A stretch of 45,260 nt of DNA from Ralstonia pickettii (GTDB taxonomy: Bacteria; Pseudomonadota; Gammaproteobacteria; Burkholderiales; Burkholderiaceae). The position numbers and the translations under genes were made by a program. Below the pieces are notes generated by a model. That model worked only from the letters and a program-made list of their open reading frames with translations. It was not told the DNA's origin and did no database searches. Location of the stretch: positions 1 to 45,260 of the forward strand of contig NZ_MCGB01000102.1 in NCBI RefSeq assembly GCF_001699815.1. Reading direction: 5' to 3'. This document shows positions 1 to 45,260 of this stretch, in pieces (position 1 is the first letter of the stretch; the number at the start of each line of letters is the position of its first letter).

Positions 1-221
1 CAGCGTTGCGTCTGCTGGTACACAGCCTCCCAGGGCGGAAAGTTCGTCGGCAGCATGCGCCATGCGGCCCCCGCGCGTGCCAGCCAACGCAGCGCGTTGA
101 ACAGCTCTCGCAATTCATATCGCCTCTGCGGCGCGTCTTGGTTCATCAACGTCAAATACGGCGCCGCGAAGCTCCATTCTTCGTCACTCACGTCGCTCGG
201 ATACGGTCTGCGTTTCTCCAT
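1..221 (-). CDS. IS5-family transposase, N-terminal part (runs off the window)
   Basis: Reading the minus strand from the ATG at 221 gives an open frame to the window edge, starting MEKRRPYPSDVSDEEWSF and containing the stretch WLARAGAAWRMLPTNFPPW. This is the N-terminal domain (DUF4096-like) typical of IS5-family transposases of the IS427/IS1031 type. The catalytic DDE part would lie left of the window. The start codon overlaps the stop of the upstream ORF (TGATG). A plausible IS end, beginning GAGCGTGTTATGCAC on the minus strand at about position 264, would place the last residues of that upstream ORF inside the IS. Confidence 0.85.
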   Translation of the reverse strand, partial: MEKRRPYPSDVSDEEWSFAAPYLTLMNQDAPQRRYELRELFNALRWLARAGAAWRMLPTNFPPWEAVYQQTQR

Positions 222-616
222 CACGCTTCGACTGCAGCACCGACGGAAAGTGCATAACACGCTCTAAATGGCGCGGCGATTACCTCATACTCATCTACCA
301 GCATGCCGTAACGGCGATCATCGTTGAGATTAACTAAGTCATGGAGCCGGAAGGGCCGGAAGTCCCTGCCATGCAGTAGATAAAACGCACCATCCAGCAC
401 AGCCTTGAGGGATGTGGCTCGGGCCCAAATTTCGGCTGCGGTGGTCAGTTCACTCAAATGAGGGCTAGAGAAAGCGTACGCATTCGGCTTATCGTCTTCG
501 ATATCAACGATAAATACGACATCTGGACTGGCGAATTGATCAGCAAAGCTCTCAAACCATGAATACGCGGGATCTATTGGGAATGCCCACTTCAGTTCCG
601 GCACCGACATGCTCAT
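221..616 (-). CDS. Hypothetical protein downstream of hsdM, C-terminus probably altered by IS insertion
   Basis: 131 residues starting MSMSVPELKWAFPIDPAYSW. The start overlaps the hsdM stop in an ATGA arrangement, so it is translationally coupled to the methylase. No family is recognised. It is acidic in the N-terminal half (residues about 33-43 rich in D/E) and carries no membrane segment. In a type I system hsdS would be expected after hsdM; this protein is too short for a specificity subunit and shows no resemblance to one. The final 14 or so residues appear to be encoded by the end of the neighbouring IS5-type element, so the original protein was probably longer. Confidence 0.6.
   Translation of the reverse strand: MSMSVPELKWAFPIDPAYSWFESFADQFASPDVVFIVDIEDDKPNAYAFSSPHLSELTTAAEIWARATSLKAVLDGAFYLLHGRDFRPFRLHDLVNLNDDRRYGMLVDEYEVIAAPFRACYALSVGAAVEA
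245..264 (-). repeat. Candidate terminal inverted repeat of the IS5-family element
   Basis: On the minus strand the sequence GAGCGTGTTATGCACTTTCC begins about 43 bp upstream of the transposase ATG, a usual position for an IS5-family left end. It is preceded by TTTA, compatible with the short TA/TNA-type target sites used by the IS427 and IS1031 groups. The matching right repeat lies outside the window, so the boundary is an inference. Confidence 0.45.
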
Positions 617-2115
617 TTAAGCCATCCTCCTTTGGTCATAACCTGCGCGAGCCGTTCCTCTGCCTCGCGGCAGTGGGTGAGTGCATCCTTGAAGGATGCA
701 ATGGCGACTGGCAAAGGAGGAATGTCTTCCCGCAGCGGTGGTAACACGTAGCGCGAAATGTTCAGTGTCCAGTCCTCGGCCTTAATCTCATCGAGGCTGA
801 CCACTCGAACCGCATCCTGCACATTGGCAAAGCCGCGATACCACCCGAGGATCTCAGCGGCGTGCTCGGCCTCCAGATAGTTCTGCGCGCGCCCCCGGCG
901 GAACAGGCGCGACGCATCGGCGATCAGCACCTTCTTCTTGTGCTTAGCCGACTTGCGCTTGCGCAGCAACAGGATGCAAGCGGCGAGTCCCGTGCCGTAG
1001 AACAGATTCGGCGCCAGACCGATCACGGCATCGACTAGATCCATTTCCAGTAGTTTCTGGCGGATGCTGCCTTCGACGCCTTTGCGGAACAGGGCGCCTT
1101 GTGGTAGCACCACTGCCATGCGGCCGGTCGCGTCGGCCATCGACTTGACCATGTGCTGCACCCAGGCGAAGTCACCGCTGGACGAGGGCGGCAGACCGGC
1201 AAAGTTGCGACCAAAGGGATCGTTCAACCACAGGTCCTCGCCCCACTTTTCCAAAGAGAACGGCGGGTTGGCGATCACGCAGTCGAAGGTAGCCAGTCGG
1301 TCGCCCTCGAAGAAGGCCGGGTTGCGCAGCGTGTCTCCGCGCACCACCTGGAAGTCCTCGATGCCGTGAAGGAACAGGTTCATCCGCGCGATGGATGAAG
1401 TGGTGAGGTTTTTCTCCTGCCCGTATAGCTTACCCCACAGCCGCTTGACGTCGCCGTGCATCTCTTTGACGTGTTGCACGGCTGCCAGCAACATGCCGCC
1501 GGTGCCACAGGCCGGGTCGTAGATGGTCTCGGCCTCCTTGGGATCGAGCATGTCGATCATCAGCCGCACCACACTGCGTGGGGTGTAGAACTCGCCGGCC
1601 TTTTTGTTGGTGGCGTCGGCGAATTTTTTGATCAGGTATTCGTAGGCGTCGCCGAGCAGATCCGAGTTGACGTTCTTGTTGCCAAACGGCAGCTTGGAAA
1701 AATGTTCGATCAGGTCTTTGAGGAGGGCATCCGACAGCCTCTCCTTGTTTGACCACTGGGCATCGCCGAACACGCCATATAGGGTGTCCGGGTTGGCTCT
1801 CTCAATTTCCCGCATCGCGCGCTGCAGCGCGGTACCGACATTGCTCGCTTTGGCGCGAACATCGTTCCAGTGGCAATCCTCTGGGATCTGAAAGCGGTGT
1901 GACTCCGGGAACCAGGCCAGTTCCTCATCGCCCGTCTCGTCAACGATCTCCTGGTATTCCTCGTCCCAGACGTCGCAGATGCGCTTGAAAAACAGCAGAG
2001 GGAAGATGTAAGTCTTGAAGTCAGCAGCATCAACCGGGCCGCGCAGAATGTTGGCGGACTCCCATAGGTGGCCTTCAAGCTGACTGAGAGTAATTTGTGG
2101 GTTGCTCAAACACAT
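613..2115 (-). CDS. hsdM: Type I restriction-modification system, DNA methyltransferase subunit (HsdM)
   Basis: 500 residues. An N-terminal helical HsdM domain (residues about 5-150) is followed by an adenine methyltransferase domain with motif I DPACGTGG at about 200-207 (SAM binding) and the catalytic NPPF at about 283-286. It would modify adenine in a bipartite target together with HsdS; neither hsdS nor hsdR is in the window. A good AGGAG sits only one base from the ATG at 2115 but about six bases before an in-frame TTG at 2109, so TTG may be the real start. Downstream is a coupled ORF cut by an IS. Identity is certain; function of the system is uncertain without hsdS and hsdR. Confidence 0.93.
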   Translation of the reverse strand: MCLSNPQITLSQLEGHLWESANILRGPVDAADFKTYIFPLLFFKRICDVWDEEYQEIVDETGDEELAWFPESHRFQIPEDCHWNDVRAKASNVGTALQRAMREIERANPDTLYGVFGDAQWSNKERLSDALLKDLIEHFSKLPFGNKNVNSDLLGDAYEYLIKKFADATNKKAGEFYTPRSVVRLMIDMLDPKEAETIYDPACGTGGMLLAAVQHVKEMHGDVKRLWGKLYGQEKNLTTSSIARMNLFLHGIEDFQVVRGDTLRNPAFFEGDRLATFDCVIANPPFSLEKWGEDLWLNDPFGRNFAGLPPSSSGDFAWVQHMVKSMADATGRMAVVLPQGALFRKGVEGSIRQKLLEMDLVDAVIGLAPNLFYGTGLAACILLLRKRKSAKHKKKVLIADASRLFRRGRAQNYLEAEHAAEILGWYRGFANVQDAVRVVSLDEIKAEDWTLNISRYVLPPLREDIPPLPVAIASFKDALTHCREAEERLAQVMTKGGWLK

Positions 2116-2247
2116 GCTCCTATTTCATCCATGCCGTAGCACTGCGGCGTGTGTTCTTGATTGGTATTCAACGACTACTCTACAAGGCTGGACTGTTTGA
2201 CGATGTAGTCGGACAAGGCTGCACGGTCAGGTCGCGAGCGAAATTAG

Positions 2248-2448
2248 TCAAATTGCGGACCGGTGCCTTCGCGCTTCGGCTCCGCGCCGAAGGCAGGTGC
2301 CCCAGCTCGCCCAATAGAGCAGCATCGTTCCGCACCGTGTCACCTGGGCCGGAGGCTCAGCCAGCCCAAAGGTGCGAAACCTCATCAGGCTGTCCGTCCC
2401 CACCCGGTAGAGGTGGTACATCCGTGTCCACGGGTTGTAGAGAGGCAT
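2248..2448 (-). CDS. Small hypothetical protein, paralog of the 81-residue protein at 3397
   Basis: 66 residues beginning MPLYNPWTRMYHLYRVG. This segment matches LYDPSTRMYHLYRLG in the plus-strand protein at 3397-3642, so the two are members of one small family with a shared LYxPxTRMYHLYR core. It starts 24 bp after the toxin gene on the same strand, with GGAA six bases before the ATG, so it is probably the third gene of the toxin-antitoxin operon. An in-frame stop a short way upstream excludes a much longer N-terminus. After the core the two copies diverge; a frame change here is possible because another frame contains a short match (DTVR versus TVRD). Function unknown. Confidence 0.5.
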   Translation of the reverse strand: MPLYNPWTRMYHLYRVGTDSLMRFRTFGLAEPPAQVTRCGTMLLYWASWGTCLRRGAEARRHRSAI

Positions 2449-2472
2449 GTGAACTTCCGATTCGACATGGGC

Positions 2473-2760
2473 TCACCCTTCTGCAGGCCACTGCTGGCGC
2501 GCGTGCAGCACGCGGAGGATCTCCACGCGCTTGTCCGTCACGCGATAAACGATCAGGTAGTTTTCCGTCACCACGGCCTCGCGCGTGCCGCGCACGCGCC
2601 CCGGCCGATACTGCTTCGGATGCGCCGGCAAGGCTTCGGCCCTCTGCTCGATCAGTTCGTCCAGCTCAAGCGCGGCCACCGGGTTGTCCTGGCCGATGTA
2701 GTCCATGATGGCGGCGCGGTCCTCACGCGCCCTTGGGTTCCAGAGCAGCGCCAGCGTCAA
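2473..2760 (-). CDS. Type II toxin of the RelE/ParE family
   Basis: 95 residues: an N-terminal helical hairpin (WNPRAREDRAAIMDYI, then LDELIEQRAEALPAHP) followed by the core GTREAVVTENYLIVYRVTD and VEILRVLHARQQWP. This is the standard RelE/ParE fold signature including the terminal H-A-R-Q-x-W-P. Members cleave ribosome-bound mRNA (RelE) or inhibit gyrase (ParE); sequence reading alone does not decide between them. Start is TTG at 2760, overlapping the antitoxin stop (TTGA), so translation is coupled and the antitoxin is made first. Length is normal for the family. Confidence 0.88.
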   Translation of the reverse strand: MTLALLWNPRAREDRAAIMDYIGQDNPVAALELDELIEQRAEALPAHPKQYRPGRVRGTREAVVTENYLIVYRVTDKRVEILRVLHARQQWPAEG

Positions 2761-3215
2761 GCGTTACCCCCGCGCTTCGCGATCCGCTGCCGCAGCGCCG
2801 CGCGGCGCGCGGCAAACTCGGCCTTGACCTCGGCGTGAGGAATGGATGGGCGCGGGTCATCCAGCGCCTGCTGTACCTGCTCGCGAAACCACTTGTCATA
2901 GGCTCGCGCGGCGTGTGCCTCCTTGAGCGCGGCCGACCGGTCGGGCCGCGTCGTCCGCTCAACAGAATCAGGGTCGTAGCCGGCGGCGTCCACGTCGAAG
3001 CGGCTGATGCCCAGCTCGCGCAAAAAGGCCACCAGCGTTTCGAGCTTGCGAAACACGCGCACGTCACCGCGCTTGGCCGCCAGGAAACGCTCGGTCAGAC
3101 CGTACTTGGCCGCGATGGTCCAGCCGTTGCCGTGGCCGACGACATGCGCTGCACGCACCGCGCCGGCCTCCACAAGCTGCGAAAGGGTCTTTTGATCGAT
3201 GGTCTCGGTTGCCAT
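2757..3215 (-). CDS. Antitoxin of the RelE/ParE-type pair, with an extra N-terminal domain
   Basis: 152 residues from the ATG at 3215, which has GGAGG five bases upstream. The C-terminal half (AYDKWFREQVQQALDDPRPS, then a basic helical end) has the form of small stability-determinant antitoxins that bind RelE/ParE toxins. The N-terminal half (residues about 1-80, containing VVGHGNGWTIAAKYGLTERF) is unusual for such antitoxins and resembles small plasmid-maintenance-type domains, which I cannot name with certainty. It may bind DNA and autoregulate the operon. It precedes and overlaps the toxin gene. The pair probably stabilises the island against loss. Confidence 0.75.
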   Translation of the reverse strand: MATETIDQKTLSQLVEAGAVRAAHVVGHGNGWTIAAKYGLTERFLAAKRGDVRVFRKLETLVAFLRELGISRFDVDAAGYDPDSVERTTRPDRSAALKEAHAARAYDKWFREQVQQALDDPRPSIPHAEVKAEFAARRAALRQRIAKRGGNA

Positions 3216-3396
3216 GGGAACCTCCGTCAATGGCTTGCGGCAAGCTCGGGCTTGCCAGTCCTGCACCAGCTCGCGCTGGTGCTGATGTTGAGCCAGCAGT
3301 TATTATTGCACACACCACCATTTTACAGTAATGTGGGAGACAAGGAATTTTTGAGCGGGCCGGCGATGTGACTTAACGCCCGTTCTCGGACGGATT
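3216..3396. promoter_or_regulatory. Divergent intergenic region between the antitoxin gene and the 3397 cassette
   Basis: 181 bp between two diverging transcription units. It includes an AT-rich stretch at about 3296-3335 (with TTATTATTGC and TTTTACAGTAAT), the most likely place for promoters in an otherwise GC-rich island. No convincing consensus -35/-10 pair is assigned. A short GC-rich inverted repeat (AGCTCG/CGAGCT-type) lies near 3243-3275. Confidence 0.35.
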
Positions 3397-3642
3397 GTGA
3401 TGGAGGCAGCCATGGTCACCCCACGCGACGATGACACGGCTCGGTCGTTGTATGAACTGTTCGGGCCGCCCCTGCGCCGTGAGCGCAAGCTGCAGTGCCT
3501 GACGCTCTACGATCCGTCGACCCGCATGTATCACTTGTACCGGCTCGGCCTGGCCGGCATGATGCCGATTCGCAGCCTCGGGCCGGTCACCGTGCGCGAC
3601 GCCAAGGACATCGAGCGGTGGTATTGGGAGGACGGGGCATGA
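3397..3642 (+). CDS. Small hypothetical protein of the LYxPxTRMYHLYR family
   Basis: Up to 81 residues; the shorter start MVTPRDDDTARSLYELFG (ATG at 3412) is also possible. It contains LYDPSTRMYHLYRLG and ends TVRDAKDIERWYWEDGA. Its core is shared with the protein encoded at 2248-2448 on the other strand, so two diverged, inverted copies flank the toxin-antitoxin pair. It is the first gene of a tight three-gene plus-strand cassette: its stop overlaps the next start (ATGA). No function is recognised; a small soluble DNA- or protein-binding role is only a guess. Confidence 0.65.
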   Translation: MMEAAMVTPRDDDTARSLYELFGPPLRRERKLQCLTLYDPSTRMYHLYRLGLAGMMPIRSLGPVTVRDAKDIERWYWEDGA

Positions 3643-3893
3643 CCCGCGATGAGCTAATTCAGGCGGTGCCGATACGGGAGTCCCAGGGCCGTTTATACGT
3701 GCGCATGGACGACGTGCCTGAGCCATGGCGGCAGCAGTTTGCTAGGGCGATGATAGGCAGCGCGTTCATCGCGGTCCAAGGCGAGACGTGCATCACCCCG
3801 CATGCCCACGATTGGGATGCGTGGGTGAATGACCGGTGGGTCGGCCGCCCCGGACCGACAGGGCTCTCCACAAGGAGAAAAACCGGTGAATAG
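3639..3893 (+). CDS. Hypothetical protein, second gene of the exonuclease cassette
   Basis: 84 residues beginning MTRDELIQAVPIRESQGR, chosen because its ATG overlaps the stop of the preceding gene (ATGA). A longer in-frame version upstream runs antisense-like through the previous gene and is rejected. Recognisable stretches are RLYVRMDDVPEPWRQQF and FIAVQGETCITPHAHDWDAW. It has the look of small proteins found on plasmids and integrative elements of Proteobacteria, but no family name is offered. It overlaps the following gene by 8 bp, so all three genes are co-translated. Confidence 0.7.
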   Translation: MTRDELIQAVPIRESQGRLYVRMDDVPEPWRQQFARAMIGSAFIAVQGETCITPHAHDWDAWVNDRWVGRPGPTGLSTRRKTGE

Positions 3894-4662
3894 GGAAGAT
3901 CTGCAAAGCTTGCTCATGCACCAAGAGGCGGTGCGGATGGTTCGCGCCGATCCGTCGCTAGAGGCTCGGGCACTGGAGATCCTGGAGCGCTGGGATACGG
4001 TGGCCTCCATCCGCTCCAAGCCGTTGCACGATGAATGGAAGCGCATCATTGCCGAGCGCGATTGGAAGCTGGCCCTGGAAGAGTCCGACCGTGGCCAGCA
4101 ACTGCGCCAAGCCTCTCCCATGGCGATTCTGCTGCCCGAGCAGGTCCGGCTTGACATCATCCAGTCTGCTGCGCGTGCCATGCATGCATCCAAAGGCCCG
4201 CGCAGCCCGTGGAAGACGCGCTATTTTGTCGATACCGAGTTCACAGACTTTATCGATTGCCAGCTCATCAGCGTGGCGATCGTGGGTGAAGACGGCCGGG
4301 AGTTCTACGGCGAGCGTGCGGACTTCGAGCTGTCCGCGTGCAGCGAGTTCGTTCGGGCGGCTGTGCTGCCGCAGCTCGGCCGCGTCCCCGGTCGCTCGAT
4401 GCCGGCCTCGCAGTTGCGTGACGAGCTAATGGCGTGGCTGCTCGCCGTGCCGGCAAAGCCCAAGCGGGTGTTGTGCTTCGACTATCAAGGCGACTTCGAT
4501 CTGGTGCTCGATCTGCTCGATGCCGAAATCCCCCCTGGCTGGAAGTGCGAGCACGTAGGCGGCCGGCTTGATATGGAACGGCTAGAAACGTACTTCCGTG
4601 AGCACGGTGGCCGGCATCACGCGCTGCACGATGCGCGCGCCAATGCGTTTGCTTTTCGCTAA
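3886..4662 (+). CDS. DEDDh-type 3'-5' exonuclease with an N-terminal helical domain
   Basis: 258 residues from GTG at 3886, which has AAGGAG about eight bases upstream; it overlaps the preceding gene. Residues 1-105 are a helical region of unknown role. Residues about 112-258 carry the three exonuclease motifs: FVDTEF (D116, E118), CFDYQGDFD (D199/D203) and HHALHDA (H244, D249), the DEDDh arrangement of RNase T, ExoX and related enzymes. The protein ends soon after motif III, so the domain is compact. It could degrade or trim nucleic acid. With two small upstream partners it may be a maintenance or defence cassette, which is inference. Confidence 0.75.
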   Translation: MNREDLQSLLMHQEAVRMVRADPSLEARALEILERWDTVASIRSKPLHDEWKRIIAERDWKLALEESDRGQQLRQASPMAILLPEQVRLDIIQSAARAMHASKGPRSPWKTRYFVDTEFTDFIDCQLISVAIVGEDGREFYGERADFELSACSEFVRAAVLPQLGRVPGRSMPASQLRDELMAWLLAVPAKPKRVLCFDYQGDFDLVLDLLDAEIPPGWKCEHVGGRLDMERLETYFREHGGRHHALHDARANAFAFR

Positions 4663-4836
4663 CGACAAAGGGCCAGGGTGCAATTGGATACCCGAGACCT
4701 CCTTGTCGCCCTCAAGCGAGCCAAGGGCATAGACGGTCGGACGATGGTTGCCCCGTTGAGTCGCCACCTTAACAACACACGCGCAGAGACTGCTCGAAGT
4801 TCCGATGCCCAGGGTGGCCACAGCGTCCACCTGGCT

Positions 4837-5058
4837 CTAAAGGAAAAGGGGCTCGCCGAACTTTTGGTGCCGTAGCGCCTCTTCCAAGGCAGCTTGCTCA
4901 CACCGGAAAGCCTCAAGGTGGTCGTCCTCAGTCATCGGTCGACGCAGCGCTTCAAGCTGCCGTAGAACCGCCCAGCCGCATCGCCACCGCCCCTCGCGGG
5001 TTAGCTCCCCGAACTCCGGGTCTTCGTCGCGGCGCACCTGATTTTCCTGGTCTGCCAT
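4837..5058 (-). CDS. Hypothetical acidic small protein
   Basis: 73 residues beginning MADQENQVRRDEDPEFGELT, from the ATG at 5058 preceded by GAGG. Contains GRWRCGWAVLRQLEALRRPM. Mostly helical by appearance, with no membrane segment. The reading frame stays open upstream to 5232, but the 5' part runs through a repeated noncoding motif (5074-5095) and lacks a ribosome site, so the short start is preferred. Function unknown. It lies on the same strand as the zinc-ribbon and mobC-like genes and may be in their transcription unit. Confidence 0.55.
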   Translation of the reverse strand: MADQENQVRRDEDPEFGELTREGRWRCGWAVLRQLEALRRPMTEDDHLEAFRCEQAALEEALRHQKFGEPLFL

Positions 5059-5228
5059 GTCATCACCCTCGGATACGTGAGCCGCTATGGGGGTCATTTT
5101 CCTAACGCCACCTTGCCAACTATTGTTTGCAAAGCCGTCGCGCTCTGCCCGGCCAGGTCGAGCGTTGGGCAAGTTACACACAGTCCTACGGGACCTTCTG
5201 AGGACGCATACGTGAGCTTTCGTGGGGG

Positions 5229-5741
5229 TCATTTTCCGGCCCCTTGCCGCTTCGTCGACTTTCCTTTGCTTGAGGGCCGGGCGTCCTTTGGAGGACCAGC
5301 ATCATTGCCAAACGCCGAATTCATGCCCTCGATCGAAACCGGCTTCGCTGGTTTCCGGATGATGCCTTTGAGAGCGGTCAATGGGCGTGCTGCTTGCCCC
5401 CTCTTATCCTGCCCATGCTCGCCACGGCCTTCGGCCATGAAATCCGGCCCGAATTTGGCGAACTTCTTCATACGCGGATGGCGCGCAATGTCGCTGCGTT
5501 CAATCCGCTTTTCGGGTGGCGTGATGCGCAACCACTCGCCCAACACTTCACGTACACAGTGCTGGCACAGATCGAGGCTGACTGTGTTGCCGTCACCAAA
5601 CACCGAGTCGAAACCGCAGGAGTGATCAAACGACAACCGTTCCTGCCAGTCGCCAGGTTCATCGGCGATCAAGCGACGCTGGCAGCGGTCACAGGTACAC
5701 ACGGCCAGCTCTTGGATGGTTCGGGGTCGGTATTCGCGCAT
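5229..5741 (-). CDS. Zinc-ribbon-like hypothetical protein of mobile elements
   Basis: 170 residues from MREYRPRTIQELAVCTCDRC (ATG at 5741). Two cysteine pairs, CDRC near residue 19 and CQHC near residue 60, frame a segment with SFDHSCGFDSVFGDGN and LDLCQHCVREVLGEWLRI, suggesting a structural zinc ribbon. The C-terminal 80 residues are basic, low-complexity and likely disordered (ends in a lysine-rich tail), consistent with nucleic-acid contact. Similar cysteine-pair proteins are common on conjugative elements but have no established function. It lies 100 bp downstream of the mobC-like gene on the same strand. Confidence 0.65.
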   Translation of the reverse strand: MREYRPRTIQELAVCTCDRCQRRLIADEPGDWQERLSFDHSCGFDSVFGDGNTVSLDLCQHCVREVLGEWLRITPPEKRIERSDIARHPRMKKFAKFGPDFMAEGRGEHGQDKRGQAARPLTALKGIIRKPAKPVSIEGMNSAFGNDAGPPKDARPSSKGKSTKRQGAGK

Positions 5742-5818
5742 AACAGGCCCGACGGGGATACGTGACAAAGATGGCTGGGCCGCATGGGATGTGGTGGATG
5801 CCTGCCCGTGCCGTGTGA

Positions 5819-5841
5819 GGGTGTTTGACGGTCAAACACCC
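5819..5841. repeat. 23-bp perfect palindrome directly after the mobC-like stop
   Basis: Arms GGGTGTTTGAC and GTCAAACACCC are separated by one G and abut the stop codon of the mobC-like gene. As RNA it would form a 10-bp stem with a three-base loop. No U-run follows on the minus strand, so it may be a weak terminator, an mRNA-protecting hairpin, or a binding site for a dimeric protein. Confidence 0.75.
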
Positions 5842-6177
5842 CTATTTCTTGCCGGCCACTCGCAGAATCGCCCGACGCGCCTCAAGTAGCACAGGCAGCA
5901 AGGCGTCCTCTGGCGGAGGAAAACCACGCTCAACCATCGAAGCATGGATTGCACGGATCTCGCGGGTGATCGCCGACAGGGCCAGCACGACCTCCGTTTC
6001 GTGATCCACATCAGCTTTCCGACCTAGGGCTGCACGTCGGATGAATTCCGCCACATCCATCTGCCGGCTTCCAGCGCTGTGGCGCACCTTCCGAGCCTCG
6101 TCCTCAGTCCATCGGACAAGCATCTGGACGCTTCGCTTCGCGGCGTCGGGCTTTTTCTGAAAGTAGGCGCGTGACAT
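5842..6177 (-). CDS. mobC: MobC-like ribbon-helix-helix relaxosome accessory protein
   Basis: 111 residues from MSRAYFQKKPDAAKRS (ATG at 6177). The core RSVQMLVRWTEDEARKVRH followed by MDVAEFIRRAALGRK has the strand-helix-helix pattern of MobC/TraJ-type proteins, which bind oriT, help open the DNA and recruit the relaxase. Longer starts at 6213 and near 6186 lack better ribosome sites. It is transcribed away from a block containing a candidate nic site and an 11-bp-phased repeat array (6240-6544), as expected of a gene beside oriT. No relaxase gene is present in the window. Alternative: an RHH transcriptional repressor or partition protein binding the array. Confidence 0.75.
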   Translation of the reverse strand: MSRAYFQKKPDAAKRSVQMLVRWTEDEARKVRHSAGSRQMDVAEFIRRAALGRKADVDHETEVVLALSAITREIRAIHASMVERGFPPPEDALLPVLLEARRAILRVAGKK

Positions 6178-6243
6178 ACAACCCATTATGTTGCGCGAAC
6201 GCTCGCCCAGCAACCAATCCGCTCACCAATCCCTTAATCCGGG

Positions 6244-6345
6244 GTCTCGGGGCGTAGCCCTGAGTGTCTGCGACGGGCGCGTAGCGACCTAGCGGACAAG
6301 GATCAGGCAGCTATCGTGAGATAGCTACCTGGCATCCTGCCCTGT
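6244..6345 (+). other. oriT: Candidate origin of transfer (MOBP-type nic region)
   Basis: On the plus strand a perfect inverted repeat, AGCTATC (6309-6315) and GATAGCT (6320-6326) around GTGA, is followed after seven bases by ATCCTGC at 6334-6340. The nic site of IncP-type (MOBP) and VirD2-type origins is YATCCTG/Y, with the inverted repeat bound by the accessory protein just upstream; here the matched string is CATCCTGC, predicting a nick between 6339 and 6340. A second hairpin (CTCGGGGC/GCCCTGAG) lies near 6244-6265. The mobC-like gene begins 130 bp away and reads outward. Homology by eye only; no relaxase seen. Confidence 0.55.
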
Positions 6346-6390
6346 AGCGTGAAAACAGAAACGCTGCAAAACGCTGCAAACCGGTAGTAA

Positions 6391-6540
6391 ATCTGAGGCA
6401 AATTTGCGATCAATTTGCGACGGATCTGCGATGGATTTGCGGCAGATCTGGGACAGACTCACCGAACATCTGCAGCGAATCTGCGGTGCATTTTGGGGGC
6501 TTCTGCGACGCATTTGCGGTGAGTCTGGAGTCAGACTCAC
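6391..6540 (+). repeat. Array of about 14 degenerate direct repeats at 11-bp spacing (iteron or centromere-like)
   Basis: The element TYTGCGRYG recurs with TG (or TC) at 6394, 6405, 6416, 6427, 6438, 6449, 6459, 6471, 6482, 6494, 6504, 6515, 6526 and 6537, almost exactly one per DNA helical turn. Examples are AATTTGCGAT, AATTTGCGAC, ATCTGCGATG and ATTTGCGGCA. Such helically phased direct repeats are known binding sites for ribbon-helix-helix proteins, for example the 11-bp repeats of the plasmid R1 parC centromere, and also occur as iterons. The neighbouring mobC-like RHH protein is an obvious candidate ligand. No protein with repeats is encoded convincingly. Confidence 0.75.
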
Positions 6541-6544
6541 CGCA
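6515..6544. repeat. Perfect 13-bp inverted repeat with 4-base loop at the array end
   Basis: Arms TGCGGTGAGTCTG (6515-6527) and CAGACTCACCGCA (6532-6544) enclose GAGT. The last two units of the phased array form this hairpin. The partial string CAGACTCACCG also occurs at 6454-6464 in the array. It is not followed by a T-run, so terminator function is unlikely. Confidence 0.85.
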
Positions 6545-6972
6545 CACTTTCAACGCTTTCCGCTAAACACCGAACCTTTCTGAAACTCGTGACCATGTTG
6601 GCCGGCTTGGCAAGCATGGCGCTCATGGCTACCGCTAGTGCTGCCAGGCTGTCCGTGATCGACAGATGCCTGTGCTGCGCTCCTTAGAGCGTGCTTCGTA
6701 TTGACGGCAAGGGGAGTTCGCAGCATGCCTGCGCGTCGTGTCACTTGCGCAAGCGACTGAGATGGTGGATCGTAGTATTTTGATGCTGCCGCCGGACGAA
6801 GGCAGTGGCGCACCGGTCGAGATTCACAGTGCCCCGCAACTTGATTGCGAGCGACGCGGGTTCAAGCCGGACTACTGATCAGCTGCCTACGAATCTGACC
6901 GCTCGCCGGCGGCAATCGGGGACACGATCCGCGCATGGTCGACTATCGCTTCGGGCAAGTTTAGGAACTTGT

Positions 6973-7152
6973 ATGAGTGCACCCACCAACACCAAGAAGC
7001 TGGCGGCGACTGCCGCGCCGAAGGTCGTGGTCCGCCGGTCGGCCAAGCGCGTCATCGTTACCCGAGAGATGATGCGCCAACTGCGCGCCAATGCGAGGGG
7101 GTCCACCCGCGCCGACTTCCCCGAACTGCCAGAGTGGCGGCGCAAAGGGTGA
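6973..7152 (+). CDS. Small basic hypothetical protein
   Basis: 59 residues beginning MSAPTNTKKLAATAAPK, with AGGA eight bases before the ATG at 6973. Strongly basic N-terminal half, then KRVIVTREMMRQLRANARG and a proline-containing end. No family recognised. It could be a small DNA-binding protein. The frame is open further upstream to 6805 but without a ribosome site. Moderate to low confidence that it is expressed. Confidence 0.4.
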   Translation: MSAPTNTKKLAATAAPKVVVRRSAKRVIVTREMMRQLRANARGSTRADFPELPEWRRKG

Positions 7153-7393
7153 TAACGCCGCACACACCAGCAAACGGGCCGCCAGGCTCGTTGGGGCTCA
7201 TACGTGAGCTGCTATGGGAGTCAAACAGCGCAACGGTTACCGACTGATGCCCGAAATCAGATTCACTAAAGGCGCCGCATAGGGGCACGGGTCAGACGGA
7301 CGAAGCTCGCAGCCAACTTGGCCAAGATCCGACTGATATGTGAGCTGTTTTGGGAGTCTAGGGCACGGCTGGGCGGGGGATGGTCGCGCCATA

Positions 7394-7408
7394 CTTTTGC
7401 TGCAAAAG
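7394..7408. repeat. 15-bp palindrome, copy 1
   Basis: CTTTTGCTGCAAAAG, a perfect palindrome around a central T. The same 15 bases recur at 7749-7763 and at 15255-15269. Confidence 0.8.
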
Positions 7409-7748
7409 ATCGAGTCATGTTTTTGCGCATGGCCGAACTTGCGGTCGAACGTAGCTCGGAAACGCCGAGATCCCGATAGATAAGTGTTGGACCTCGCTAG
7501 ATGGAACGGGCTTGGTGTTCAGTTGTGGCGGAGAGGCAATCCACGCGGATAGCTTCGCCGGCCGAAATATGGGAGTCGAGCAGTGCGTCGGTTACCGACT
7601 AATGCCGGCAATCAGATCCGGAAAGGGCGTCGCATTTGAGGATGAGGCAGGCTGACGACGCTCGCCGCCAACCTGGCCAGGACTCGACTGATATGTGAGC
7701 TGTTTTGGGAGTCTAGGGCACGGCTGGGCGGGGGATGGTCGCGCCATA

Positions 7749-7763
7749 CTTTTGCTGCAAAAG
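7749..7763. repeat. 15-bp palindrome, copy 2
   Basis: Identical to the site at 7394-7408, in the second unit of the 355-bp tandem repeat. Confidence 0.8.
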
Positions 7764-8146
7764 ATCGCGCCATGTTTCTGCGCATGGCCGAACTTGCGGT
7801 CGAACTTAGCTCGGAGATGCCGAGATCCAGCTTGCTCAGTGCTGAACCTTGCGAGACGGAACAGACTTGGTATTCAGGTATGGCGATGAGGCAATCCACG
7901 CGGATCGCTTAGCCGGCTGAAAAATGGTTCATCTCCGATTTTCGGGGAGCGCCAGTCCGACAGCCGAGTTCGGCCACTCACAGCCGCTCGGCAAGGGACT
8001 ATCGTATGACCCTTGGCAGATAAGCTGACCTCGGGCTCCAGGGGTGGAGGTGGCGGGAAGGCCCCGCAGGGCCGGCGCGGCGTGCTTGGACGTACCACGG
8101 CCACCCGCGCCTCGGACCTAGGAGGCGACTTGTTCGCTGACACGGG

Positions 8147-8935
8147 TCAAGATTCGTCCCGGCAGAAGTCGAGCTTTTGCGCTACCGGAAGGATGCCGTG
8201 CTGCTCCAGCATCCCATAGACTGGCTCGATAGTTAGGACGGCCATGTAGCCGAGCTGCTCGGGCTCCCCGTTCTTACACAGTGCCTGGGTGACAACCCCC
8301 AGCGCTGCAGTGCCGCCATCGGGATTTGCCTCGTCATAGGCGACAAGCGCCGGGCCACCGCTGAAGCCACCGCGCGCTGTCGATGAAACGATGAAATGCG
8401 GATGGGGGGAACAATAGAGATCGGTAAGGGCATTCACCTCGCCGAGACTCGCGACTAGCAGCGGCTTTTTTGTCAACTGCACCGGCGGGTAGCCGAGAAC
8501 GAGGGTCCGGTACAAAACGAGCTCATACTGGCCCATCCAGTCGTCGAGGTGACCGCCAAGCGGAATCGATCGCTTCGGGTAGGGCTCCGCAACGAAGCAC
8601 GCCAGATCGATCTCGGCGTTGGAGTGGAAGAGCGGGCCGCGCGTGATCGTGACGCTACCTTGCGGCTTCCGGTCCCAGTGCTTCGGATCTTCAAGCAGGC
8701 TCAACGCAGTCAGGTCGTCGTCGAAGCCTATCTCGCTGATGGTCCGGCCCTCTACGACATGACGGGCGGTGACGAACACGCCCTCGCCGACATGGAAACA
8801 TGTGCCAATGCCCTGCGTGCCGTGATCGTCCTCGGTGACGACGAAGGCGACGCAGCCCCTGTACGTGTTGAACGCGTCTCTGCCCCAACGCGCCGCCGGA
8901 TCGCGTAGAGATCCGACTTTCCTCTTTGCTTCCAT
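8147..8935 (-). CDS. Trypsin-like serine protease
   Basis: 262 residues from MEAKRKVGSLRDPAARWG (ATG at 8935). The S1/chymotrypsin-fold triad is visible: H59 in VTARHVV, D110 in NAEIDLACF and S192 in GGFSGGPAL. There is no signal peptide or membrane segment, so it should act in the cytoplasm, which is unusual for housekeeping bacterial S1 proteases and typical of island-borne or defence-associated ones. GGAG is about 13 bases from the ATG, rather far. The frame is open to 9154, but the added part is compositionally odd and passes through a G9 run. It stands alone on its strand. Confidence 0.85.
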   Translation of the reverse strand: MEAKRKVGSLRDPAARWGRDAFNTYRGCVAFVVTEDDHGTQGIGTCFHVGEGVFVTARHVVEGRTISEIGFDDDLTALSLLEDPKHWDRKPQGSVTITRGPLFHSNAEIDLACFVAEPYPKRSIPLGGHLDDWMGQYELVLYRTLVLGYPPVQLTKKPLLVASLGEVNALTDLYCSPHPHFIVSSTARGGFSGGPALVAYDEANPDGGTAALGVVTQALCKNGEPEQLGYMAVLTIEPVYGMLEQHGILPVAQKLDFCRDES

Positions 8936-9388
8936 GTTGTCTGTGCGTCTCCTTTGTCGCGCGGCGCAAGCATGTGCCTGCCCCACCGGTACCGCAGCGC
9001 AGCGGACGATCGCAATGCCACACACGAACGTCGGCAACGGGCTCGCTAAGCGACCTTTCGTTTCCCGGAAATCGGCGATGAACCTGAAAAATGGGGGGGG
9101 GATCCGCGCTATGCGAAGCGCGGCTGGCCGGTGCCGATCCGCCTCAACTCGCAACGTAGTGTAGCCGCCCGTTGAGCTGTGGCCAGTAGCCCAGGTACGC
9201 AGCGCGAAGGTGTTTGCGCATCGTGCACGACTGCACGGACGGCACGGCGCAATGGGCGAGTCGCACGAGAGCGGACGCGGTACAGGCGCGTGTGTGCTGG
9301 CCTCGAAACAGTAGACTCGCGCGCTGGCTCGCGGGTCAATCGCCGTATGATCTAATCTTCGGCGTTGCCATAGAGCTTTCGGCTCGGG
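8936..9388. other. Intergenic region between divergent protease and membrane-protein genes
   Basis: About 450 bp with no convincing gene. It should contain the two divergent promoters; none matches consensus well. A run of nine G at 9093-9101 lies about 160 bp upstream of the protease start. Confidence 0.5.
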
Positions 9389-10102
9389 ATGAAGACTAAG
9401 AACTTTTGGCTCAGGACGGGCCCAATAGCACTACTTACCTTGGTTGCCGTCTATGGCACGTTTGCAGGCACCAATGAGCCGGTCGTGGGCTGGCTACGGG
9501 GGACTTTGGCTGAACCATACCTCTACAAGTTGCATAGTGGAAACTCAATCCTGTTCAACATATCGGTCGGTTTCCTCAACAGCGTGGTGTTCTGGATCAT
9601 GGTGGTGGTGTACCCAGAGCGAAAACGCAACAAGGTACTTCGCGAGAATCTTCGACGCCGCTATCAGGATTTCAAGGAAAGCACTGTTCAGACGCTTTTG
9701 CATGCCGCTGGCATTTCATGTAGCACAGCAGAAGTGCGAAACCTGACGGACCACCGAAACTTCAAAGCGTTTTTTGACGCCAACGAGAAGGCGCGCTGGT
9801 ACGACGCGCTCAATGGCCTTCAAGATCAGCGCGAGCGCATAGACGACCTCTTGCTTGAAATGGAAATGCTTGCCGACGAGGTGCGCTACGTGCTCGACAA
9901 GATCAACATTGACGACGAGCACGTGCATGCGTCGTTTAAAGTGCTGTGTGCGCACATCCTCCGCTTGCGCCGTTACAGCACCTATTCATACGATCAGGTG
10001 AAGTACATCGGGCAATTCGTGTGGGGTACGCTCGCTCAATGGAGCTTCGTCGACGGCCAACTGGACGTCGATCCCATGCAAAGGCTCATCGATAGCATCT
10101 AG
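9389..10102 (+). CDS. Two-helix membrane protein with a cytoplasmic helical domain, unknown function
   Basis: 237 residues. Membrane segments at about 10-26 (PIALLTLVAVYGTF) and 53-74 (ILFNISVGFLNSVVFWIMVV) precede a charged juxtamembrane stretch (YPERKRNK) and a roughly 160-residue cytoplasmic domain rich in helices, including LEMEMLADEVRYVLDKINID. The start at 9389 has only a weak ribosome site. No family is recognised. It converges with the PIN-domain gene, leaving a 34-bp gap, and is divergent from the protease. The residue pattern suggests a membrane-anchored sensor or effector, which is only a guess. Confidence 0.7.
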   Translation: MKTKNFWLRTGPIALLTLVAVYGTFAGTNEPVVGWLRGTLAEPYLYKLHSGNSILFNISVGFLNSVVFWIMVVVYPERKRNKVLRENLRRRYQDFKESTVQTLLHAAGISCSTAEVRNLTDHRNFKAFFDANEKARWYDALNGLQDQRERIDDLLLEMEMLADEVRYVLDKINIDDEHVHASFKVLCAHILRLRRYSTYSYDQVKYIGQFVWGTLAQWSFVDGQLDVDPMQRLIDSI

Positions 10103-10136
10103 GGAAAGATCGTCCGACGTGTTCTAAGCCTTCGAC

Positions 10137-11168
10137 CTACGTGTCCAGCATGTCCCACTCGTCTCCGAGAATCCATCGGAGTGCGGACAGCTTGCCGTTT
10201 AGCATTCCCCACTCGAAGTCGCTCCACGGGCCGAGGTTGTCGATGCCCACTTCGTCCTCTGTGCGCTTCGCGGCGGCAAGCGCACGAGCCCAGACACTGT
10301 CGAGAATCTGGTCTTGACGGTAAGGGCTCCTGCTGTAGTGCTCCTCAGGCACCACCCTGGTCTTGCCTGTCTCGATCTCATGGCGAAGTGTCCAGTGGCG
10401 GTTGTACCAGACCTGCCGGAACAGTAGGTGCTCGGCTTCCAGGATCTCGCGCAGGCGCCGAGCCTCCTGCGAGTAGTTGAATTCGGAGTCGTGGTCGCCA
10501 AGCAGTTCCGGGCTGTGATCCTTCAGGAATTCGACCATCGAGATCCAGTAAGACGACCGCGGCCCTTCGAATAGATACGAGAGGTCGGTGTGCGGCTTGC
10601 GGAAGTCGTCGGTCGCATTGCTGAAGTCTTTCGTGTTGTGAGTGATGAACGCGCACGGCGCGTCGTCGGACGCCGTCGATACCACATCGACGTAGATCTC
10701 CACTAGGATGGCGTCCCCGACGCTGTTCTTCGCGCGGTGATATGGAGCCTTCTTCCCTAGCGCTCGCTCGGTGACGCGTTGCTTGACCGCATCGCTGGTC
10801 GTAAGCGCGGGAGCACGGCGCAGAAGCCTGTCGATGCGTTCTATGGTGCCACCTACCGCATCACCGTCAACGCCGATCTGATGGTCGACCTCGTTCAGGC
10901 CCGCCAACAGGTCAGCTTTGCGCCCGTCGTCTCCGAACTGGTTCACGGCCTGCCGGACTAGCCGGAAATGGGAATGCAGACCGCGGCGCGCTTCGTCGAT
11001 AATGCGCGCCTTGTTGCGGTCGAATTCGTCGAGCACCTGCTGCGGCACAATCAGTTCGACCTCGCCGTTTTTCACCAGATCTTCGAGCACGCTGATGACA
11101 GGCTGCTCCCGATAGTCCTTCGCGACGTCGAGCCAAACGCAGGTGTCGACCAAAAGCCGGATTGCCAT
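10137..11168 (-). CDS. PIN-domain protein (DUF4935-like), putative ribonuclease
   Basis: 343 residues. The N-terminal PIN fold starts MAIRLLVDTCVWLDVAKD, with acidic positions D8, E48 (VLDEFDRNK), D152/E157 (VGDAILVEIY) and D181 (THNTKDF), which together fit the metal-binding set of PIN nucleases. The C-terminal 150 residues are of unknown function and contain ILDSVWARALAAAKRTEDE and WSDFEWGMLNGKLSALRW. PIN proteins cleave RNA. Long PIN proteins of this type occur alone and in defence contexts. No antitoxin-like partner adjoins it, unlike VapC systems. Confidence 0.8.
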   Translation of the reverse strand: MAIRLLVDTCVWLDVAKDYREQPVISVLEDLVKNGEVELIVPQQVLDEFDRNKARIIDEARRGLHSHFRLVRQAVNQFGDDGRKADLLAGLNEVDHQIGVDGDAVGGTIERIDRLLRRAPALTTSDAVKQRVTERALGKKAPYHRAKNSVGDAILVEIYVDVVSTASDDAPCAFITHNTKDFSNATDDFRKPHTDLSYLFEGPRSSYWISMVEFLKDHSPELLGDHDSEFNYSQEARRLREILEAEHLLFRQVWYNRHWTLRHEIETGKTRVVPEEHYSRSPYRQDQILDSVWARALAAAKRTEDEVGIDNLGPWSDFEWGMLNGKLSALRWILGDEWDMLDT

Positions 11169-11245
11169 GCCGTTCCTCTTAGTGTGAATCCGAGAATTCT
11201 AAGTGAGGGAGAGCCTCATGCAGGCGCCGCTGGGTTGGAAATCGG

Positions 11246-11273
11246 GCGCTGGCTGGCCTCTCGCGGCCAGCGC
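11246..11273. repeat. Hairpin downstream of trbL
   Basis: Arms GCGCTGGC (11246-11253) and GCCAGCGC (11266-11273) with a 12-base loop, 40 bp beyond the trbL stop and between convergent-to-tandem units. It may end the trb transcript, although no clear U-run follows. Confidence 0.4.
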
Positions 11274-11311
11274 ACACATAGCCGCCCAAATTCGAAGAAA
11301 AATCGAACACA

Positions 11312-13084
11312 TCAGTCGTGGTGGTGGCCGCTGATAGACACGTGCGTGGTGGCCTGTTCCTGGGAAAGATGGCGGTTAGCTTCGCCCAGGCGCTCGCCGA
11401 GCGTCGGCTTCTTCGGCTGGGTCATGTGGTCGACAAGCTTTTCAAGCTTCTCTTCCAGTCTCGATGATCCAGACTCGGGCGGACCGCCAATCGCCGCGTT
11501 GGATGCTGCTCCGGCGGGGGCTTGGCTGGCCGTCTCAGGCAGCTCCGCACCATATCGCCCCGACGCCGCGTTTTTATTGCTCGATGCTGCCCCAGATCGC
11601 AGACCAAGTGATGATGGGCTTGAGCTGACCGGCATCGCTGGAGGTGCTTCAGGCACAGCCTTTGCCTGCTCGGCAGCGCTGCCCTGCAAGCTGGCCCCTG
11701 GCGCGGTCGTCGGCCCATCTGCAGAATTGCCCTGAGAGCCGGCCGGCGTGACAGTTACAGGATCGGTTGCCACAGCGCCAGCACCAGCCTCTTCTCCGAT
11801 TGCGGCACCTTTCTCCGCGCTTGGCGAGCCTAGACTATCGTTGAGGCCTCTTCCTACGCCTGACAAATCAGCCCCGTATCGCCCAGAGGCGACGCTGCTA
11901 CTCATGGATGGACTCGAAGCCGCCCCGCCTTGCTGCCTGCTGGGTGGCTGCGGTGCCGACGCACTACCTCCGGCAGGGGCGCCAGCGGACATGGCCGGCT
12001 TGGGCGTCTGAAACACAGGCGCGTCACCACCACCACTCCCCATCGAGGATGCGTTCGAGACCGAGCCGCGCCCCATCAGCTTGTCCATAAAGCCAGACAT
12101 GGATTGAGGAGCTTTTCCCGCCGCCGAGACAGCGGAGGCCCCACCAGTTGCAGCCAACGCGCCTACGGCGGCCCCTGCGGCAGCGGCTGAAGTCACGTCG
12201 TTTGCGCCTAGAGACGCCGAGCCGGCGGCGAGAGAGCTGGCAATTGAATCACTCTTGAACAACAAAAAGGCCAGCAGCAAGTACGCACCGATGGCCGCCA
12301 CAGGCGGGCCAAGGAGAGCGTCCAATCCATCCGTGATCGCCTGTTCCACCGTCATGGCGCTGAGGCTCGCTGTAAGAGCCCGGCTAACGCTGTCGAACGC
12401 GGTCATGATGACCCCCACCAGGATGATCCGGTACGCAAGCGCCAACAGCGATTTGAACGGTGCAATCCCCTGATCCCGCAGCGTTTTGAGCCCCAAGAAC
12501 GAGAAGCTCAAGGGGCTGAGCGTGGCGATAAGAGCGACTTCGAGCTGGAGCATCAAGATCTTGAGTGCGAAGTACAGGCCTACCACCAGGGTAACAATCA
12601 AGATCCAAATGACGATACTTCCCGCTGTGGCTCCAACGAGGGGAAGCGCCCCAACACCGAGCGCGAGCGCTGCGAGCTTTCCCGCCAATGCAAAAGTGTT
12701 CGTCATGATTGTCGCTGGCGTCGGGATAGTGCCAGCGAGCCCGAACATCTGATCGCCAACCGCCTGGATAAACTGCGGCCCGTTGTCGATGAGGTAGAGA
12801 ACGAAACCGACCCAGGCCACGGCGCCAACCAGCTTCGACACGGCTTTCGAAATGTCAGCCTCATCCAATAGCAGGTTGTAGTTTGTGATGAAAAATTGAA
12901 TGGTGGCGAACGCAGCAAGCCACCGGAGTCCTTGGGTGCTCAGCTTGGCAAACGCTGGCAACATCGCCTGCTTGATGATCTCAAACACACTGTCCGCGCC
13001 CAGGATGGAACTGCTTTGAGCGAAGACGCTTTGAGAAACGACCAGCAAGAGCACCAGAGTCAAAATCCTCGCCTGGTTTCTCAT
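11312..13084 (-). CDS. trbL: TrbL, inner-membrane channel component of a P-type conjugative mating pore
   Basis: 590 residues. A signal peptide or first helix (LTLVLLLVVSQSVFAQ) is followed by at least five membrane segments in residues about 50-280, the TrbL/VirB6 arrangement (for example IVIWILIVTLVVGLYFALKI and IGAYLLLAFLLF). The C-terminal 300 residues are a low-complexity A/G/S/P tail with two copies of ASGRYGA(D/E)L, ending in a charged helix and GHHHD. TrbL is the polytopic protein through which the substrate crosses the inner membrane. Gene order trbJ-trbK-trbL is as in IncP plasmids. No other trb gene lies beside it. It is the last gene of the minus-strand operon. Confidence 0.9.
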   Translation of the reverse strand: MRNQARILTLVLLLVVSQSVFAQSSSILGADSVFEIIKQAMLPAFAKLSTQGLRWLAAFATIQFFITNYNLLLDEADISKAVSKLVGAVAWVGFVLYLIDNGPQFIQAVGDQMFGLAGTIPTPATIMTNTFALAGKLAALALGVGALPLVGATAGSIVIWILIVTLVVGLYFALKILMLQLEVALIATLSPLSFSFLGLKTLRDQGIAPFKSLLALAYRIILVGVIMTAFDSVSRALTASLSAMTVEQAITDGLDALLGPPVAAIGAYLLLAFLLFKSDSIASSLAAGSASLGANDVTSAAAAGAAVGALAATGGASAVSAAGKAPQSMSGFMDKLMGRGSVSNASSMGSGGGDAPVFQTPKPAMSAGAPAGGSASAPQPPSRQQGGAASSPSMSSSVASGRYGADLSGVGRGLNDSLGSPSAEKGAAIGEEAGAGAVATDPVTVTPAGSQGNSADGPTTAPGASLQGSAAEQAKAVPEAPPAMPVSSSPSSLGLRSGAASSNKNAASGRYGAELPETASQAPAGAASNAAIGGPPESGSSRLEEKLEKLVDHMTQPKKPTLGERLGEANRHLSQEQATTHVSISGHHHD

Positions 13085-13086
13085 CG

Positions 13087-13371
13087 TCAGTTCACCTTCT
13101 TGTAGACGTAGTTGTAGTTGGTCGTGAAGCTGTCGCCATCAATAGTTGCCTCAACCGGGTACCCTTTAGGGAACTTGAATTTCAAGGTGTTTCCAGTCAC
13201 GGTGAAATCTGTCTCACCAGCAGACCCCACTAGCTTGACCTTGCCTCCACTAAACACGAATTGGGCGCCGTCCTTACCAACATACGTCCCGGAAACGGAG
13301 GCAGAACCAGACTTCTCTCCACAGCCCGCCAGGGCGGCGATGACGATGAAAATTGCGGCGATCTTGTTCAT
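13087..13371 (-). CDS. trbK: Small lipoprotein in the trbK position (candidate entry-exclusion protein)
   Basis: 94 residues from MNKIAAIFIVIAALAGCGEK (ATG at 13371). The LAGC lipobox places the lipidated cysteine at 17. The mature part is a small beta-rich domain (SGTYVGKDGAQFVFSGGKVK, then strands to KKVN). In IncP plasmids trbK sits between trbJ and trbL and encodes an entry-exclusion lipoprotein that blocks transfer into cells already carrying the plasmid. Position and lipobox support that role; the sequence itself is not clearly TrbK. A longer start at 13413 would hide the signal peptide and is rejected. Confidence 0.65.
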   Translation of the reverse strand: MNKIAAIFIVIAALAGCGEKSGSASVSGTYVGKDGAQFVFSGGKVKLVGSAGETDFTVTGNTLKFKFPKGYPVEATIDGDSFTTNYNYVYKKVN

Positions 13372-13388
13372 AGGTCTAAATCCACTAG

Positions 13389-14132
13389 TCAGTTTTGGAG
13401 AAAGCCCTTCCACTTCGGCGCAGGCGCATACTCCACCGAGGGTATCGGCCTTCCGGAAGGCCGCATAAGCCCCGTGGCGTCATCCAGCCCCTTCTGGTCC
13501 TTCGCATTCTGTGTCGCCATGTAGGTCGCCGCCGCTGTCGTTTGGGTCGCCATCATCTCTTTGAGAGACTGCAATTCTTGGATCTGGCGCACGTTGATCT
13601 GAGAGAGCGTCTGCAGGGCATCGAGATTGCCGTTGGTGGTCTGGCTCCGGTTGTAGAGGTCGGTCAGCGCAGCCTGGCTAGATGCGTAGTTGTCGCGCTG
13701 TGCCCCAACGGCGCGGAGCGCAGACTGAAGCGTGTCCGTATTGGTCTGGTGCCAGGAGGTGAACATCTTGGCGAGATTGCCCGCCGTTGGACTCTTGAAC
13801 GTTCGCGCAAAGTTCTGGTCGATCTGCGCGAGGTTGTAGCCAATGGACTGCCCGCCGTTGTAGATCGACCCAATGGTGTTGATCATCTTGCCGACATCGT
13901 CACCCAGTATCGATGTCGGGTTGGAGATCAAGTTCCGTAGCTCGGCCTCGACCTGCTTGCCCTGAAGCACATACTGCTGCACCTGCTGCTCATAGGCTTG
14001 GATGAGCTGCAGGTTGTTCAGGATTTGCGTGACTTCGGTCGAACCGCCAGTCCCCGCCACGGTGCCGGCCAAGGCCGGCGTGGCAATGGCGGCAGCAAGG
14101 ATGAAGCCTGCGATGCGCGTTTCGAGTTTCAT
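13389..14132 (-). CDS. trbJ: TrbJ, VirB5-type mating pair component
   Basis: 247 residues from MKLETRIAGFILAAAIATPA (ATG at 14132, GAGGA six bases before). A cleavable signal peptide ends at about ALAG. The mature protein is helical and glutamine-rich with coiled-coil potential (ILNNLQLIQAYEQQVQQYV at about 40-58), typical of TrbJ/VirB5 minor pilus proteins of P-type systems. In RP4 TrbJ is needed for mating-pair formation. It lies directly before the trbK-like lipoprotein gene. The upstream extension to 14213 is not supported by a ribosome site. Confidence 0.88.
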   Translation of the reverse strand: MKLETRIAGFILAAAIATPALAGTVAGTGGSTEVTQILNNLQLIQAYEQQVQQYVLQGKQVEAELRNLISNPTSILGDDVGKMINTIGSIYNGGQSIGYNLAQIDQNFARTFKSPTAGNLAKMFTSWHQTNTDTLQSALRAVGAQRDNYASSQAALTDLYNRSQTTNGNLDALQTLSQINVRQIQELQSLKEMMATQTTAAATYMATQNAKDQKGLDDATGLMRPSGRPIPSVEYAPAPKWKGFLQN

Positions 14133-14140
14133 CGTATTCC

Positions 14141-14323
14141 TCACTGGTTCAGTTGACGACGGCGAAACGGCAGGTAAACCAAGCTCGCGACAATGAGAGC
14201 GCCGCAGGGCCAAGGATTGCCCTTGAGGGCCAAGTAGACGGGGATGGCGCCAACGACAAGAACAATCGAGAAGGCCTTGGCCATTTGCGCGTGGCTCAGG
14301 GGTTTCTTGTTTGTGTTTTCCAT
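14141..14323 (-). CDS. Small two-helix membrane protein upstream of trbJ
   Basis: 60 residues, MENTNKKPLSHAQMAKAFSI at the start, with membrane segments at about 18-33 and 38-52 and a basic end (PFRRRQLNQ). Predicted as a helical hairpin with both ends in the cytoplasm. GAGG lies about nine bases before the ATG at 14323. The gene is 8 bp from trbJ and 19 bp after the KfrB-domain gene, so it belongs to the operon. TrbC/TrbD-like small membrane proteins exist in conjugation systems, but the sequence does not allow that assignment. Confidence 0.65.
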   Translation of the reverse strand: MENTNKKPLSHAQMAKAFSIVLVVGAIPVYLALKGNPWPCGALIVASLVYLPFRRRQLNQ

Positions 14324-14342
14324 TACCTAGTTCCTCTTCAGC

Positions 14343-15236
14343 TCAGCGAGAGACGCCCTGTTTCAGGGCCTTGTTGATGGCGTGGCCGCGCCCGTCTTGG
14401 TAGCGGATTTCAGCCGTCTGACCGATGGCGGGGACGTGACCATCCATCTTTTTCGTGTCGTGCCAAATGATCTGCTGGGGGTCACGGCCGGTTTTTTGAC
14501 AAATGAATTGACCATCCACCGCCACGATGGGGCCGACATGATGGCCGTCCGTCGCCGGCATGATTTCATCCCAGCTTTCACGCACGGCTTGCATGGTTTG
14601 GGAGTGTTCTGCGGCCTTGGTCTCGGGTTCCTGCTCCACCGGCTGGGCCTGCTCGGGTAGGCCGCCCTGAGCTGCAAACGCCTTGGCCAGCCGCGCGAGA
14701 TCCAGTTCTGTAGGTTTCCAGCCTTTGGCCTTGGCGAGTTCGATGGATGCCTGGTAGGCATCATGCGATTCGGACGTGAGATCCACTGCATCGCCCCGAT
14801 CCTGAATGACCACCGGGCCGCCGGCGGATGGGCGGTAGGCGCCCTCCTTGTCGCGGGTGAATGCACCGGCCAGCAACGATGCCGGCTCGGCCGGGTTCGC
14901 CTTGAGCAGTTCATCGGTCCGGTATTGCTCCATGGCCACAATGTGCAGGCCGAGCGGCTTGGCCTCGGGAAAAAGGGTGGCCATCAGTTTCTGAATGGAT
15001 TGCGGGTTGCGGATGATGAGGCGCTCCTCCTCGTTGATCACTTCATTGATCCGCTTAGCCAGCTCGATCCCCTGTTTGTTGTGCAGTCCGTTGAGCCAGT
15101 ACGGCGCCATGACGGCCAGCTCGCCCGGTTCCGAAGTCGCCTCCAACTGTGTGATGGCTTGGGGCTGTGCCACGGCATGAGGCTTTTCTTGGGAAGCTTG
15201 CGTGAAACGCGCTTTCATTTGCTCGTCGTTTTCCAT
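14343..15236 (-). CDS. KfrB-domain protein with an LPD7-like segment
   Basis: 297 residues. The middle segment (VVIQDRGDAVDLTSES, then ASIELAKAKGWKPTEL at about 160-175) resembles the LPD7 module that follows relaxase domains. The C-terminus (HVGPIVAVDGQFICQKTG through AEIRYQDGRGHA, residues about 230-285) fits the KfrB domain, also found at the end of IncP-type relaxases and in the plasmid protein KfrB. No relaxase catalytic domain is present, so it is a stand-alone version of a relaxase-type tail. It may act in plasmid-style maintenance or transfer. A 15-bp palindrome lies 18 bp upstream. Confidence 0.7.
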   Translation of the reverse strand: MENDEQMKARFTQASQEKPHAVAQPQAITQLEATSEPGELAVMAPYWLNGLHNKQGIELAKRINEVINEEERLIIRNPQSIQKLMATLFPEAKPLGLHIVAMEQYRTDELLKANPAEPASLLAGAFTRDKEGAYRPSAGGPVVIQDRGDAVDLTSESHDAYQASIELAKAKGWKPTELDLARLAKAFAAQGGLPEQAQPVEQEPETKAAEHSQTMQAVRESWDEIMPATDGHHVGPIVAVDGQFICQKTGRDPQQIIWHDTKKMDGHVPAIGQTAEIRYQDGRGHAINKALKQGVSR

Positions 15237-15254
15237 GCGAGATCCTTAGCTTTT

Positions 15255-15269
15255 CTTTTGCTGCAAAAG
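15255..15269. promoter_or_regulatory. 15-bp palindrome upstream of the KfrB-domain gene, copy 3
   Basis: CTTTTGCTGCAAAAG, identical to the two copies in the 355-bp tandem repeat 7.5 kb away. It lies in the 41-bp gap between two operon genes, ending 18 bp before the KfrB-domain start, and could be an operator for an island-encoded protein. Confidence 0.55.
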
Positions 15270-15277
15270 ATGACGAT

Positions 15278-15478
15278 TCAACTGCTGGCATCCAGTCCAA
15301 ATGGATCTCCGTGCATTTGAATGAATTCTTGCCGTTGCTTCTCGATTTGCCGCATGGAAGCAAGGTCAGTCGTTCTGCCGAGGTCTGTTTGCGCCTGCGA
15401 CAAGATGGCCCTCCGCTGCTCTTCCGGCAGTCGGTAGACCGTTTTTCTTGGCTCTGCAAGTACAATGTGGATAGCCAT
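15278..15478 (-). CDS. Small hypothetical protein of the trb operon
   Basis: 66 residues, beginning MAIHIVLAEPRKTVYRLPEE, with AGGAG about six bases upstream of the ATG at 15478. Predicted helical and charged in the middle (RRAILSQAQTDLGRTTD). No family recognised. It lies between a strong hairpin and the KfrB-domain gene in the minus-strand operon. Confidence 0.6.
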   Translation of the reverse strand: MAIHIVLAEPRKTVYRLPEEQRRAILSQAQTDLGRTTDLASMRQIEKQRQEFIQMHGDPFGLDASS

Positions 15479-15508
15479 GCTGATCTCCTAGTCAGATCGC
15501 TTTGGTTA

Positions 15509-15542
15509 GCGGCGCCTGGTCGTTCCAGCGACCAAGCGCCGC
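15509..15542. terminator. Long GC-rich hairpin inside the minus-strand operon
   Basis: Arms GCGGCGC-C-TGGTCG (15509-15522) and CGACCA-A-GCGCCGC (15529-15542) with a six-base loop and one mismatch. It lies 30 bp after the stop of the 52-residue protein gene. No U-run follows on the minus strand, so it is more likely an attenuator or an RNA-stabilising barrier that sets different expression for the genes on either side. Confidence 0.5.
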
Positions 15543-15570
15543 GCTTTTGGGGCCCGCTGCTATTTTTTCT

Positions 15571-15729
15571 CTAGGCTTTTTCTTTATTTGTTTCGGATTT
15601 GAATTTTCCTGCAGAGCGCCCAGGCTTTTTCTTATTGTCTGTAGCCGGCGGCAGTGTTTTGATTAATTCGATCAAGTACTTTTCGGCCTTCTTGACCTGC
15701 TCAGCGCTGAGCAATTTCCTTTTTGCCAT
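15571..15729 (-). CDS. Small lysine-rich protein
   Basis: 52 residues beginning MAKRKLLSAEQVKKAEKYLI and ending in a lysine-rich tail (KKKPGRSAGKF...NKEKA). AAGGG lies about nine bases before the ATG at 15729. It overlaps the end of the preceding operon gene by 29 bp in another frame. Strongly basic, helix then disordered tail, suggesting nucleic-acid binding. Base composition is lower in GC than the core genes. No family recognised. Confidence 0.5.
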   Translation of the reverse strand: MAKRKLLSAEQVKKAEKYLIELIKTLPPATDNKKKPGRSAGKFKSETNKEKA

Positions 15730-15994
15730 TTTTCTTGCCCTTTACGTTTTTGCCGCGTGCGTAGTATGACCTTAGCGTTGATTCGCTGAGATTTATACCT
15801 ATCTCTGCCATCACATTTTTAATCTGCGACCAAGAGCATCCTTTGTCCCGCAGACATTGAATGGTCTTGATCTGTTCCTCGAAAAATTTCGCTCTAGTTT
15901 TTTCAGGCAGCATCAGGAAAGTTGCCGCCTTCAGAACTTCTTCCGCTACGGCGAAGTCCTCGCCGCTAAGTCTGCGCAATGGTCCTAGGTTCAT
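15701..15994 (-). CDS. Helix-turn-helix DNA-binding protein
   Basis: 97 residues. The part from residue about 47 to 80 (CLRDKGCSWSQIKNVMAEIG followed by SESTLRSYYARG) has the form of a resolvase- or TraK-like HTH: a W-S-x-I turn, then a recognition helix after S-E-S-T-L. A basic tail follows. GGGG is seven bases before the ATG at 15994. Probably binds DNA as a regulator or relaxosome-type accessory factor. It is part of the operon from 17245 to 11312. The region is notably AT-richer than the chromosome. Confidence 0.6.
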   Translation of the reverse strand: MNLGPLRRLSGEDFAVAEEVLKAATFLMLPEKTRAKFFEEQIKTIQCLRDKGCSWSQIKNVMAEIGINLSESTLRSYYARGKNVKGKKNGKKEIAQR

Positions 15995-16073
15995 CGTCTA
16001 TCCCCTTCAAAATGCGCACGGATGCCACATTGCGTTCCCGTGCTTTGCAGACGCCAAGCGCTCTGCCTACGGA

Positions 16074-17027
16074 CTACTCTTGGGAATCGGCGTACTGCAG
16101 GCGCTCGCGTCTCGCCGTGAGTTTTTCTGCGAGACGTTTTGGAAGACGCGCCTTGCATTGACGAAGCTCGTCATCGCTCATCGCAAGTAGCGCACCATCG
16201 ATCTGCGAGCCGAATTCCGCCTCGCGCCTCACCATTGCTTGGCGGTCGGCACGCTCCCTTTGAACAGCCCGGCCATCGACAAGCACAAACGCAGCTGGGT
16301 CCTTTTGAAGATGACTGCACAGTGCCACCGCGCCTTTCAAACGCCCCGCTCTCCGCTTCCCCTCAATCTCATCGAGGACGTCTTGCCTGATCGAATGTGG
16401 GAACAACTCGATGCGCGTGCGCAGCTCCGCAAGCTCCGTCTCGTCCAACTTCGGAAACTCAAGCGAGGCGGCTTCCTGCACCCCGGGTGGGGTAGGAGTA
16501 GTAGTAGAGATAGAGATACCGTTACTTGTACTGTTAGAGGCTCCCCTGTCCTCAGGGTATGGACAGGGTGTCGACACGGTGTTCATAGCCTGTGAGAGCT
16601 CACGCGCGATCGATGCCCGCAGATCGTCCTTCGTCGGCAGTCTGGCCACAAAGTCGGCGATGTACGCCTGTTGCCACTGGCCTACTATTTGGCCAATTTG
16701 ATCGTATGTCTTGGCTCGCAGCGAAGGGCCGACTGCCATTCGTGCCGAGTTGTGGTCCCACCAGATCTTGACCCAGACGGAGCACGAGTTCTCGTCGTAG
16801 TCGATCAGGCTGGCGTCGGAAAGCCGGGCGAGGACCGGAAAGAGCTGCTCGGAAGTCCACCCCATCTCCGCTGCGGCGACATGGGGAACGATCTGGTACA
16901 CGCCGACGATATTGCTGAATGGGGAGGTCAAGAGATAGAGAAGCGTTGCCTTGTCCTCCTGGCTGCGAACCGAAATTTGCACTGAGCGCCAAAAGCCTGC
17001 GTCATCAATTACTCGCTGGCGTCCCAT
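16074..17027 (-). CDS. Replication-organiser-like protein with N-terminal winged helix
   Basis: 317 residues. Residues 1-110 (MGRQRVIDDAGFWRSVQISV..., KATLLYLLTSPFSNIVGVYQ, WTSEQLFPVLARLSDASLI) resemble the N-terminal winged-helix domain of phage replisome organisers and DnaT/DnaD-type loaders. A serine/threonine-rich linker (about 155-180) leads to a helical C-terminus. GAGG is seven bases before the ATG at 17027. It may start limited replication of the excised element or help load the host helicase. It directly follows the small DNA-binding gene at 17030. Assignment rests on domain appearance only. Confidence 0.6.
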   Translation of the reverse strand: MGRQRVIDDAGFWRSVQISVRSQEDKATLLYLLTSPFSNIVGVYQIVPHVAAAEMGWTSEQLFPVLARLSDASLIDYDENSCSVWVKIWWDHNSARMAVGPSLRAKTYDQIGQIVGQWQQAYIADFVARLPTKDDLRASIARELSQAMNTVSTPCPYPEDRGASNSTSNGISISTTTPTPPGVQEAASLEFPKLDETELAELRTRIELFPHSIRQDVLDEIEGKRRAGRLKGAVALCSHLQKDPAAFVLVDGRAVQRERADRQAMVRREAEFGSQIDGALLAMSDDELRQCKARLPKRLAEKLTARRERLQYADSQE

Positions 17028-17029
17028 AC

Positions 17030-17245
17030 TCAGGCCTCGTCAAGAATGCGCGCGAGTTCGGTAGCCTTGAAAAGAATGCGCCGCCCAATCTTCACTTTCG
17101 CCGCGCGGAGCTTGCGGGAGAGCTCCTGGTCTGTGTGTAACGTGACCCGCAACCCTTCAGCACTTCGGTTCAACAACGCAGCGCAATCGGCCAGCGACAG
17201 CAAGACGCCATAGCGACTCACCAACAGCTCTTCCATCTTTGACAT
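17030..17245 (-). CDS. Small winged-helix/HTH protein, excisionase- or AlpA-like
   Basis: 71 residues from MSKMEELLVSRYGVLLSLAD (ATG at 17245, GGAG ten bases upstream). The pattern YGVLLSLADCAALLNRSAEGL then KVKIGRRILFKATELARILDE matches the MerR-like helix-turn-helix of AlpA/Xis proteins: an HTH, then a wing with IGRR and a lysine- or arginine-led end. Such proteins act as recombination directionality factors or activators in islands. A start at 17260 or 17296 would add residues without a ribosome site. First gene of the operon, facing the divergent regulator. Confidence 0.7.
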   Translation of the reverse strand: MSKMEELLVSRYGVLLSLADCAALLNRSAEGLRVTLHTDQELSRKLRAAKVKIGRRILFKATELARILDEA

Positions 17246-17359
17246 AGCCAAGATCTCCATTCGTTCTGACAAGCGTTGACCAATTCGGGCAGCCAATAGC
17301 CGAGGAAGCTTCCGGACGCACTGGTGACAGGGCTACCGTCGCCGGCCATAATTACGCTA

Positions 17360-17402
17360 ACACCACAAATATGGTGTACAAAATTTACACCGTTATAGTG
17401 TA
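17360..17402. promoter_or_regulatory. Cluster of overlapping operators between divergent regulator and operon
   Basis: Half-sites alternate: ACACCA (17360-17365), TGGTGT (17372-17377), TACAC (17386-17390) and GTGTA (17398-17402), with GTGTA also at 17374-17378. They form three overlapping inverted repeats with six- or seven-base centres. Such a layout allows cooperative repression of both promoters. The AT-rich sequence here (AAAATTTACACCG, TTATAGTG) is also the best promoter candidate. The regulator at 17439 is the likely ligand. Confidence 0.7.
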
Positions 17403-17438
17403 CTACGCAAGCTTTCGGATAAGGCCTGGAGAAGAGTT

Positions 17439-18083
17439 GTGACCAAGACCTTGAAGGACATTGAGCTCAGCAACCGGCTTCGCACCTTGATTGAAGGTAC
17501 GTTTCCTACGCGCGGACGATTTGGAGCGCTGGAAAGCGTCAGCGGAATCGGCGCCAACAGGTGGAAAAATTTCTACTACAGGAAGCAGGAAGCCGCACCA
17601 GACATGGTGGATTTTTGGTGTAAAAAATACCCCATGGAGCAAACATGGCTATTGACCGGCGTTGAAGCCCCCAATCAAGCGGAATTTCCGTTCGATGCCC
17701 CCGTTCCTCGCGACTGGGAAGGTCAAACCATGGGCGACCGCTTGAACTGGGTAATCAAGGAATGGGCCTCCCCCTCAGGGGAGCAGCTCTTTGCGTACTT
17801 GGAAAAAAAGTCCAGGGGAAGTATCCCTGCGGCCGAATGGTCCCGTGTCGTTCTGCGCCTGGCCGAGCCAACTTTGGAAATGGCACAACTGGTCTGCCAG
17901 TTCCGGCCTCGCTTCACCGAATGGGTGCTACTTGGCCGCGTAACAGGCGAACCGCCAGTCGATCCGACGGACCAATCGTCGATTGAGAACTGGAAGAAAT
18001 GGAATGACCTGCGGATGGCCAGGCATGTCGAGCTTGCGAATAGGAGCCGAGCCGCAGCTAGGCAGAACCACAGCCAAGAATGA
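17439..18083 (+). CDS. Putative transcriptional regulator of the island
   Basis: 214 residues from GTG at 17439 with GGAGA eight bases upstream. The N-terminal 70 residues (LSNRLRTLIEGTFPTRGRFG, IGANRWKNFYYRKQEAAPDM, DFWCKKYPMEQTWLLTG) look like an Xre/CI-type helix-turn-helix that senses a position in the element. The rest has no recognised domain. It is transcribed divergently from the replication/trb operon, across a set of paired operators, which is typical of element repressors. It overlaps the integrase 3' end by 26 bp on the opposite strand. Confidence 0.65.
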   Translation: MTKTLKDIELSNRLRTLIEGTFPTRGRFGALESVSGIGANRWKNFYYRKQEAAPDMVDFWCKKYPMEQTWLLTGVEAPNQAEFPFDAPVPRDWEGQTMGDRLNWVIKEWASPSGEQLFAYLEKKSRGSIPAAEWSRVVLRLAEPTLEMAQLVCQFRPRFTEWVLLGRVTGEPPVDPTDQSSIENWKKWNDLRMARHVELANRSRAAARQNHSQE

Positions 18084-19113
18084 CTGCGTCAAGCTTCTCC
18101 ACCAAGTCCTCAGCCCGTAGGTGCGTGTAGCGCTTGAGCATCTGCATGGACTTGTGCCCGCTTATGGCGGCTACCTCCTGATCGCTCAGGCCCGCCTCAA
18201 CGAGACGGCTCACGGCTTCATGGCGAAGGTCGTGGAAATGAAGATCGGCCAAGCCCATATCACGAACAATGCTCGCCCACAGCTTCTGGAACACATAGGG
18301 CCGTCGTTTCCCGTCGCGCCCCGGCTCCCCAAAGAACACGAGGTCTGAGTCCAATGGACGAATAGGATTGCCGAGGGCCAGTTGCAAGACATCAGCGGCA
18401 GCACGCGTAAGCGGTACTACTCGCGCGGAGCCATTTTTCGTATCCCGCAAGGTCACAACTCGACGGTTCAGATCGACCTGTGAACGGCGTAGCGTTGCGA
18501 TCTCCGATGAGCGCATACCAGTCTCCACAGCCAAGCTCACGATCCAACCCAGCATCGGATTGCTGTGAGCTGACACAGCCGCGAACAAACGCGCCTGCTC
18601 GTCCAGACTAAGACGACGATCGCGCCCGGCCCCCGGGCTAGGCTTGCGGATGTTGGCAACCGGATTGAACGTCAAGCCGATGCTCCACTCTTGAATCGCC
18701 GTTCGAAACAAATGACCCAGCATCGCGAGTTCAATGCGAACCGTGTTGTTCGACTTGCCCGCCGCCAAGCGTGCATCGCGGTACTTGGCGACCAGGTCTG
18801 CGCTAACGGCCGCCATCGAATACTTCCCGAAGAAGGCCTCCAAGTGTTGAGCCGTAAAGCGCTCGCTGCGCTGAGTGGTCGGCTTCTTCGTGACCGAAAC
18901 CTCCTCCATATAGCGCTTCAACGCGCCAGCGACGGTCAGCTTCTCAGATGGTGCGCGGGACAGATACACACCTCGGACCATCTCATCCTCAGTCCGGCGC
19001 GCCCAATCCTCCGCGTCGCGTTTGGTGCGGAAGGTCTTGGCCGTGGTCGGCCAGCCGAGCTTGCGAATGACCGCCTTCCACGTGCCGGAAGGCGTCTTGA
19101 CGATGGTCGCCAT
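18058..19113 (-). CDS. int: Tyrosine recombinase / phage-type integrase
   Basis: 351 residues from MATIVKTPSGTWKAVIRKLG (ATG at 19113). N-terminal arm-binding domain (about 1-55), SAM-like core-binding domain (60-155), and catalytic domain with R201 (VETGMRSSEI), H294 and R297 (HDLRHEA), H320 (ISGHKS) and Y329 (LKRYTHL). It should integrate and excise the island at the adjacent tRNA-Thr. The frame extends to 19173 but the extra part runs into an inverted repeat and lacks a ribosome site. Complete and probably active. Confidence 0.95.
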   Translation of the reverse strand: MATIVKTPSGTWKAVIRKLGWPTTAKTFRTKRDAEDWARRTEDEMVRGVYLSRAPSEKLTVAGALKRYMEEVSVTKKPTTQRSERFTAQHLEAFFGKYSMAAVSADLVAKYRDARLAAGKSNNTVRIELAMLGHLFRTAIQEWSIGLTFNPVANIRKPSPGAGRDRRLSLDEQARLFAAVSAHSNPMLGWIVSLAVETGMRSSEIATLRRSQVDLNRRVVTLRDTKNGSARVVPLTRAAADVLQLALGNPIRPLDSDLVFFGEPGRDGKRRPYVFQKLWASIVRDMGLADLHFHDLRHEAVSRLVEAGLSDQEVAAISGHKSMQMLKRYTHLRAEDLVEKLDAVILGCGSA

Positions 19114-19170
19114 GTACCTGTTCTGAGAGCTGACTGTACCGAAAATGTACTTTTCAACGCCCAGAAAGCA

Positions 19171-19203
19171 CAAGGGGTCACGTGAAATTCACGTAACCCC
19201 TTG
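19171..19203. repeat. 33-bp near-perfect inverted repeat between tRNA-Thr and integrase
   Basis: Arms CAAGGGGTCACGTGAA and TTCACGTAACCCCTTG around a single A, with one mismatch. On the minus strand it begins 7 bases after the tRNA CCA. It may terminate the sspAB-tRNA transcript, or serve as an arm-type or regulatory site for integrase, since it lies between the attachment core and the integrase start. Confidence 0.75.
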
Positions 19204-19210
19204 ATTTTAT

Positions 19211-19286
<76 letters not shown>

Positions 19287-19315
19287 AAAGAAACGCGATT
19301 CTAACCTAACACGCG

Positions 19316-19813
19316 TTACTTGACGACCTTTAGCGCAGGCTTGCCACCGATGCGCGGCACATTCGGCGGTGTCGGGTCGTCTTCCGGGCCAGTTTCGGCT
19401 TCGGCAGGGACCGGCGCAGGCATGGATTCGGAGTCCACTGCGGCCAGCTTGGGCGGCGGATTGTTCTCGCGTTCGGTCGCGGCCTGCACCGTCGGCGTGC
19501 TGCGTTCCACCGGGAATGCCATACCCTGCCCGTTCTCGCGCGCATACACAGCAAGCACGTTTTCGATCGGCACCTCGATCTTGCGAGACACGCCCGAGAA
19601 GCGTGCGTGGAACGTGATCCACTCGTTGCCCATGTCGAGCTGGCTGGTCGCGTCAAAGCTCACGTTCAGCACGATCTCGTCGTTCTTGACGAACTCGCGC
19701 GGCACGTTGGTACTGTTGTCGACGAAGACAGCGATGTACGGCGTGAAGCCGTTGTCCGTGCACCATTCGTAGATTGCACGGATCAGATAGGGCTTGGTGG
19801 AAGTTTCCGACAT
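19316..19813 (-). CDS. sspB: SspB, ClpXP protease adaptor
   Basis: 165 residues. The N-terminal SspB domain (about 1-115: KPYLIRAIYEWCTDNGFTPY, then FDATSQLDMGNEWITFHARF) binds ssrA-tagged proteins; a disordered proline-rich linker (about 120-150) leads to the terminal IGGKPALKVVK, which docks ClpX. Delivers tagged, stalled-translation products to ClpXP in the cytoplasm. 70 bp downstream of sspA, the usual pairing. Standard length for Betaproteobacteria. Confidence 0.95.
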   Translation of the reverse strand: MSETSTKPYLIRAIYEWCTDNGFTPYIAVFVDNSTNVPREFVKNDEIVLNVSFDATSQLDMGNEWITFHARFSGVSRKIEVPIENVLAVYARENGQGMAFPVERSTPTVQAATERENNPPPKLAAVDSESMPAPVPAEAETGPEDDPTPPNVPRIGGKPALKVVK

Positions 19814-19883
19814 GATGAAATCAGTGACCGTTGGGCGCGGCCGCGCGCAGGCTCGACCCGAGCGCGGCGCGACCCGGCGGCAA

Positions 19884-20495
19884 TCAGCGGCGCATGACCT
19901 TTTCCGACGGCGTCAGCGCTTCAATATACGCCGGACGGCTAAAGATACGCTCAGCGTATTTCATCAGCGGGGCGGCGTTCTTCGAGACTTCAATGCCGTA
20001 GTGGTCCAGGCGCCACAGCAGCGGCGCAATCGCCACGTCGAGCATCGAGAACTCTTCGCCCAGCATGTACTTGTTCTTCAGGAAGATCGGAGCCAGCTGC
20101 GTAAGGCGATCGCGGATGGCCGCACGTGCCTTCTCGTGATTCTTCTCGGCGGCCTTGCCCTTTTCGTTCTCGAGCACGGAGACGTGCGTGAACAGTTCCT
20201 TCTCGAAGTTGAACAGGAACAGGCGGGCGCGGGCGCGCTGCACCGGATCGGCCGGCATCAGCTGCGGGTGCGGGAAGCGCTCGTCGATGTACTCATTGAT
20301 GATGTTCGACTCGTACAGAATCAGGTCGCGTTCAACCAGGATGGGCACCTGGCCGTACGGGTTCATCACCGCGATATCTTCCGGCTTGTTGAAGAGATCG
20401 ACGTCGCGAATCTCGAAATCCATGCCCTTTTCGAACAGGACGAGGCGGCAACGCTGCGAGAACGGGCAAGTGGTGCCCGAGTACAAGACCATCAT
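19884..20495 (-). CDS. sspA: SspA, stringent starvation protein A (GST-fold RNA polymerase-associated factor)
   Basis: 203 residues from MMVLYSGTTCPFSQRCRLVL (first ATG at 20495, AAGGA nine bases before). Thioredoxin-like N-terminal domain with GTTCPFSQRC and VPILVERDLILYES, then the all-helical GST C-terminal domain. In Escherichia coli SspA binds RNA polymerase and aids stress survival. It sits between petC and sspB, the usual arrangement in Burkholderiales. A longer frame upstream crosses the petC terminator and is rejected. Confidence 0.93.
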   Translation of the reverse strand: MMVLYSGTTCPFSQRCRLVLFEKGMDFEIRDVDLFNKPEDIAVMNPYGQVPILVERDLILYESNIINEYIDERFPHPQLMPADPVQRARARLFLFNFEKELFTHVSVLENEKGKAAEKNHEKARAAIRDRLTQLAPIFLKNKYMLGEEFSMLDVAIAPLLWRLDHYGIEVSKNAAPLMKYAERIFSRPAYIEALTPSEKVMRR

Positions 20496-20574
20496 GGTTG
20501 TAGTTCCTTGGCGCATGGGCCGGGGGCGGCCCGATGACGGTACAACCGTGACGACAAATGACATCGCCACGGCA

Positions 20575-20627
20575 CAAAAAGCGAAAAGGCAAAGGGCTAG
20601 AGCCAGTTCTCCACCGGCCTAGCCCTT
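20575..20627 (-). terminator. Rho-independent terminator after petC
   Basis: On the minus strand AAGGGCTAG (20627-20619) and CTAGCCCTT (20600-20592) form the outer stem; inner GCCGGT/ACTGGC extends it. TTTT and CTTTTTG follow at 20587-20575. It separates petABC from sspAB. Confidence 0.7.
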
Positions 20628-20645
20628 GCCCGGAAAACACGGATT

Positions 20646-21389
20646 TTACTTGATGTCCTTCCAATAGGCCGCATTCAGGCGCCAGGCCAGCACGAAGAAC
20701 ACGCCAATGAACAACAGTACCCAGACGCCGAGACGTTTGCGCAAGTTGCCGGCGGGCTCAGCCATCCAGTCCAAATAGCTGACCAGGTCGGCCACCGCCT
20801 GGTCATATTCGACCTTGTTCATCTTGCCGGGGACCGACACCTCAAGGCCGACGAGCTTCTTCTCGGCCTCGCCGTGCTCGGACTTCACTTCGGCGTACTT
20901 CGCCACTTGCTGGCCTTGCAGCTCCCACAGCACATGCGGCATGCCGACCTTGTCGAAGACCAGGTTGTTCCAGCCGGTCGGACGCGTGTCGTCACGGTAG
21001 AACGTGCGCAGGTAGGTGTAGAGCCAGTCGCTGCCGCGCGCGCGGGCGATCACCGAAAGGTCCGGCGGTACGGCGCCAAACCACTTCTTTGCGTCCTCGC
21101 GGTCCATGGCGATGTGCATCGTGTCGCCGACTTTGTCCGACGAGAACAGCAGGTTCTGCTTGATCTGCTCCTCGCTCAAACCGATGTCGCGCAGGCGGTT
21201 GTAGCGCATGGCGCTCGCGCCGTGGCAGTTCAGGCAGTAGTTGACGAACAGCTTGGCGCCGCGCTGCAGCGCAGACGTGTCGCTGGACTGGTTGGGCGCC
21301 GGATCGAGCGGCACGCCGCCCTCATTGGCCATCACGGGCGCGGCAAACACGAGACCGGCCAAGGCGAAAATCGCAAGCAGCTTTTTCAT
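20646..21389 (-). CDS. petC: Cytochrome c1 of the bc1 complex
   Basis: 247 residues from MKKLLAIFALAGLVFAAPVM (ATG at 21389, AAGGA seven bases before; an upstream ATG at 21404 fits less well). Cleaved signal ending VMA, then the haem site CLNCH at 52-56 and a C-terminal anchor helix (WVLLFIGVFFVLAWRL). Carries electrons from the Rieske protein to a soluble cytochrome c on the periplasmic side. Follows petB and petA in the same operon. Confidence 0.96.
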   Translation of the reverse strand: MKKLLAIFALAGLVFAAPVMANEGGVPLDPAPNQSSDTSALQRGAKLFVNYCLNCHGASAMRYNRLRDIGLSEEQIKQNLLFSSDKVGDTMHIAMDREDAKKWFGAVPPDLSVIARARGSDWLYTYLRTFYRDDTRPTGWNNLVFDKVGMPHVLWELQGQQVAKYAEVKSEHGEAEKKLVGLEVSVPGKMNKVEYDQAVADLVSYLDWMAEPAGNLRKRLGVWVLLFIGVFFVLAWRLNAAYWKDIK

Positions 21390-21426
21390 TCTTGTGTCCT
21401 TCATGGGTCCTTGTGCGCGGGCTCTA

Positions 21427-22827
21427 TCAGTGCGGCGTGAACGTGACGCGCTCGGGCACTGGCTTGAACGTCCCGATCTGGCTCCAGATCGGCATCGCGA
21501 GGAAGAACGCGAAGTACAGAATGGTGCCGATCTGCGAGATGATCGAACCGACCGGGCTCGGCGGCTGAATGCCCAGGTAACCCAGGACCGCAAAGGCGAT
21601 CACGAAGAGGATCAGTAGCGTCTTGTGGAAGCCAGGGCGATAGCGAATCGACTTGACCGGCGAGTGGTCCAGCCACGGCAGGAAGAAGAAGATCACCACC
21701 GAACCGCCCATCACAACCACGCCCCAGAACTTCGCGTCGATGAACTTGAAGCCCAGTGCCAGGATCACGGCCACAGCCACGGCCACCACTTTGACATTCA
21801 TACTCTTCGTGCGAGCGAACAGCAGACCCAGCATGATCGCGATGAAGCCCCACAACCACGGCAGGAAGTCCGACGTGGTCGCGCGCAGCATCGAGTAGAA
21901 CGGCGTGAAGTACCAGACCGGCGCAATGTGTGGCGGCGTCTTCAGCGAGTCTGCCGGGATGAAGTTGTTGGCTTCCAGGAAGTAGCCGCCCATTTCCGGC
22001 GCGAAGAACACGATCGCGCTGAAGATGAACAGGAACACCGCCACGCCGACGATGTCGTGCACCGAGTAATACGGGTGGAACGGAATGCCGTCGAGCGGAA
22101 TGCCGCGCTCGTCCTTCTTGGCCTTGATCTCGACGCCGTCCGGATTGTTCGAACCCACTTCGTGCAGCGCGATGATGTGCGCCACCACCAGGCCCAGCAG
22201 CACCAGCGGCACGGCGATGACGTGGAACGAGAAGAAGCGGTTCAGCGTCGCGTCCGACACCACGTAGTCACCGCGGATCCACAGCGACAAGTCCGGACCG
22301 ATCAGCGGGATGGCGGAGAACAGGTTCACGATGACCTGCGCGCCCCAGTACGACATCTGACCCCACGGCAGCAGATAGCCCATGAAGGCTTCTGCCATCA
22401 GGCACAGGAAGATCAGGCAGCCGAAGATCCAGACCAGCTCGCGCGGCTTACGGTACGAGCCGTACAGCATGCCGCGGAACATGTGCAGATACACGACGAT
22501 AAAGAACGCCGAAGCGCCGGTTGAGTGCATATAGCGCACCAACCAGCCCCACGGCACCTCGCGCATGATGAACTCCACGCTCGCATAGGCGACGGGAATG
22601 CCGGCGGCGTTGAGCGTGCCGTCCGGCTTGTAGTTCATCACCAGGAAGATGCCCGTGACGATCTGGATCACCAGCACCAGCAGCGCCAGCGATCCGAAGA
22701 AATACCAGAAGTTGAAATTCTTCGGCGCGTAGTACTCCGACAGATGCGCCTTCCACAGCTCCGATGCCGGGAAGCGCGCATCGATCCAGCCCAGCAGCCC
22801 GGTTGTCTCCACCTTCTTCTCGGCCAT
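21427..22827 (-). CDS. petB: Cytochrome b of the bc1 complex
   Basis: 466 residues from MAEKKVETTGLLGWIDARFP (ATG at 22827; GAGG seven bases upstream). Eight or more membrane helices, the quinol-site PEWY-type region appears as HIAPVWYFTPFYSML, and the haem-ligand histidines lie in MHSTGASAFFIVVYLHMFRG and FFSFHVIAVPLVLLGLVVAH. Oxidises quinol and passes electrons to high and low potential chains across the inner membrane. The start is two bases after the petA stop, indicating coupling. Normal length for the full-size bacterial form. Confidence 0.96.
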   Translation of the reverse strand: MAEKKVETTGLLGWIDARFPASELWKAHLSEYYAPKNFNFWYFFGSLALLVLVIQIVTGIFLVMNYKPDGTLNAAGIPVAYASVEFIMREVPWGWLVRYMHSTGASAFFIVVYLHMFRGMLYGSYRKPRELVWIFGCLIFLCLMAEAFMGYLLPWGQMSYWGAQVIVNLFSAIPLIGPDLSLWIRGDYVVSDATLNRFFSFHVIAVPLVLLGLVVAHIIALHEVGSNNPDGVEIKAKKDERGIPLDGIPFHPYYSVHDIVGVAVFLFIFSAIVFFAPEMGGYFLEANNFIPADSLKTPPHIAPVWYFTPFYSMLRATTSDFLPWLWGFIAIMLGLLFARTKSMNVKVVAVAVAVILALGFKFIDAKFWGVVVMGGSVVIFFFLPWLDHSPVKSIRYRPGFHKTLLILFVIAFAVLGYLGIQPPSPVGSIISQIGTILYFAFFLAMPIWSQIGTFKPVPERVTFTPH

Positions 22828-22829
22828 GA

Positions 22830-23438
22830 TCAAGCCTCTCCTTTCTCGTCTTTACCGATCACCAGCTTCGTGTCGGACAGGAACATGTACGGCGGAACGT
22901 CGAGGTTCTGCGGCGCGGGCTTGTTCTTGAACACGCGGCCAGCCAGGTCGAACGTGGAGCCGTGGCACGGGCAGACGAAGCCGGGGTCTGCGGCGAGTTG
23001 CACGTTGGCGCCCGCGGGAAACGGACCAGACGGGGAGCAACCAAGATGGGAACAGATGCCGACCACGACCAGCAGGTCTTTATGCTCGGCACGGGAGCGG
23101 GTTTCGTTCTTGCAGTAGTCCGGCGTCTTCATGGTGAAGGGCACGTCGGACTTGGGGTCTGCGACTTCGTTATCGGTCTTCTTGAGCGATTCCAGCATGT
23201 CCGGCGTGCGTTTGAGCAGCCAGACCGGCTTGCCGCGCCATTCCACCACCTTCATCTGGCCCGGGGCCAGGTCGCTCACGTCCGCCTCTACGGGCGCGCC
23301 CGCTGCGCGGGCTTTTTCAGATGGTGCGAATGTGCAAACGAAAGGGGCCGCAACTGCAACCCCTCCCACACCACCAGCCACGGACGTCGCAATCAATAGA
23401 TTGCGGCGACCCTTGTCCACGTTTTGCTGGTCACTCAT
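22830..23438 (-). CDS. petA: Rieske iron-sulfur protein of the bc1 complex
   Basis: 202 residues. An uncleaved Tat-type signal anchor (DKGRRNLLIATSVAGGVGGV) precedes a periplasmic Rieske domain with CSHLGC (C129, H131, C134) and CPCHGS (C156, H159) binding the [2Fe-2S] cluster. It is exported folded by the Tat system, whose genes tatABC are 13 kb to the right. First gene of petABC. Confidence 0.96.
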   Translation of the reverse strand: MSDQQNVDKGRRNLLIATSVAGGVGGVAVAAPFVCTFAPSEKARAAGAPVEADVSDLAPGQMKVVEWRGKPVWLLKRTPDMLESLKKTDNEVADPKSDVPFTMKTPDYCKNETRSRAEHKDLLVVVGICSHLGCSPSGPFPAGANVQLAADPGFVCPCHGSTFDLAGRVFKNKPAPQNLDVPPYMFLSDTKLVIGKDEKGEA

Positions 23439-23683
23439 GCAAGACCCCAGGGTGAGAAATCAAGATAGATTCGCGTCAACCAAAAATTATACCCGAGCGT
23501 ACCTAGCCAACGGTAGCGGTCGCGGGGGGCGTCCGTTGCGGATATAGTGGTCGCACCGATTGCCCTCCAGCCCAGTCCAGGCAAGGCTTCGGCATGTCTC
23601 TTGCAACCTCGCTTTCAACAATTCAGGTCAACCGTTCGCTAGCTTGACCGTTTGTCTCGAATCAAACAATCCGGAGAAAACCG

Positions 23684-24112
23684 ATGGCACTGATGCAAGA
23701 CTTCAAAAAATTCGCGATGCGCGGCAACGTGATCGACCTCGCAGTAGGCGTGATCATCGGTGCGGCGTTCGGCAAAATCGTCGATTCGCTCGTCAATGAT
23801 CTGATCATGCCGCTGATTAGCCGCATCGTTGGCAAGCTGGATTTCTCGAACCTGTTCATCCAGCTGGCAGAGGCGCCCGCCGGTGTGCCGCATACCCTGG
23901 CTGATTTGAAGAAGGCAGGCGTGCCGGTCTTCGCCTATGGCAACTTCATCACCGTGGCGGTCAATTTTCTGATTCTGGCGTTTATCGTATTTCTGATGGT
24001 GCGCGCCATCACGCGCATGATCGACGCCAACCCGCCGGCTGCCCCCGCCGAAACACCAGAAGACATCCAACTGCTGCGCGAGATTCGCGACAGCCTGAAG
24101 AACAAGCCGTAA
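23684..24112 (+). CDS. mscL: Large-conductance mechanosensitive channel MscL
   Basis: 142 residues. N-terminal amphipathic helix ([20 protein letters not shown]), first membrane helix with the conserved [20 protein letters not shown], a short periplasmic loop and second membrane helix ([19 protein letters not shown]), then a charged C-terminal bundle. Pentameric inner-membrane safety valve for osmotic downshock. GGAG is upstream of the ATG at 23684. Converges with the Nif3-family gene, 12 bp away. Confidence 0.97.
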
Positions 24113-24124
24113 TCGGACGTCGAC

Positions 24125-24871
24125 TCACACCGGATTCGGGATATCGATGAAGGTGTGACGCACACCGAAGCGCTCGGCCAGATGAGTGCCGAGCGCCCGA
24201 ACGCCACCGCGCTCGGTGGCGTGGTGACCCGCACCGATATAGGCAACACCCGATTCACGCGCAAGATGCGTGGTCTGCTCCGACGCTTCACCGCTCAGAT
24301 ACACGTCTACACCGGCGGCCACGGCGGCATCAAACCAGCCTTGGGCACCGCCTGTGCACCAGCCGATTGTGCGCACCGGGCGATCCCCCTCGCCGATCAC
24401 AAGCGGCTCCCGGTTCAGCTTTGCCGACACCGTCTGCGCGAAATCGCCCAGCGTGGTTGCTTCGGCAAGCGTACCAATCCAGCCAAGTTCGTCGTCGCCG
24501 AACCTGCCCTGAGGCGAGATGCCCAGCAACGCACCCAGTTGCGCGTTGTTGCCGAGCCCAGGATGCGCATCGAGCGGCAAGTGATACGCGAACATGTTGA
24601 GATCGTGCGCCAGAAGTTGCTTCAAGCGCGCATGCTTCTGGCCTACGACACGGCCATCCTCTCCCTTCCAGAAGTAACCGTGATGCACGAGGATGGCGTC
24701 GGCACGCGCTTCGATGGCGGCTTCGATCAGCGCCAGGCTAGCGGTCACCCCCGTCACGATATGCGCAATGGTGTCGCGCCCCTGTACCTGGAGACCATTG
24801 GGGCAATAGTCCCGAAAACGGGCCGCCTGCAACAGGTCGTTCAAGTACAATTCAAGTTCTTTTCGATCCAT
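24125..24871 (-). CDS. Nif3-like dinuclear metal center protein (YbgI family)
   Basis: 248 residues. Conserved blocks [28 protein letters not shown] (metal-binding histidines), [45 protein letters not shown] and [12 protein letters not shown] mark the NIF3/YbgI family, toroidal hexamers with a two-metal centre. Sometimes annotated as GTP cyclohydrolase type 2, which is doubtful. The start at 24871 is divergent from the protease gene at 24891, leaving 19 bp. Confidence 0.9.
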
Positions 24872-24890
24872 TTGGACTCAACTTCGCTCT

Positions 24891-26105
24891 ATGTTGCGCC
24901 GCTTTTGGCTGTTTTTTGCGCAAGCCGTCACGGTCGTCCTGGCCGTCTGGTTTGTGATCGCCACGCTCAAGCCTGATTGGCTGCAGCGCGGCAAGGTCGC
25001 AGTGCAATCCGGCTCGCCCATCGTCGCGCTGAAGGAAGTCGCGCCGATCGGCCACGGCGGCACCTCCAGCAACTCCTACGCGGAAGCGGCCAAGGTGGCG
25101 ATGCCGGCGGTGGTCAACATCTTCAGCAGCAAGAACGCGCCGAAGCGTGGCAGCAGCCCACAAGCCAGCGCAGATCCGTGGTTTCGCTTCTTCTTCGGAG
25201 ACCGCGCTCCTGAGCAACGCCAAGAACCCACGGCCAGTCTCGGCTCGGGCGTGATCGTCAGCTCGGAAGGCTACATTCTAACGAACCACCACGTAGTAGA
25301 CGGGGCCGACGAGATCGAAGTCGCCCTGACCGACGGCCGCAAGGCCAACGCGAAGGTGGTCGGCTCGGATCCCGAAACCGACTTGGCCGTCCTCAAGATC
25401 AACCTACCGAATTTGCCCGCCATTACGCTGGGCCGGCTGGAGAATGTGCGCGTCGGCGACGTGGTGCTCGCCATCGGCAACCCGTTCGGCGTGGGCCAGA
25501 CGGTGACGATGGGCATTGTCTCCGCACTGGGACGCAGCCACTTGGGCATCAACACCTTCGAGAATTTCATCCAGACCGACGCCGCGATCAACCCAGGCAA
25601 CTCGGGCGGCGCCCTGGTTGATGCCGACGGCAACCTCCTCGGGATCAACACCGCGATCTACTCGCGCTCGGGCGGCTCGCTGGGCATCGGCTTCGCGATT
25701 CCGGTATCGCTGGCCAAGCAGGTGATGGAGTCGATTATCTCGACCGGTAGCGTGGTCCGCGGCTGGATCGGTGTTGAACCGCAGGATGTGACGCCGGAAA
25801 TTGCCGAGTCGTTTGGCCTGTCGCGCAAGGATGGCGCGCTGATTGCCGCCGTGGTCCAAGGTGGCCCGGCGGACAGGGCGGGCCTGCACCCGGGGGACAT
25901 TCTCACCAGCGTGAATGGTCAACCGATCCTGGATACGACGGCGCTGCTGAACAGCATCGCGCAGCTGAAACCCGGTGCGGAAGCCAAGGTGACGGTGTCG
26001 CGCAAGGGCAAGGCGGTAGAGCTGACCATCGTTGTCGGCAAACGTCCGCCGCCAACGCGCCGCAACGTACCGATGCCCTCGCAGGACGACGAAGAACAGC
26101 AGTAA
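24891..26105 (+). CDS. Do-like periplasmic serine protease (HtrA/DegQ/DegS type, one PDZ domain)
   Basis: 404 residues. A single N-terminal membrane helix (FAQAVTVVLAVWFVIATL) with no clear cleavage site suggests a DegS-like anchored protease. Catalytic triad H134 (TNHHVVD), D164 (PETDLAVL) and S238 (NPGNSGGAL), then one PDZ domain at about 275-375 (GWIGVEPQDV, GPADRAGLHPGDIL, VTVSRKGKAVELTI). DegP has two PDZ domains; this has one, which favours DegS/AlgW-like. Ends in a good terminator. Confidence 0.92.
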   Translation: MLRRFWLFFAQAVTVVLAVWFVIATLKPDWLQRGKVAVQSGSPIVALKEVAPIGHGGTSSNSYAEAAKVAMPAVVNIFSSKNAPKRGSSPQASADPWFRFFFGDRAPEQRQEPTASLGSGVIVSSEGYILTNHHVVDGADEIEVALTDGRKANAKVVGSDPETDLAVLKINLPNLPAITLGRLENVRVGDVVLAIGNPFGVGQTVTMGIVSALGRSHLGINTFENFIQTDAAINPGNSGGALVDADGNLLGINTAIYSRSGGSLGIGFAIPVSLAKQVMESIISTGSVVRGWIGVEPQDVTPEIAESFGLSRKDGALIAAVVQGGPADRAGLHPGDILTSVNGQPILDTTALLNSIAQLKPGAEAKVTVSRKGKAVELTIVVGKRPPPTRRNVPMPSQDDEEQQ

Positions 26106-26126
26106 GCAGCAGGCTTCGGAATATAC

Positions 26127-26156
26127 AAACGGCGGCCAGATGTGCCGCCGTTTTTT
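26127..26156 (+). terminator. Rho-independent terminator after the HtrA-like protease gene
   Basis: Stem AAACGGCGGC and GCCGCCGTTT around CAGATGT, followed by a T-run ending at 26156. Strong intrinsic terminator on the plus strand. Confidence 0.92.
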
Positions 26157-26480
26157 ATGCGCGCACGCTTGAGAATCAAGCCGGCATGTTGATGAGGTGA
26201 GAGGCTGCCTTGATGCCACCCTCCGTCCGACCGGCGATCAGGCGTACCAACAGCTGCGCTGTGTGGATGGGAGCGCCCTGTCCTGCGAGGCCAGACAGGC
26301 GGCGCGTCTGGGCGTGTGCCGAAGCACTGCAGTCAGCGTGACGCCCCGCCCCCGCTTCGCCCGCGTCAGCACCATCAGCGGAGACATCTTGCACATAGGC
26401 GATAGGCGCGCCGGCGTCAGCCAAGCCAGCCCTGGACCCCGCCTCAGTCATGGAGAAGCACGCGAATCGTTCGCACAAAG
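26157..26480. other. Intergenic region between two terminators
   Basis: About 320 bp flanked by the terminators of the protease gene and of the porin gene. A minus-strand open frame crosses it but begins inside the porin terminator and resembles no family, so I see no gene here. Confidence 0.6.
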
Positions 26481-26512
26481 AAAAACGCCGACCCCTTTCG
26501 GGATCGGCGTTT
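26481..26512 (-). terminator. Rho-independent terminator after the porin gene
   Basis: On the minus strand AAACGCCGATCCC and GGGGTCGGCGTTT form a stem around GAAA, followed by TTT and CTTTG. It lies 40 bp after the porin stop. Confidence 0.85.
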
Positions 26513-26550
26513 AACCGTTTAATTCGATGCACCCTTACGAGCGCGTCAAA

Positions 26551-27657
26551 TTAGAACTTGTGACGCAGGCCAACCGTAGCACCGAACTGGTTGTTGTTGT
26601 TGTTCGGACCCGAGAACACTTGGCTGCCGCTCGTCAGCGTCGTGCCAGCGTAGCTAGCATCGTTCAGGCCCAGCACGCCCAGACCCGAGCCGCCGCTGTT
26701 CTTAGCATAGGCCAGGTTGAAGTACGCGTCGGTGCGCTTCGACAGAGCGTAGTCGGTGCCGACCACGAACAGCCACGGGTTGCCCGTACCGCTGTTCTTG
26801 AACTGTTGGTAGTAGGCCGTGCCCGTCAGCGACAGAGCCGGAGTAGCTTGGTAACCCAGGCCAGCCCAGTACAGGTTCGAACGCAGGTTGCCGTTGCCAG
26901 CAACAGTTGCGTAGTTAGCCTTGTACCAACGGTAGCCAGCGTACAGCTTGGCCGGGCCGAAAGCGTACGTGCCAGCGATCGTGGCGCGTTGTTCGCGGTT
27001 GTCGCTACCAACGGTCGTCGAGTTGGTCTGGTCATACACTGCGCCGATACCCAGCGGGCCGCCAGCGTAGTTAGCACCCAGGCTCCACTCGCGGCCGGTC
27101 TTGCTGCTGCCAGCCACTTCGTTGCCGTTGTAGTTGAACGAGTACAGACCGGAGACGCTCAGGCCACCGAACGTGCCGACGTACTTGACGGCGTTGTCAG
27201 CACGACCAGAGAAGAAGGCGTCTTGCGCAGCCAGCGAGTAACGCGTGGCGATTGCCATCGGGTCATAGACCAGCGAGAAGTCATACAGCAGGTTTTGCTG
27301 ACGACCCAGGGTCAGTTGACCCCACTGGCCTTGCAGACCAACGTAGGCGTTACGACCGAACAGACGGCCACCTTGAGCCGACGTGCCGGTGTCCAGGTTA
27401 AAGCCGCTTTCCAGGTTGAAGATACCCTTCAGGCCACCGCCCAGGTCTTCAACGCCACGCAGGCCCCAACGCGAGCCCGACAGGCCGCCCGAATCCAGGC
27501 CAAAACGCGAGCCGCTCGAACCAGCGGTTGCGCCCGGCACCTTGTTTGCGTAGGTCAGACCAGCGTCGACCACGCCGTACAGGGTCACGGAGGATTGTGC
27601 ATAGGCGCCACCGGCGGCCAAAGCTGCAACAGCAGCTGCAAACAGTTTCATCTTCAT
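26551..27657 (-). CDS. Outer membrane porin (gram-negative porin_4 / Burkholderia OmpC type)
   Basis: 368 residues from MKMKLFAAAVAALAAGGAYA (ATG at 27657, AAGGA about eleven bases upstream). Signal peptide ends GAYA, then QSSVTLYGVVDAGLTYAN, the hallmark start of 16-stranded Burkholderiales porins, with many Gly/Tyr/Asn-rich beta-strands and a final GLRHKF outer-membrane insertion signal ending in phenylalanine. Forms trimeric diffusion channels. Codon use is strongly biased, as expected of a highly expressed gene. The reading frame continues upstream without a ribosome site; rejected. Confidence 0.95.
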   Translation of the reverse strand: MKMKLFAAAVAALAAGGAYAQSSVTLYGVVDAGLTYANKVPGATAGSSGSRFGLDSGGLSGSRWGLRGVEDLGGGLKGIFNLESGFNLDTGTSAQGGRLFGRNAYVGLQGQWGQLTLGRQQNLLYDFSLVYDPMAIATRYSLAAQDAFFSGRADNAVKYVGTFGGLSVSGLYSFNYNGNEVAGSSKTGREWSLGANYAGGPLGIGAVYDQTNSTTVGSDNREQRATIAGTYAFGPAKLYAGYRWYKANYATVAGNGNLRSNLYWAGLGYQATPALSLTGTAYYQQFKNSGTGNPWLFVVGTDYALSKRTDAYFNLAYAKNSGGSGLGVLGLNDASYAGTTLTSGSQVFSGPNNNNNQFGATVGLRHKF

Positions 27658-27991
27658 ATCGACACTTTCCTTGTCAACTGATTGGGAAATCTTGACTGTC
27701 CTTATGGACGACGCAGATACCTCACGTCTGACCGCATTATGTGCCAGCGCTGACTGATTCCGGAAACCCTTTCTGGCTCTGGGCCGCGATTTGCGGCCAA
27801 GTTGTTGCTCATGGGCAACACGCGCCCAGCCCCATTGAGAGGGGGGCGCGACCCGCTTGTTGCGCGGTGGCACAGGGGTTGGCGGGCGATTGTCACCCTC
27901 TTACTGCGCAACAAATTTGGCAGTCGGTGACAGTTCTGAATTGTCGCCTTCGCACCACGTTACGGCAATAAGTGCTTCCTTGTCCTCTTTT
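27658..27991. promoter_or_regulatory. Porin upstream region
   Basis: 334 bp between the porin start and the end of the binding-protein gene. A possible -10 (CATAAT on the minus strand) lies at 27736-27741. An inverted repeat, TTGTTGCGC (27857-27865) with GCGCAACAA (27906-27914), may be a regulator site. No gene seen. Confidence 0.4.
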
Positions 27992-29134
27992 TTATCGGCC
28001 GAGTGCGGCGTGCCATCGCTTTAGGAAATCGGCACGGCGGAGCTGATCTTGATGGGCGAGTAAACCCGGGCCAACGGGAATGGGCCGATGCGTGTTTCCC
28101 AGTTCGGCGAGCAGGCGCTTGGCGGTGAGCCCAGTCTCAACGTCCTGGCGCAGCGAAAACAGGAACGCACGGTCCGCCATCACGCTCTGGCCGTCGCGCG
28201 AGAGCATGAAGTCGAGCCAGAGGCGCGCGGCGTTCGGGCGGGCAGCGCGCCGCGCAATGAAGGCGACGCGCGTAGCGACCAGCGTGTAGTCGGTCGGCAT
28301 CTTGATGGCGAGCGCCGGGTTGCGATCGGCGTAGCGTGCGGCGTACGAGCCGATCACGTTGTAGGCGAGCAGGCTTTCGCCGGAAGCGACGCGCTCCAGC
28401 ATCGCGGCCGTGGTGATGTACAGGTTGACGTTGACGCCGCCCAATGCCTTGGCAACATCCCAGAACACCGGCGTTGTGCGGGCGTCTTCGGCGGCGAAGA
28501 GGAACGCGGAGCCGGAGTGTTCGATGTCGTAGGAGGCGACGCGACCGCGCAGCAAGTCACGATGGCTATTCAGAATGCGGGCGAAGTCGGCATGGGTGGA
28601 AGGAATCAACTCCGCCGGTAACTGGCGCGTGTTGTAGACGAAGACGACCGGCTCGTAGCTCGTGCCGTACGCCTCGTTCTTCCAGATCGCCCACGATGGC
28701 AGGTAAGGCCGCTCGGGCGATGCGTAAGGAAGTGCGTGGCCGTCGTTCACGAGCTTGAACTGCTCGGGCATGGCCGAACTCCAGACCACGTCGGCGCCCG
28801 GCGACTTGGCGGCGAATTCTGCGAGGAAGCGGCGGTAGATATCGTCACTGTTCTGCTCGCGGTAGTCGACGGTGATGCCGGGGTAGCGCGTTTCGAAGGC
28901 GCGGATCAGCGGGTAGGCGGCAGAGAAATCCGTCGTGGAATACACAGTGACGCGGCCTTCGCGACGCGCGGCGTCGATCATCGCACCGTAGTCGCGCGGG
29001 TAGTACGACGGCAACTCCGGGGCCTGGCGGGCCAGCCATTGCCCGTGCGCCCCACGCGCGACGGCGCCGCTTGCAGCCAGCAATGCGGCGGTCTGACAAA
29101 GCCAGCGGCGACGGGAATTGGGGATGGACGACAT
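27992..29134 (-). CDS. Periplasmic solute-binding protein of Fe3+/phosphonate type, Tat-exported
   Basis: 380 residues from MSSIPNSRRRWLCQTAALLA (ATG at 29134). The RRRWL twin-arginine motif suggests Tat export; cleavage is likely at about GAHGQ. The mature protein has the family 1/6 binding fold seen in Fbp-type proteins (EGRVTVYSTTDFSAAYPLI, VVWSSAMPEQFKLVNDG, AYGTSYEPVVFVYNTR). It is a paralog of the protein at 31604 throughout its length. It is divergent from the response regulator 119 bp away, an arrangement in which a binding protein may serve as a periplasmic sensor input for the kinase. Confidence 0.88.
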   Translation of the reverse strand: MSSIPNSRRRWLCQTAALLAASGAVARGAHGQWLARQAPELPSYYPRDYGAMIDAARREGRVTVYSTTDFSAAYPLIRAFETRYPGITVDYREQNSDDIYRRFLAEFAAKSPGADVVWSSAMPEQFKLVNDGHALPYASPERPYLPSWAIWKNEAYGTSYEPVVFVYNTRQLPAELIPSTHADFARILNSHRDLLRGRVASYDIEHSGSAFLFAAEDARTTPVFWDVAKALGGVNVNLYITTAAMLERVASGESLLAYNVIGSYAARYADRNPALAIKMPTDYTLVATRVAFIARRAARPNAARLWLDFMLSRDGQSVMADRAFLFSLRQDVETGLTAKRLLAELGNTHRPIPVGPGLLAHQDQLRRADFLKRWHAALGR

Positions 29135-29253
29135 GCCGGTTGGAGCGCATCTGTGCGACGCGTCAGGTGGACGGAGTGATCGGCATGTGGCCGAGATCAA
29201 GGCGCCACGCATTATCATGAAAAAGTGGCCAGAACGATATTGAGAGACACCCG

Positions 29254-29955
29254 ATGCGGATCTTGCTGGTGGAGGATGAGGAAGAATTGGCCGCATGGCT
29301 GGCGCGCGCGCTGGCGCAAAGCGGCTTCGTGATCGAGCGCGCCGCTGACGGCGTCATCGCGGAAGCCTTCCTGGGCTCCGGAGAATTTGACGCAGTGGTG
29401 CTGGACCTGCGCTTGCCGCGCAAGGATGGCTTTGCCGTGCTGGCCGACATGCGCGCGCGCGACGACCGCACGCCGGTGTTGATCCTCACGGCGCAGGGCG
29501 CACTGGATGAGCGCGTGCGCGGGCTCAATGCCGGCGCGGACGATTTCCTCACCAAGCCGTTCGCGCTGTCCGAGCTGGAAGCGCGGTTGATGGCGCTTAT
29601 CCGCCGCAGCCGCGGCCGGGCGTTCCCGCGCCTGCGTTGCGGGCCGCTGGAATTCGATACCGGACGCAAGGCATTCCTGCTGTCGGGCGAGCCGCTATCG
29701 CTCACGCCGCGCGAGCACGCCGCACTGTCGGCACTGCTGCACAAGACCGGCCAGCCGATCAGCAAGGTGCATCTGTTCGACAAGGTCTTCAACCTGGACA
29801 GCGATTCCAGCCCCGACGCAGTCGAGGTGGTCGTGCACCGCCTGCGCAAGAAGCTGGCGGGCACGGGCGTGCAGATCGTCACCGTACGGGGGCTGGGTTA
29901 CCTGCTCGAGGCCGGCGATGGTGAAGGGCCCGCCGCCGGCGACAGCAGCGCATGA
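29254..29955 (+). CDS. OmpR/PhoB-family response regulator (TctD-like)
   Basis: 233 residues. Receiver domain with phosphoacceptor D51 (VVLDLRLP), acidic E7/D8, and KPF near 102; C-terminal winged-helix DNA-binding domain (LSLTPREHAALSALLHKTGQ, then VEVVVHRLRKKLAGTGVQIV and RGLGYLLE). Regulates transport genes in response to a substrate. It overlaps the kinase start (ATGA). A candidate direct-repeat binding site lies upstream of the 31604 gene. Confidence 0.94.
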   Translation: MRILLVEDEEELAAWLARALAQSGFVIERAADGVIAEAFLGSGEFDAVVLDLRLPRKDGFAVLADMRARDDRTPVLILTAQGALDERVRGLNAGADDFLTKPFALSELEARLMALIRRSRGRAFPRLRCGPLEFDTGRKAFLLSGEPLSLTPREHAALSALLHKTGQPISKVHLFDKVFNLDSDSSPDAVEVVVHRLRKKLAGTGVQIVTVRGLGYLLEAGDGEGPAAGDSSA

Positions 29956-31481
29956 TGCAGCGGCCCGCCTGGCTTCGGCTGCCGCGCAGCCTGAAACTCA
30001 CGCTGCTCTGGTTGCTGCTGCCGGGGCTGGTAGGTGTGCTGGCGATCGACATCGTCTCGGCGTACCAAGCGCTGCGTGGCGCGACCGACCGCGCGTACGA
30101 TCGCGCCCTGCTCGGCTCGGTGCGCGCCATCGAAAACGGCGTGACGATCGAGCGCGGCCAGGTGCAGGTCAACGTGCCGTATGTGGCGCTGTCCATGTTC
30201 GAATCGACGGCGCAGAGCAACGTCTATTACCGCGTCGCTTTCGAGCCCTTGCCGGGCAAGGCGCCTGAAGCGGCGCTGACCGGCTACGACGATCTGCCGC
30301 TGCCCGTCACCCGGCTGGAAAACGACACCCCGCTCTTCTACGACGCGACATACCACGACGAGCCCGTACGCGTGGCCGCCGTGGCCAAGCCGCTCTATCA
30401 ACCGGGGCTGCCGGCGCGCATCGTCATTCAGGTGGCAGAAACCATCGAGACGCGCCGCGCGCTGCAGCAGGCGGTGTGGCGCGGCACGCTGCTGCGCGAT
30501 GCAGCGCTGGTGGCGGTCAGCGCCGCGCTGCTGTGGCTCGGCGTAACCGTCGCGCTGCGGCCGCTCAGTCGCCTGGCACGCAGCATCGGCGTGCGCGCGT
30601 CGGATGACCTGCGTCCGCTCGACGCCACCGACGTGCCTGCAGAAGTCCGCCCGCTGGTCGACGCGATCAACCACCACATTCATCGCTATGCCGAACTTGC
30701 GGAGGCGCAAAGCCAGTTCCTAGCCGATGCGTCGCACCAGTTGCGCACGCCGCTGGCCGTGCTGCTCACGCAAGCGGAATACGCACTGCGCGAAACCGAC
30801 CCGGTGCGCGTACGCGAAAGCCTGTCCGCCATCATCGCGCGCCTGCAGTCGACGAACCGGCTGACCACACAGCTGCTCGCCCTTGCCCGCGCCCGGCATG
30901 CGGGGCAGGATGCGCCGGCCGAAACCTTCGACCTGGGTGTTTTGGCACGCGACGTGGTGGTCGATGCGCTGCCGTTGGCGCGTGAAAAACAGCAGGACCT
31001 CGGCTGGGATGACGGCGGCCTCGTCATGGCGCTGCCCGTCATCGGCTATCCGGCCTTCCTGCGCGAGGCGCTCTCCAACCTCGTGCACAACGCCATCCGC
31101 TACACGCCGGCCGGCGGACGCATCACCGTACGCGCCACGGCTGACGGCGATGCCGCACTGGTCTGCGTGGACGACACCGGGCCGGGCATGAACGCCGACG
31201 AGCGCGCACACGCGTTCCAGCGCTTCCGCCGAGCGCACGAGGGCGGAAGTCGCTCGGGTAAACCCAAGGTCGCGCCCAAAGACGCCCGCTACGCCGCCGA
31301 AGGCTCCGGCCTTGGTCTGGCCATCGCGCGAGCCTATGCAGCGCGTAGCGGCGGGCAAATCGAGCTGGCCGACGGGGAGCCGAACGAGTACGGCGGCGTC
31401 GGTTTGTCGGCGCGGATCCGCGTGCCGCTGGCGGCTGCGGCAGCCTCGACCGAGCATGCTGCGACGCAGCAGCCGCAATGA
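29952..31481 (+). CDS. Sensor histidine kinase (TctE-like)
   Basis: 509 residues. First membrane helix about 16-36 (LTLLWLLLPGLVGVLAIDIV), an approximately 140-residue periplasmic sensor (2CSK_N type, with YDRALLGSVRAIENGV and YHDEPVRVAAVAKPLY), second helix about 180-200, HAMP, H-box with H262 (LADASHQLRTPLAVL) and ATPase domain with NLVHNAIRYTPAGG (N box) and DDTGPGMNADERAHAFQRFR. Phosphorylates the partner regulator. Periplasmic binding proteins encoded on both sides may present the ligand. Confidence 0.94.
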   Translation: MMQRPAWLRLPRSLKLTLLWLLLPGLVGVLAIDIVSAYQALRGATDRAYDRALLGSVRAIENGVTIERGQVQVNVPYVALSMFESTAQSNVYYRVAFEPLPGKAPEAALTGYDDLPLPVTRLENDTPLFYDATYHDEPVRVAAVAKPLYQPGLPARIVIQVAETIETRRALQQAVWRGTLLRDAALVAVSAALLWLGVTVALRPLSRLARSIGVRASDDLRPLDATDVPAEVRPLVDAINHHIHRYAELAEAQSQFLADASHQLRTPLAVLLTQAEYALRETDPVRVRESLSAIIARLQSTNRLTTQLLALARARHAGQDAPAETFDLGVLARDVVVDALPLAREKQQDLGWDDGGLVMALPVIGYPAFLREALSNLVHNAIRYTPAGGRITVRATADGDAALVCVDDTGPGMNADERAHAFQRFRRAHEGGSRSGKPKVAPKDARYAAEGSGLGLAIARAYAARSGGQIELADGEPNEYGGVGLSARIRVPLAAAAASTEHAATQQPQ

Positions 31482-31512
31482 AAGCGTGACGAAAGCGCGC
31501 GATTTCTATAAT
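31480..31512 (+). promoter_or_regulatory. Promoter and candidate response-regulator site upstream of the binding protein gene
   Basis: A perfect TATAAT is at 31507-31512. Just upstream, GAAAGCG occurs twice (31480-31486 and 31491-31497), 11 bp apart, the spacing used by OmpR-family dimers. No good -35 box is present (GTGACG at 31486-31491 leaves a 15-base spacer), consistent with an activator-dependent promoter. Confidence 0.55.
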
Positions 31513-31603
31513 CCGCCACACCTGGGGCCATCCGTCCGAGCTACAAGCAACACGCCATAAGTAGCCGGCCCCACACCATCACAAGCAAACAGGAGACAAA
31601 CCC

Positions 31604-32710
31604 ATGCTTCGTGGACGCTTTACGCCTGCGCACGCCGCTCTCGCCTCAATCGCAGCTGCCGCACTGACCCTCAGCGCCGCCGCCTTCGCGCAAGTTCCGG
31701 CCGGCTACCCCGCCAGCTATGCCGACACCATTGCCGCCGCCAAGAAGGAAGGCAAGGTGGTGGTCTATGCGACGACCGACACCAAGGCCGCCGACCCGCT
31801 GATCAAGGATTTCGAGTCGCTCTACCCCGGCGTGAAGGTCGAGTACAACGACATGAACAGCAGCGAGTTGTACAACCGCTTCATCAGTGAGCAGGCTGCC
31901 GGCGGCGCCTCGGCTGACATGATGTGGAACTCGTCGATGGACTCGCAGCTCAAGCTGGCGCAGACCTACGCGATGAAGTACGACTCGCCGGAAGTGCCGA
32001 ACGTGCCGAAGTGGGCTGTCTACAAAGGCCTGGCCTACGGCACGACGTACGAGCCCGCCGTGTTCCTGTACAACAAGCGCCTGATCAAGGATTCGGAAGT
32101 GCCGCAAACGCACGCCGATTTCGCCAAGTTGGTCGCCAGCCAACCCGAGCGCTTCAAGAACAAGGTCACGACGTACGACATCGAGAAGTCGGCCGTGGGC
32201 TTCATGATGGCTGCGCAGGACAATCTGGATTCGCCGCAGTACTTCGACTTCGTCAAGGCAGTGGGCCCGAACCTGGTGCTGCAGTCCTCGACCGGCACGA
32301 TGATGGAGCGCGTGGCCTCGGGCGAAAACCTGGTGGCGTACAACATCCTCGGTTCTTACGCGATTGCGCGCGCCAAGAAGGATCCGTCGATCGGCATCGT
32401 CTATCCGAAGGACTACACGCTGGTGGTGTCGCGCGTGGCGATGATCGCCAAGAAGGCGAAGAACCCGAACGCGGCCAAGCTGTGGCTGGACTACATCCTG
32501 TCCAAGCGCGGCCAGGAAATCCTCGCCAACAAGTCGGATCTGCACTCGCTGCGGGACGACGTGACGGGCGAAGCCACCGCCGCCGGCCTGAAGAAGATTC
32601 TCGGCAACAGCATCAAGCCGATTCCGGTCGACGAATCGATCCTGGCGTTCCTGGAACCCAAGAAGCGTCTGGACTTCATCAAGCAATGGCGCACCGCCGC
32701 CGGCCGTTGA
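31604..32710 (+). CDS. Periplasmic solute-binding protein of the adjacent ABC transporter (Fe3+/phosphonate type)
   Basis: 368 residues. Sec signal (MLRGRFTPAHAALASIAAAA... AAFA), then EGKVVVYATTDTKAADPLIK, MMWNSSMDSQLKLAQ, YGTTYEPAVFLYNKR and DYTLVVSRVAMIAKKAKNPN, a family 1-type binding fold. The Fe3+-binding Fbp proteins have a tyrosine pair for iron; I cannot confirm it here by eye, so the ligand (iron, a phosphonate or an organic acid) is open. AGGAG lies upstream. It is paralogous to the Tat-exported protein at 27992. Followed by permease and ATPase. Confidence 0.92.
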   Translation: MLRGRFTPAHAALASIAAAALTLSAAAFAQVPAGYPASYADTIAAAKKEGKVVVYATTDTKAADPLIKDFESLYPGVKVEYNDMNSSELYNRFISEQAAGGASADMMWNSSMDSQLKLAQTYAMKYDSPEVPNVPKWAVYKGLAYGTTYEPAVFLYNKRLIKDSEVPQTHADFAKLVASQPERFKNKVTTYDIEKSAVGFMMAAQDNLDSPQYFDFVKAVGPNLVLQSSTGTMMERVASGENLVAYNILGSYAIARAKKDPSIGIVYPKDYTLVVSRVAMIAKKAKNPNAAKLWLDYILSKRGQEILANKSDLHSLRDDVTGEATAAGLKKILGNSIKPIPVDESILAFLEPKKRLDFIKQWRTAAGR

Positions 32711-32761
32711 TCTGAGATCTGATCCGCTGATCACCGGCACACCTCTCATCTGACCGACCTG

Positions 32762-32787
32762 CCGGCGCCATCCGTATCTGGCGCCGG
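32762..32787 (+). other. Intercistronic hairpin between binding protein and permease genes
   Basis: Arms CCGGCGCCA (32762-32770) and TGGCGCCGG (32779-32787) with an eight-base loop and no following T-run. Such structures commonly keep the binding-protein mRNA abundant relative to the permease message. Confidence 0.7.
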
Positions 32788-32804
32788 TTCCTCCTGGAGG
32801 CACC

Positions 32805-34616
32805 ATGCGTTCTCTAGCGCAAGACCGTGCCGCCGCTCGCCAAGCCACCCTCAAGCGCTCGCCCTGGACGCGTGTGGGACAGGCTTTGCCGCGCGGCGTG
32901 GTCATTCTGCTTACCGCGCTGGCGATTTTCACGCCGCTGGCGCTGATCTTCTACCAGAGCTTTCTGTCTGCGCCGTTCTTCATGCCCGACGCGCTGGCGG
33001 GGCTGGATGCGTATCGCTTCATCTTTACGGATTCGGACTTCTGGCACGCCTTCGAGAAATCCACCGCGCTCGCTTTCGGCCTGGCAGTGATCTCGGTACC
33101 GCTGGGCGGCATCCTGGCGTTCCTGATGGTGCGTTCCGACTTGCCCGGCCGCCGCATTCTCGAACCGCTGCTGATGATTCCGGTGTTCGTCTCGCCGATG
33201 GTGCTGGCGTTCGGCTACGTGGTGTCCGCCGGCCCGGTGGGCTTCTACACCGTGTGGTTCAAGAGCCTGTTTGGCGGTGCGCCGTGGAACGTGTATTCGT
33301 TCATCAGCATCATCATCATTGCGGGCCTGACGCATGTGCCTCACGTGTATCTGTATGTCTCGTCAGCGCTGCGCAGCCTCGGTTCGGATGTGGAAGAAGC
33401 CGCGCGTATCGCGGGGGCATCGCCGCTGTCGGTGGCGCTCAACGTGAGCCTGCCGATGGTGCGCCCCGCGCTGCTGTACGCAGCCGTGCTGGTGATCTTC
33501 CTGGGCTTCGAGGTCTTCGGCCTGGTGCTCGTGTTGGGCGATCCGGAAGGCCACCTGGTGCTCGCCACGTACCTGTACAAGCTGACCAACAAACTCGGCA
33601 CGCCGGCCTATCACCTGATGGCAGCCGTGGCGGTCTGCCTGGTGATGGTGACGTTCCCGCTGGTGCTGCTGCAACGCTACATGCTGCGCTCGGCCAACCG
33701 CTTCGTCACCGTCAAGGGTAAGGTCACGCGCAGCCGCCCGCTGCCGCTGGGCTCGTGGCGCTGGCCGGCCTGGGCTGTCGTGGTGCTGTGGTTCTTCGTG
33801 ACGGTGGTGGTGCCGCTGTCGGGCATCGCGCTGCGCGCCTTCGTATCGAACTGGGGTGAAGGGGTGTCGCTGGTGGAAGCGTTCTCGACCACCGCGTTCC
33901 AGCAGATCTTCGAGCAGCCGCAATTCCTGCGCGCGATGGTCAACACGGTACTGATTGGCGTGATCGGTGGCGCCATCGCCGTGGCTTGCTACACCTGCAT
34001 CGGCCTGGCCATGCACCGCAAGCCGGATGGCTGGACGCGTTTCCTCGACTACAGCGTGCTGGTGCCCCGCGCCATTCCGGGTCTCCTGGCTGGCCTGGCG
34101 TTCCTGTGGGTGTTCCTGTTCGTGCCGAACTGGATCGAGACCGGCCTGACCGACAGCGGCCTGCCGTTCGCCAACTGGATCATCGAGAACGTCGTGCCGA
34201 GCCTGCGCGACCTGCGCAGCACGATCTTCAGCGTGTGGATCGCCTACACGGTCGTGTGGCTGGCTTATGGCCTGCGGCTGATCTCGGCCGCGCTGCTACA
34301 AGTCGGTCCGGAACTGGAAGAGGCGGCACGCTCGGTCGGCGCCACCCGCGCCCGCACCACGCGCGACGTGACGGTACCGCTCACGCGCTACGGCCTGCTC
34401 GGGGCGTGGCTGCTGATCTTCCTGATTTTCGAGCGCGAGTACTCGACCGGTGTGTATCTGCTGTCGCCGGGCACCGAGACGATCGGCTCGATGCTGGTTT
34501 CCCTGTGGGCGGGCGGCGCCATCGATATCGTTGCCGCGCTGTCCTTCGTCAATATCGTGCTGGTGGCCGTCGGCCTCGGCATCGCACTGCGTTTCGGAGT
34601 GAAGCTCCATGATTGA
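32805..34616 (+). CDS. ABC transporter permease, fused double permease (FbpB-like)
   Basis: 603 residues, about twelve membrane helices in two homologous halves. Each half carries an EAA-type cytoplasmic loop that contacts the ATPase: EEAARIAGASPLSVALNVSL and EEAARSVGATRARTTRDVTV. This fused form is typical of Fe3+ and putrescine-type systems such as FbpB. GGAGG lies four bases before the ATG. It overlaps the ATPase start by 8 bp. Confidence 0.93.
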   Translation: MRSLAQDRAAARQATLKRSPWTRVGQALPRGVVILLTALAIFTPLALIFYQSFLSAPFFMPDALAGLDAYRFIFTDSDFWHAFEKSTALAFGLAVISVPLGGILAFLMVRSDLPGRRILEPLLMIPVFVSPMVLAFGYVVSAGPVGFYTVWFKSLFGGAPWNVYSFISIIIIAGLTHVPHVYLYVSSALRSLGSDVEEAARIAGASPLSVALNVSLPMVRPALLYAAVLVIFLGFEVFGLVLVLGDPEGHLVLATYLYKLTNKLGTPAYHLMAAVAVCLVMVTFPLVLLQRYMLRSANRFVTVKGKVTRSRPLPLGSWRWPAWAVVVLWFFVTVVVPLSGIALRAFVSNWGEGVSLVEAFSTTAFQQIFEQPQFLRAMVNTVLIGVIGGAIAVACYTCIGLAMHRKPDGWTRFLDYSVLVPRAIPGLLAGLAFLWVFLFVPNWIETGLTDSGLPFANWIIENVVPSLRDLRSTIFSVWIAYTVVWLAYGLRLISAALLQVGPELEEAARSVGATRARTTRDVTVPLTRYGLLGAWLLIFLIFEREYSTGVYLLSPGTETIGSMLVSLWAGGAIDIVAALSFVNIVLVAVGLGIALRFGVKLHD

Positions 34617-35694
34617 ACTCACTGTCAACGACCTGCACCTGCAATACGGCAACAACCCGGTTCTCAAGGGTGTCTCGATGCAGCTGCAGAAGGGCGAGGT
34701 CGTCTCGCTGCTGGGCCCGTCGGGTTCGGGCAAGACCACGCTGCTGCGTGCTGTCGCCGGCCTCGAGCAAGCGAGCCAGGGCACTGTCCAGATCGGCGAT
34801 CGCGTCATGTTCGACGGCGCCAAGAAGCTCGACGTGCCGGCCGAAGGGCGCAACCTGGGCCTGGTGTTCCAGTCGTACGCGCTGTGGCCGCACAAGACCG
34901 TGGCCGAGAACGTCGCCTACCCGCTCAAGCTGCGCAAGACGCCCTCCGCGCAGATCAAGGAACGCGTGCAGGCCGTGCTGCAGCAACTGGGCCTCGGCCA
35001 CCTGGGCGAGCGTTTCCCGAGCCAGCTCTCCGGCGGCCAGCAGCAGCGTGTGGCGATCGCCCGCGCGCTGGTCTACAACCCGCCTGTGATACTGCTCGAC
35101 GAGCCACTCTCGAACCTCGACGCCAAGCTGCGCGAAGAAGCCCGCGCCTTCCTGCGCGAGCTGATTGTGCGCCTGGGCCTCTCTGCACTGATGGTCACGC
35201 ACGACCAGAGCGAAGCGATGGCCATGTCCGATCGCATCCTGCTGCTGAACAACGGCGTGATCGAACAGCAGGGCACGCCCGAGCAGATGTACGGCGCGCC
35301 CGAGACTCTCTTCACCGCCGAATTCATGGGCAGCAACAACCGCATCAATGGCAAGATCGCCGAAGTGCGTGACGGCATGGCGCGCCTGGTAGACGAGACG
35401 GGCGGCTGGTCTCTGTGGGGTGTGGCGCGCGGTGATCTGAAGCCGGGTGCATCGGCGCACGGCGTGATCCGCCTGGAACAGGTGCGCGTGGGCGTCGACA
35501 ACGCCGACAACACCATCCACCTGCCGCTCGCAACGCGCATGTATCTGGGTGACCGCTGGGAATGCCTGTTCCGCGCCACCGACGACAGCGGCGCGACCGG
35601 CACAGGCCTGCGCGCCTACTCCGCCAGCGCACCGAGCGACGGCAAGTACGCGCTGACCTTCCCGCGCGAACAGTTTTGGCTGTACGCCGCTTGA
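34609..35694 (+). CDS. ABC transporter ATP-binding protein (FbpC/PotA type)
   Basis: 361 residues. Walker [10 protein letters not shown] near 38-46, signature LSGGQQQR near 137-144, Walker B VILLDEP near 158-164, switch histidine in MVTHDQSEA, then a C-terminal TOBE-like domain (about 240-361). Powers import with the permease and binding protein encoded just before it. Ends 37 bp before an intrinsic terminator. Confidence 0.95.
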
Positions 35695-35730
35695 AGCAAC
35701 AAACGCAACAGCGGATTCATCGGCAACAAG

Positions 35731-35753
35731 AAAGGCAGCCTCGGCTGCCTTTT
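35731..35753 (+). terminator. Rho-independent terminator after the ABC operon
   Basis: AAAGGCAGCC and GGCTGCCTTT around TC, followed by TCTTCTTT. Plus-strand intrinsic terminator closing the transporter operon before the convergent tatC. Confidence 0.85.
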
Positions 35754-35781
35754 CTTCTTTGGCTGATACTGGATCGGCCCG

Positions 35782-36585
35782 TCAGTCTTTCACCACCGGC
35801 AGGTGCTCCGGATCGTTCTCCGGTGCCGTGGTGTTACGGATGAAGATTGCCGCCAAGATCAACCCCAGCTCGTACAGCAACCACAGCGGCACCGCCAGCA
35901 GCAACTGCGACATCACGTCCGGCGGCGTCACGACCGCGGCAATCACGAAGGCGCCCACCACCACGTATGGCCGCGCCTGTCGGAGCTTCTCCAGGCTCAC
36001 GATGCCAAAGCGCACCAGCACCATCACCACCACAGGTACCTCGAAGGTGATGCCGAAAGCCAGGAAGGTGGTCATCGCAAAGCTCAGATACTTGTCGATG
36101 TCGGTCGACATCTCGGCCCCCAGGGGCGCGTTGTAGTGCGCCATCACCTTGAACACCGTCGGGAAGACCAGGAAATACGCAAATGCCACACCGCACAGGA
36201 ACAGCACATAGGTGCTCACCACCAGCGGCATGATCATCCGCTTCTCGTGCGTGTACAGCCCCGGCGCTACAAAGCGCCAGATCTGGTACAGCACCCACGG
36301 CAGTGCGATCAGAAAGGCGGCCAGCAGCGTCACCTTCATCGGCACGAAGAACGAGCCGGTGACGTCCGTCACGATCATGTGACCGTTCTTGGGCAACGCC
36401 TGGATCAGCGGCCGCGAGAACAGGTTGAAAATATCCGGCGCCCAGTAGACCAGGCCCAGAAAGATCAGCAGCACGCCGGCACCCGCCTTGACGATGCGCT
36501 CGCGCAGCTCGACCAGGTGCGAAATGAAGGTTTCCTGCGCGCCGTCCTCGGGCGACTCTTGCGGATCGAGTGGAGCGGCACTCAT
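35782..36585 (-). CDS. tatC: TatC, core of the twin-arginine translocase
   Basis: 267 residues. Six membrane helices, the N-terminal FISHLVELRERIVKAGAG motif that binds the twin-arginine signal, and the conserved SFFVPMKVTLLAAFLIALPW and YFLVFPTVFKV regions. Recognises folded Tat substrates such as the Rieske protein and, probably, the binding protein at 27992. Last gene of the cluster running from hisG. Confidence 0.96.
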   Translation of the reverse strand: MSAAPLDPQESPEDGAQETFISHLVELRERIVKAGAGVLLIFLGLVYWAPDIFNLFSRPLIQALPKNGHMIVTDVTGSFFVPMKVTLLAAFLIALPWVLYQIWRFVAPGLYTHEKRMIMPLVVSTYVLFLCGVAFAYFLVFPTVFKVMAHYNAPLGAEMSTDIDKYLSFAMTTFLAFGITFEVPVVVMVLVRFGIVSLEKLRQARPYVVVGAFVIAAVVTPPDVMSQLLLAVPLWLLYELGLILAAIFIRNTTAPENDPEHLPVVKD

Positions 36586-36646
36586 GTCGGGTTGGAAAGG
36601 GGGAAGTCAGGACGCGACACCGCAGACACGGCTCGCGCCCGGAAGA

Positions 36647-37159
36647 TCATTCGAAGAAGGAGCGCGCACGCGACTGTGCGGCAACGATGGGCGGACGATG
36701 ACGCTTGACGCGTGCCGCACCCGATTGCGCCCACATGCGCACGCCCTGCTTCTGGCGGTACCACTTGGGCATCGAGAGCTGCTTGTTGCGCCAGCTGTTG
36801 CGACCGTTGCGCGACTTGCCCGGTGCCGGGCGCCAGTCGGGGGCGGAGGTCGCCGTGTGCGCGGGATCACCAAGCGCCTCGTTCAGGCGTTCGTTGATCT
36901 CGGTCGTGTGCTTACTGACCTCCTGGTGGATGGTCTGCTCGACATTGCGCGCGGCCTGCTCGAAGTCGGTGCGCATCTTGCGCAGTTCCTCGAGCTCGAT
37001 TTCGCGGCTGACCTCGGCCTTCACATCGGCGATGTAGCGCTGTGCGCGGCCAAGCAAGGCGCCAGCGGTACGCGCCACCTTGGGCAGACGCTCGGGCCCG
37101 ATGACGACGAGCGCCACCATGCCAATCAGCGCCAGCTTGGAAATGCCGAGATCGATCAT
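36647..37159 (-). CDS. tatB: TatB
   Basis: 170 residues. One N-terminal membrane helix (MIDLGISKLALIGMVALVVI) with the G-P-E-R-L-P-K hinge, then an amphipathic helix and coiled-coil-like region (DVKAEVSREIELEELRKMRT) and a long basic tail (RVKRHRPPIVAAQSRARSFF). Forms the receptor complex with TatC. Between tatA and tatC. Confidence 0.95.
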   Translation of the reverse strand: MIDLGISKLALIGMVALVVIGPERLPKVARTAGALLGRAQRYIADVKAEVSREIELEELRKMRTDFEQAARNVEQTIHQEVSKHTTEINERLNEALGDPAHTATSAPDWRPAPGKSRNGRNSWRNKQLSMPKWYRQKQGVRMWAQSGAARVKRHRPPIVAAQSRARSFFE

Positions 37160-37180
37160 CGGTCAGCGGGGCGTCTGTGT

Positions 37181-37438
37181 TCAGCCTTGCTTGGACTTGT
37201 CGCGCGCTTCGACGTCGATCGTCGTCGCATCGTGCAACTCGCGCGGCGGCTGACCGGCGGTCTGTTGAGGCTGTTGCGAACCGGCGGGCTTGTCTTCCTG
37301 CCCTTCGCGCATGCCGTCCTTGAAGCCCTTCACGGCGCTGCCCAGATCCGAACCGATGTTGCGCAGCTTCTTCGTGCCGAAGACCATCATGATGATGACC
37401 AGCACGATCAGCCAGTGCCAAATGCTAAAGGAACCCAT
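37181..37438 (-). CDS. tatA: TatA
   Basis: 85 residues. Short membrane helix ([20 protein letters not shown]), hinge [19 protein letters not shown], amphipathic helix and a charged, disordered tail. Oligomerises to form the Tat channel. 21 bp before tatB. Confidence 0.96.
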
Positions 37439-37500
37439 GTCCTACTCCCACGTAAATACGGCTGGTGGCGTCGCAACGGTGGCGACGCCATTGGTTGATT

Positions 37501-37875
37501 TTACGGATTTGCGTACATCGGCTTGCTGTCATTCAGATACAGCCAACCTTTCACAATACGATACAGCATCCAGATGCCCAGAGCCCACAGGACGGCAAAG
37601 CCGATGAACGCTACGGGAATGAGCAACACCCCGATCACACCCCACAATACGCACCACCAGAACGAACGGATTTGCCAACGAAAGTGCGACTCATACAGCG
37701 TGCCGCGCACATCGTCGCGCTTAACATACCCAACGATGATGGCAATCAATGCAGTGATACCGCCGGTCAGCCAAAAAATGGCGTAGAGCGCATACAAAAT
37801 ATGCGTGAGGCGACGCAGCCCGGCTAGGCGCTCCGCGTCGTCCGTCATCACCACTGCCGCTGCGTATTTGTCCAC
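37501..37875 (-). CDS. DUF4870-like small membrane protein
   Basis: 124 residues from GTG at 37875, which has GGGAGG four bases upstream; a shorter start at 37848 is possible. About three membrane helices (LYALYAIFWLTGGITALIAI, FWWCVLWGVIGVLLIPV, GFAVLWALGIWMLYRIVKGW) and a short loop YVKRDDVRGTLYESHFRWQI typical of DUF4870-like proteins. Function unknown. Conserved between hisE and tatA in related genomes as I recall. Confidence 0.85.
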   Translation of the reverse strand: MDKYAAAVVMTDDAERLAGLRRLTHILYALYAIFWLTGGITALIAIIVGYVKRDDVRGTLYESHFRWQIRSFWWCVLWGVIGVLLIPVAFIGFAVLWALGIWMLYRIVKGWLYLNDSKPMYANP

Positions 37876-37906
37876 ACTGCCTCCCTGCGACGATCCGTCA
37901 CCGTAG

Positions 37907-38281
37907 TCAGTCCCCCGCTGCGTCGCGTGCCTGCAACTTGCGCAGCGCCTTCTCTTCCAGACCGGAAAGCCCCTCGCGGCGCGCCAGTTCGCCCACGACG
38001 TCATCCGGCGTGAGGTCGAAGTGCGACAGCAGCACCATGGTGTGGAACCACAGGTCGGCTACTTCGTAGACGACTTTGCTGCGCGCCTCGTCGGTCATGC
38101 CCGCGGCCCGAGCATCCTTGGCGGCCATGACGGTCTCGGTGGCCTCTTCGCCGATCTTTTTGAGGATGGCATCGTCGCCCTTGTTGAACAGGCGCGCGAT
38201 GTAGCTCTTTTCCGGGTCACCGCCGTTGGCGAGCTTGCGGGATTCGAGCACCTCGCCCAGGCGGCGCAGGGTGTCACTCAT
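37907..38281 (-). CDS. hisE: Phosphoribosyl-ATP pyrophosphatase HisE
   Basis: 124 residues from [20 protein letters not shown] (ATG at 38281). MazG-like all-helical fold with [15 protein letters not shown] and [14 protein letters not shown] carrying the acidic magnesium ligands. Hydrolyses PR-ATP to PR-AMP, second step of histidine synthesis. Overlaps hisI by 8 bp. Confidence 0.96.
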
Positions 38282-38692
38282 GATTGTGGCCGGGCTTGCC
38301 GGCGTAAATGTCGTCGGGGTTCTTGAGCACCGGCTCGACGGTGTGCCAATCGCCGTCTTCCACATTGCCTTCGAACTTCTGGAAAAAGCACGCGTGGCGG
38401 CCAGTATGGCAGGCGATGCCGCCGATTTGTGTGACGCGGAGCAAGATCACGTCTTCATCGCAGTCGAGGCGGATCTCGTGCACCTTCTGGATGTGGCCGG
38501 ACTCCTCGCCCTTGTGCCACAGGCGCTTGCGCGAGCGCGACCAGAACACGGCCTCGCCGCTTTCAACCGTCTTCTGCAGCGCCTCGCGGTTCATGAACGC
38601 GAACATCAGGACGTCATTGCTGCCCTGCTCCTGCACGATCACCGGCACCAGGCCGTTGTCGTCCCAGTGGACCTTGTTCAGCCACTTCTTGC

Positions 38693-38696
<4 letters not shown>
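38274..38696 (-). CDS. hisI: Phosphoribosyl-AMP cyclohydrolase HisI
   Basis: 140 residues. Contains [18 protein letters not shown], the [11 protein letters not shown] metal ligands and [10 protein letters not shown] zinc cysteines. Opens the adenine ring of PR-AMP. Coupled to hisF (ATGA) and hisE. Confidence 0.96.
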
Positions 38697-39469
<773 letters not shown>

Positions 39470-39516
39470 GATGAGTCGGGCGCCGGAGCGCCCGTTGTGC
39501 ACGGCTGGATCAACGA

Positions 39517-40260
39517 TCAGGCCGCGCCGAGTTTGTCCGCGAGGGCTTGTGCTTCCTTGAAGTTCAGGTCGCCCGAATAGATGGCGCGACCGCAGATCAC
39601 GCCTTCCACGCCATGCTCTTCGACCGCGCACAGGTGGTCGATGTCCTTGAGGTTCGACAAGCCGCCGCTGGCAATGACCGGAATTTTCACCGACTGTGCC
39701 AACTTGACGGTGGCATCGATGTTGATGCCCTGCAGCATGCCGTCGCGGCCGATGTCGGTGTAGATGATGCCTTCGACGCCGTAGTCTTCGTACTTCTTGG
39801 CGAGGTCCACGACTTCGTGGCCGGAGAGCTTGCTCCAGCCGTCGGTCGCGACCTTGCCGTCCTTGGCATCGAGCCCGACGATGATATGGCCGCCGAATGC
39901 CGTGCATGCGTCCCGCAGAAAGCCCGGGTCCTTGACCGCCGCCGTGCCGATGATCACGTACGACAAGCCGTCGTCGAGCCAGCGCTCGATGGTGCCCAGA
40001 TCGCGGATGCCGCCGCCGAGTTGCACGGGGATCTCGTCGCCCACCTCGGCGAGGATGGCCTTGACGGCCGCCTCGTTACGCGGCTTGCCCGCGAAAGCGC
40101 CATTCAGATCGACAAGATGCAAGCGGCGCGCACCCTGCTCGACCCAATGCCGCGCCATGGCCGCGGGGTCTTCCGAGAATACGGTGGCTTGATCCATATC
40201 GCCTTGTTTGAGGCGCACACACTGACCGTCCTTCAGGTCGATGGCCGGGATGAGCAGCAT
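39517..40260 (-). CDS. hisA: HisA, ProFAR isomerase
   Basis: 247 residues. (beta/alpha)8 barrel related to His[21 protein letters not shown] with catalytic D8, and [34 protein letters not shown] and [14 protein letters not shown]. Carries out the Amadori-type isomerisation before HisHF. Confidence 0.97.
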
Positions 40261-40333
40261 AGTCGTAACGACAAAGTTGAGGGGGTGAGGTTAAACGGGC
40301 AAAAGGGATTCGGTCGCGACTGTGAGCCCGATT

Positions 40334-40987
40334 TCACGGGTTCCAGTGCACGAAGTTCCGGTAGATCTGCAGCCCGGCTTGCGCACTTTTTTCCGGGTGA
40401 AACTGTGTTGCAAAAATATTATCCCGGGCGATGGCGGAGGTAAACCGCACGCCGTATTCGGTCTCTCCGACCGATTCGTCGGCATTGGCGGGCCGCGCGT
40501 AGTAACTGTGCACGAAATAGAAGTAGCTCTGGTCCGGCACACCTTCCCAAAGGGCGTGGGCACGACTCTGGTGCACGCGGTTCCAGCCCATCTGAGGCAC
40601 TTTGTACCGTGAACCGTCCGGCTGCAACTGGCCGTCCAGCTCAAAGCGGACCACATCGCCCTTGATGAGGCCCAACCCTTCCGTGTACGGCTGCCCGGGG
40701 CGCGCCTCGGTGCTGCGCTCGAGCAGCATCTGCTCGCCCACACATACGCCCAGCATCGGCTTGCTGCGCGATGCCTCCAGCACAGCATCGCGCAGGCCGG
40801 ACTGGTCGAACGCGGCCATGCAGTCGGGCATGGCGCCCTGCCCTGGCAGCACCACACGGTCGGCCGAACGAATTTCATCCGCTTGCGCACTGATGCGCAC
40901 ATCGGCCTCCGGAGCAACGGCCATCAGGGCTTGCGCCACCGAGCGCAGATTGCCCATGCCGTAATCGACGATTGCGATCTTAGTCAT
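40334..40987 (-). CDS. hisH: Imidazole glycerol phosphate synthase glutaminase subunit HisH
   Basis: 217 residues. Class I glutamine amidotransferase with nucleophile C82 ([12 protein letters not shown]) and H197/E199 (FHPEKS); N-terminal [14 protein letters not shown]. Supplies ammonia to HisF through the barrel. Separated from hisA by 73 bp. Confidence 0.96.
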
Positions 40988-40995
40988 GACTTCAC

Positions 40996-41619
40996 TTAGG
41001 CCCTAAGTACGGGCAACAGGGTTTTCAGCCCGTCAACGATGAATTCCACGGCAAGCGCCGCCAGGATCAAGCCCATCAACCGCGTACCGACGTTGATGCC
41101 GGTGCGGCCGATCACACGGGCGATGGGCTCCGCCGCGCGCAACACAATCCAGACCACGCCCGCGATTGCCACGCCCACGCCGGCCAGAAGCAACAGCTCC
41201 CACCAGTGCTTGGTCTTTCCCGCATAGACGATCACGGTGCTGATCGAGCCGGGGCCCGTGAGCAGCGGAATCGCCAGCGGCACGACGGCAATGCTGGCCT
41301 TGGCGCCGGCCTCGTCCTCTTCCTCGGGCGTGGCCTTGGTGCGGCTGGTCTGCGCATTGAGCATGTTCAGCGCGATCATGATCATGATGATCCCGCCGCC
41401 GACCTGCAACGAGCCAACTGAGAACCCGAAAAAGCTGATGATCTGCTCGCCCAGCAACGCCGACAGGCCAATCACAATTGCCACCGAAATCGACGCAACC
41501 TTGATGGTGCGGCGCTTCTCCTCATCCGTCTGGCTCTCGGTCAGGCTGATGAAGAACGGGATCGCCCCGATCGGGTTGATCAGCGCGAGCAGCGAGAAGA
41601 AGCTTTTTGTCAGATCCAT
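40996..41619 (-). CDS. MarC/UPF0056-family membrane protein
   Basis: 207 residues, six membrane helices, starting [20 protein letters not shown] and with the repeated NP-x-G-x-IPFF and [12 protein letters not shown] family motifs. Function not established, despite older links to multiple antibiotic resistance. It lies inside the histidine operon between hisB and hisH, common in Burkholderiales. Confidence 0.92.
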
Positions 41620-41673
41620 CGGATCGGCGGCCGGTTTCTGAGTCGGTAGGCGCGGCCAGGCCGACGCAGTGAT

Positions 41674-42264
41674 TTACAGGGCGCCCTTGGTCGACGGAAT
41701 CGTGCCGGCAGCGCGCGGATCGATCTCTACCGCCATGCGCAGCGCGCGGCCAAAGGCCTTGAACACGGTTTCGATCTGGTGGTGCGCGTTGACGCCGCGC
41801 AGGTTGTCGATATGCAGCGTCACGCCGGCATGGTTGACGAACCCGCGGAAGAATTCGATGGACAGGTCAACGTCAAAGTTGCCCACGCGTGCGCGCGTGA
41901 ACGGCACGTGGAACTCCAGGCCCGGACGGCCCGAGAAGTCGATGACCACGCGCGACAGGGCCTCGTCCAGCGGTACGTAGCTGTGGCCGTAGCGCACGAT
42001 GCCCTTCTTGTCGCCGATGGCCTTGGCGACGGCCTGGCCCAGCGTGATGCCGACGTCTTCCACGGTGTGGTGATCGTCGATATGGGTGTCGCCAGTGGCC
42101 GAGACGTCCAGGTCGACCATGCCATGTCGGGCGATCTGGTCGAGCATGTGGTCCAGGAAGGGGACGCCGGTGTTCAGCGTCTGCTTGCCCGTGCCGTCCA
42201 AATCAAGGGCGACGCGGATCTGCGTTTCAGAGGTGTTACGAGTGACCTCGGCACGGCGGCTCAT
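41674..42264 (-). CDS. hisB: Imidazoleglycerol-phosphate dehydratase HisB
   Basis: 196 residues. Monofunctional type: metal-binding HHTVEDVG and [20 protein letters not shown] and FKAFGRAL in the second half. No phosphatase domain, unlike the fused enterobacterial form. Overlaps hisC (ATGA). Confidence 0.97.
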
Positions 42265-43385
42265 GGGGCTTCCTGCATCGATGCGACAAAGGCATCGATA
42301 AATTGCGCGTTTTCTTCGGGATTGCTGACCGTCACGCGCAGACAGTTGGCCAGCAACGGGTGCATTTTACTGACGTTTTTAATCAGAATCCGCCGATTGA
42401 GCAGGCGCTCGAACAAGGTGGCGGCATTCGGCACGCGCAGCAGGATGAAATTCGCCGCGCTTGGGAACACCGTCACGCCCGGCTGAGCCGACAGCACATC
42501 GATCAGCTTGGTGCGCTCGGCACGCAGGGTCGCTGCCTGGGCATCCAGCACGTCCACGTGTTCGAGCATGAACTGGGCGGTCGCCTCGGTCAGCACATTC
42601 ACGTTATACGGCGGGCGCACCTTGTCCAGCTCGGCGATCCACTTCGGGTGGCCGGCCACGTAGCCGAGGCGGATGCCGGCCAGGCCCAGCTTGGAGACGG
42701 TGCGCATCACCAGAAGATGATCGAAATCGCGCAGGCGCGGCATCCAGCTATGTTGCGCGAATGGCTGGTAGGCCTCGTCGACTACCACCAGGCTTTGGCA
42801 CACCGGGCCACGTGCGGCACGGATGATCGCGTCCATGTCCGCCGCGTCGAACAGATTGCCCGTCGGGTTGTTCGGATACGCCAGGTAGATGACGGCGGGC
42901 TGGTGTTCGGCCATGGCCGCCAGCATCGCTTCACGGTCAAGCGTCAGGTCCGCCTTGAGCGGTACGCCGACAAAGTTCAAGCCCAGCAGCTGCGCCGACA
43001 TCGCGTACATCACGAAACCCGGCACCGGCGCCAGCACGGTCGCGCCCGGCTTGGCCGCCGCAATGGCGATCAGGCTGATGATCTCGTCCGAACCATTGCC
43101 CAGCAGCACCTCGGCACCGGCCGGCACATGCATCACCTGCTTGAGCTGCGCCTTTAACGCGTCGGCCGTCGGCACCGGGTAGCGGTTGAGCGCGACTTCG
43201 GCCAGGCGCTTGCCCAGCGCGTCGCGCAGCATCGCCGGCAGCAGATATGGGTTTTCCATCGCGTCCAGCTTGACCATGCCGGTCGCGTCGGGCACGTGGT
43301 ATGCGCCCATGGCGCGAACGTCGTCGCGCACGATGCGGGCGAGCAGGTCATCGAGAGAGGCTTGGGCCGGAGCTGTGGCGTTCAT
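42261..43385 (-). CDS. hisC: Histidinol-phosphate aminotransferase HisC
   Basis: 374 residues from [20 protein letters not shown] (ATG at 43385). Class I/II PLP fold with [20 protein letters not shown], and the PLP-binding K232 in [13 protein letters not shown]. Transaminates imidazole acetol phosphate. The ribosome site is weak. A longer frame upstream has no support. Confidence 0.95.
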
Positions 43386-43401
43386 CGTCGTGCTGCAGGC
43401 G

Positions 43402-44730
43402 TTATTCGGAGGTTGGGCGTTGCAGGCGATATTCGGCGCTGCGGGCATGCGCCTGCAAGCCTTCGCCGTAGGCCAGTTCGGCAGCAATCTCGCCCAGCAT
43501 CTGCGCGCCGGCTTCGCTCACCTCAATCAGGCTCGAGCGCTTGATGAAGTCGTACACGCCCAGCGGCGACGAGAAACGCGCCGTGCGCGAGGTGGGCAGC
43601 ACATGGTTCGGGCCCGCGCAGTAATCGCCCAGCGACTCGCTGGTGTACTTGCCGAGGAAGATCGCACCGGCGTGGCGGATGCGCTCGGCCCACTGGCGCG
43701 GGTTCTCCGCCGAAATCTCCAGATGCTCCGGCGCGATGTCGTTGGCGATGTCGCACGCCTCTTCCATGTCGCGCACCTTGATGAGGGCACCCCGGCCCGA
43801 CAGAGACTCGGCAATCACGCTTCGGCGGGGCATGTCTTCAAGCTGACGGTTGATGCTGGCTTCCACCTGCGCGATGAACTCGGCGTTCGGGCACAGCAGA
43901 ATCGACTGAGCCAGCTCGTCGTGTTCGGCCTGCGAGAACAGGTCCATCGCCACCCAGTCCGGATCGGTCGTGCCATCGCAGATGACGAGGATTTCCGACG
44001 GGCCGGCAATCATGTCGATGCCCACCGTACCGAACACGCGGCGCTTGGCCGCCGCCACATAGGCATTGCCGGGGCCGACGATCTTGTCGACGGCGGGGAC
44101 GGTCTCCGTGCCATAAGCCAGCGCACCCACGGCCTGTGCGCCGCCGATGGTGAACACGCGGTCCACCCCGGCGATGCAGGCCGCAGCCAGCACCAGCTCG
44201 TTGCGCACGCCACCGGGCGTGGGCACGACCATGATGATTTCCTTGACGCCGGCCACACGTGCCGGGATGGCGTTCATCAGCACCGACGACGGGTACGCAG
44301 CCTTGCCGCCCGGCACGTAGATGCCCACGCGATCGAGCGGCGTGACTTTCTGGCCGAGCACCGTGCCGTCGGCTTCGGCGTATTCCCAGCTGTGCGTGCC
44401 GCACTCGATCTTCTGCTTCTCGTGATACGCACGCACGCGGGCGGCAGCGGCTTCCAGCGCCGCGCGGCGCTTGGGCTCCAGGCCATCCAGCGCAGCTTGC
44501 AGCGTGGCCGGCGACAGTTCCAGCGCGGCCACGCTATCGGCTTCAATGCGGTCAAAGCGCTGCGTGGCTTCCAGCACAGCGGCGTCGCCGCGCGCCTTCA
44601 CGTCGGCCAGGATCTGCGCGGCCGCCCGGTCAATGGCTTCGTCTTCGCTCGCCTCGAAAGCGAGCACCTGGCGCAGTTGCGCCGCGAATCCGGCTTCGGC
44701 CGAATCCAGCTTACGGATGGTCAGGCTCAT
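43402..44730 (-). CDS. hisD: Histidinol dehydrogenase HisD
   Basis: 442 residues. Conserved [32 protein letters not shown], and [13 protein letters not shown] with catalytic glutamate and histidines; zinc ligands are expected in the [11 protein letters not shown] region. Performs the last two NAD-dependent steps of histidine synthesis. Overlaps hisG (ATGA). Confidence 0.97.
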
Positions 44731-45260
44731 GCGGGTTCCCCAGCACGCTCGTCCTGGGCGGAGGCGCGCTCGAAAGCGTCGAGGATGGGCGCCAGCCTGT
44801 CACGCTTGAGTTTCAGCGCAGCCTGGTTGACGACGAGTCGGGACGAGATCTGCACGATCTCTTCCACCTCGACAAGGTTGTTCGCACGCAGCGTGCCGCC
44901 TGTGCTGACCAGGTCAACGATGGCGTCAGCCAGGCCCACCAGCGGACCCAGCTCCATCGAGCCATACAGCTTGATCAGGTCGACGTGCACGCCCTTCTTG
45001 GCGAAGTGTTCGCGCGCGGTATTCAGATACTTCGTCGCCACCGACAGGCGCGCACCCTGGCGCACCGCGTTGGCGTAATCGAAGCCCTTGGGCACCGCCA
45101 CCGACATGCGGCAGCGGGCGATGTTCAGATCGATGGGCGCATACAGGCCCGCCATGCCGTGCTCCATCAGCACATCTCGGCCGGCCACGCCGAAGTCCGC
45201 CGCCCCGTATTGCACGTAGGTCGGCACGTCGGAGGCGCGCACGATGATCACGCGCAGCGC
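44727..45260 (-). CDS. hisG: ATP phosphoribosyltransferase HisG, short form (5' end outside window)
   Basis: 178 residues visible; the frame continues past the window edge ([20 protein letters not shown]). [33 protein letters not shown] and the phosphate-binding [12 protein letters not shown] match HisG. The lack of the C-terminal regulatory domain marks the short form, which normally needs HisZ; no hisZ is in the window. First committed enzyme of histidine synthesis and the start of the operon. Confidence 0.95.

What the first reader, a model, noticed from the sequence alone, without database searches (positions are those of the whole stretch)
11312..14132. Orphan trbJ-trbK-trbL module in an island without other trb genes in sight
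Only the VirB5-like, exclusion-lipoprotein and VirB6-like genes are present, in IncP order, in an operon with a replication-like gene and a KfrB-domain gene. A full conjugative element would have trbB-I beside them. SGI1 carries just traN, traH and traG to alter the mating pore of a helper plasmid. A similar strategy, replacing pore and exclusion components of an IncP-type helper, would be new for the trb family as far as I know.
Basis: partly seen in the sequence, partly recalled or inferred. Interest (0 to 1): 0.78.

Follow-up and report, generated by a model that had tools for sequence, protein, structure and literature searches.

The report
Island pirating a conjugative plasmid's machinery
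A chromosomal island carries its own versions of three parts of a plasmid's DNA-transfer channel, plus near-copies of that plasmid family's transfer origin and control sites, so it probably travels by hijacking and re-tuning such a plasmid, as known islands do with other plasmids.

Summary
The trio is real: trbL, a small lipoprotein gene and trbJ are intact at 11312-14132, with no other trb gene. The window is a whole contig that cuts the island. I found the other end (C72:75854-88176): a 46-bp att repeat of tRNA-Thr, and an empty site in 11 of 15 congeners. The ~31.6 kb seen holds no trbB-I, coupling protein or relaxase that I could detect; the C72 part is mostly phage defence.

The closest JKL genes lie inside complete trb clusters of a little-known Burkholderiales plasmid family, not IncP-1. 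The island also carries that family's oriT (84-91% identical, covarying stem), a NikA-like relaxosome gene, a parS-like site, and three copies of the family's operator-like palindrome, found nowhere else in the 5.24 Mb genome. Two other loci share solo J-K-L; one of them shares the rest too.

Most likely it is an SGI1-like satellite of this family that swaps TrbJ/K/L into the helper's pore. New here: a candidate natural helper, and joint capture of oriT, operator, centromere-like site and pore parts. No transfer was tested.

The parts
11312..13084 (-). trbL (VirB6-like inner-membrane pore subunit), 590 aa
   Evidence: 50-55% identical to TrbL of four full clusters
13087..13371 (-). K: 94-aa lipoprotein in the trbK position (entry-exclusion candidate by position only)
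   Evidence: lipobox LAGC; 34-35% identical to the K proteins of four full clusters; no TrbK family match
13389..14132 (-). trbJ (VirB5-like minor pilin), 247 aa
   Evidence: 64-81% identical to TrbJ of four full clusters
14141..14323 (-). 60-aa small ORF between the LPD7-KfrB gene and trbJ
   Evidence: 74.5% identical over 55 aa to the equivalent ORF in L006
14343..15236 (-). LPD7-KfrB protein, short relative of the plasmids' ~700-aa LPD7-KfrB protein
15255..15269 (.). operator-like palindrome CTTTTGCWGCAAAAG, 18 nt upstream of the LPD7-KfrB gene of the JKL operon
   Evidence: same spacing in L006
7394..7408 (.). second copy of the operator-like palindrome; no start of the genes tested within 400 nt
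7749..7763 (.). third copy of the operator-like palindrome; no start of the genes tested within 400 nt
15278..15478 (-). 66-aa ORF of the operon, with matches in L006, L005 and NZ_CP026547
15701..15994 (-). 97-aa HTH-like ORF related to the N-terminus of a plasmid gene near oriT
   Evidence: 48% over 77 aa to pACP4.3, also the Burkholderia and Cupriavidus members
16074..17027 (-). replication-like gene (DnaD-like helicase-loader N-terminus)
   Evidence: phrog_1701 1.4e-16
17030..17296 (-). HTH_17-like small protein, possible excisionase
   Evidence: weak Pfam match 0.0026, below cut-off
18058..19173 (-). tyrosine integrase
   Evidence: PF00589 1.4e-31
19211..19256 (.). att core in the 3' half of tRNA-Thr (tRNA 19211-19286)
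   Evidence: 46 of 46 nt identical to C72:75854-75899; empty sites in congeners
6236..6343 (+). oriT-like element: conserved core, covarying inverted repeat, nic-like CATCCTGCCC (CTGGCATCCTGCCC at 6329-6342)
   Evidence: 90.7%, 84.8% and 84.1% identical to three full-cluster members
5842..6213 (-). mobC: NikA-like relaxosome protein
   Evidence: PF21983 2.3e-10, over cut-off; 73%, 62% and 53% identical to proteins of three full-cluster members
5821..5839 (.). parS-like palindrome GTGTTTGACGGTCAAACAC
   Evidence: core present 6 times at parAB of NZ_CP026547, 3 times in G254, once in L006
1..266 (-). left contig end: N-terminal part of an IS4/5-type transposase with terminal inverted repeat; a C-terminal part ends contig C72

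Best explanation
The island is an integrative mobilizable satellite of a P-type conjugative plasmid family of Burkholderiales (examples NZ_CP026547 and pACP4.3). Shown by sequence: it sits in tRNA-Thr with its own integrase; beyond TrbJ, K and TrbL no T4SS gene, coupling protein or relaxase was found; it carries a near-copy of the family's oriT, its own NikA-like relaxosome protein, the family's operator-like palindrome (one copy 18 nt before the JKL operon's LPD7-KfrB gene) and a parS-like site. Inferred: when such a plasmid enters the cell, its global regulator acts on the island's operators; the island excises; the plasmid's relaxase, helped by the island's MobC, nicks the island's oriT; the strand leaves through the plasmid's pore, into which the island's TrbJ, TrbL and K replace the plasmid's own. 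Because K and TrbL have diverged from the plasmid versions more than TrbJ has, the swap most likely changes entry-exclusion specificity, so the island can enter cells that already hold the plasmid. The parS-like site would let the excised circle borrow, or disturb, the plasmid's ParAB. I think the regulator is a repressor (the operators tested in the plasmids lie 15-184 nt upstream of start codons), but neither its identity nor its sign is shown.
For: Full clusters with the nearest JKL: 21 of 21 tested genes in 4 members, one of them the source of the queries. Island: only J, K, L, LPD7. TrbE of the helper type was not found in the genomes of the 3 close solo-JKL loci (one is a MAG and contigs under 3 kb are not held). 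The only PF03432 relaxase of the own genome lies on another contig. oriT: window vs the Cupriavidus plasmid 90.7% over 108 nt (E 9e-38), vs L006 86.5% over 319 nt; 12-pair stem 95% paired, 12 cells with two-sided change, 0 of 500 shuffles as high on these two measures. Operator: exactly 3 sites in 5,244,364 bases, all in the island, 0 in shuffles of the window, 13 in the 180,778-bp plasmid, lying there before trbB, trbJ, trbF, parA and LPD7 among others. Genes intact; pN/pS window vs three full-cluster members: TrbJ 0.29-0.37, TrbL 0.39-0.43. At TrbJ identity 81% window-Bur has K 34 and L 54, Bur-G254 K 61 and L 69. The kind is proven for SGI1: replacement of TraN/H/G and exclusion bypass (PMC5389848, abstract), parS capture (PMC10954446, passages).
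Against: No transfer, excision or expression data. No helper in this genome, so helper identity is by similarity. The plasmids are themselves untested and typed only 'mobilizable'. One of the 4 full clusters (G254) showed no relaxase, TraG, MobC or oriT in the 129.5 kb examined. The parS-like site is single and its core was found in two of the four. The operator precedes trbJ in three of four; in B. aenigmatica none was seen there. Two of the island's three operators lie near no start of the few genes tested. L005 (19 kb read, contig ending 2.1 kb upstream of trbJ) showed no operator, parS-like site, mobC or oriT. K lacks any TrbK family match and the +2 Asp reported for TrbK. pN/pS of TrbL among the solo-JKL loci is higher, 0.56-0.60, and K is 0.57-0.70 against full-cluster members. 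oriT-like copies occur on six further plasmids, so an oriT copy alone does not name the helper. Two of five stem measures are not clearly above shuffles. Trees do not settle one or several captures of JKL.
Confidence: 0.74

Rival explanations
1. Mobilizable satellite as above, but JKL is a barrier rather than a swap: without helper the operon is on, and K (with excess TrbL/TrbJ) keeps the plasmid family out, like the island's other defence genes.
For: The C72 part is rich in defence genes (type I RM, Gabija, HTH-IrrE); operator-only control implies expression without helper if the regulator is a repressor; TrbK acts in recipients (PMC8923210, passages).
Against: K is only 34-35% identical to the full clusters' K, so exclusion of those plasmids is doubtful (though PMC8923210 reports one TrbK that excludes plasmids with proteins under 35% identical); cloned trbK alone excludes there, so TrbJ and TrbL would not be needed; oriT and mobC would be of little use if the helper were kept out.
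Confidence: 0.15
2. Decaying remnant of a once complete integrated plasmid or ICE of this family.
For: Gene order inside the trio is that of the full clusters; the LPD7-KfrB gene is a shortened relative of the plasmid gene.
Against: JKL intact, with pN/pS below 0.5 for J and L against three full-cluster members; J-K-L without the rest also in L005, L006 and a distant fourth locus; oriT stem kept by two-sided changes; no match to the other 17 cluster proteins in either contig.
Confidence: 0.07
3. Ordinary chance grouping: generic VirB5/VirB6 genes without link to a specific helper.
For: TrbJ matches 504 plasmid records, 502 of them under 60% identity, mostly rhizobial.
Against: TrbL matches only 2 of 72,556 plasmid records, both members of the family, and the oriT, operator and parS-like matches point to the same family.
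Confidence: 0.02

Closest known systems
GIsul2 (PMC5704250 and PMC9376610, passages read)
   Same: Integrative element with TrbJ, TrbK, TrbL and no relaxase or other T4SS genes; pore-swapping proposed
   Different: Integrates at guaA, proposed helper IncP-1alpha, no relaxosome protein reported; here tRNA-Thr, a NikA-like MobC, a different plasmid family, and oriT, operator and parS-like matches. GIsul2 itself was not fetched for comparison
IncP island of Burkholderia glumae (PMC5704250, passages)
   Same: TrbJ, TrbK, TrbL plus relaxosome proteins
   Different: Has its own MobP relaxase; none was found in the window island. The distant G482 locus (MobC, a protein in the relaxase position, JKL) is closer to this design
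SGI1 (PMC5389848 abstract; PMC10954446 and PMC5704250 passages)
   Same: Relaxase-less island with a few pore genes, helper-controlled, with helper-type parS sites
   Different: F-type TraN/TraH/TraG, IncA/C helper, trmE site (abstract in the listing), two parS sites; here P-type TrbJ/K/L and one parS-like site
MGIs with oriT plus MobI (MGIVchHai6, MGIVmi1; PMC5704250 passages)
   Same: oriT plus one relaxosome accessory protein, relaxase from helper
   Different: No pore subunits; here both strategies are combined
Helper-type plasmids NZ_CP026547 (Cupriavidus metallidurans Ni-2) and NZ_CP021369 (Acidovorax carolinensis pACP4.3)
   Same: JKL, LPD7-KfrB, MobC, oriT and operator are related
   Different: Carry a complete trb cluster, relaxase, coupling protein, rep/par and type IV pilus genes

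Membership tests
Relaxase-less mobilizable island with T4SS subunits (SGI1/GIsul2 kind) | Integrated by own integrase at an att site | tested here: met
   Integrase gene, 46-nt att repeat, empty site in 11 of 15 congeners; integrase activity not tested
Relaxase-less mobilizable island with T4SS subunits (SGI1/GIsul2 kind) | No relaxase, coupling protein or other T4SS genes | tested here: met
   for the plasmid-type genes and PF03432; other relaxase families only through Pfam scans of the main ORFs; the gap between contigs is unseen
Relaxase-less mobilizable island with T4SS subunits (SGI1/GIsul2 kind) | oriT related to the helper's | tested here: met
   84-91% to three of four full-cluster members, covarying stem; nicking not tested
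Relaxase-less mobilizable island with T4SS subunits (SGI1/GIsul2 kind) | Controlled by helper regulator | tested here: inconclusive
   Operator-like sites shared with the plasmids and found nowhere else in the genome; regulator not identified
Relaxase-less mobilizable island with T4SS subunits (SGI1/GIsul2 kind) | Mobilized in trans by the helper | not testable with these tools
   Needs matings
GIsul2 | Integration at the 3' end of guaA | tested here: not met
   tRNA-Thr
GIsul2 | TrbJKL of IncP-1 type | tested here: inconclusive
   TrbL_P 65.4 bits against a cut-off of 128.9; TrbL hits only two plasmids, both of the other family; GIsul2 and IncP-1 proteins were not compared directly
IncP island (B. 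glumae) | Own MobP relaxase | tested here: not met
SGI1 | TraN, TraH, TraG of F type | not tested
   The pore genes are TrbL/TrbJ by family searches; no dedicated TraN/H/G search was run
TrbK entry-exclusion protein | Small lipoprotein gene between trbJ and trbL | tested here: met
TrbK entry-exclusion protein | Sequence match to a TrbK family; Asp at +2 | tested here: not met
   No TrbK match; Gly at +2
TrbK entry-exclusion protein | Blocks entry of the cognate plasmid | not testable with these tools
   Needs matings
ICE (self-transmissible) | Complete T4SS, coupling protein and relaxase | tested here: not met

The most novel reading that the evidence does not exclude
A second, independently evolved SGI1-type lifestyle in Burkholderiales: one island captured a plasmid family's oriT with its relaxosome protein, its global operator, a centromere-like site and its J-K-L pore unit, then diversified K and TrbL so that the re-tuned pore bypasses the plasmid's exclusion while the parS-like site stabilises the island or expels the plasmid; satellites of the family carry different K-L types that act as rival exclusion groups.
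Probability: 0.4. Interest if true: 0.76.

Novelty: new variant of a known kind. Interest (0 to 1): 0.6.

Why it matters
Pore-swapping by conjugation satellites is demonstrated for SGI1 and IncC plasmids (PMC5389848, abstract) but, in the passages I read, only proposed for trb-type islands such as GIsul2. This island comes with a candidate natural helper family whose oriT, operator and partition-like site it matches, which makes the trb version directly testable. It also suggests that one package (oriT, regulator site, centromere, pore subunits) evolves repeatedly, and it carries phage-defence genes (Gabija, type I RM), so such satellites may spread defence between bacteria.

Tried and rejected
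Own genome as helper: its TrbE-bearing element on C97 is an unrelated ICE-like cluster with a MobH-like relaxase and SXT-type TraD (23% TrbE), rejected. JKL as IncP-1 type: not supported, though not compared directly. More satellites: TrbJ searches gave 4 of 398 family genomes (E <= 1e-35), 2 of 16 genus genomes and 2 of 399 order genomes (E <= 1e-30) and, with an alignment, 1 of 369 class genomes (E <= 1e-20); each count includes the own genome and the samples overlap. One scan of genome contigs gave 3 loci; viral contigs none. Rows left out: one search printed only one of the searched sets; one search repeats the 21-protein search for all sets. Nic consensus YATCCTG: one text search found only unrelated papers; it stays a recalled motif. 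Structure of K: never run. IS target duplication as proof that the two contigs join: flanks give no clean duplication, so the join is an inference. Promoter scan of 15100-16100: none found, 0.6 expected. The motif was absent, in relaxed exact form, from the 9 loci then held.
Full report
OBSERVATION. The three genes are present, intact and in the stated order at 11312-14132, minus strand: trbL 11312-13084, a 94-aa lipoprotein gene K 13087-13371, trbJ 13389-14132. Family matches are clear but sub-threshold for TrbJ (93.5 bits, cut-off 100.6) and TrbL (65.4 bits, cut-off 128.9). K has a lipobox but matches no TrbK model. The LPD7-KfrB gene upstream is confirmed. The replication-like gene at 16074-17027 resembles DnaD-like helicase loaders in its first ~95 residues.

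THE ISLAND. A 19-nt piece of the tRNA-Thr 3' half occurs only twice in the genome at up to one mismatch: in the window's tRNA and at C72:75859, where no tRNA gene was found. The shared stretch is 46 nt, 19211-19256 of the window and C72:75854-75899. In 11 of 15 other genomes of the genus the flank left of that copy, the 46-nt core and the flank right of the window's tRNA lie on one locus without an island (three of the 11 have a few hundred extra bases). Of the other four, two have the left but not the right flank, one the right but not the left, and one little more than the core. The island is therefore C72:75854-88176 plus C102:1-19256, 31,579 bases seen. Both inner contig ends hold parts of an IS4/5-type transposase and share 20-bp inverted repeats, so one IS probably bridges them; this is inferred. 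The C72 part carries a HigB-like toxin gene, an HTH-IrrE protein, HsdR, HsdS, GajB, GajA and HsdM.

NO OTHER TRANSFER GENES. Of 21 proteins of the trb, pil, par and LPD7 region of plasmid NZ_CP026547, the window matches four (J, K, L, LPD7) and the C72 part none. The plasmids' relaxase and coupling protein find nothing in either part, and the genome's only PF03432 relaxase is on contig C94. Other relaxase families were covered only by Pfam scans of the main ORFs. The genome's only TrbE-like ATPase is 23% identical and belongs to another element with a MobH-like relaxase and SXT-type TraD.

WHERE THE TRIO COMES FROM. Among 72,556 plasmid records TrbL matches two: NZ_CP026547 (Cupriavidus metallidurans) and NZ_CP021369 pACP4.3 (Acidovorax carolinensis). 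TrbJ matches 504 records, but only two at 60% identity or more. These two, a contig of Burkholderia aenigmatica (L004) and a copy on a 4.6-Mb contig of G254 carry the complete cluster: 21 of 21 genes match in each (NZ_CP026547 is the query source, and DUF87 of G254 is distant). The order is trbB-C-D-E, three genes, J-K-L, F-G-I, one gene, parA-parB, DUF87, then LPD7-KfrB, with type IV pilus genes beside trbB. Two further loci carry J, K and L without the rest, K there by position and lipobox: L005 (Ralstonia) and L006 (Paraburkholderia MAG). Helper-type TrbE was not found in either genome (L006 is a MAG and short contigs are not held). A distant fourth locus, G482, has JKL (TrbJ 41% identical to the window's) with its own NikA/MobC-like gene and a 948-aa LPD7 protein read here as the relaxase by position only, since PF03432 did not match it; its genome has two other, 34-35% identical TrbE genes on another contig.

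oriT AND RELAXOSOME. Window 5842-6213 is a NikA-like protein (PF21983 2.3e-10, over cut-off), 73%, 62% and 53% identical to a protein encoded near the relaxase in three of the full-cluster members. Upstream of it, 6236-6343 is 90.7% identical to an intergenic stretch of NZ_CP026547, 84.8% to B. aenigmatica and 84.1% to pACP4.3; window and L006 share 86.5% over 319 nt. All five aligned sequences keep CTGGCATCCTGCCC, which fits the IncP-type nic consensus YATCCTG/Y (recalled, no call), beside a 12-pair stem. Of its cells 95% pair and 12 show two-sided change, 0 of 500 shuffles as high on these and on the covariation score, and the slid versions pair at 12-47%; the number of pairs with two-sided change (41 of 500 as high) and of pair types (420 of 500) do not stand out, and the stem was taken from the same five sequences. 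G254 showed no relaxase, coupling protein, MobC or oriT in the 129.5 kb examined, nor did L005 show MobC or oriT in 19 kb. The element also occurs in six other plasmids (8 records in all).

OPERATOR AND parS-LIKE SITE. CTTTTGCWGCAAAAG occurs three times in the 5,244,364-base genome, all in this island (0 in shuffles of the window). It occurs 13 times in NZ_CP026547, before trbB, trbJ, trbF, parA and LPD7 among others; one 47-kb piece has 6, with 0 in shuffles. It precedes trbJ in three of the four clusters, not in B. aenigmatica. In the window and in L006 one copy lies 18 nt before the LPD7-KfrB gene of the JKL operon; the other two window copies lie near no start of the three genes tested. 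L005 shows none. GTGTTTGACSGTCAAACAC is present once in the window and once in L006, both within 70 nt of mobC; its core is present six times around parAB of NZ_CP026547 and three times in G254. The pACP4.3 and B. aenigmatica stretches read show none.

SELECTION AND DIVERGENCE. pN/pS between the window and three full-cluster members is 0.29-0.37 for TrbJ, 0.39-0.43 for TrbL and 0.57-0.70 for K; among window, L005 and L006 TrbL is 0.56-0.60. At 81% TrbJ identity (window-Bur), K is 34% and TrbL 54%; pairs of full clusters with TrbJ 78-83% have K 59-73% and TrbL 68-78% (one pair against three). The Acidovorax member is itself divergent (TrbJ 64%, K 36-45%, TrbL 57-62% to the others), so part of this is ordinary variety. 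After the lipobox Cys, all four solo-JKL loci have Gly and the four full clusters Asn (three) or Asp (one); Asp at +2 is the reported inner-membrane signal of TrbK (PMC8923210, passages). K may thus sit in another membrane; this is weak. Trees leave open whether the solo loci took JKL once or more.

MECHANISM. Best reading: a satellite of this plasmid family. Shown by sequence: integration site, absence of detectable relaxase and T4SS beyond JKL, oriT and MobC match, operator-like and parS-like matches, intact JKL. Inferred: excision on helper entry, nicking by the helper's relaxase, replacement of TrbJ, TrbL and K in the pore, altered exclusion, and use of the helper's ParAB. In plasmid pKPC_UVA01, trbJ and trbL are essential for transfer and trbK is dispensable for it but excludes (PMC8923210, passages), which fits a unit whose swap changes both pore and exclusion.

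KNOWN OR NEW. The kind is known. The 2017 review (PMC5704250, passages) lists GIsul2 with TrbJ-TrbK-TrbL and no relaxase, and the B. glumae IncP island with relaxase plus TrbJKL, both with the SGI1-like reading. SGI1 has proven pore swapping (PMC5389848, abstract) and parS capture (PMC10954446, passages). In the paper searches made I saw no listed title or abstract start that describes this plasmid family's satellites or an island combining oriT, relaxosome protein, operator, parS-like site and JKL; I read only the papers named, in part, and subscription papers and preprints are not held. Verdict: a new variant of a known kind, with a candidate natural helper.

Noticed in passing
L031 (G482:C1:552000-571900), 7905-17452: A distant solo trbJ-K-trbL (TrbJ 41%) with its own NikA/MobC-like gene and a 948-aa LPD7 protein in the relaxase position; no other helper-type trb genes in the 20 kb read. 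It looks like a second design of the same strategy.
   Followed up: partly
NZ_CP084759.1:19400-19499; NZ_CP054842.1:60535-60639; Polaromonas and Rhodoferax plasmids: oriT-like copies on six other plasmids. Around the two that I read no relaxase is annotated; the Shinella plasmid is typed non-mobilizable and may be an oriT-only hitchhiker, whereas the Comamonas plasmid is typed conjugative with relaxases elsewhere.
   Followed up: partly
window 5076, 5211, 7203, 7339, 7694: Five copies of CGTGAGCNNNNNTGGGRGTCA (0.03 expected at up to 2 mismatches), two of them in the two halves of an 84% identical 300-bp duplication (7213-7512, 7568-7867) that also holds two of the operators.
   Followed up: no
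L010 6244-17838 (C72) and window 613-2115: Defence cargo: type I RM with a Gabija pair (GajA, GajB) lodged between HsdM and HsdS, an HTH-IrrE protein, and a second, 52% identical HsdM on the other contig.
   Followed up: partly
A4, K proteins: Residue after the lipobox Cys is Gly in all four solo-JKL loci and Asn or Asp in all four full clusters, suggesting a different membrane.
   Followed up: no
L011 (G000:C97:15000-34900): A separate ICE-like cluster in the same genome with a MobH-like relaxase, SXT-type TraD and its own distant TrbJ.
   Followed up: no
window 2473-3266: ParE-type toxin gene with a PaaA2-like stability gene, a probable toxin-antitoxin pair inside the island.
   Followed up: no
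window 8147-11168: Trypsin-like protease (8147-9154), a 237-aa unknown protein (9389-10102) and a PIN-domain protein (10137-11168) lie between oriT and the JKL operon; possible uncharacterised defence genes, without a strong PADLOC match.
   Followed up: no
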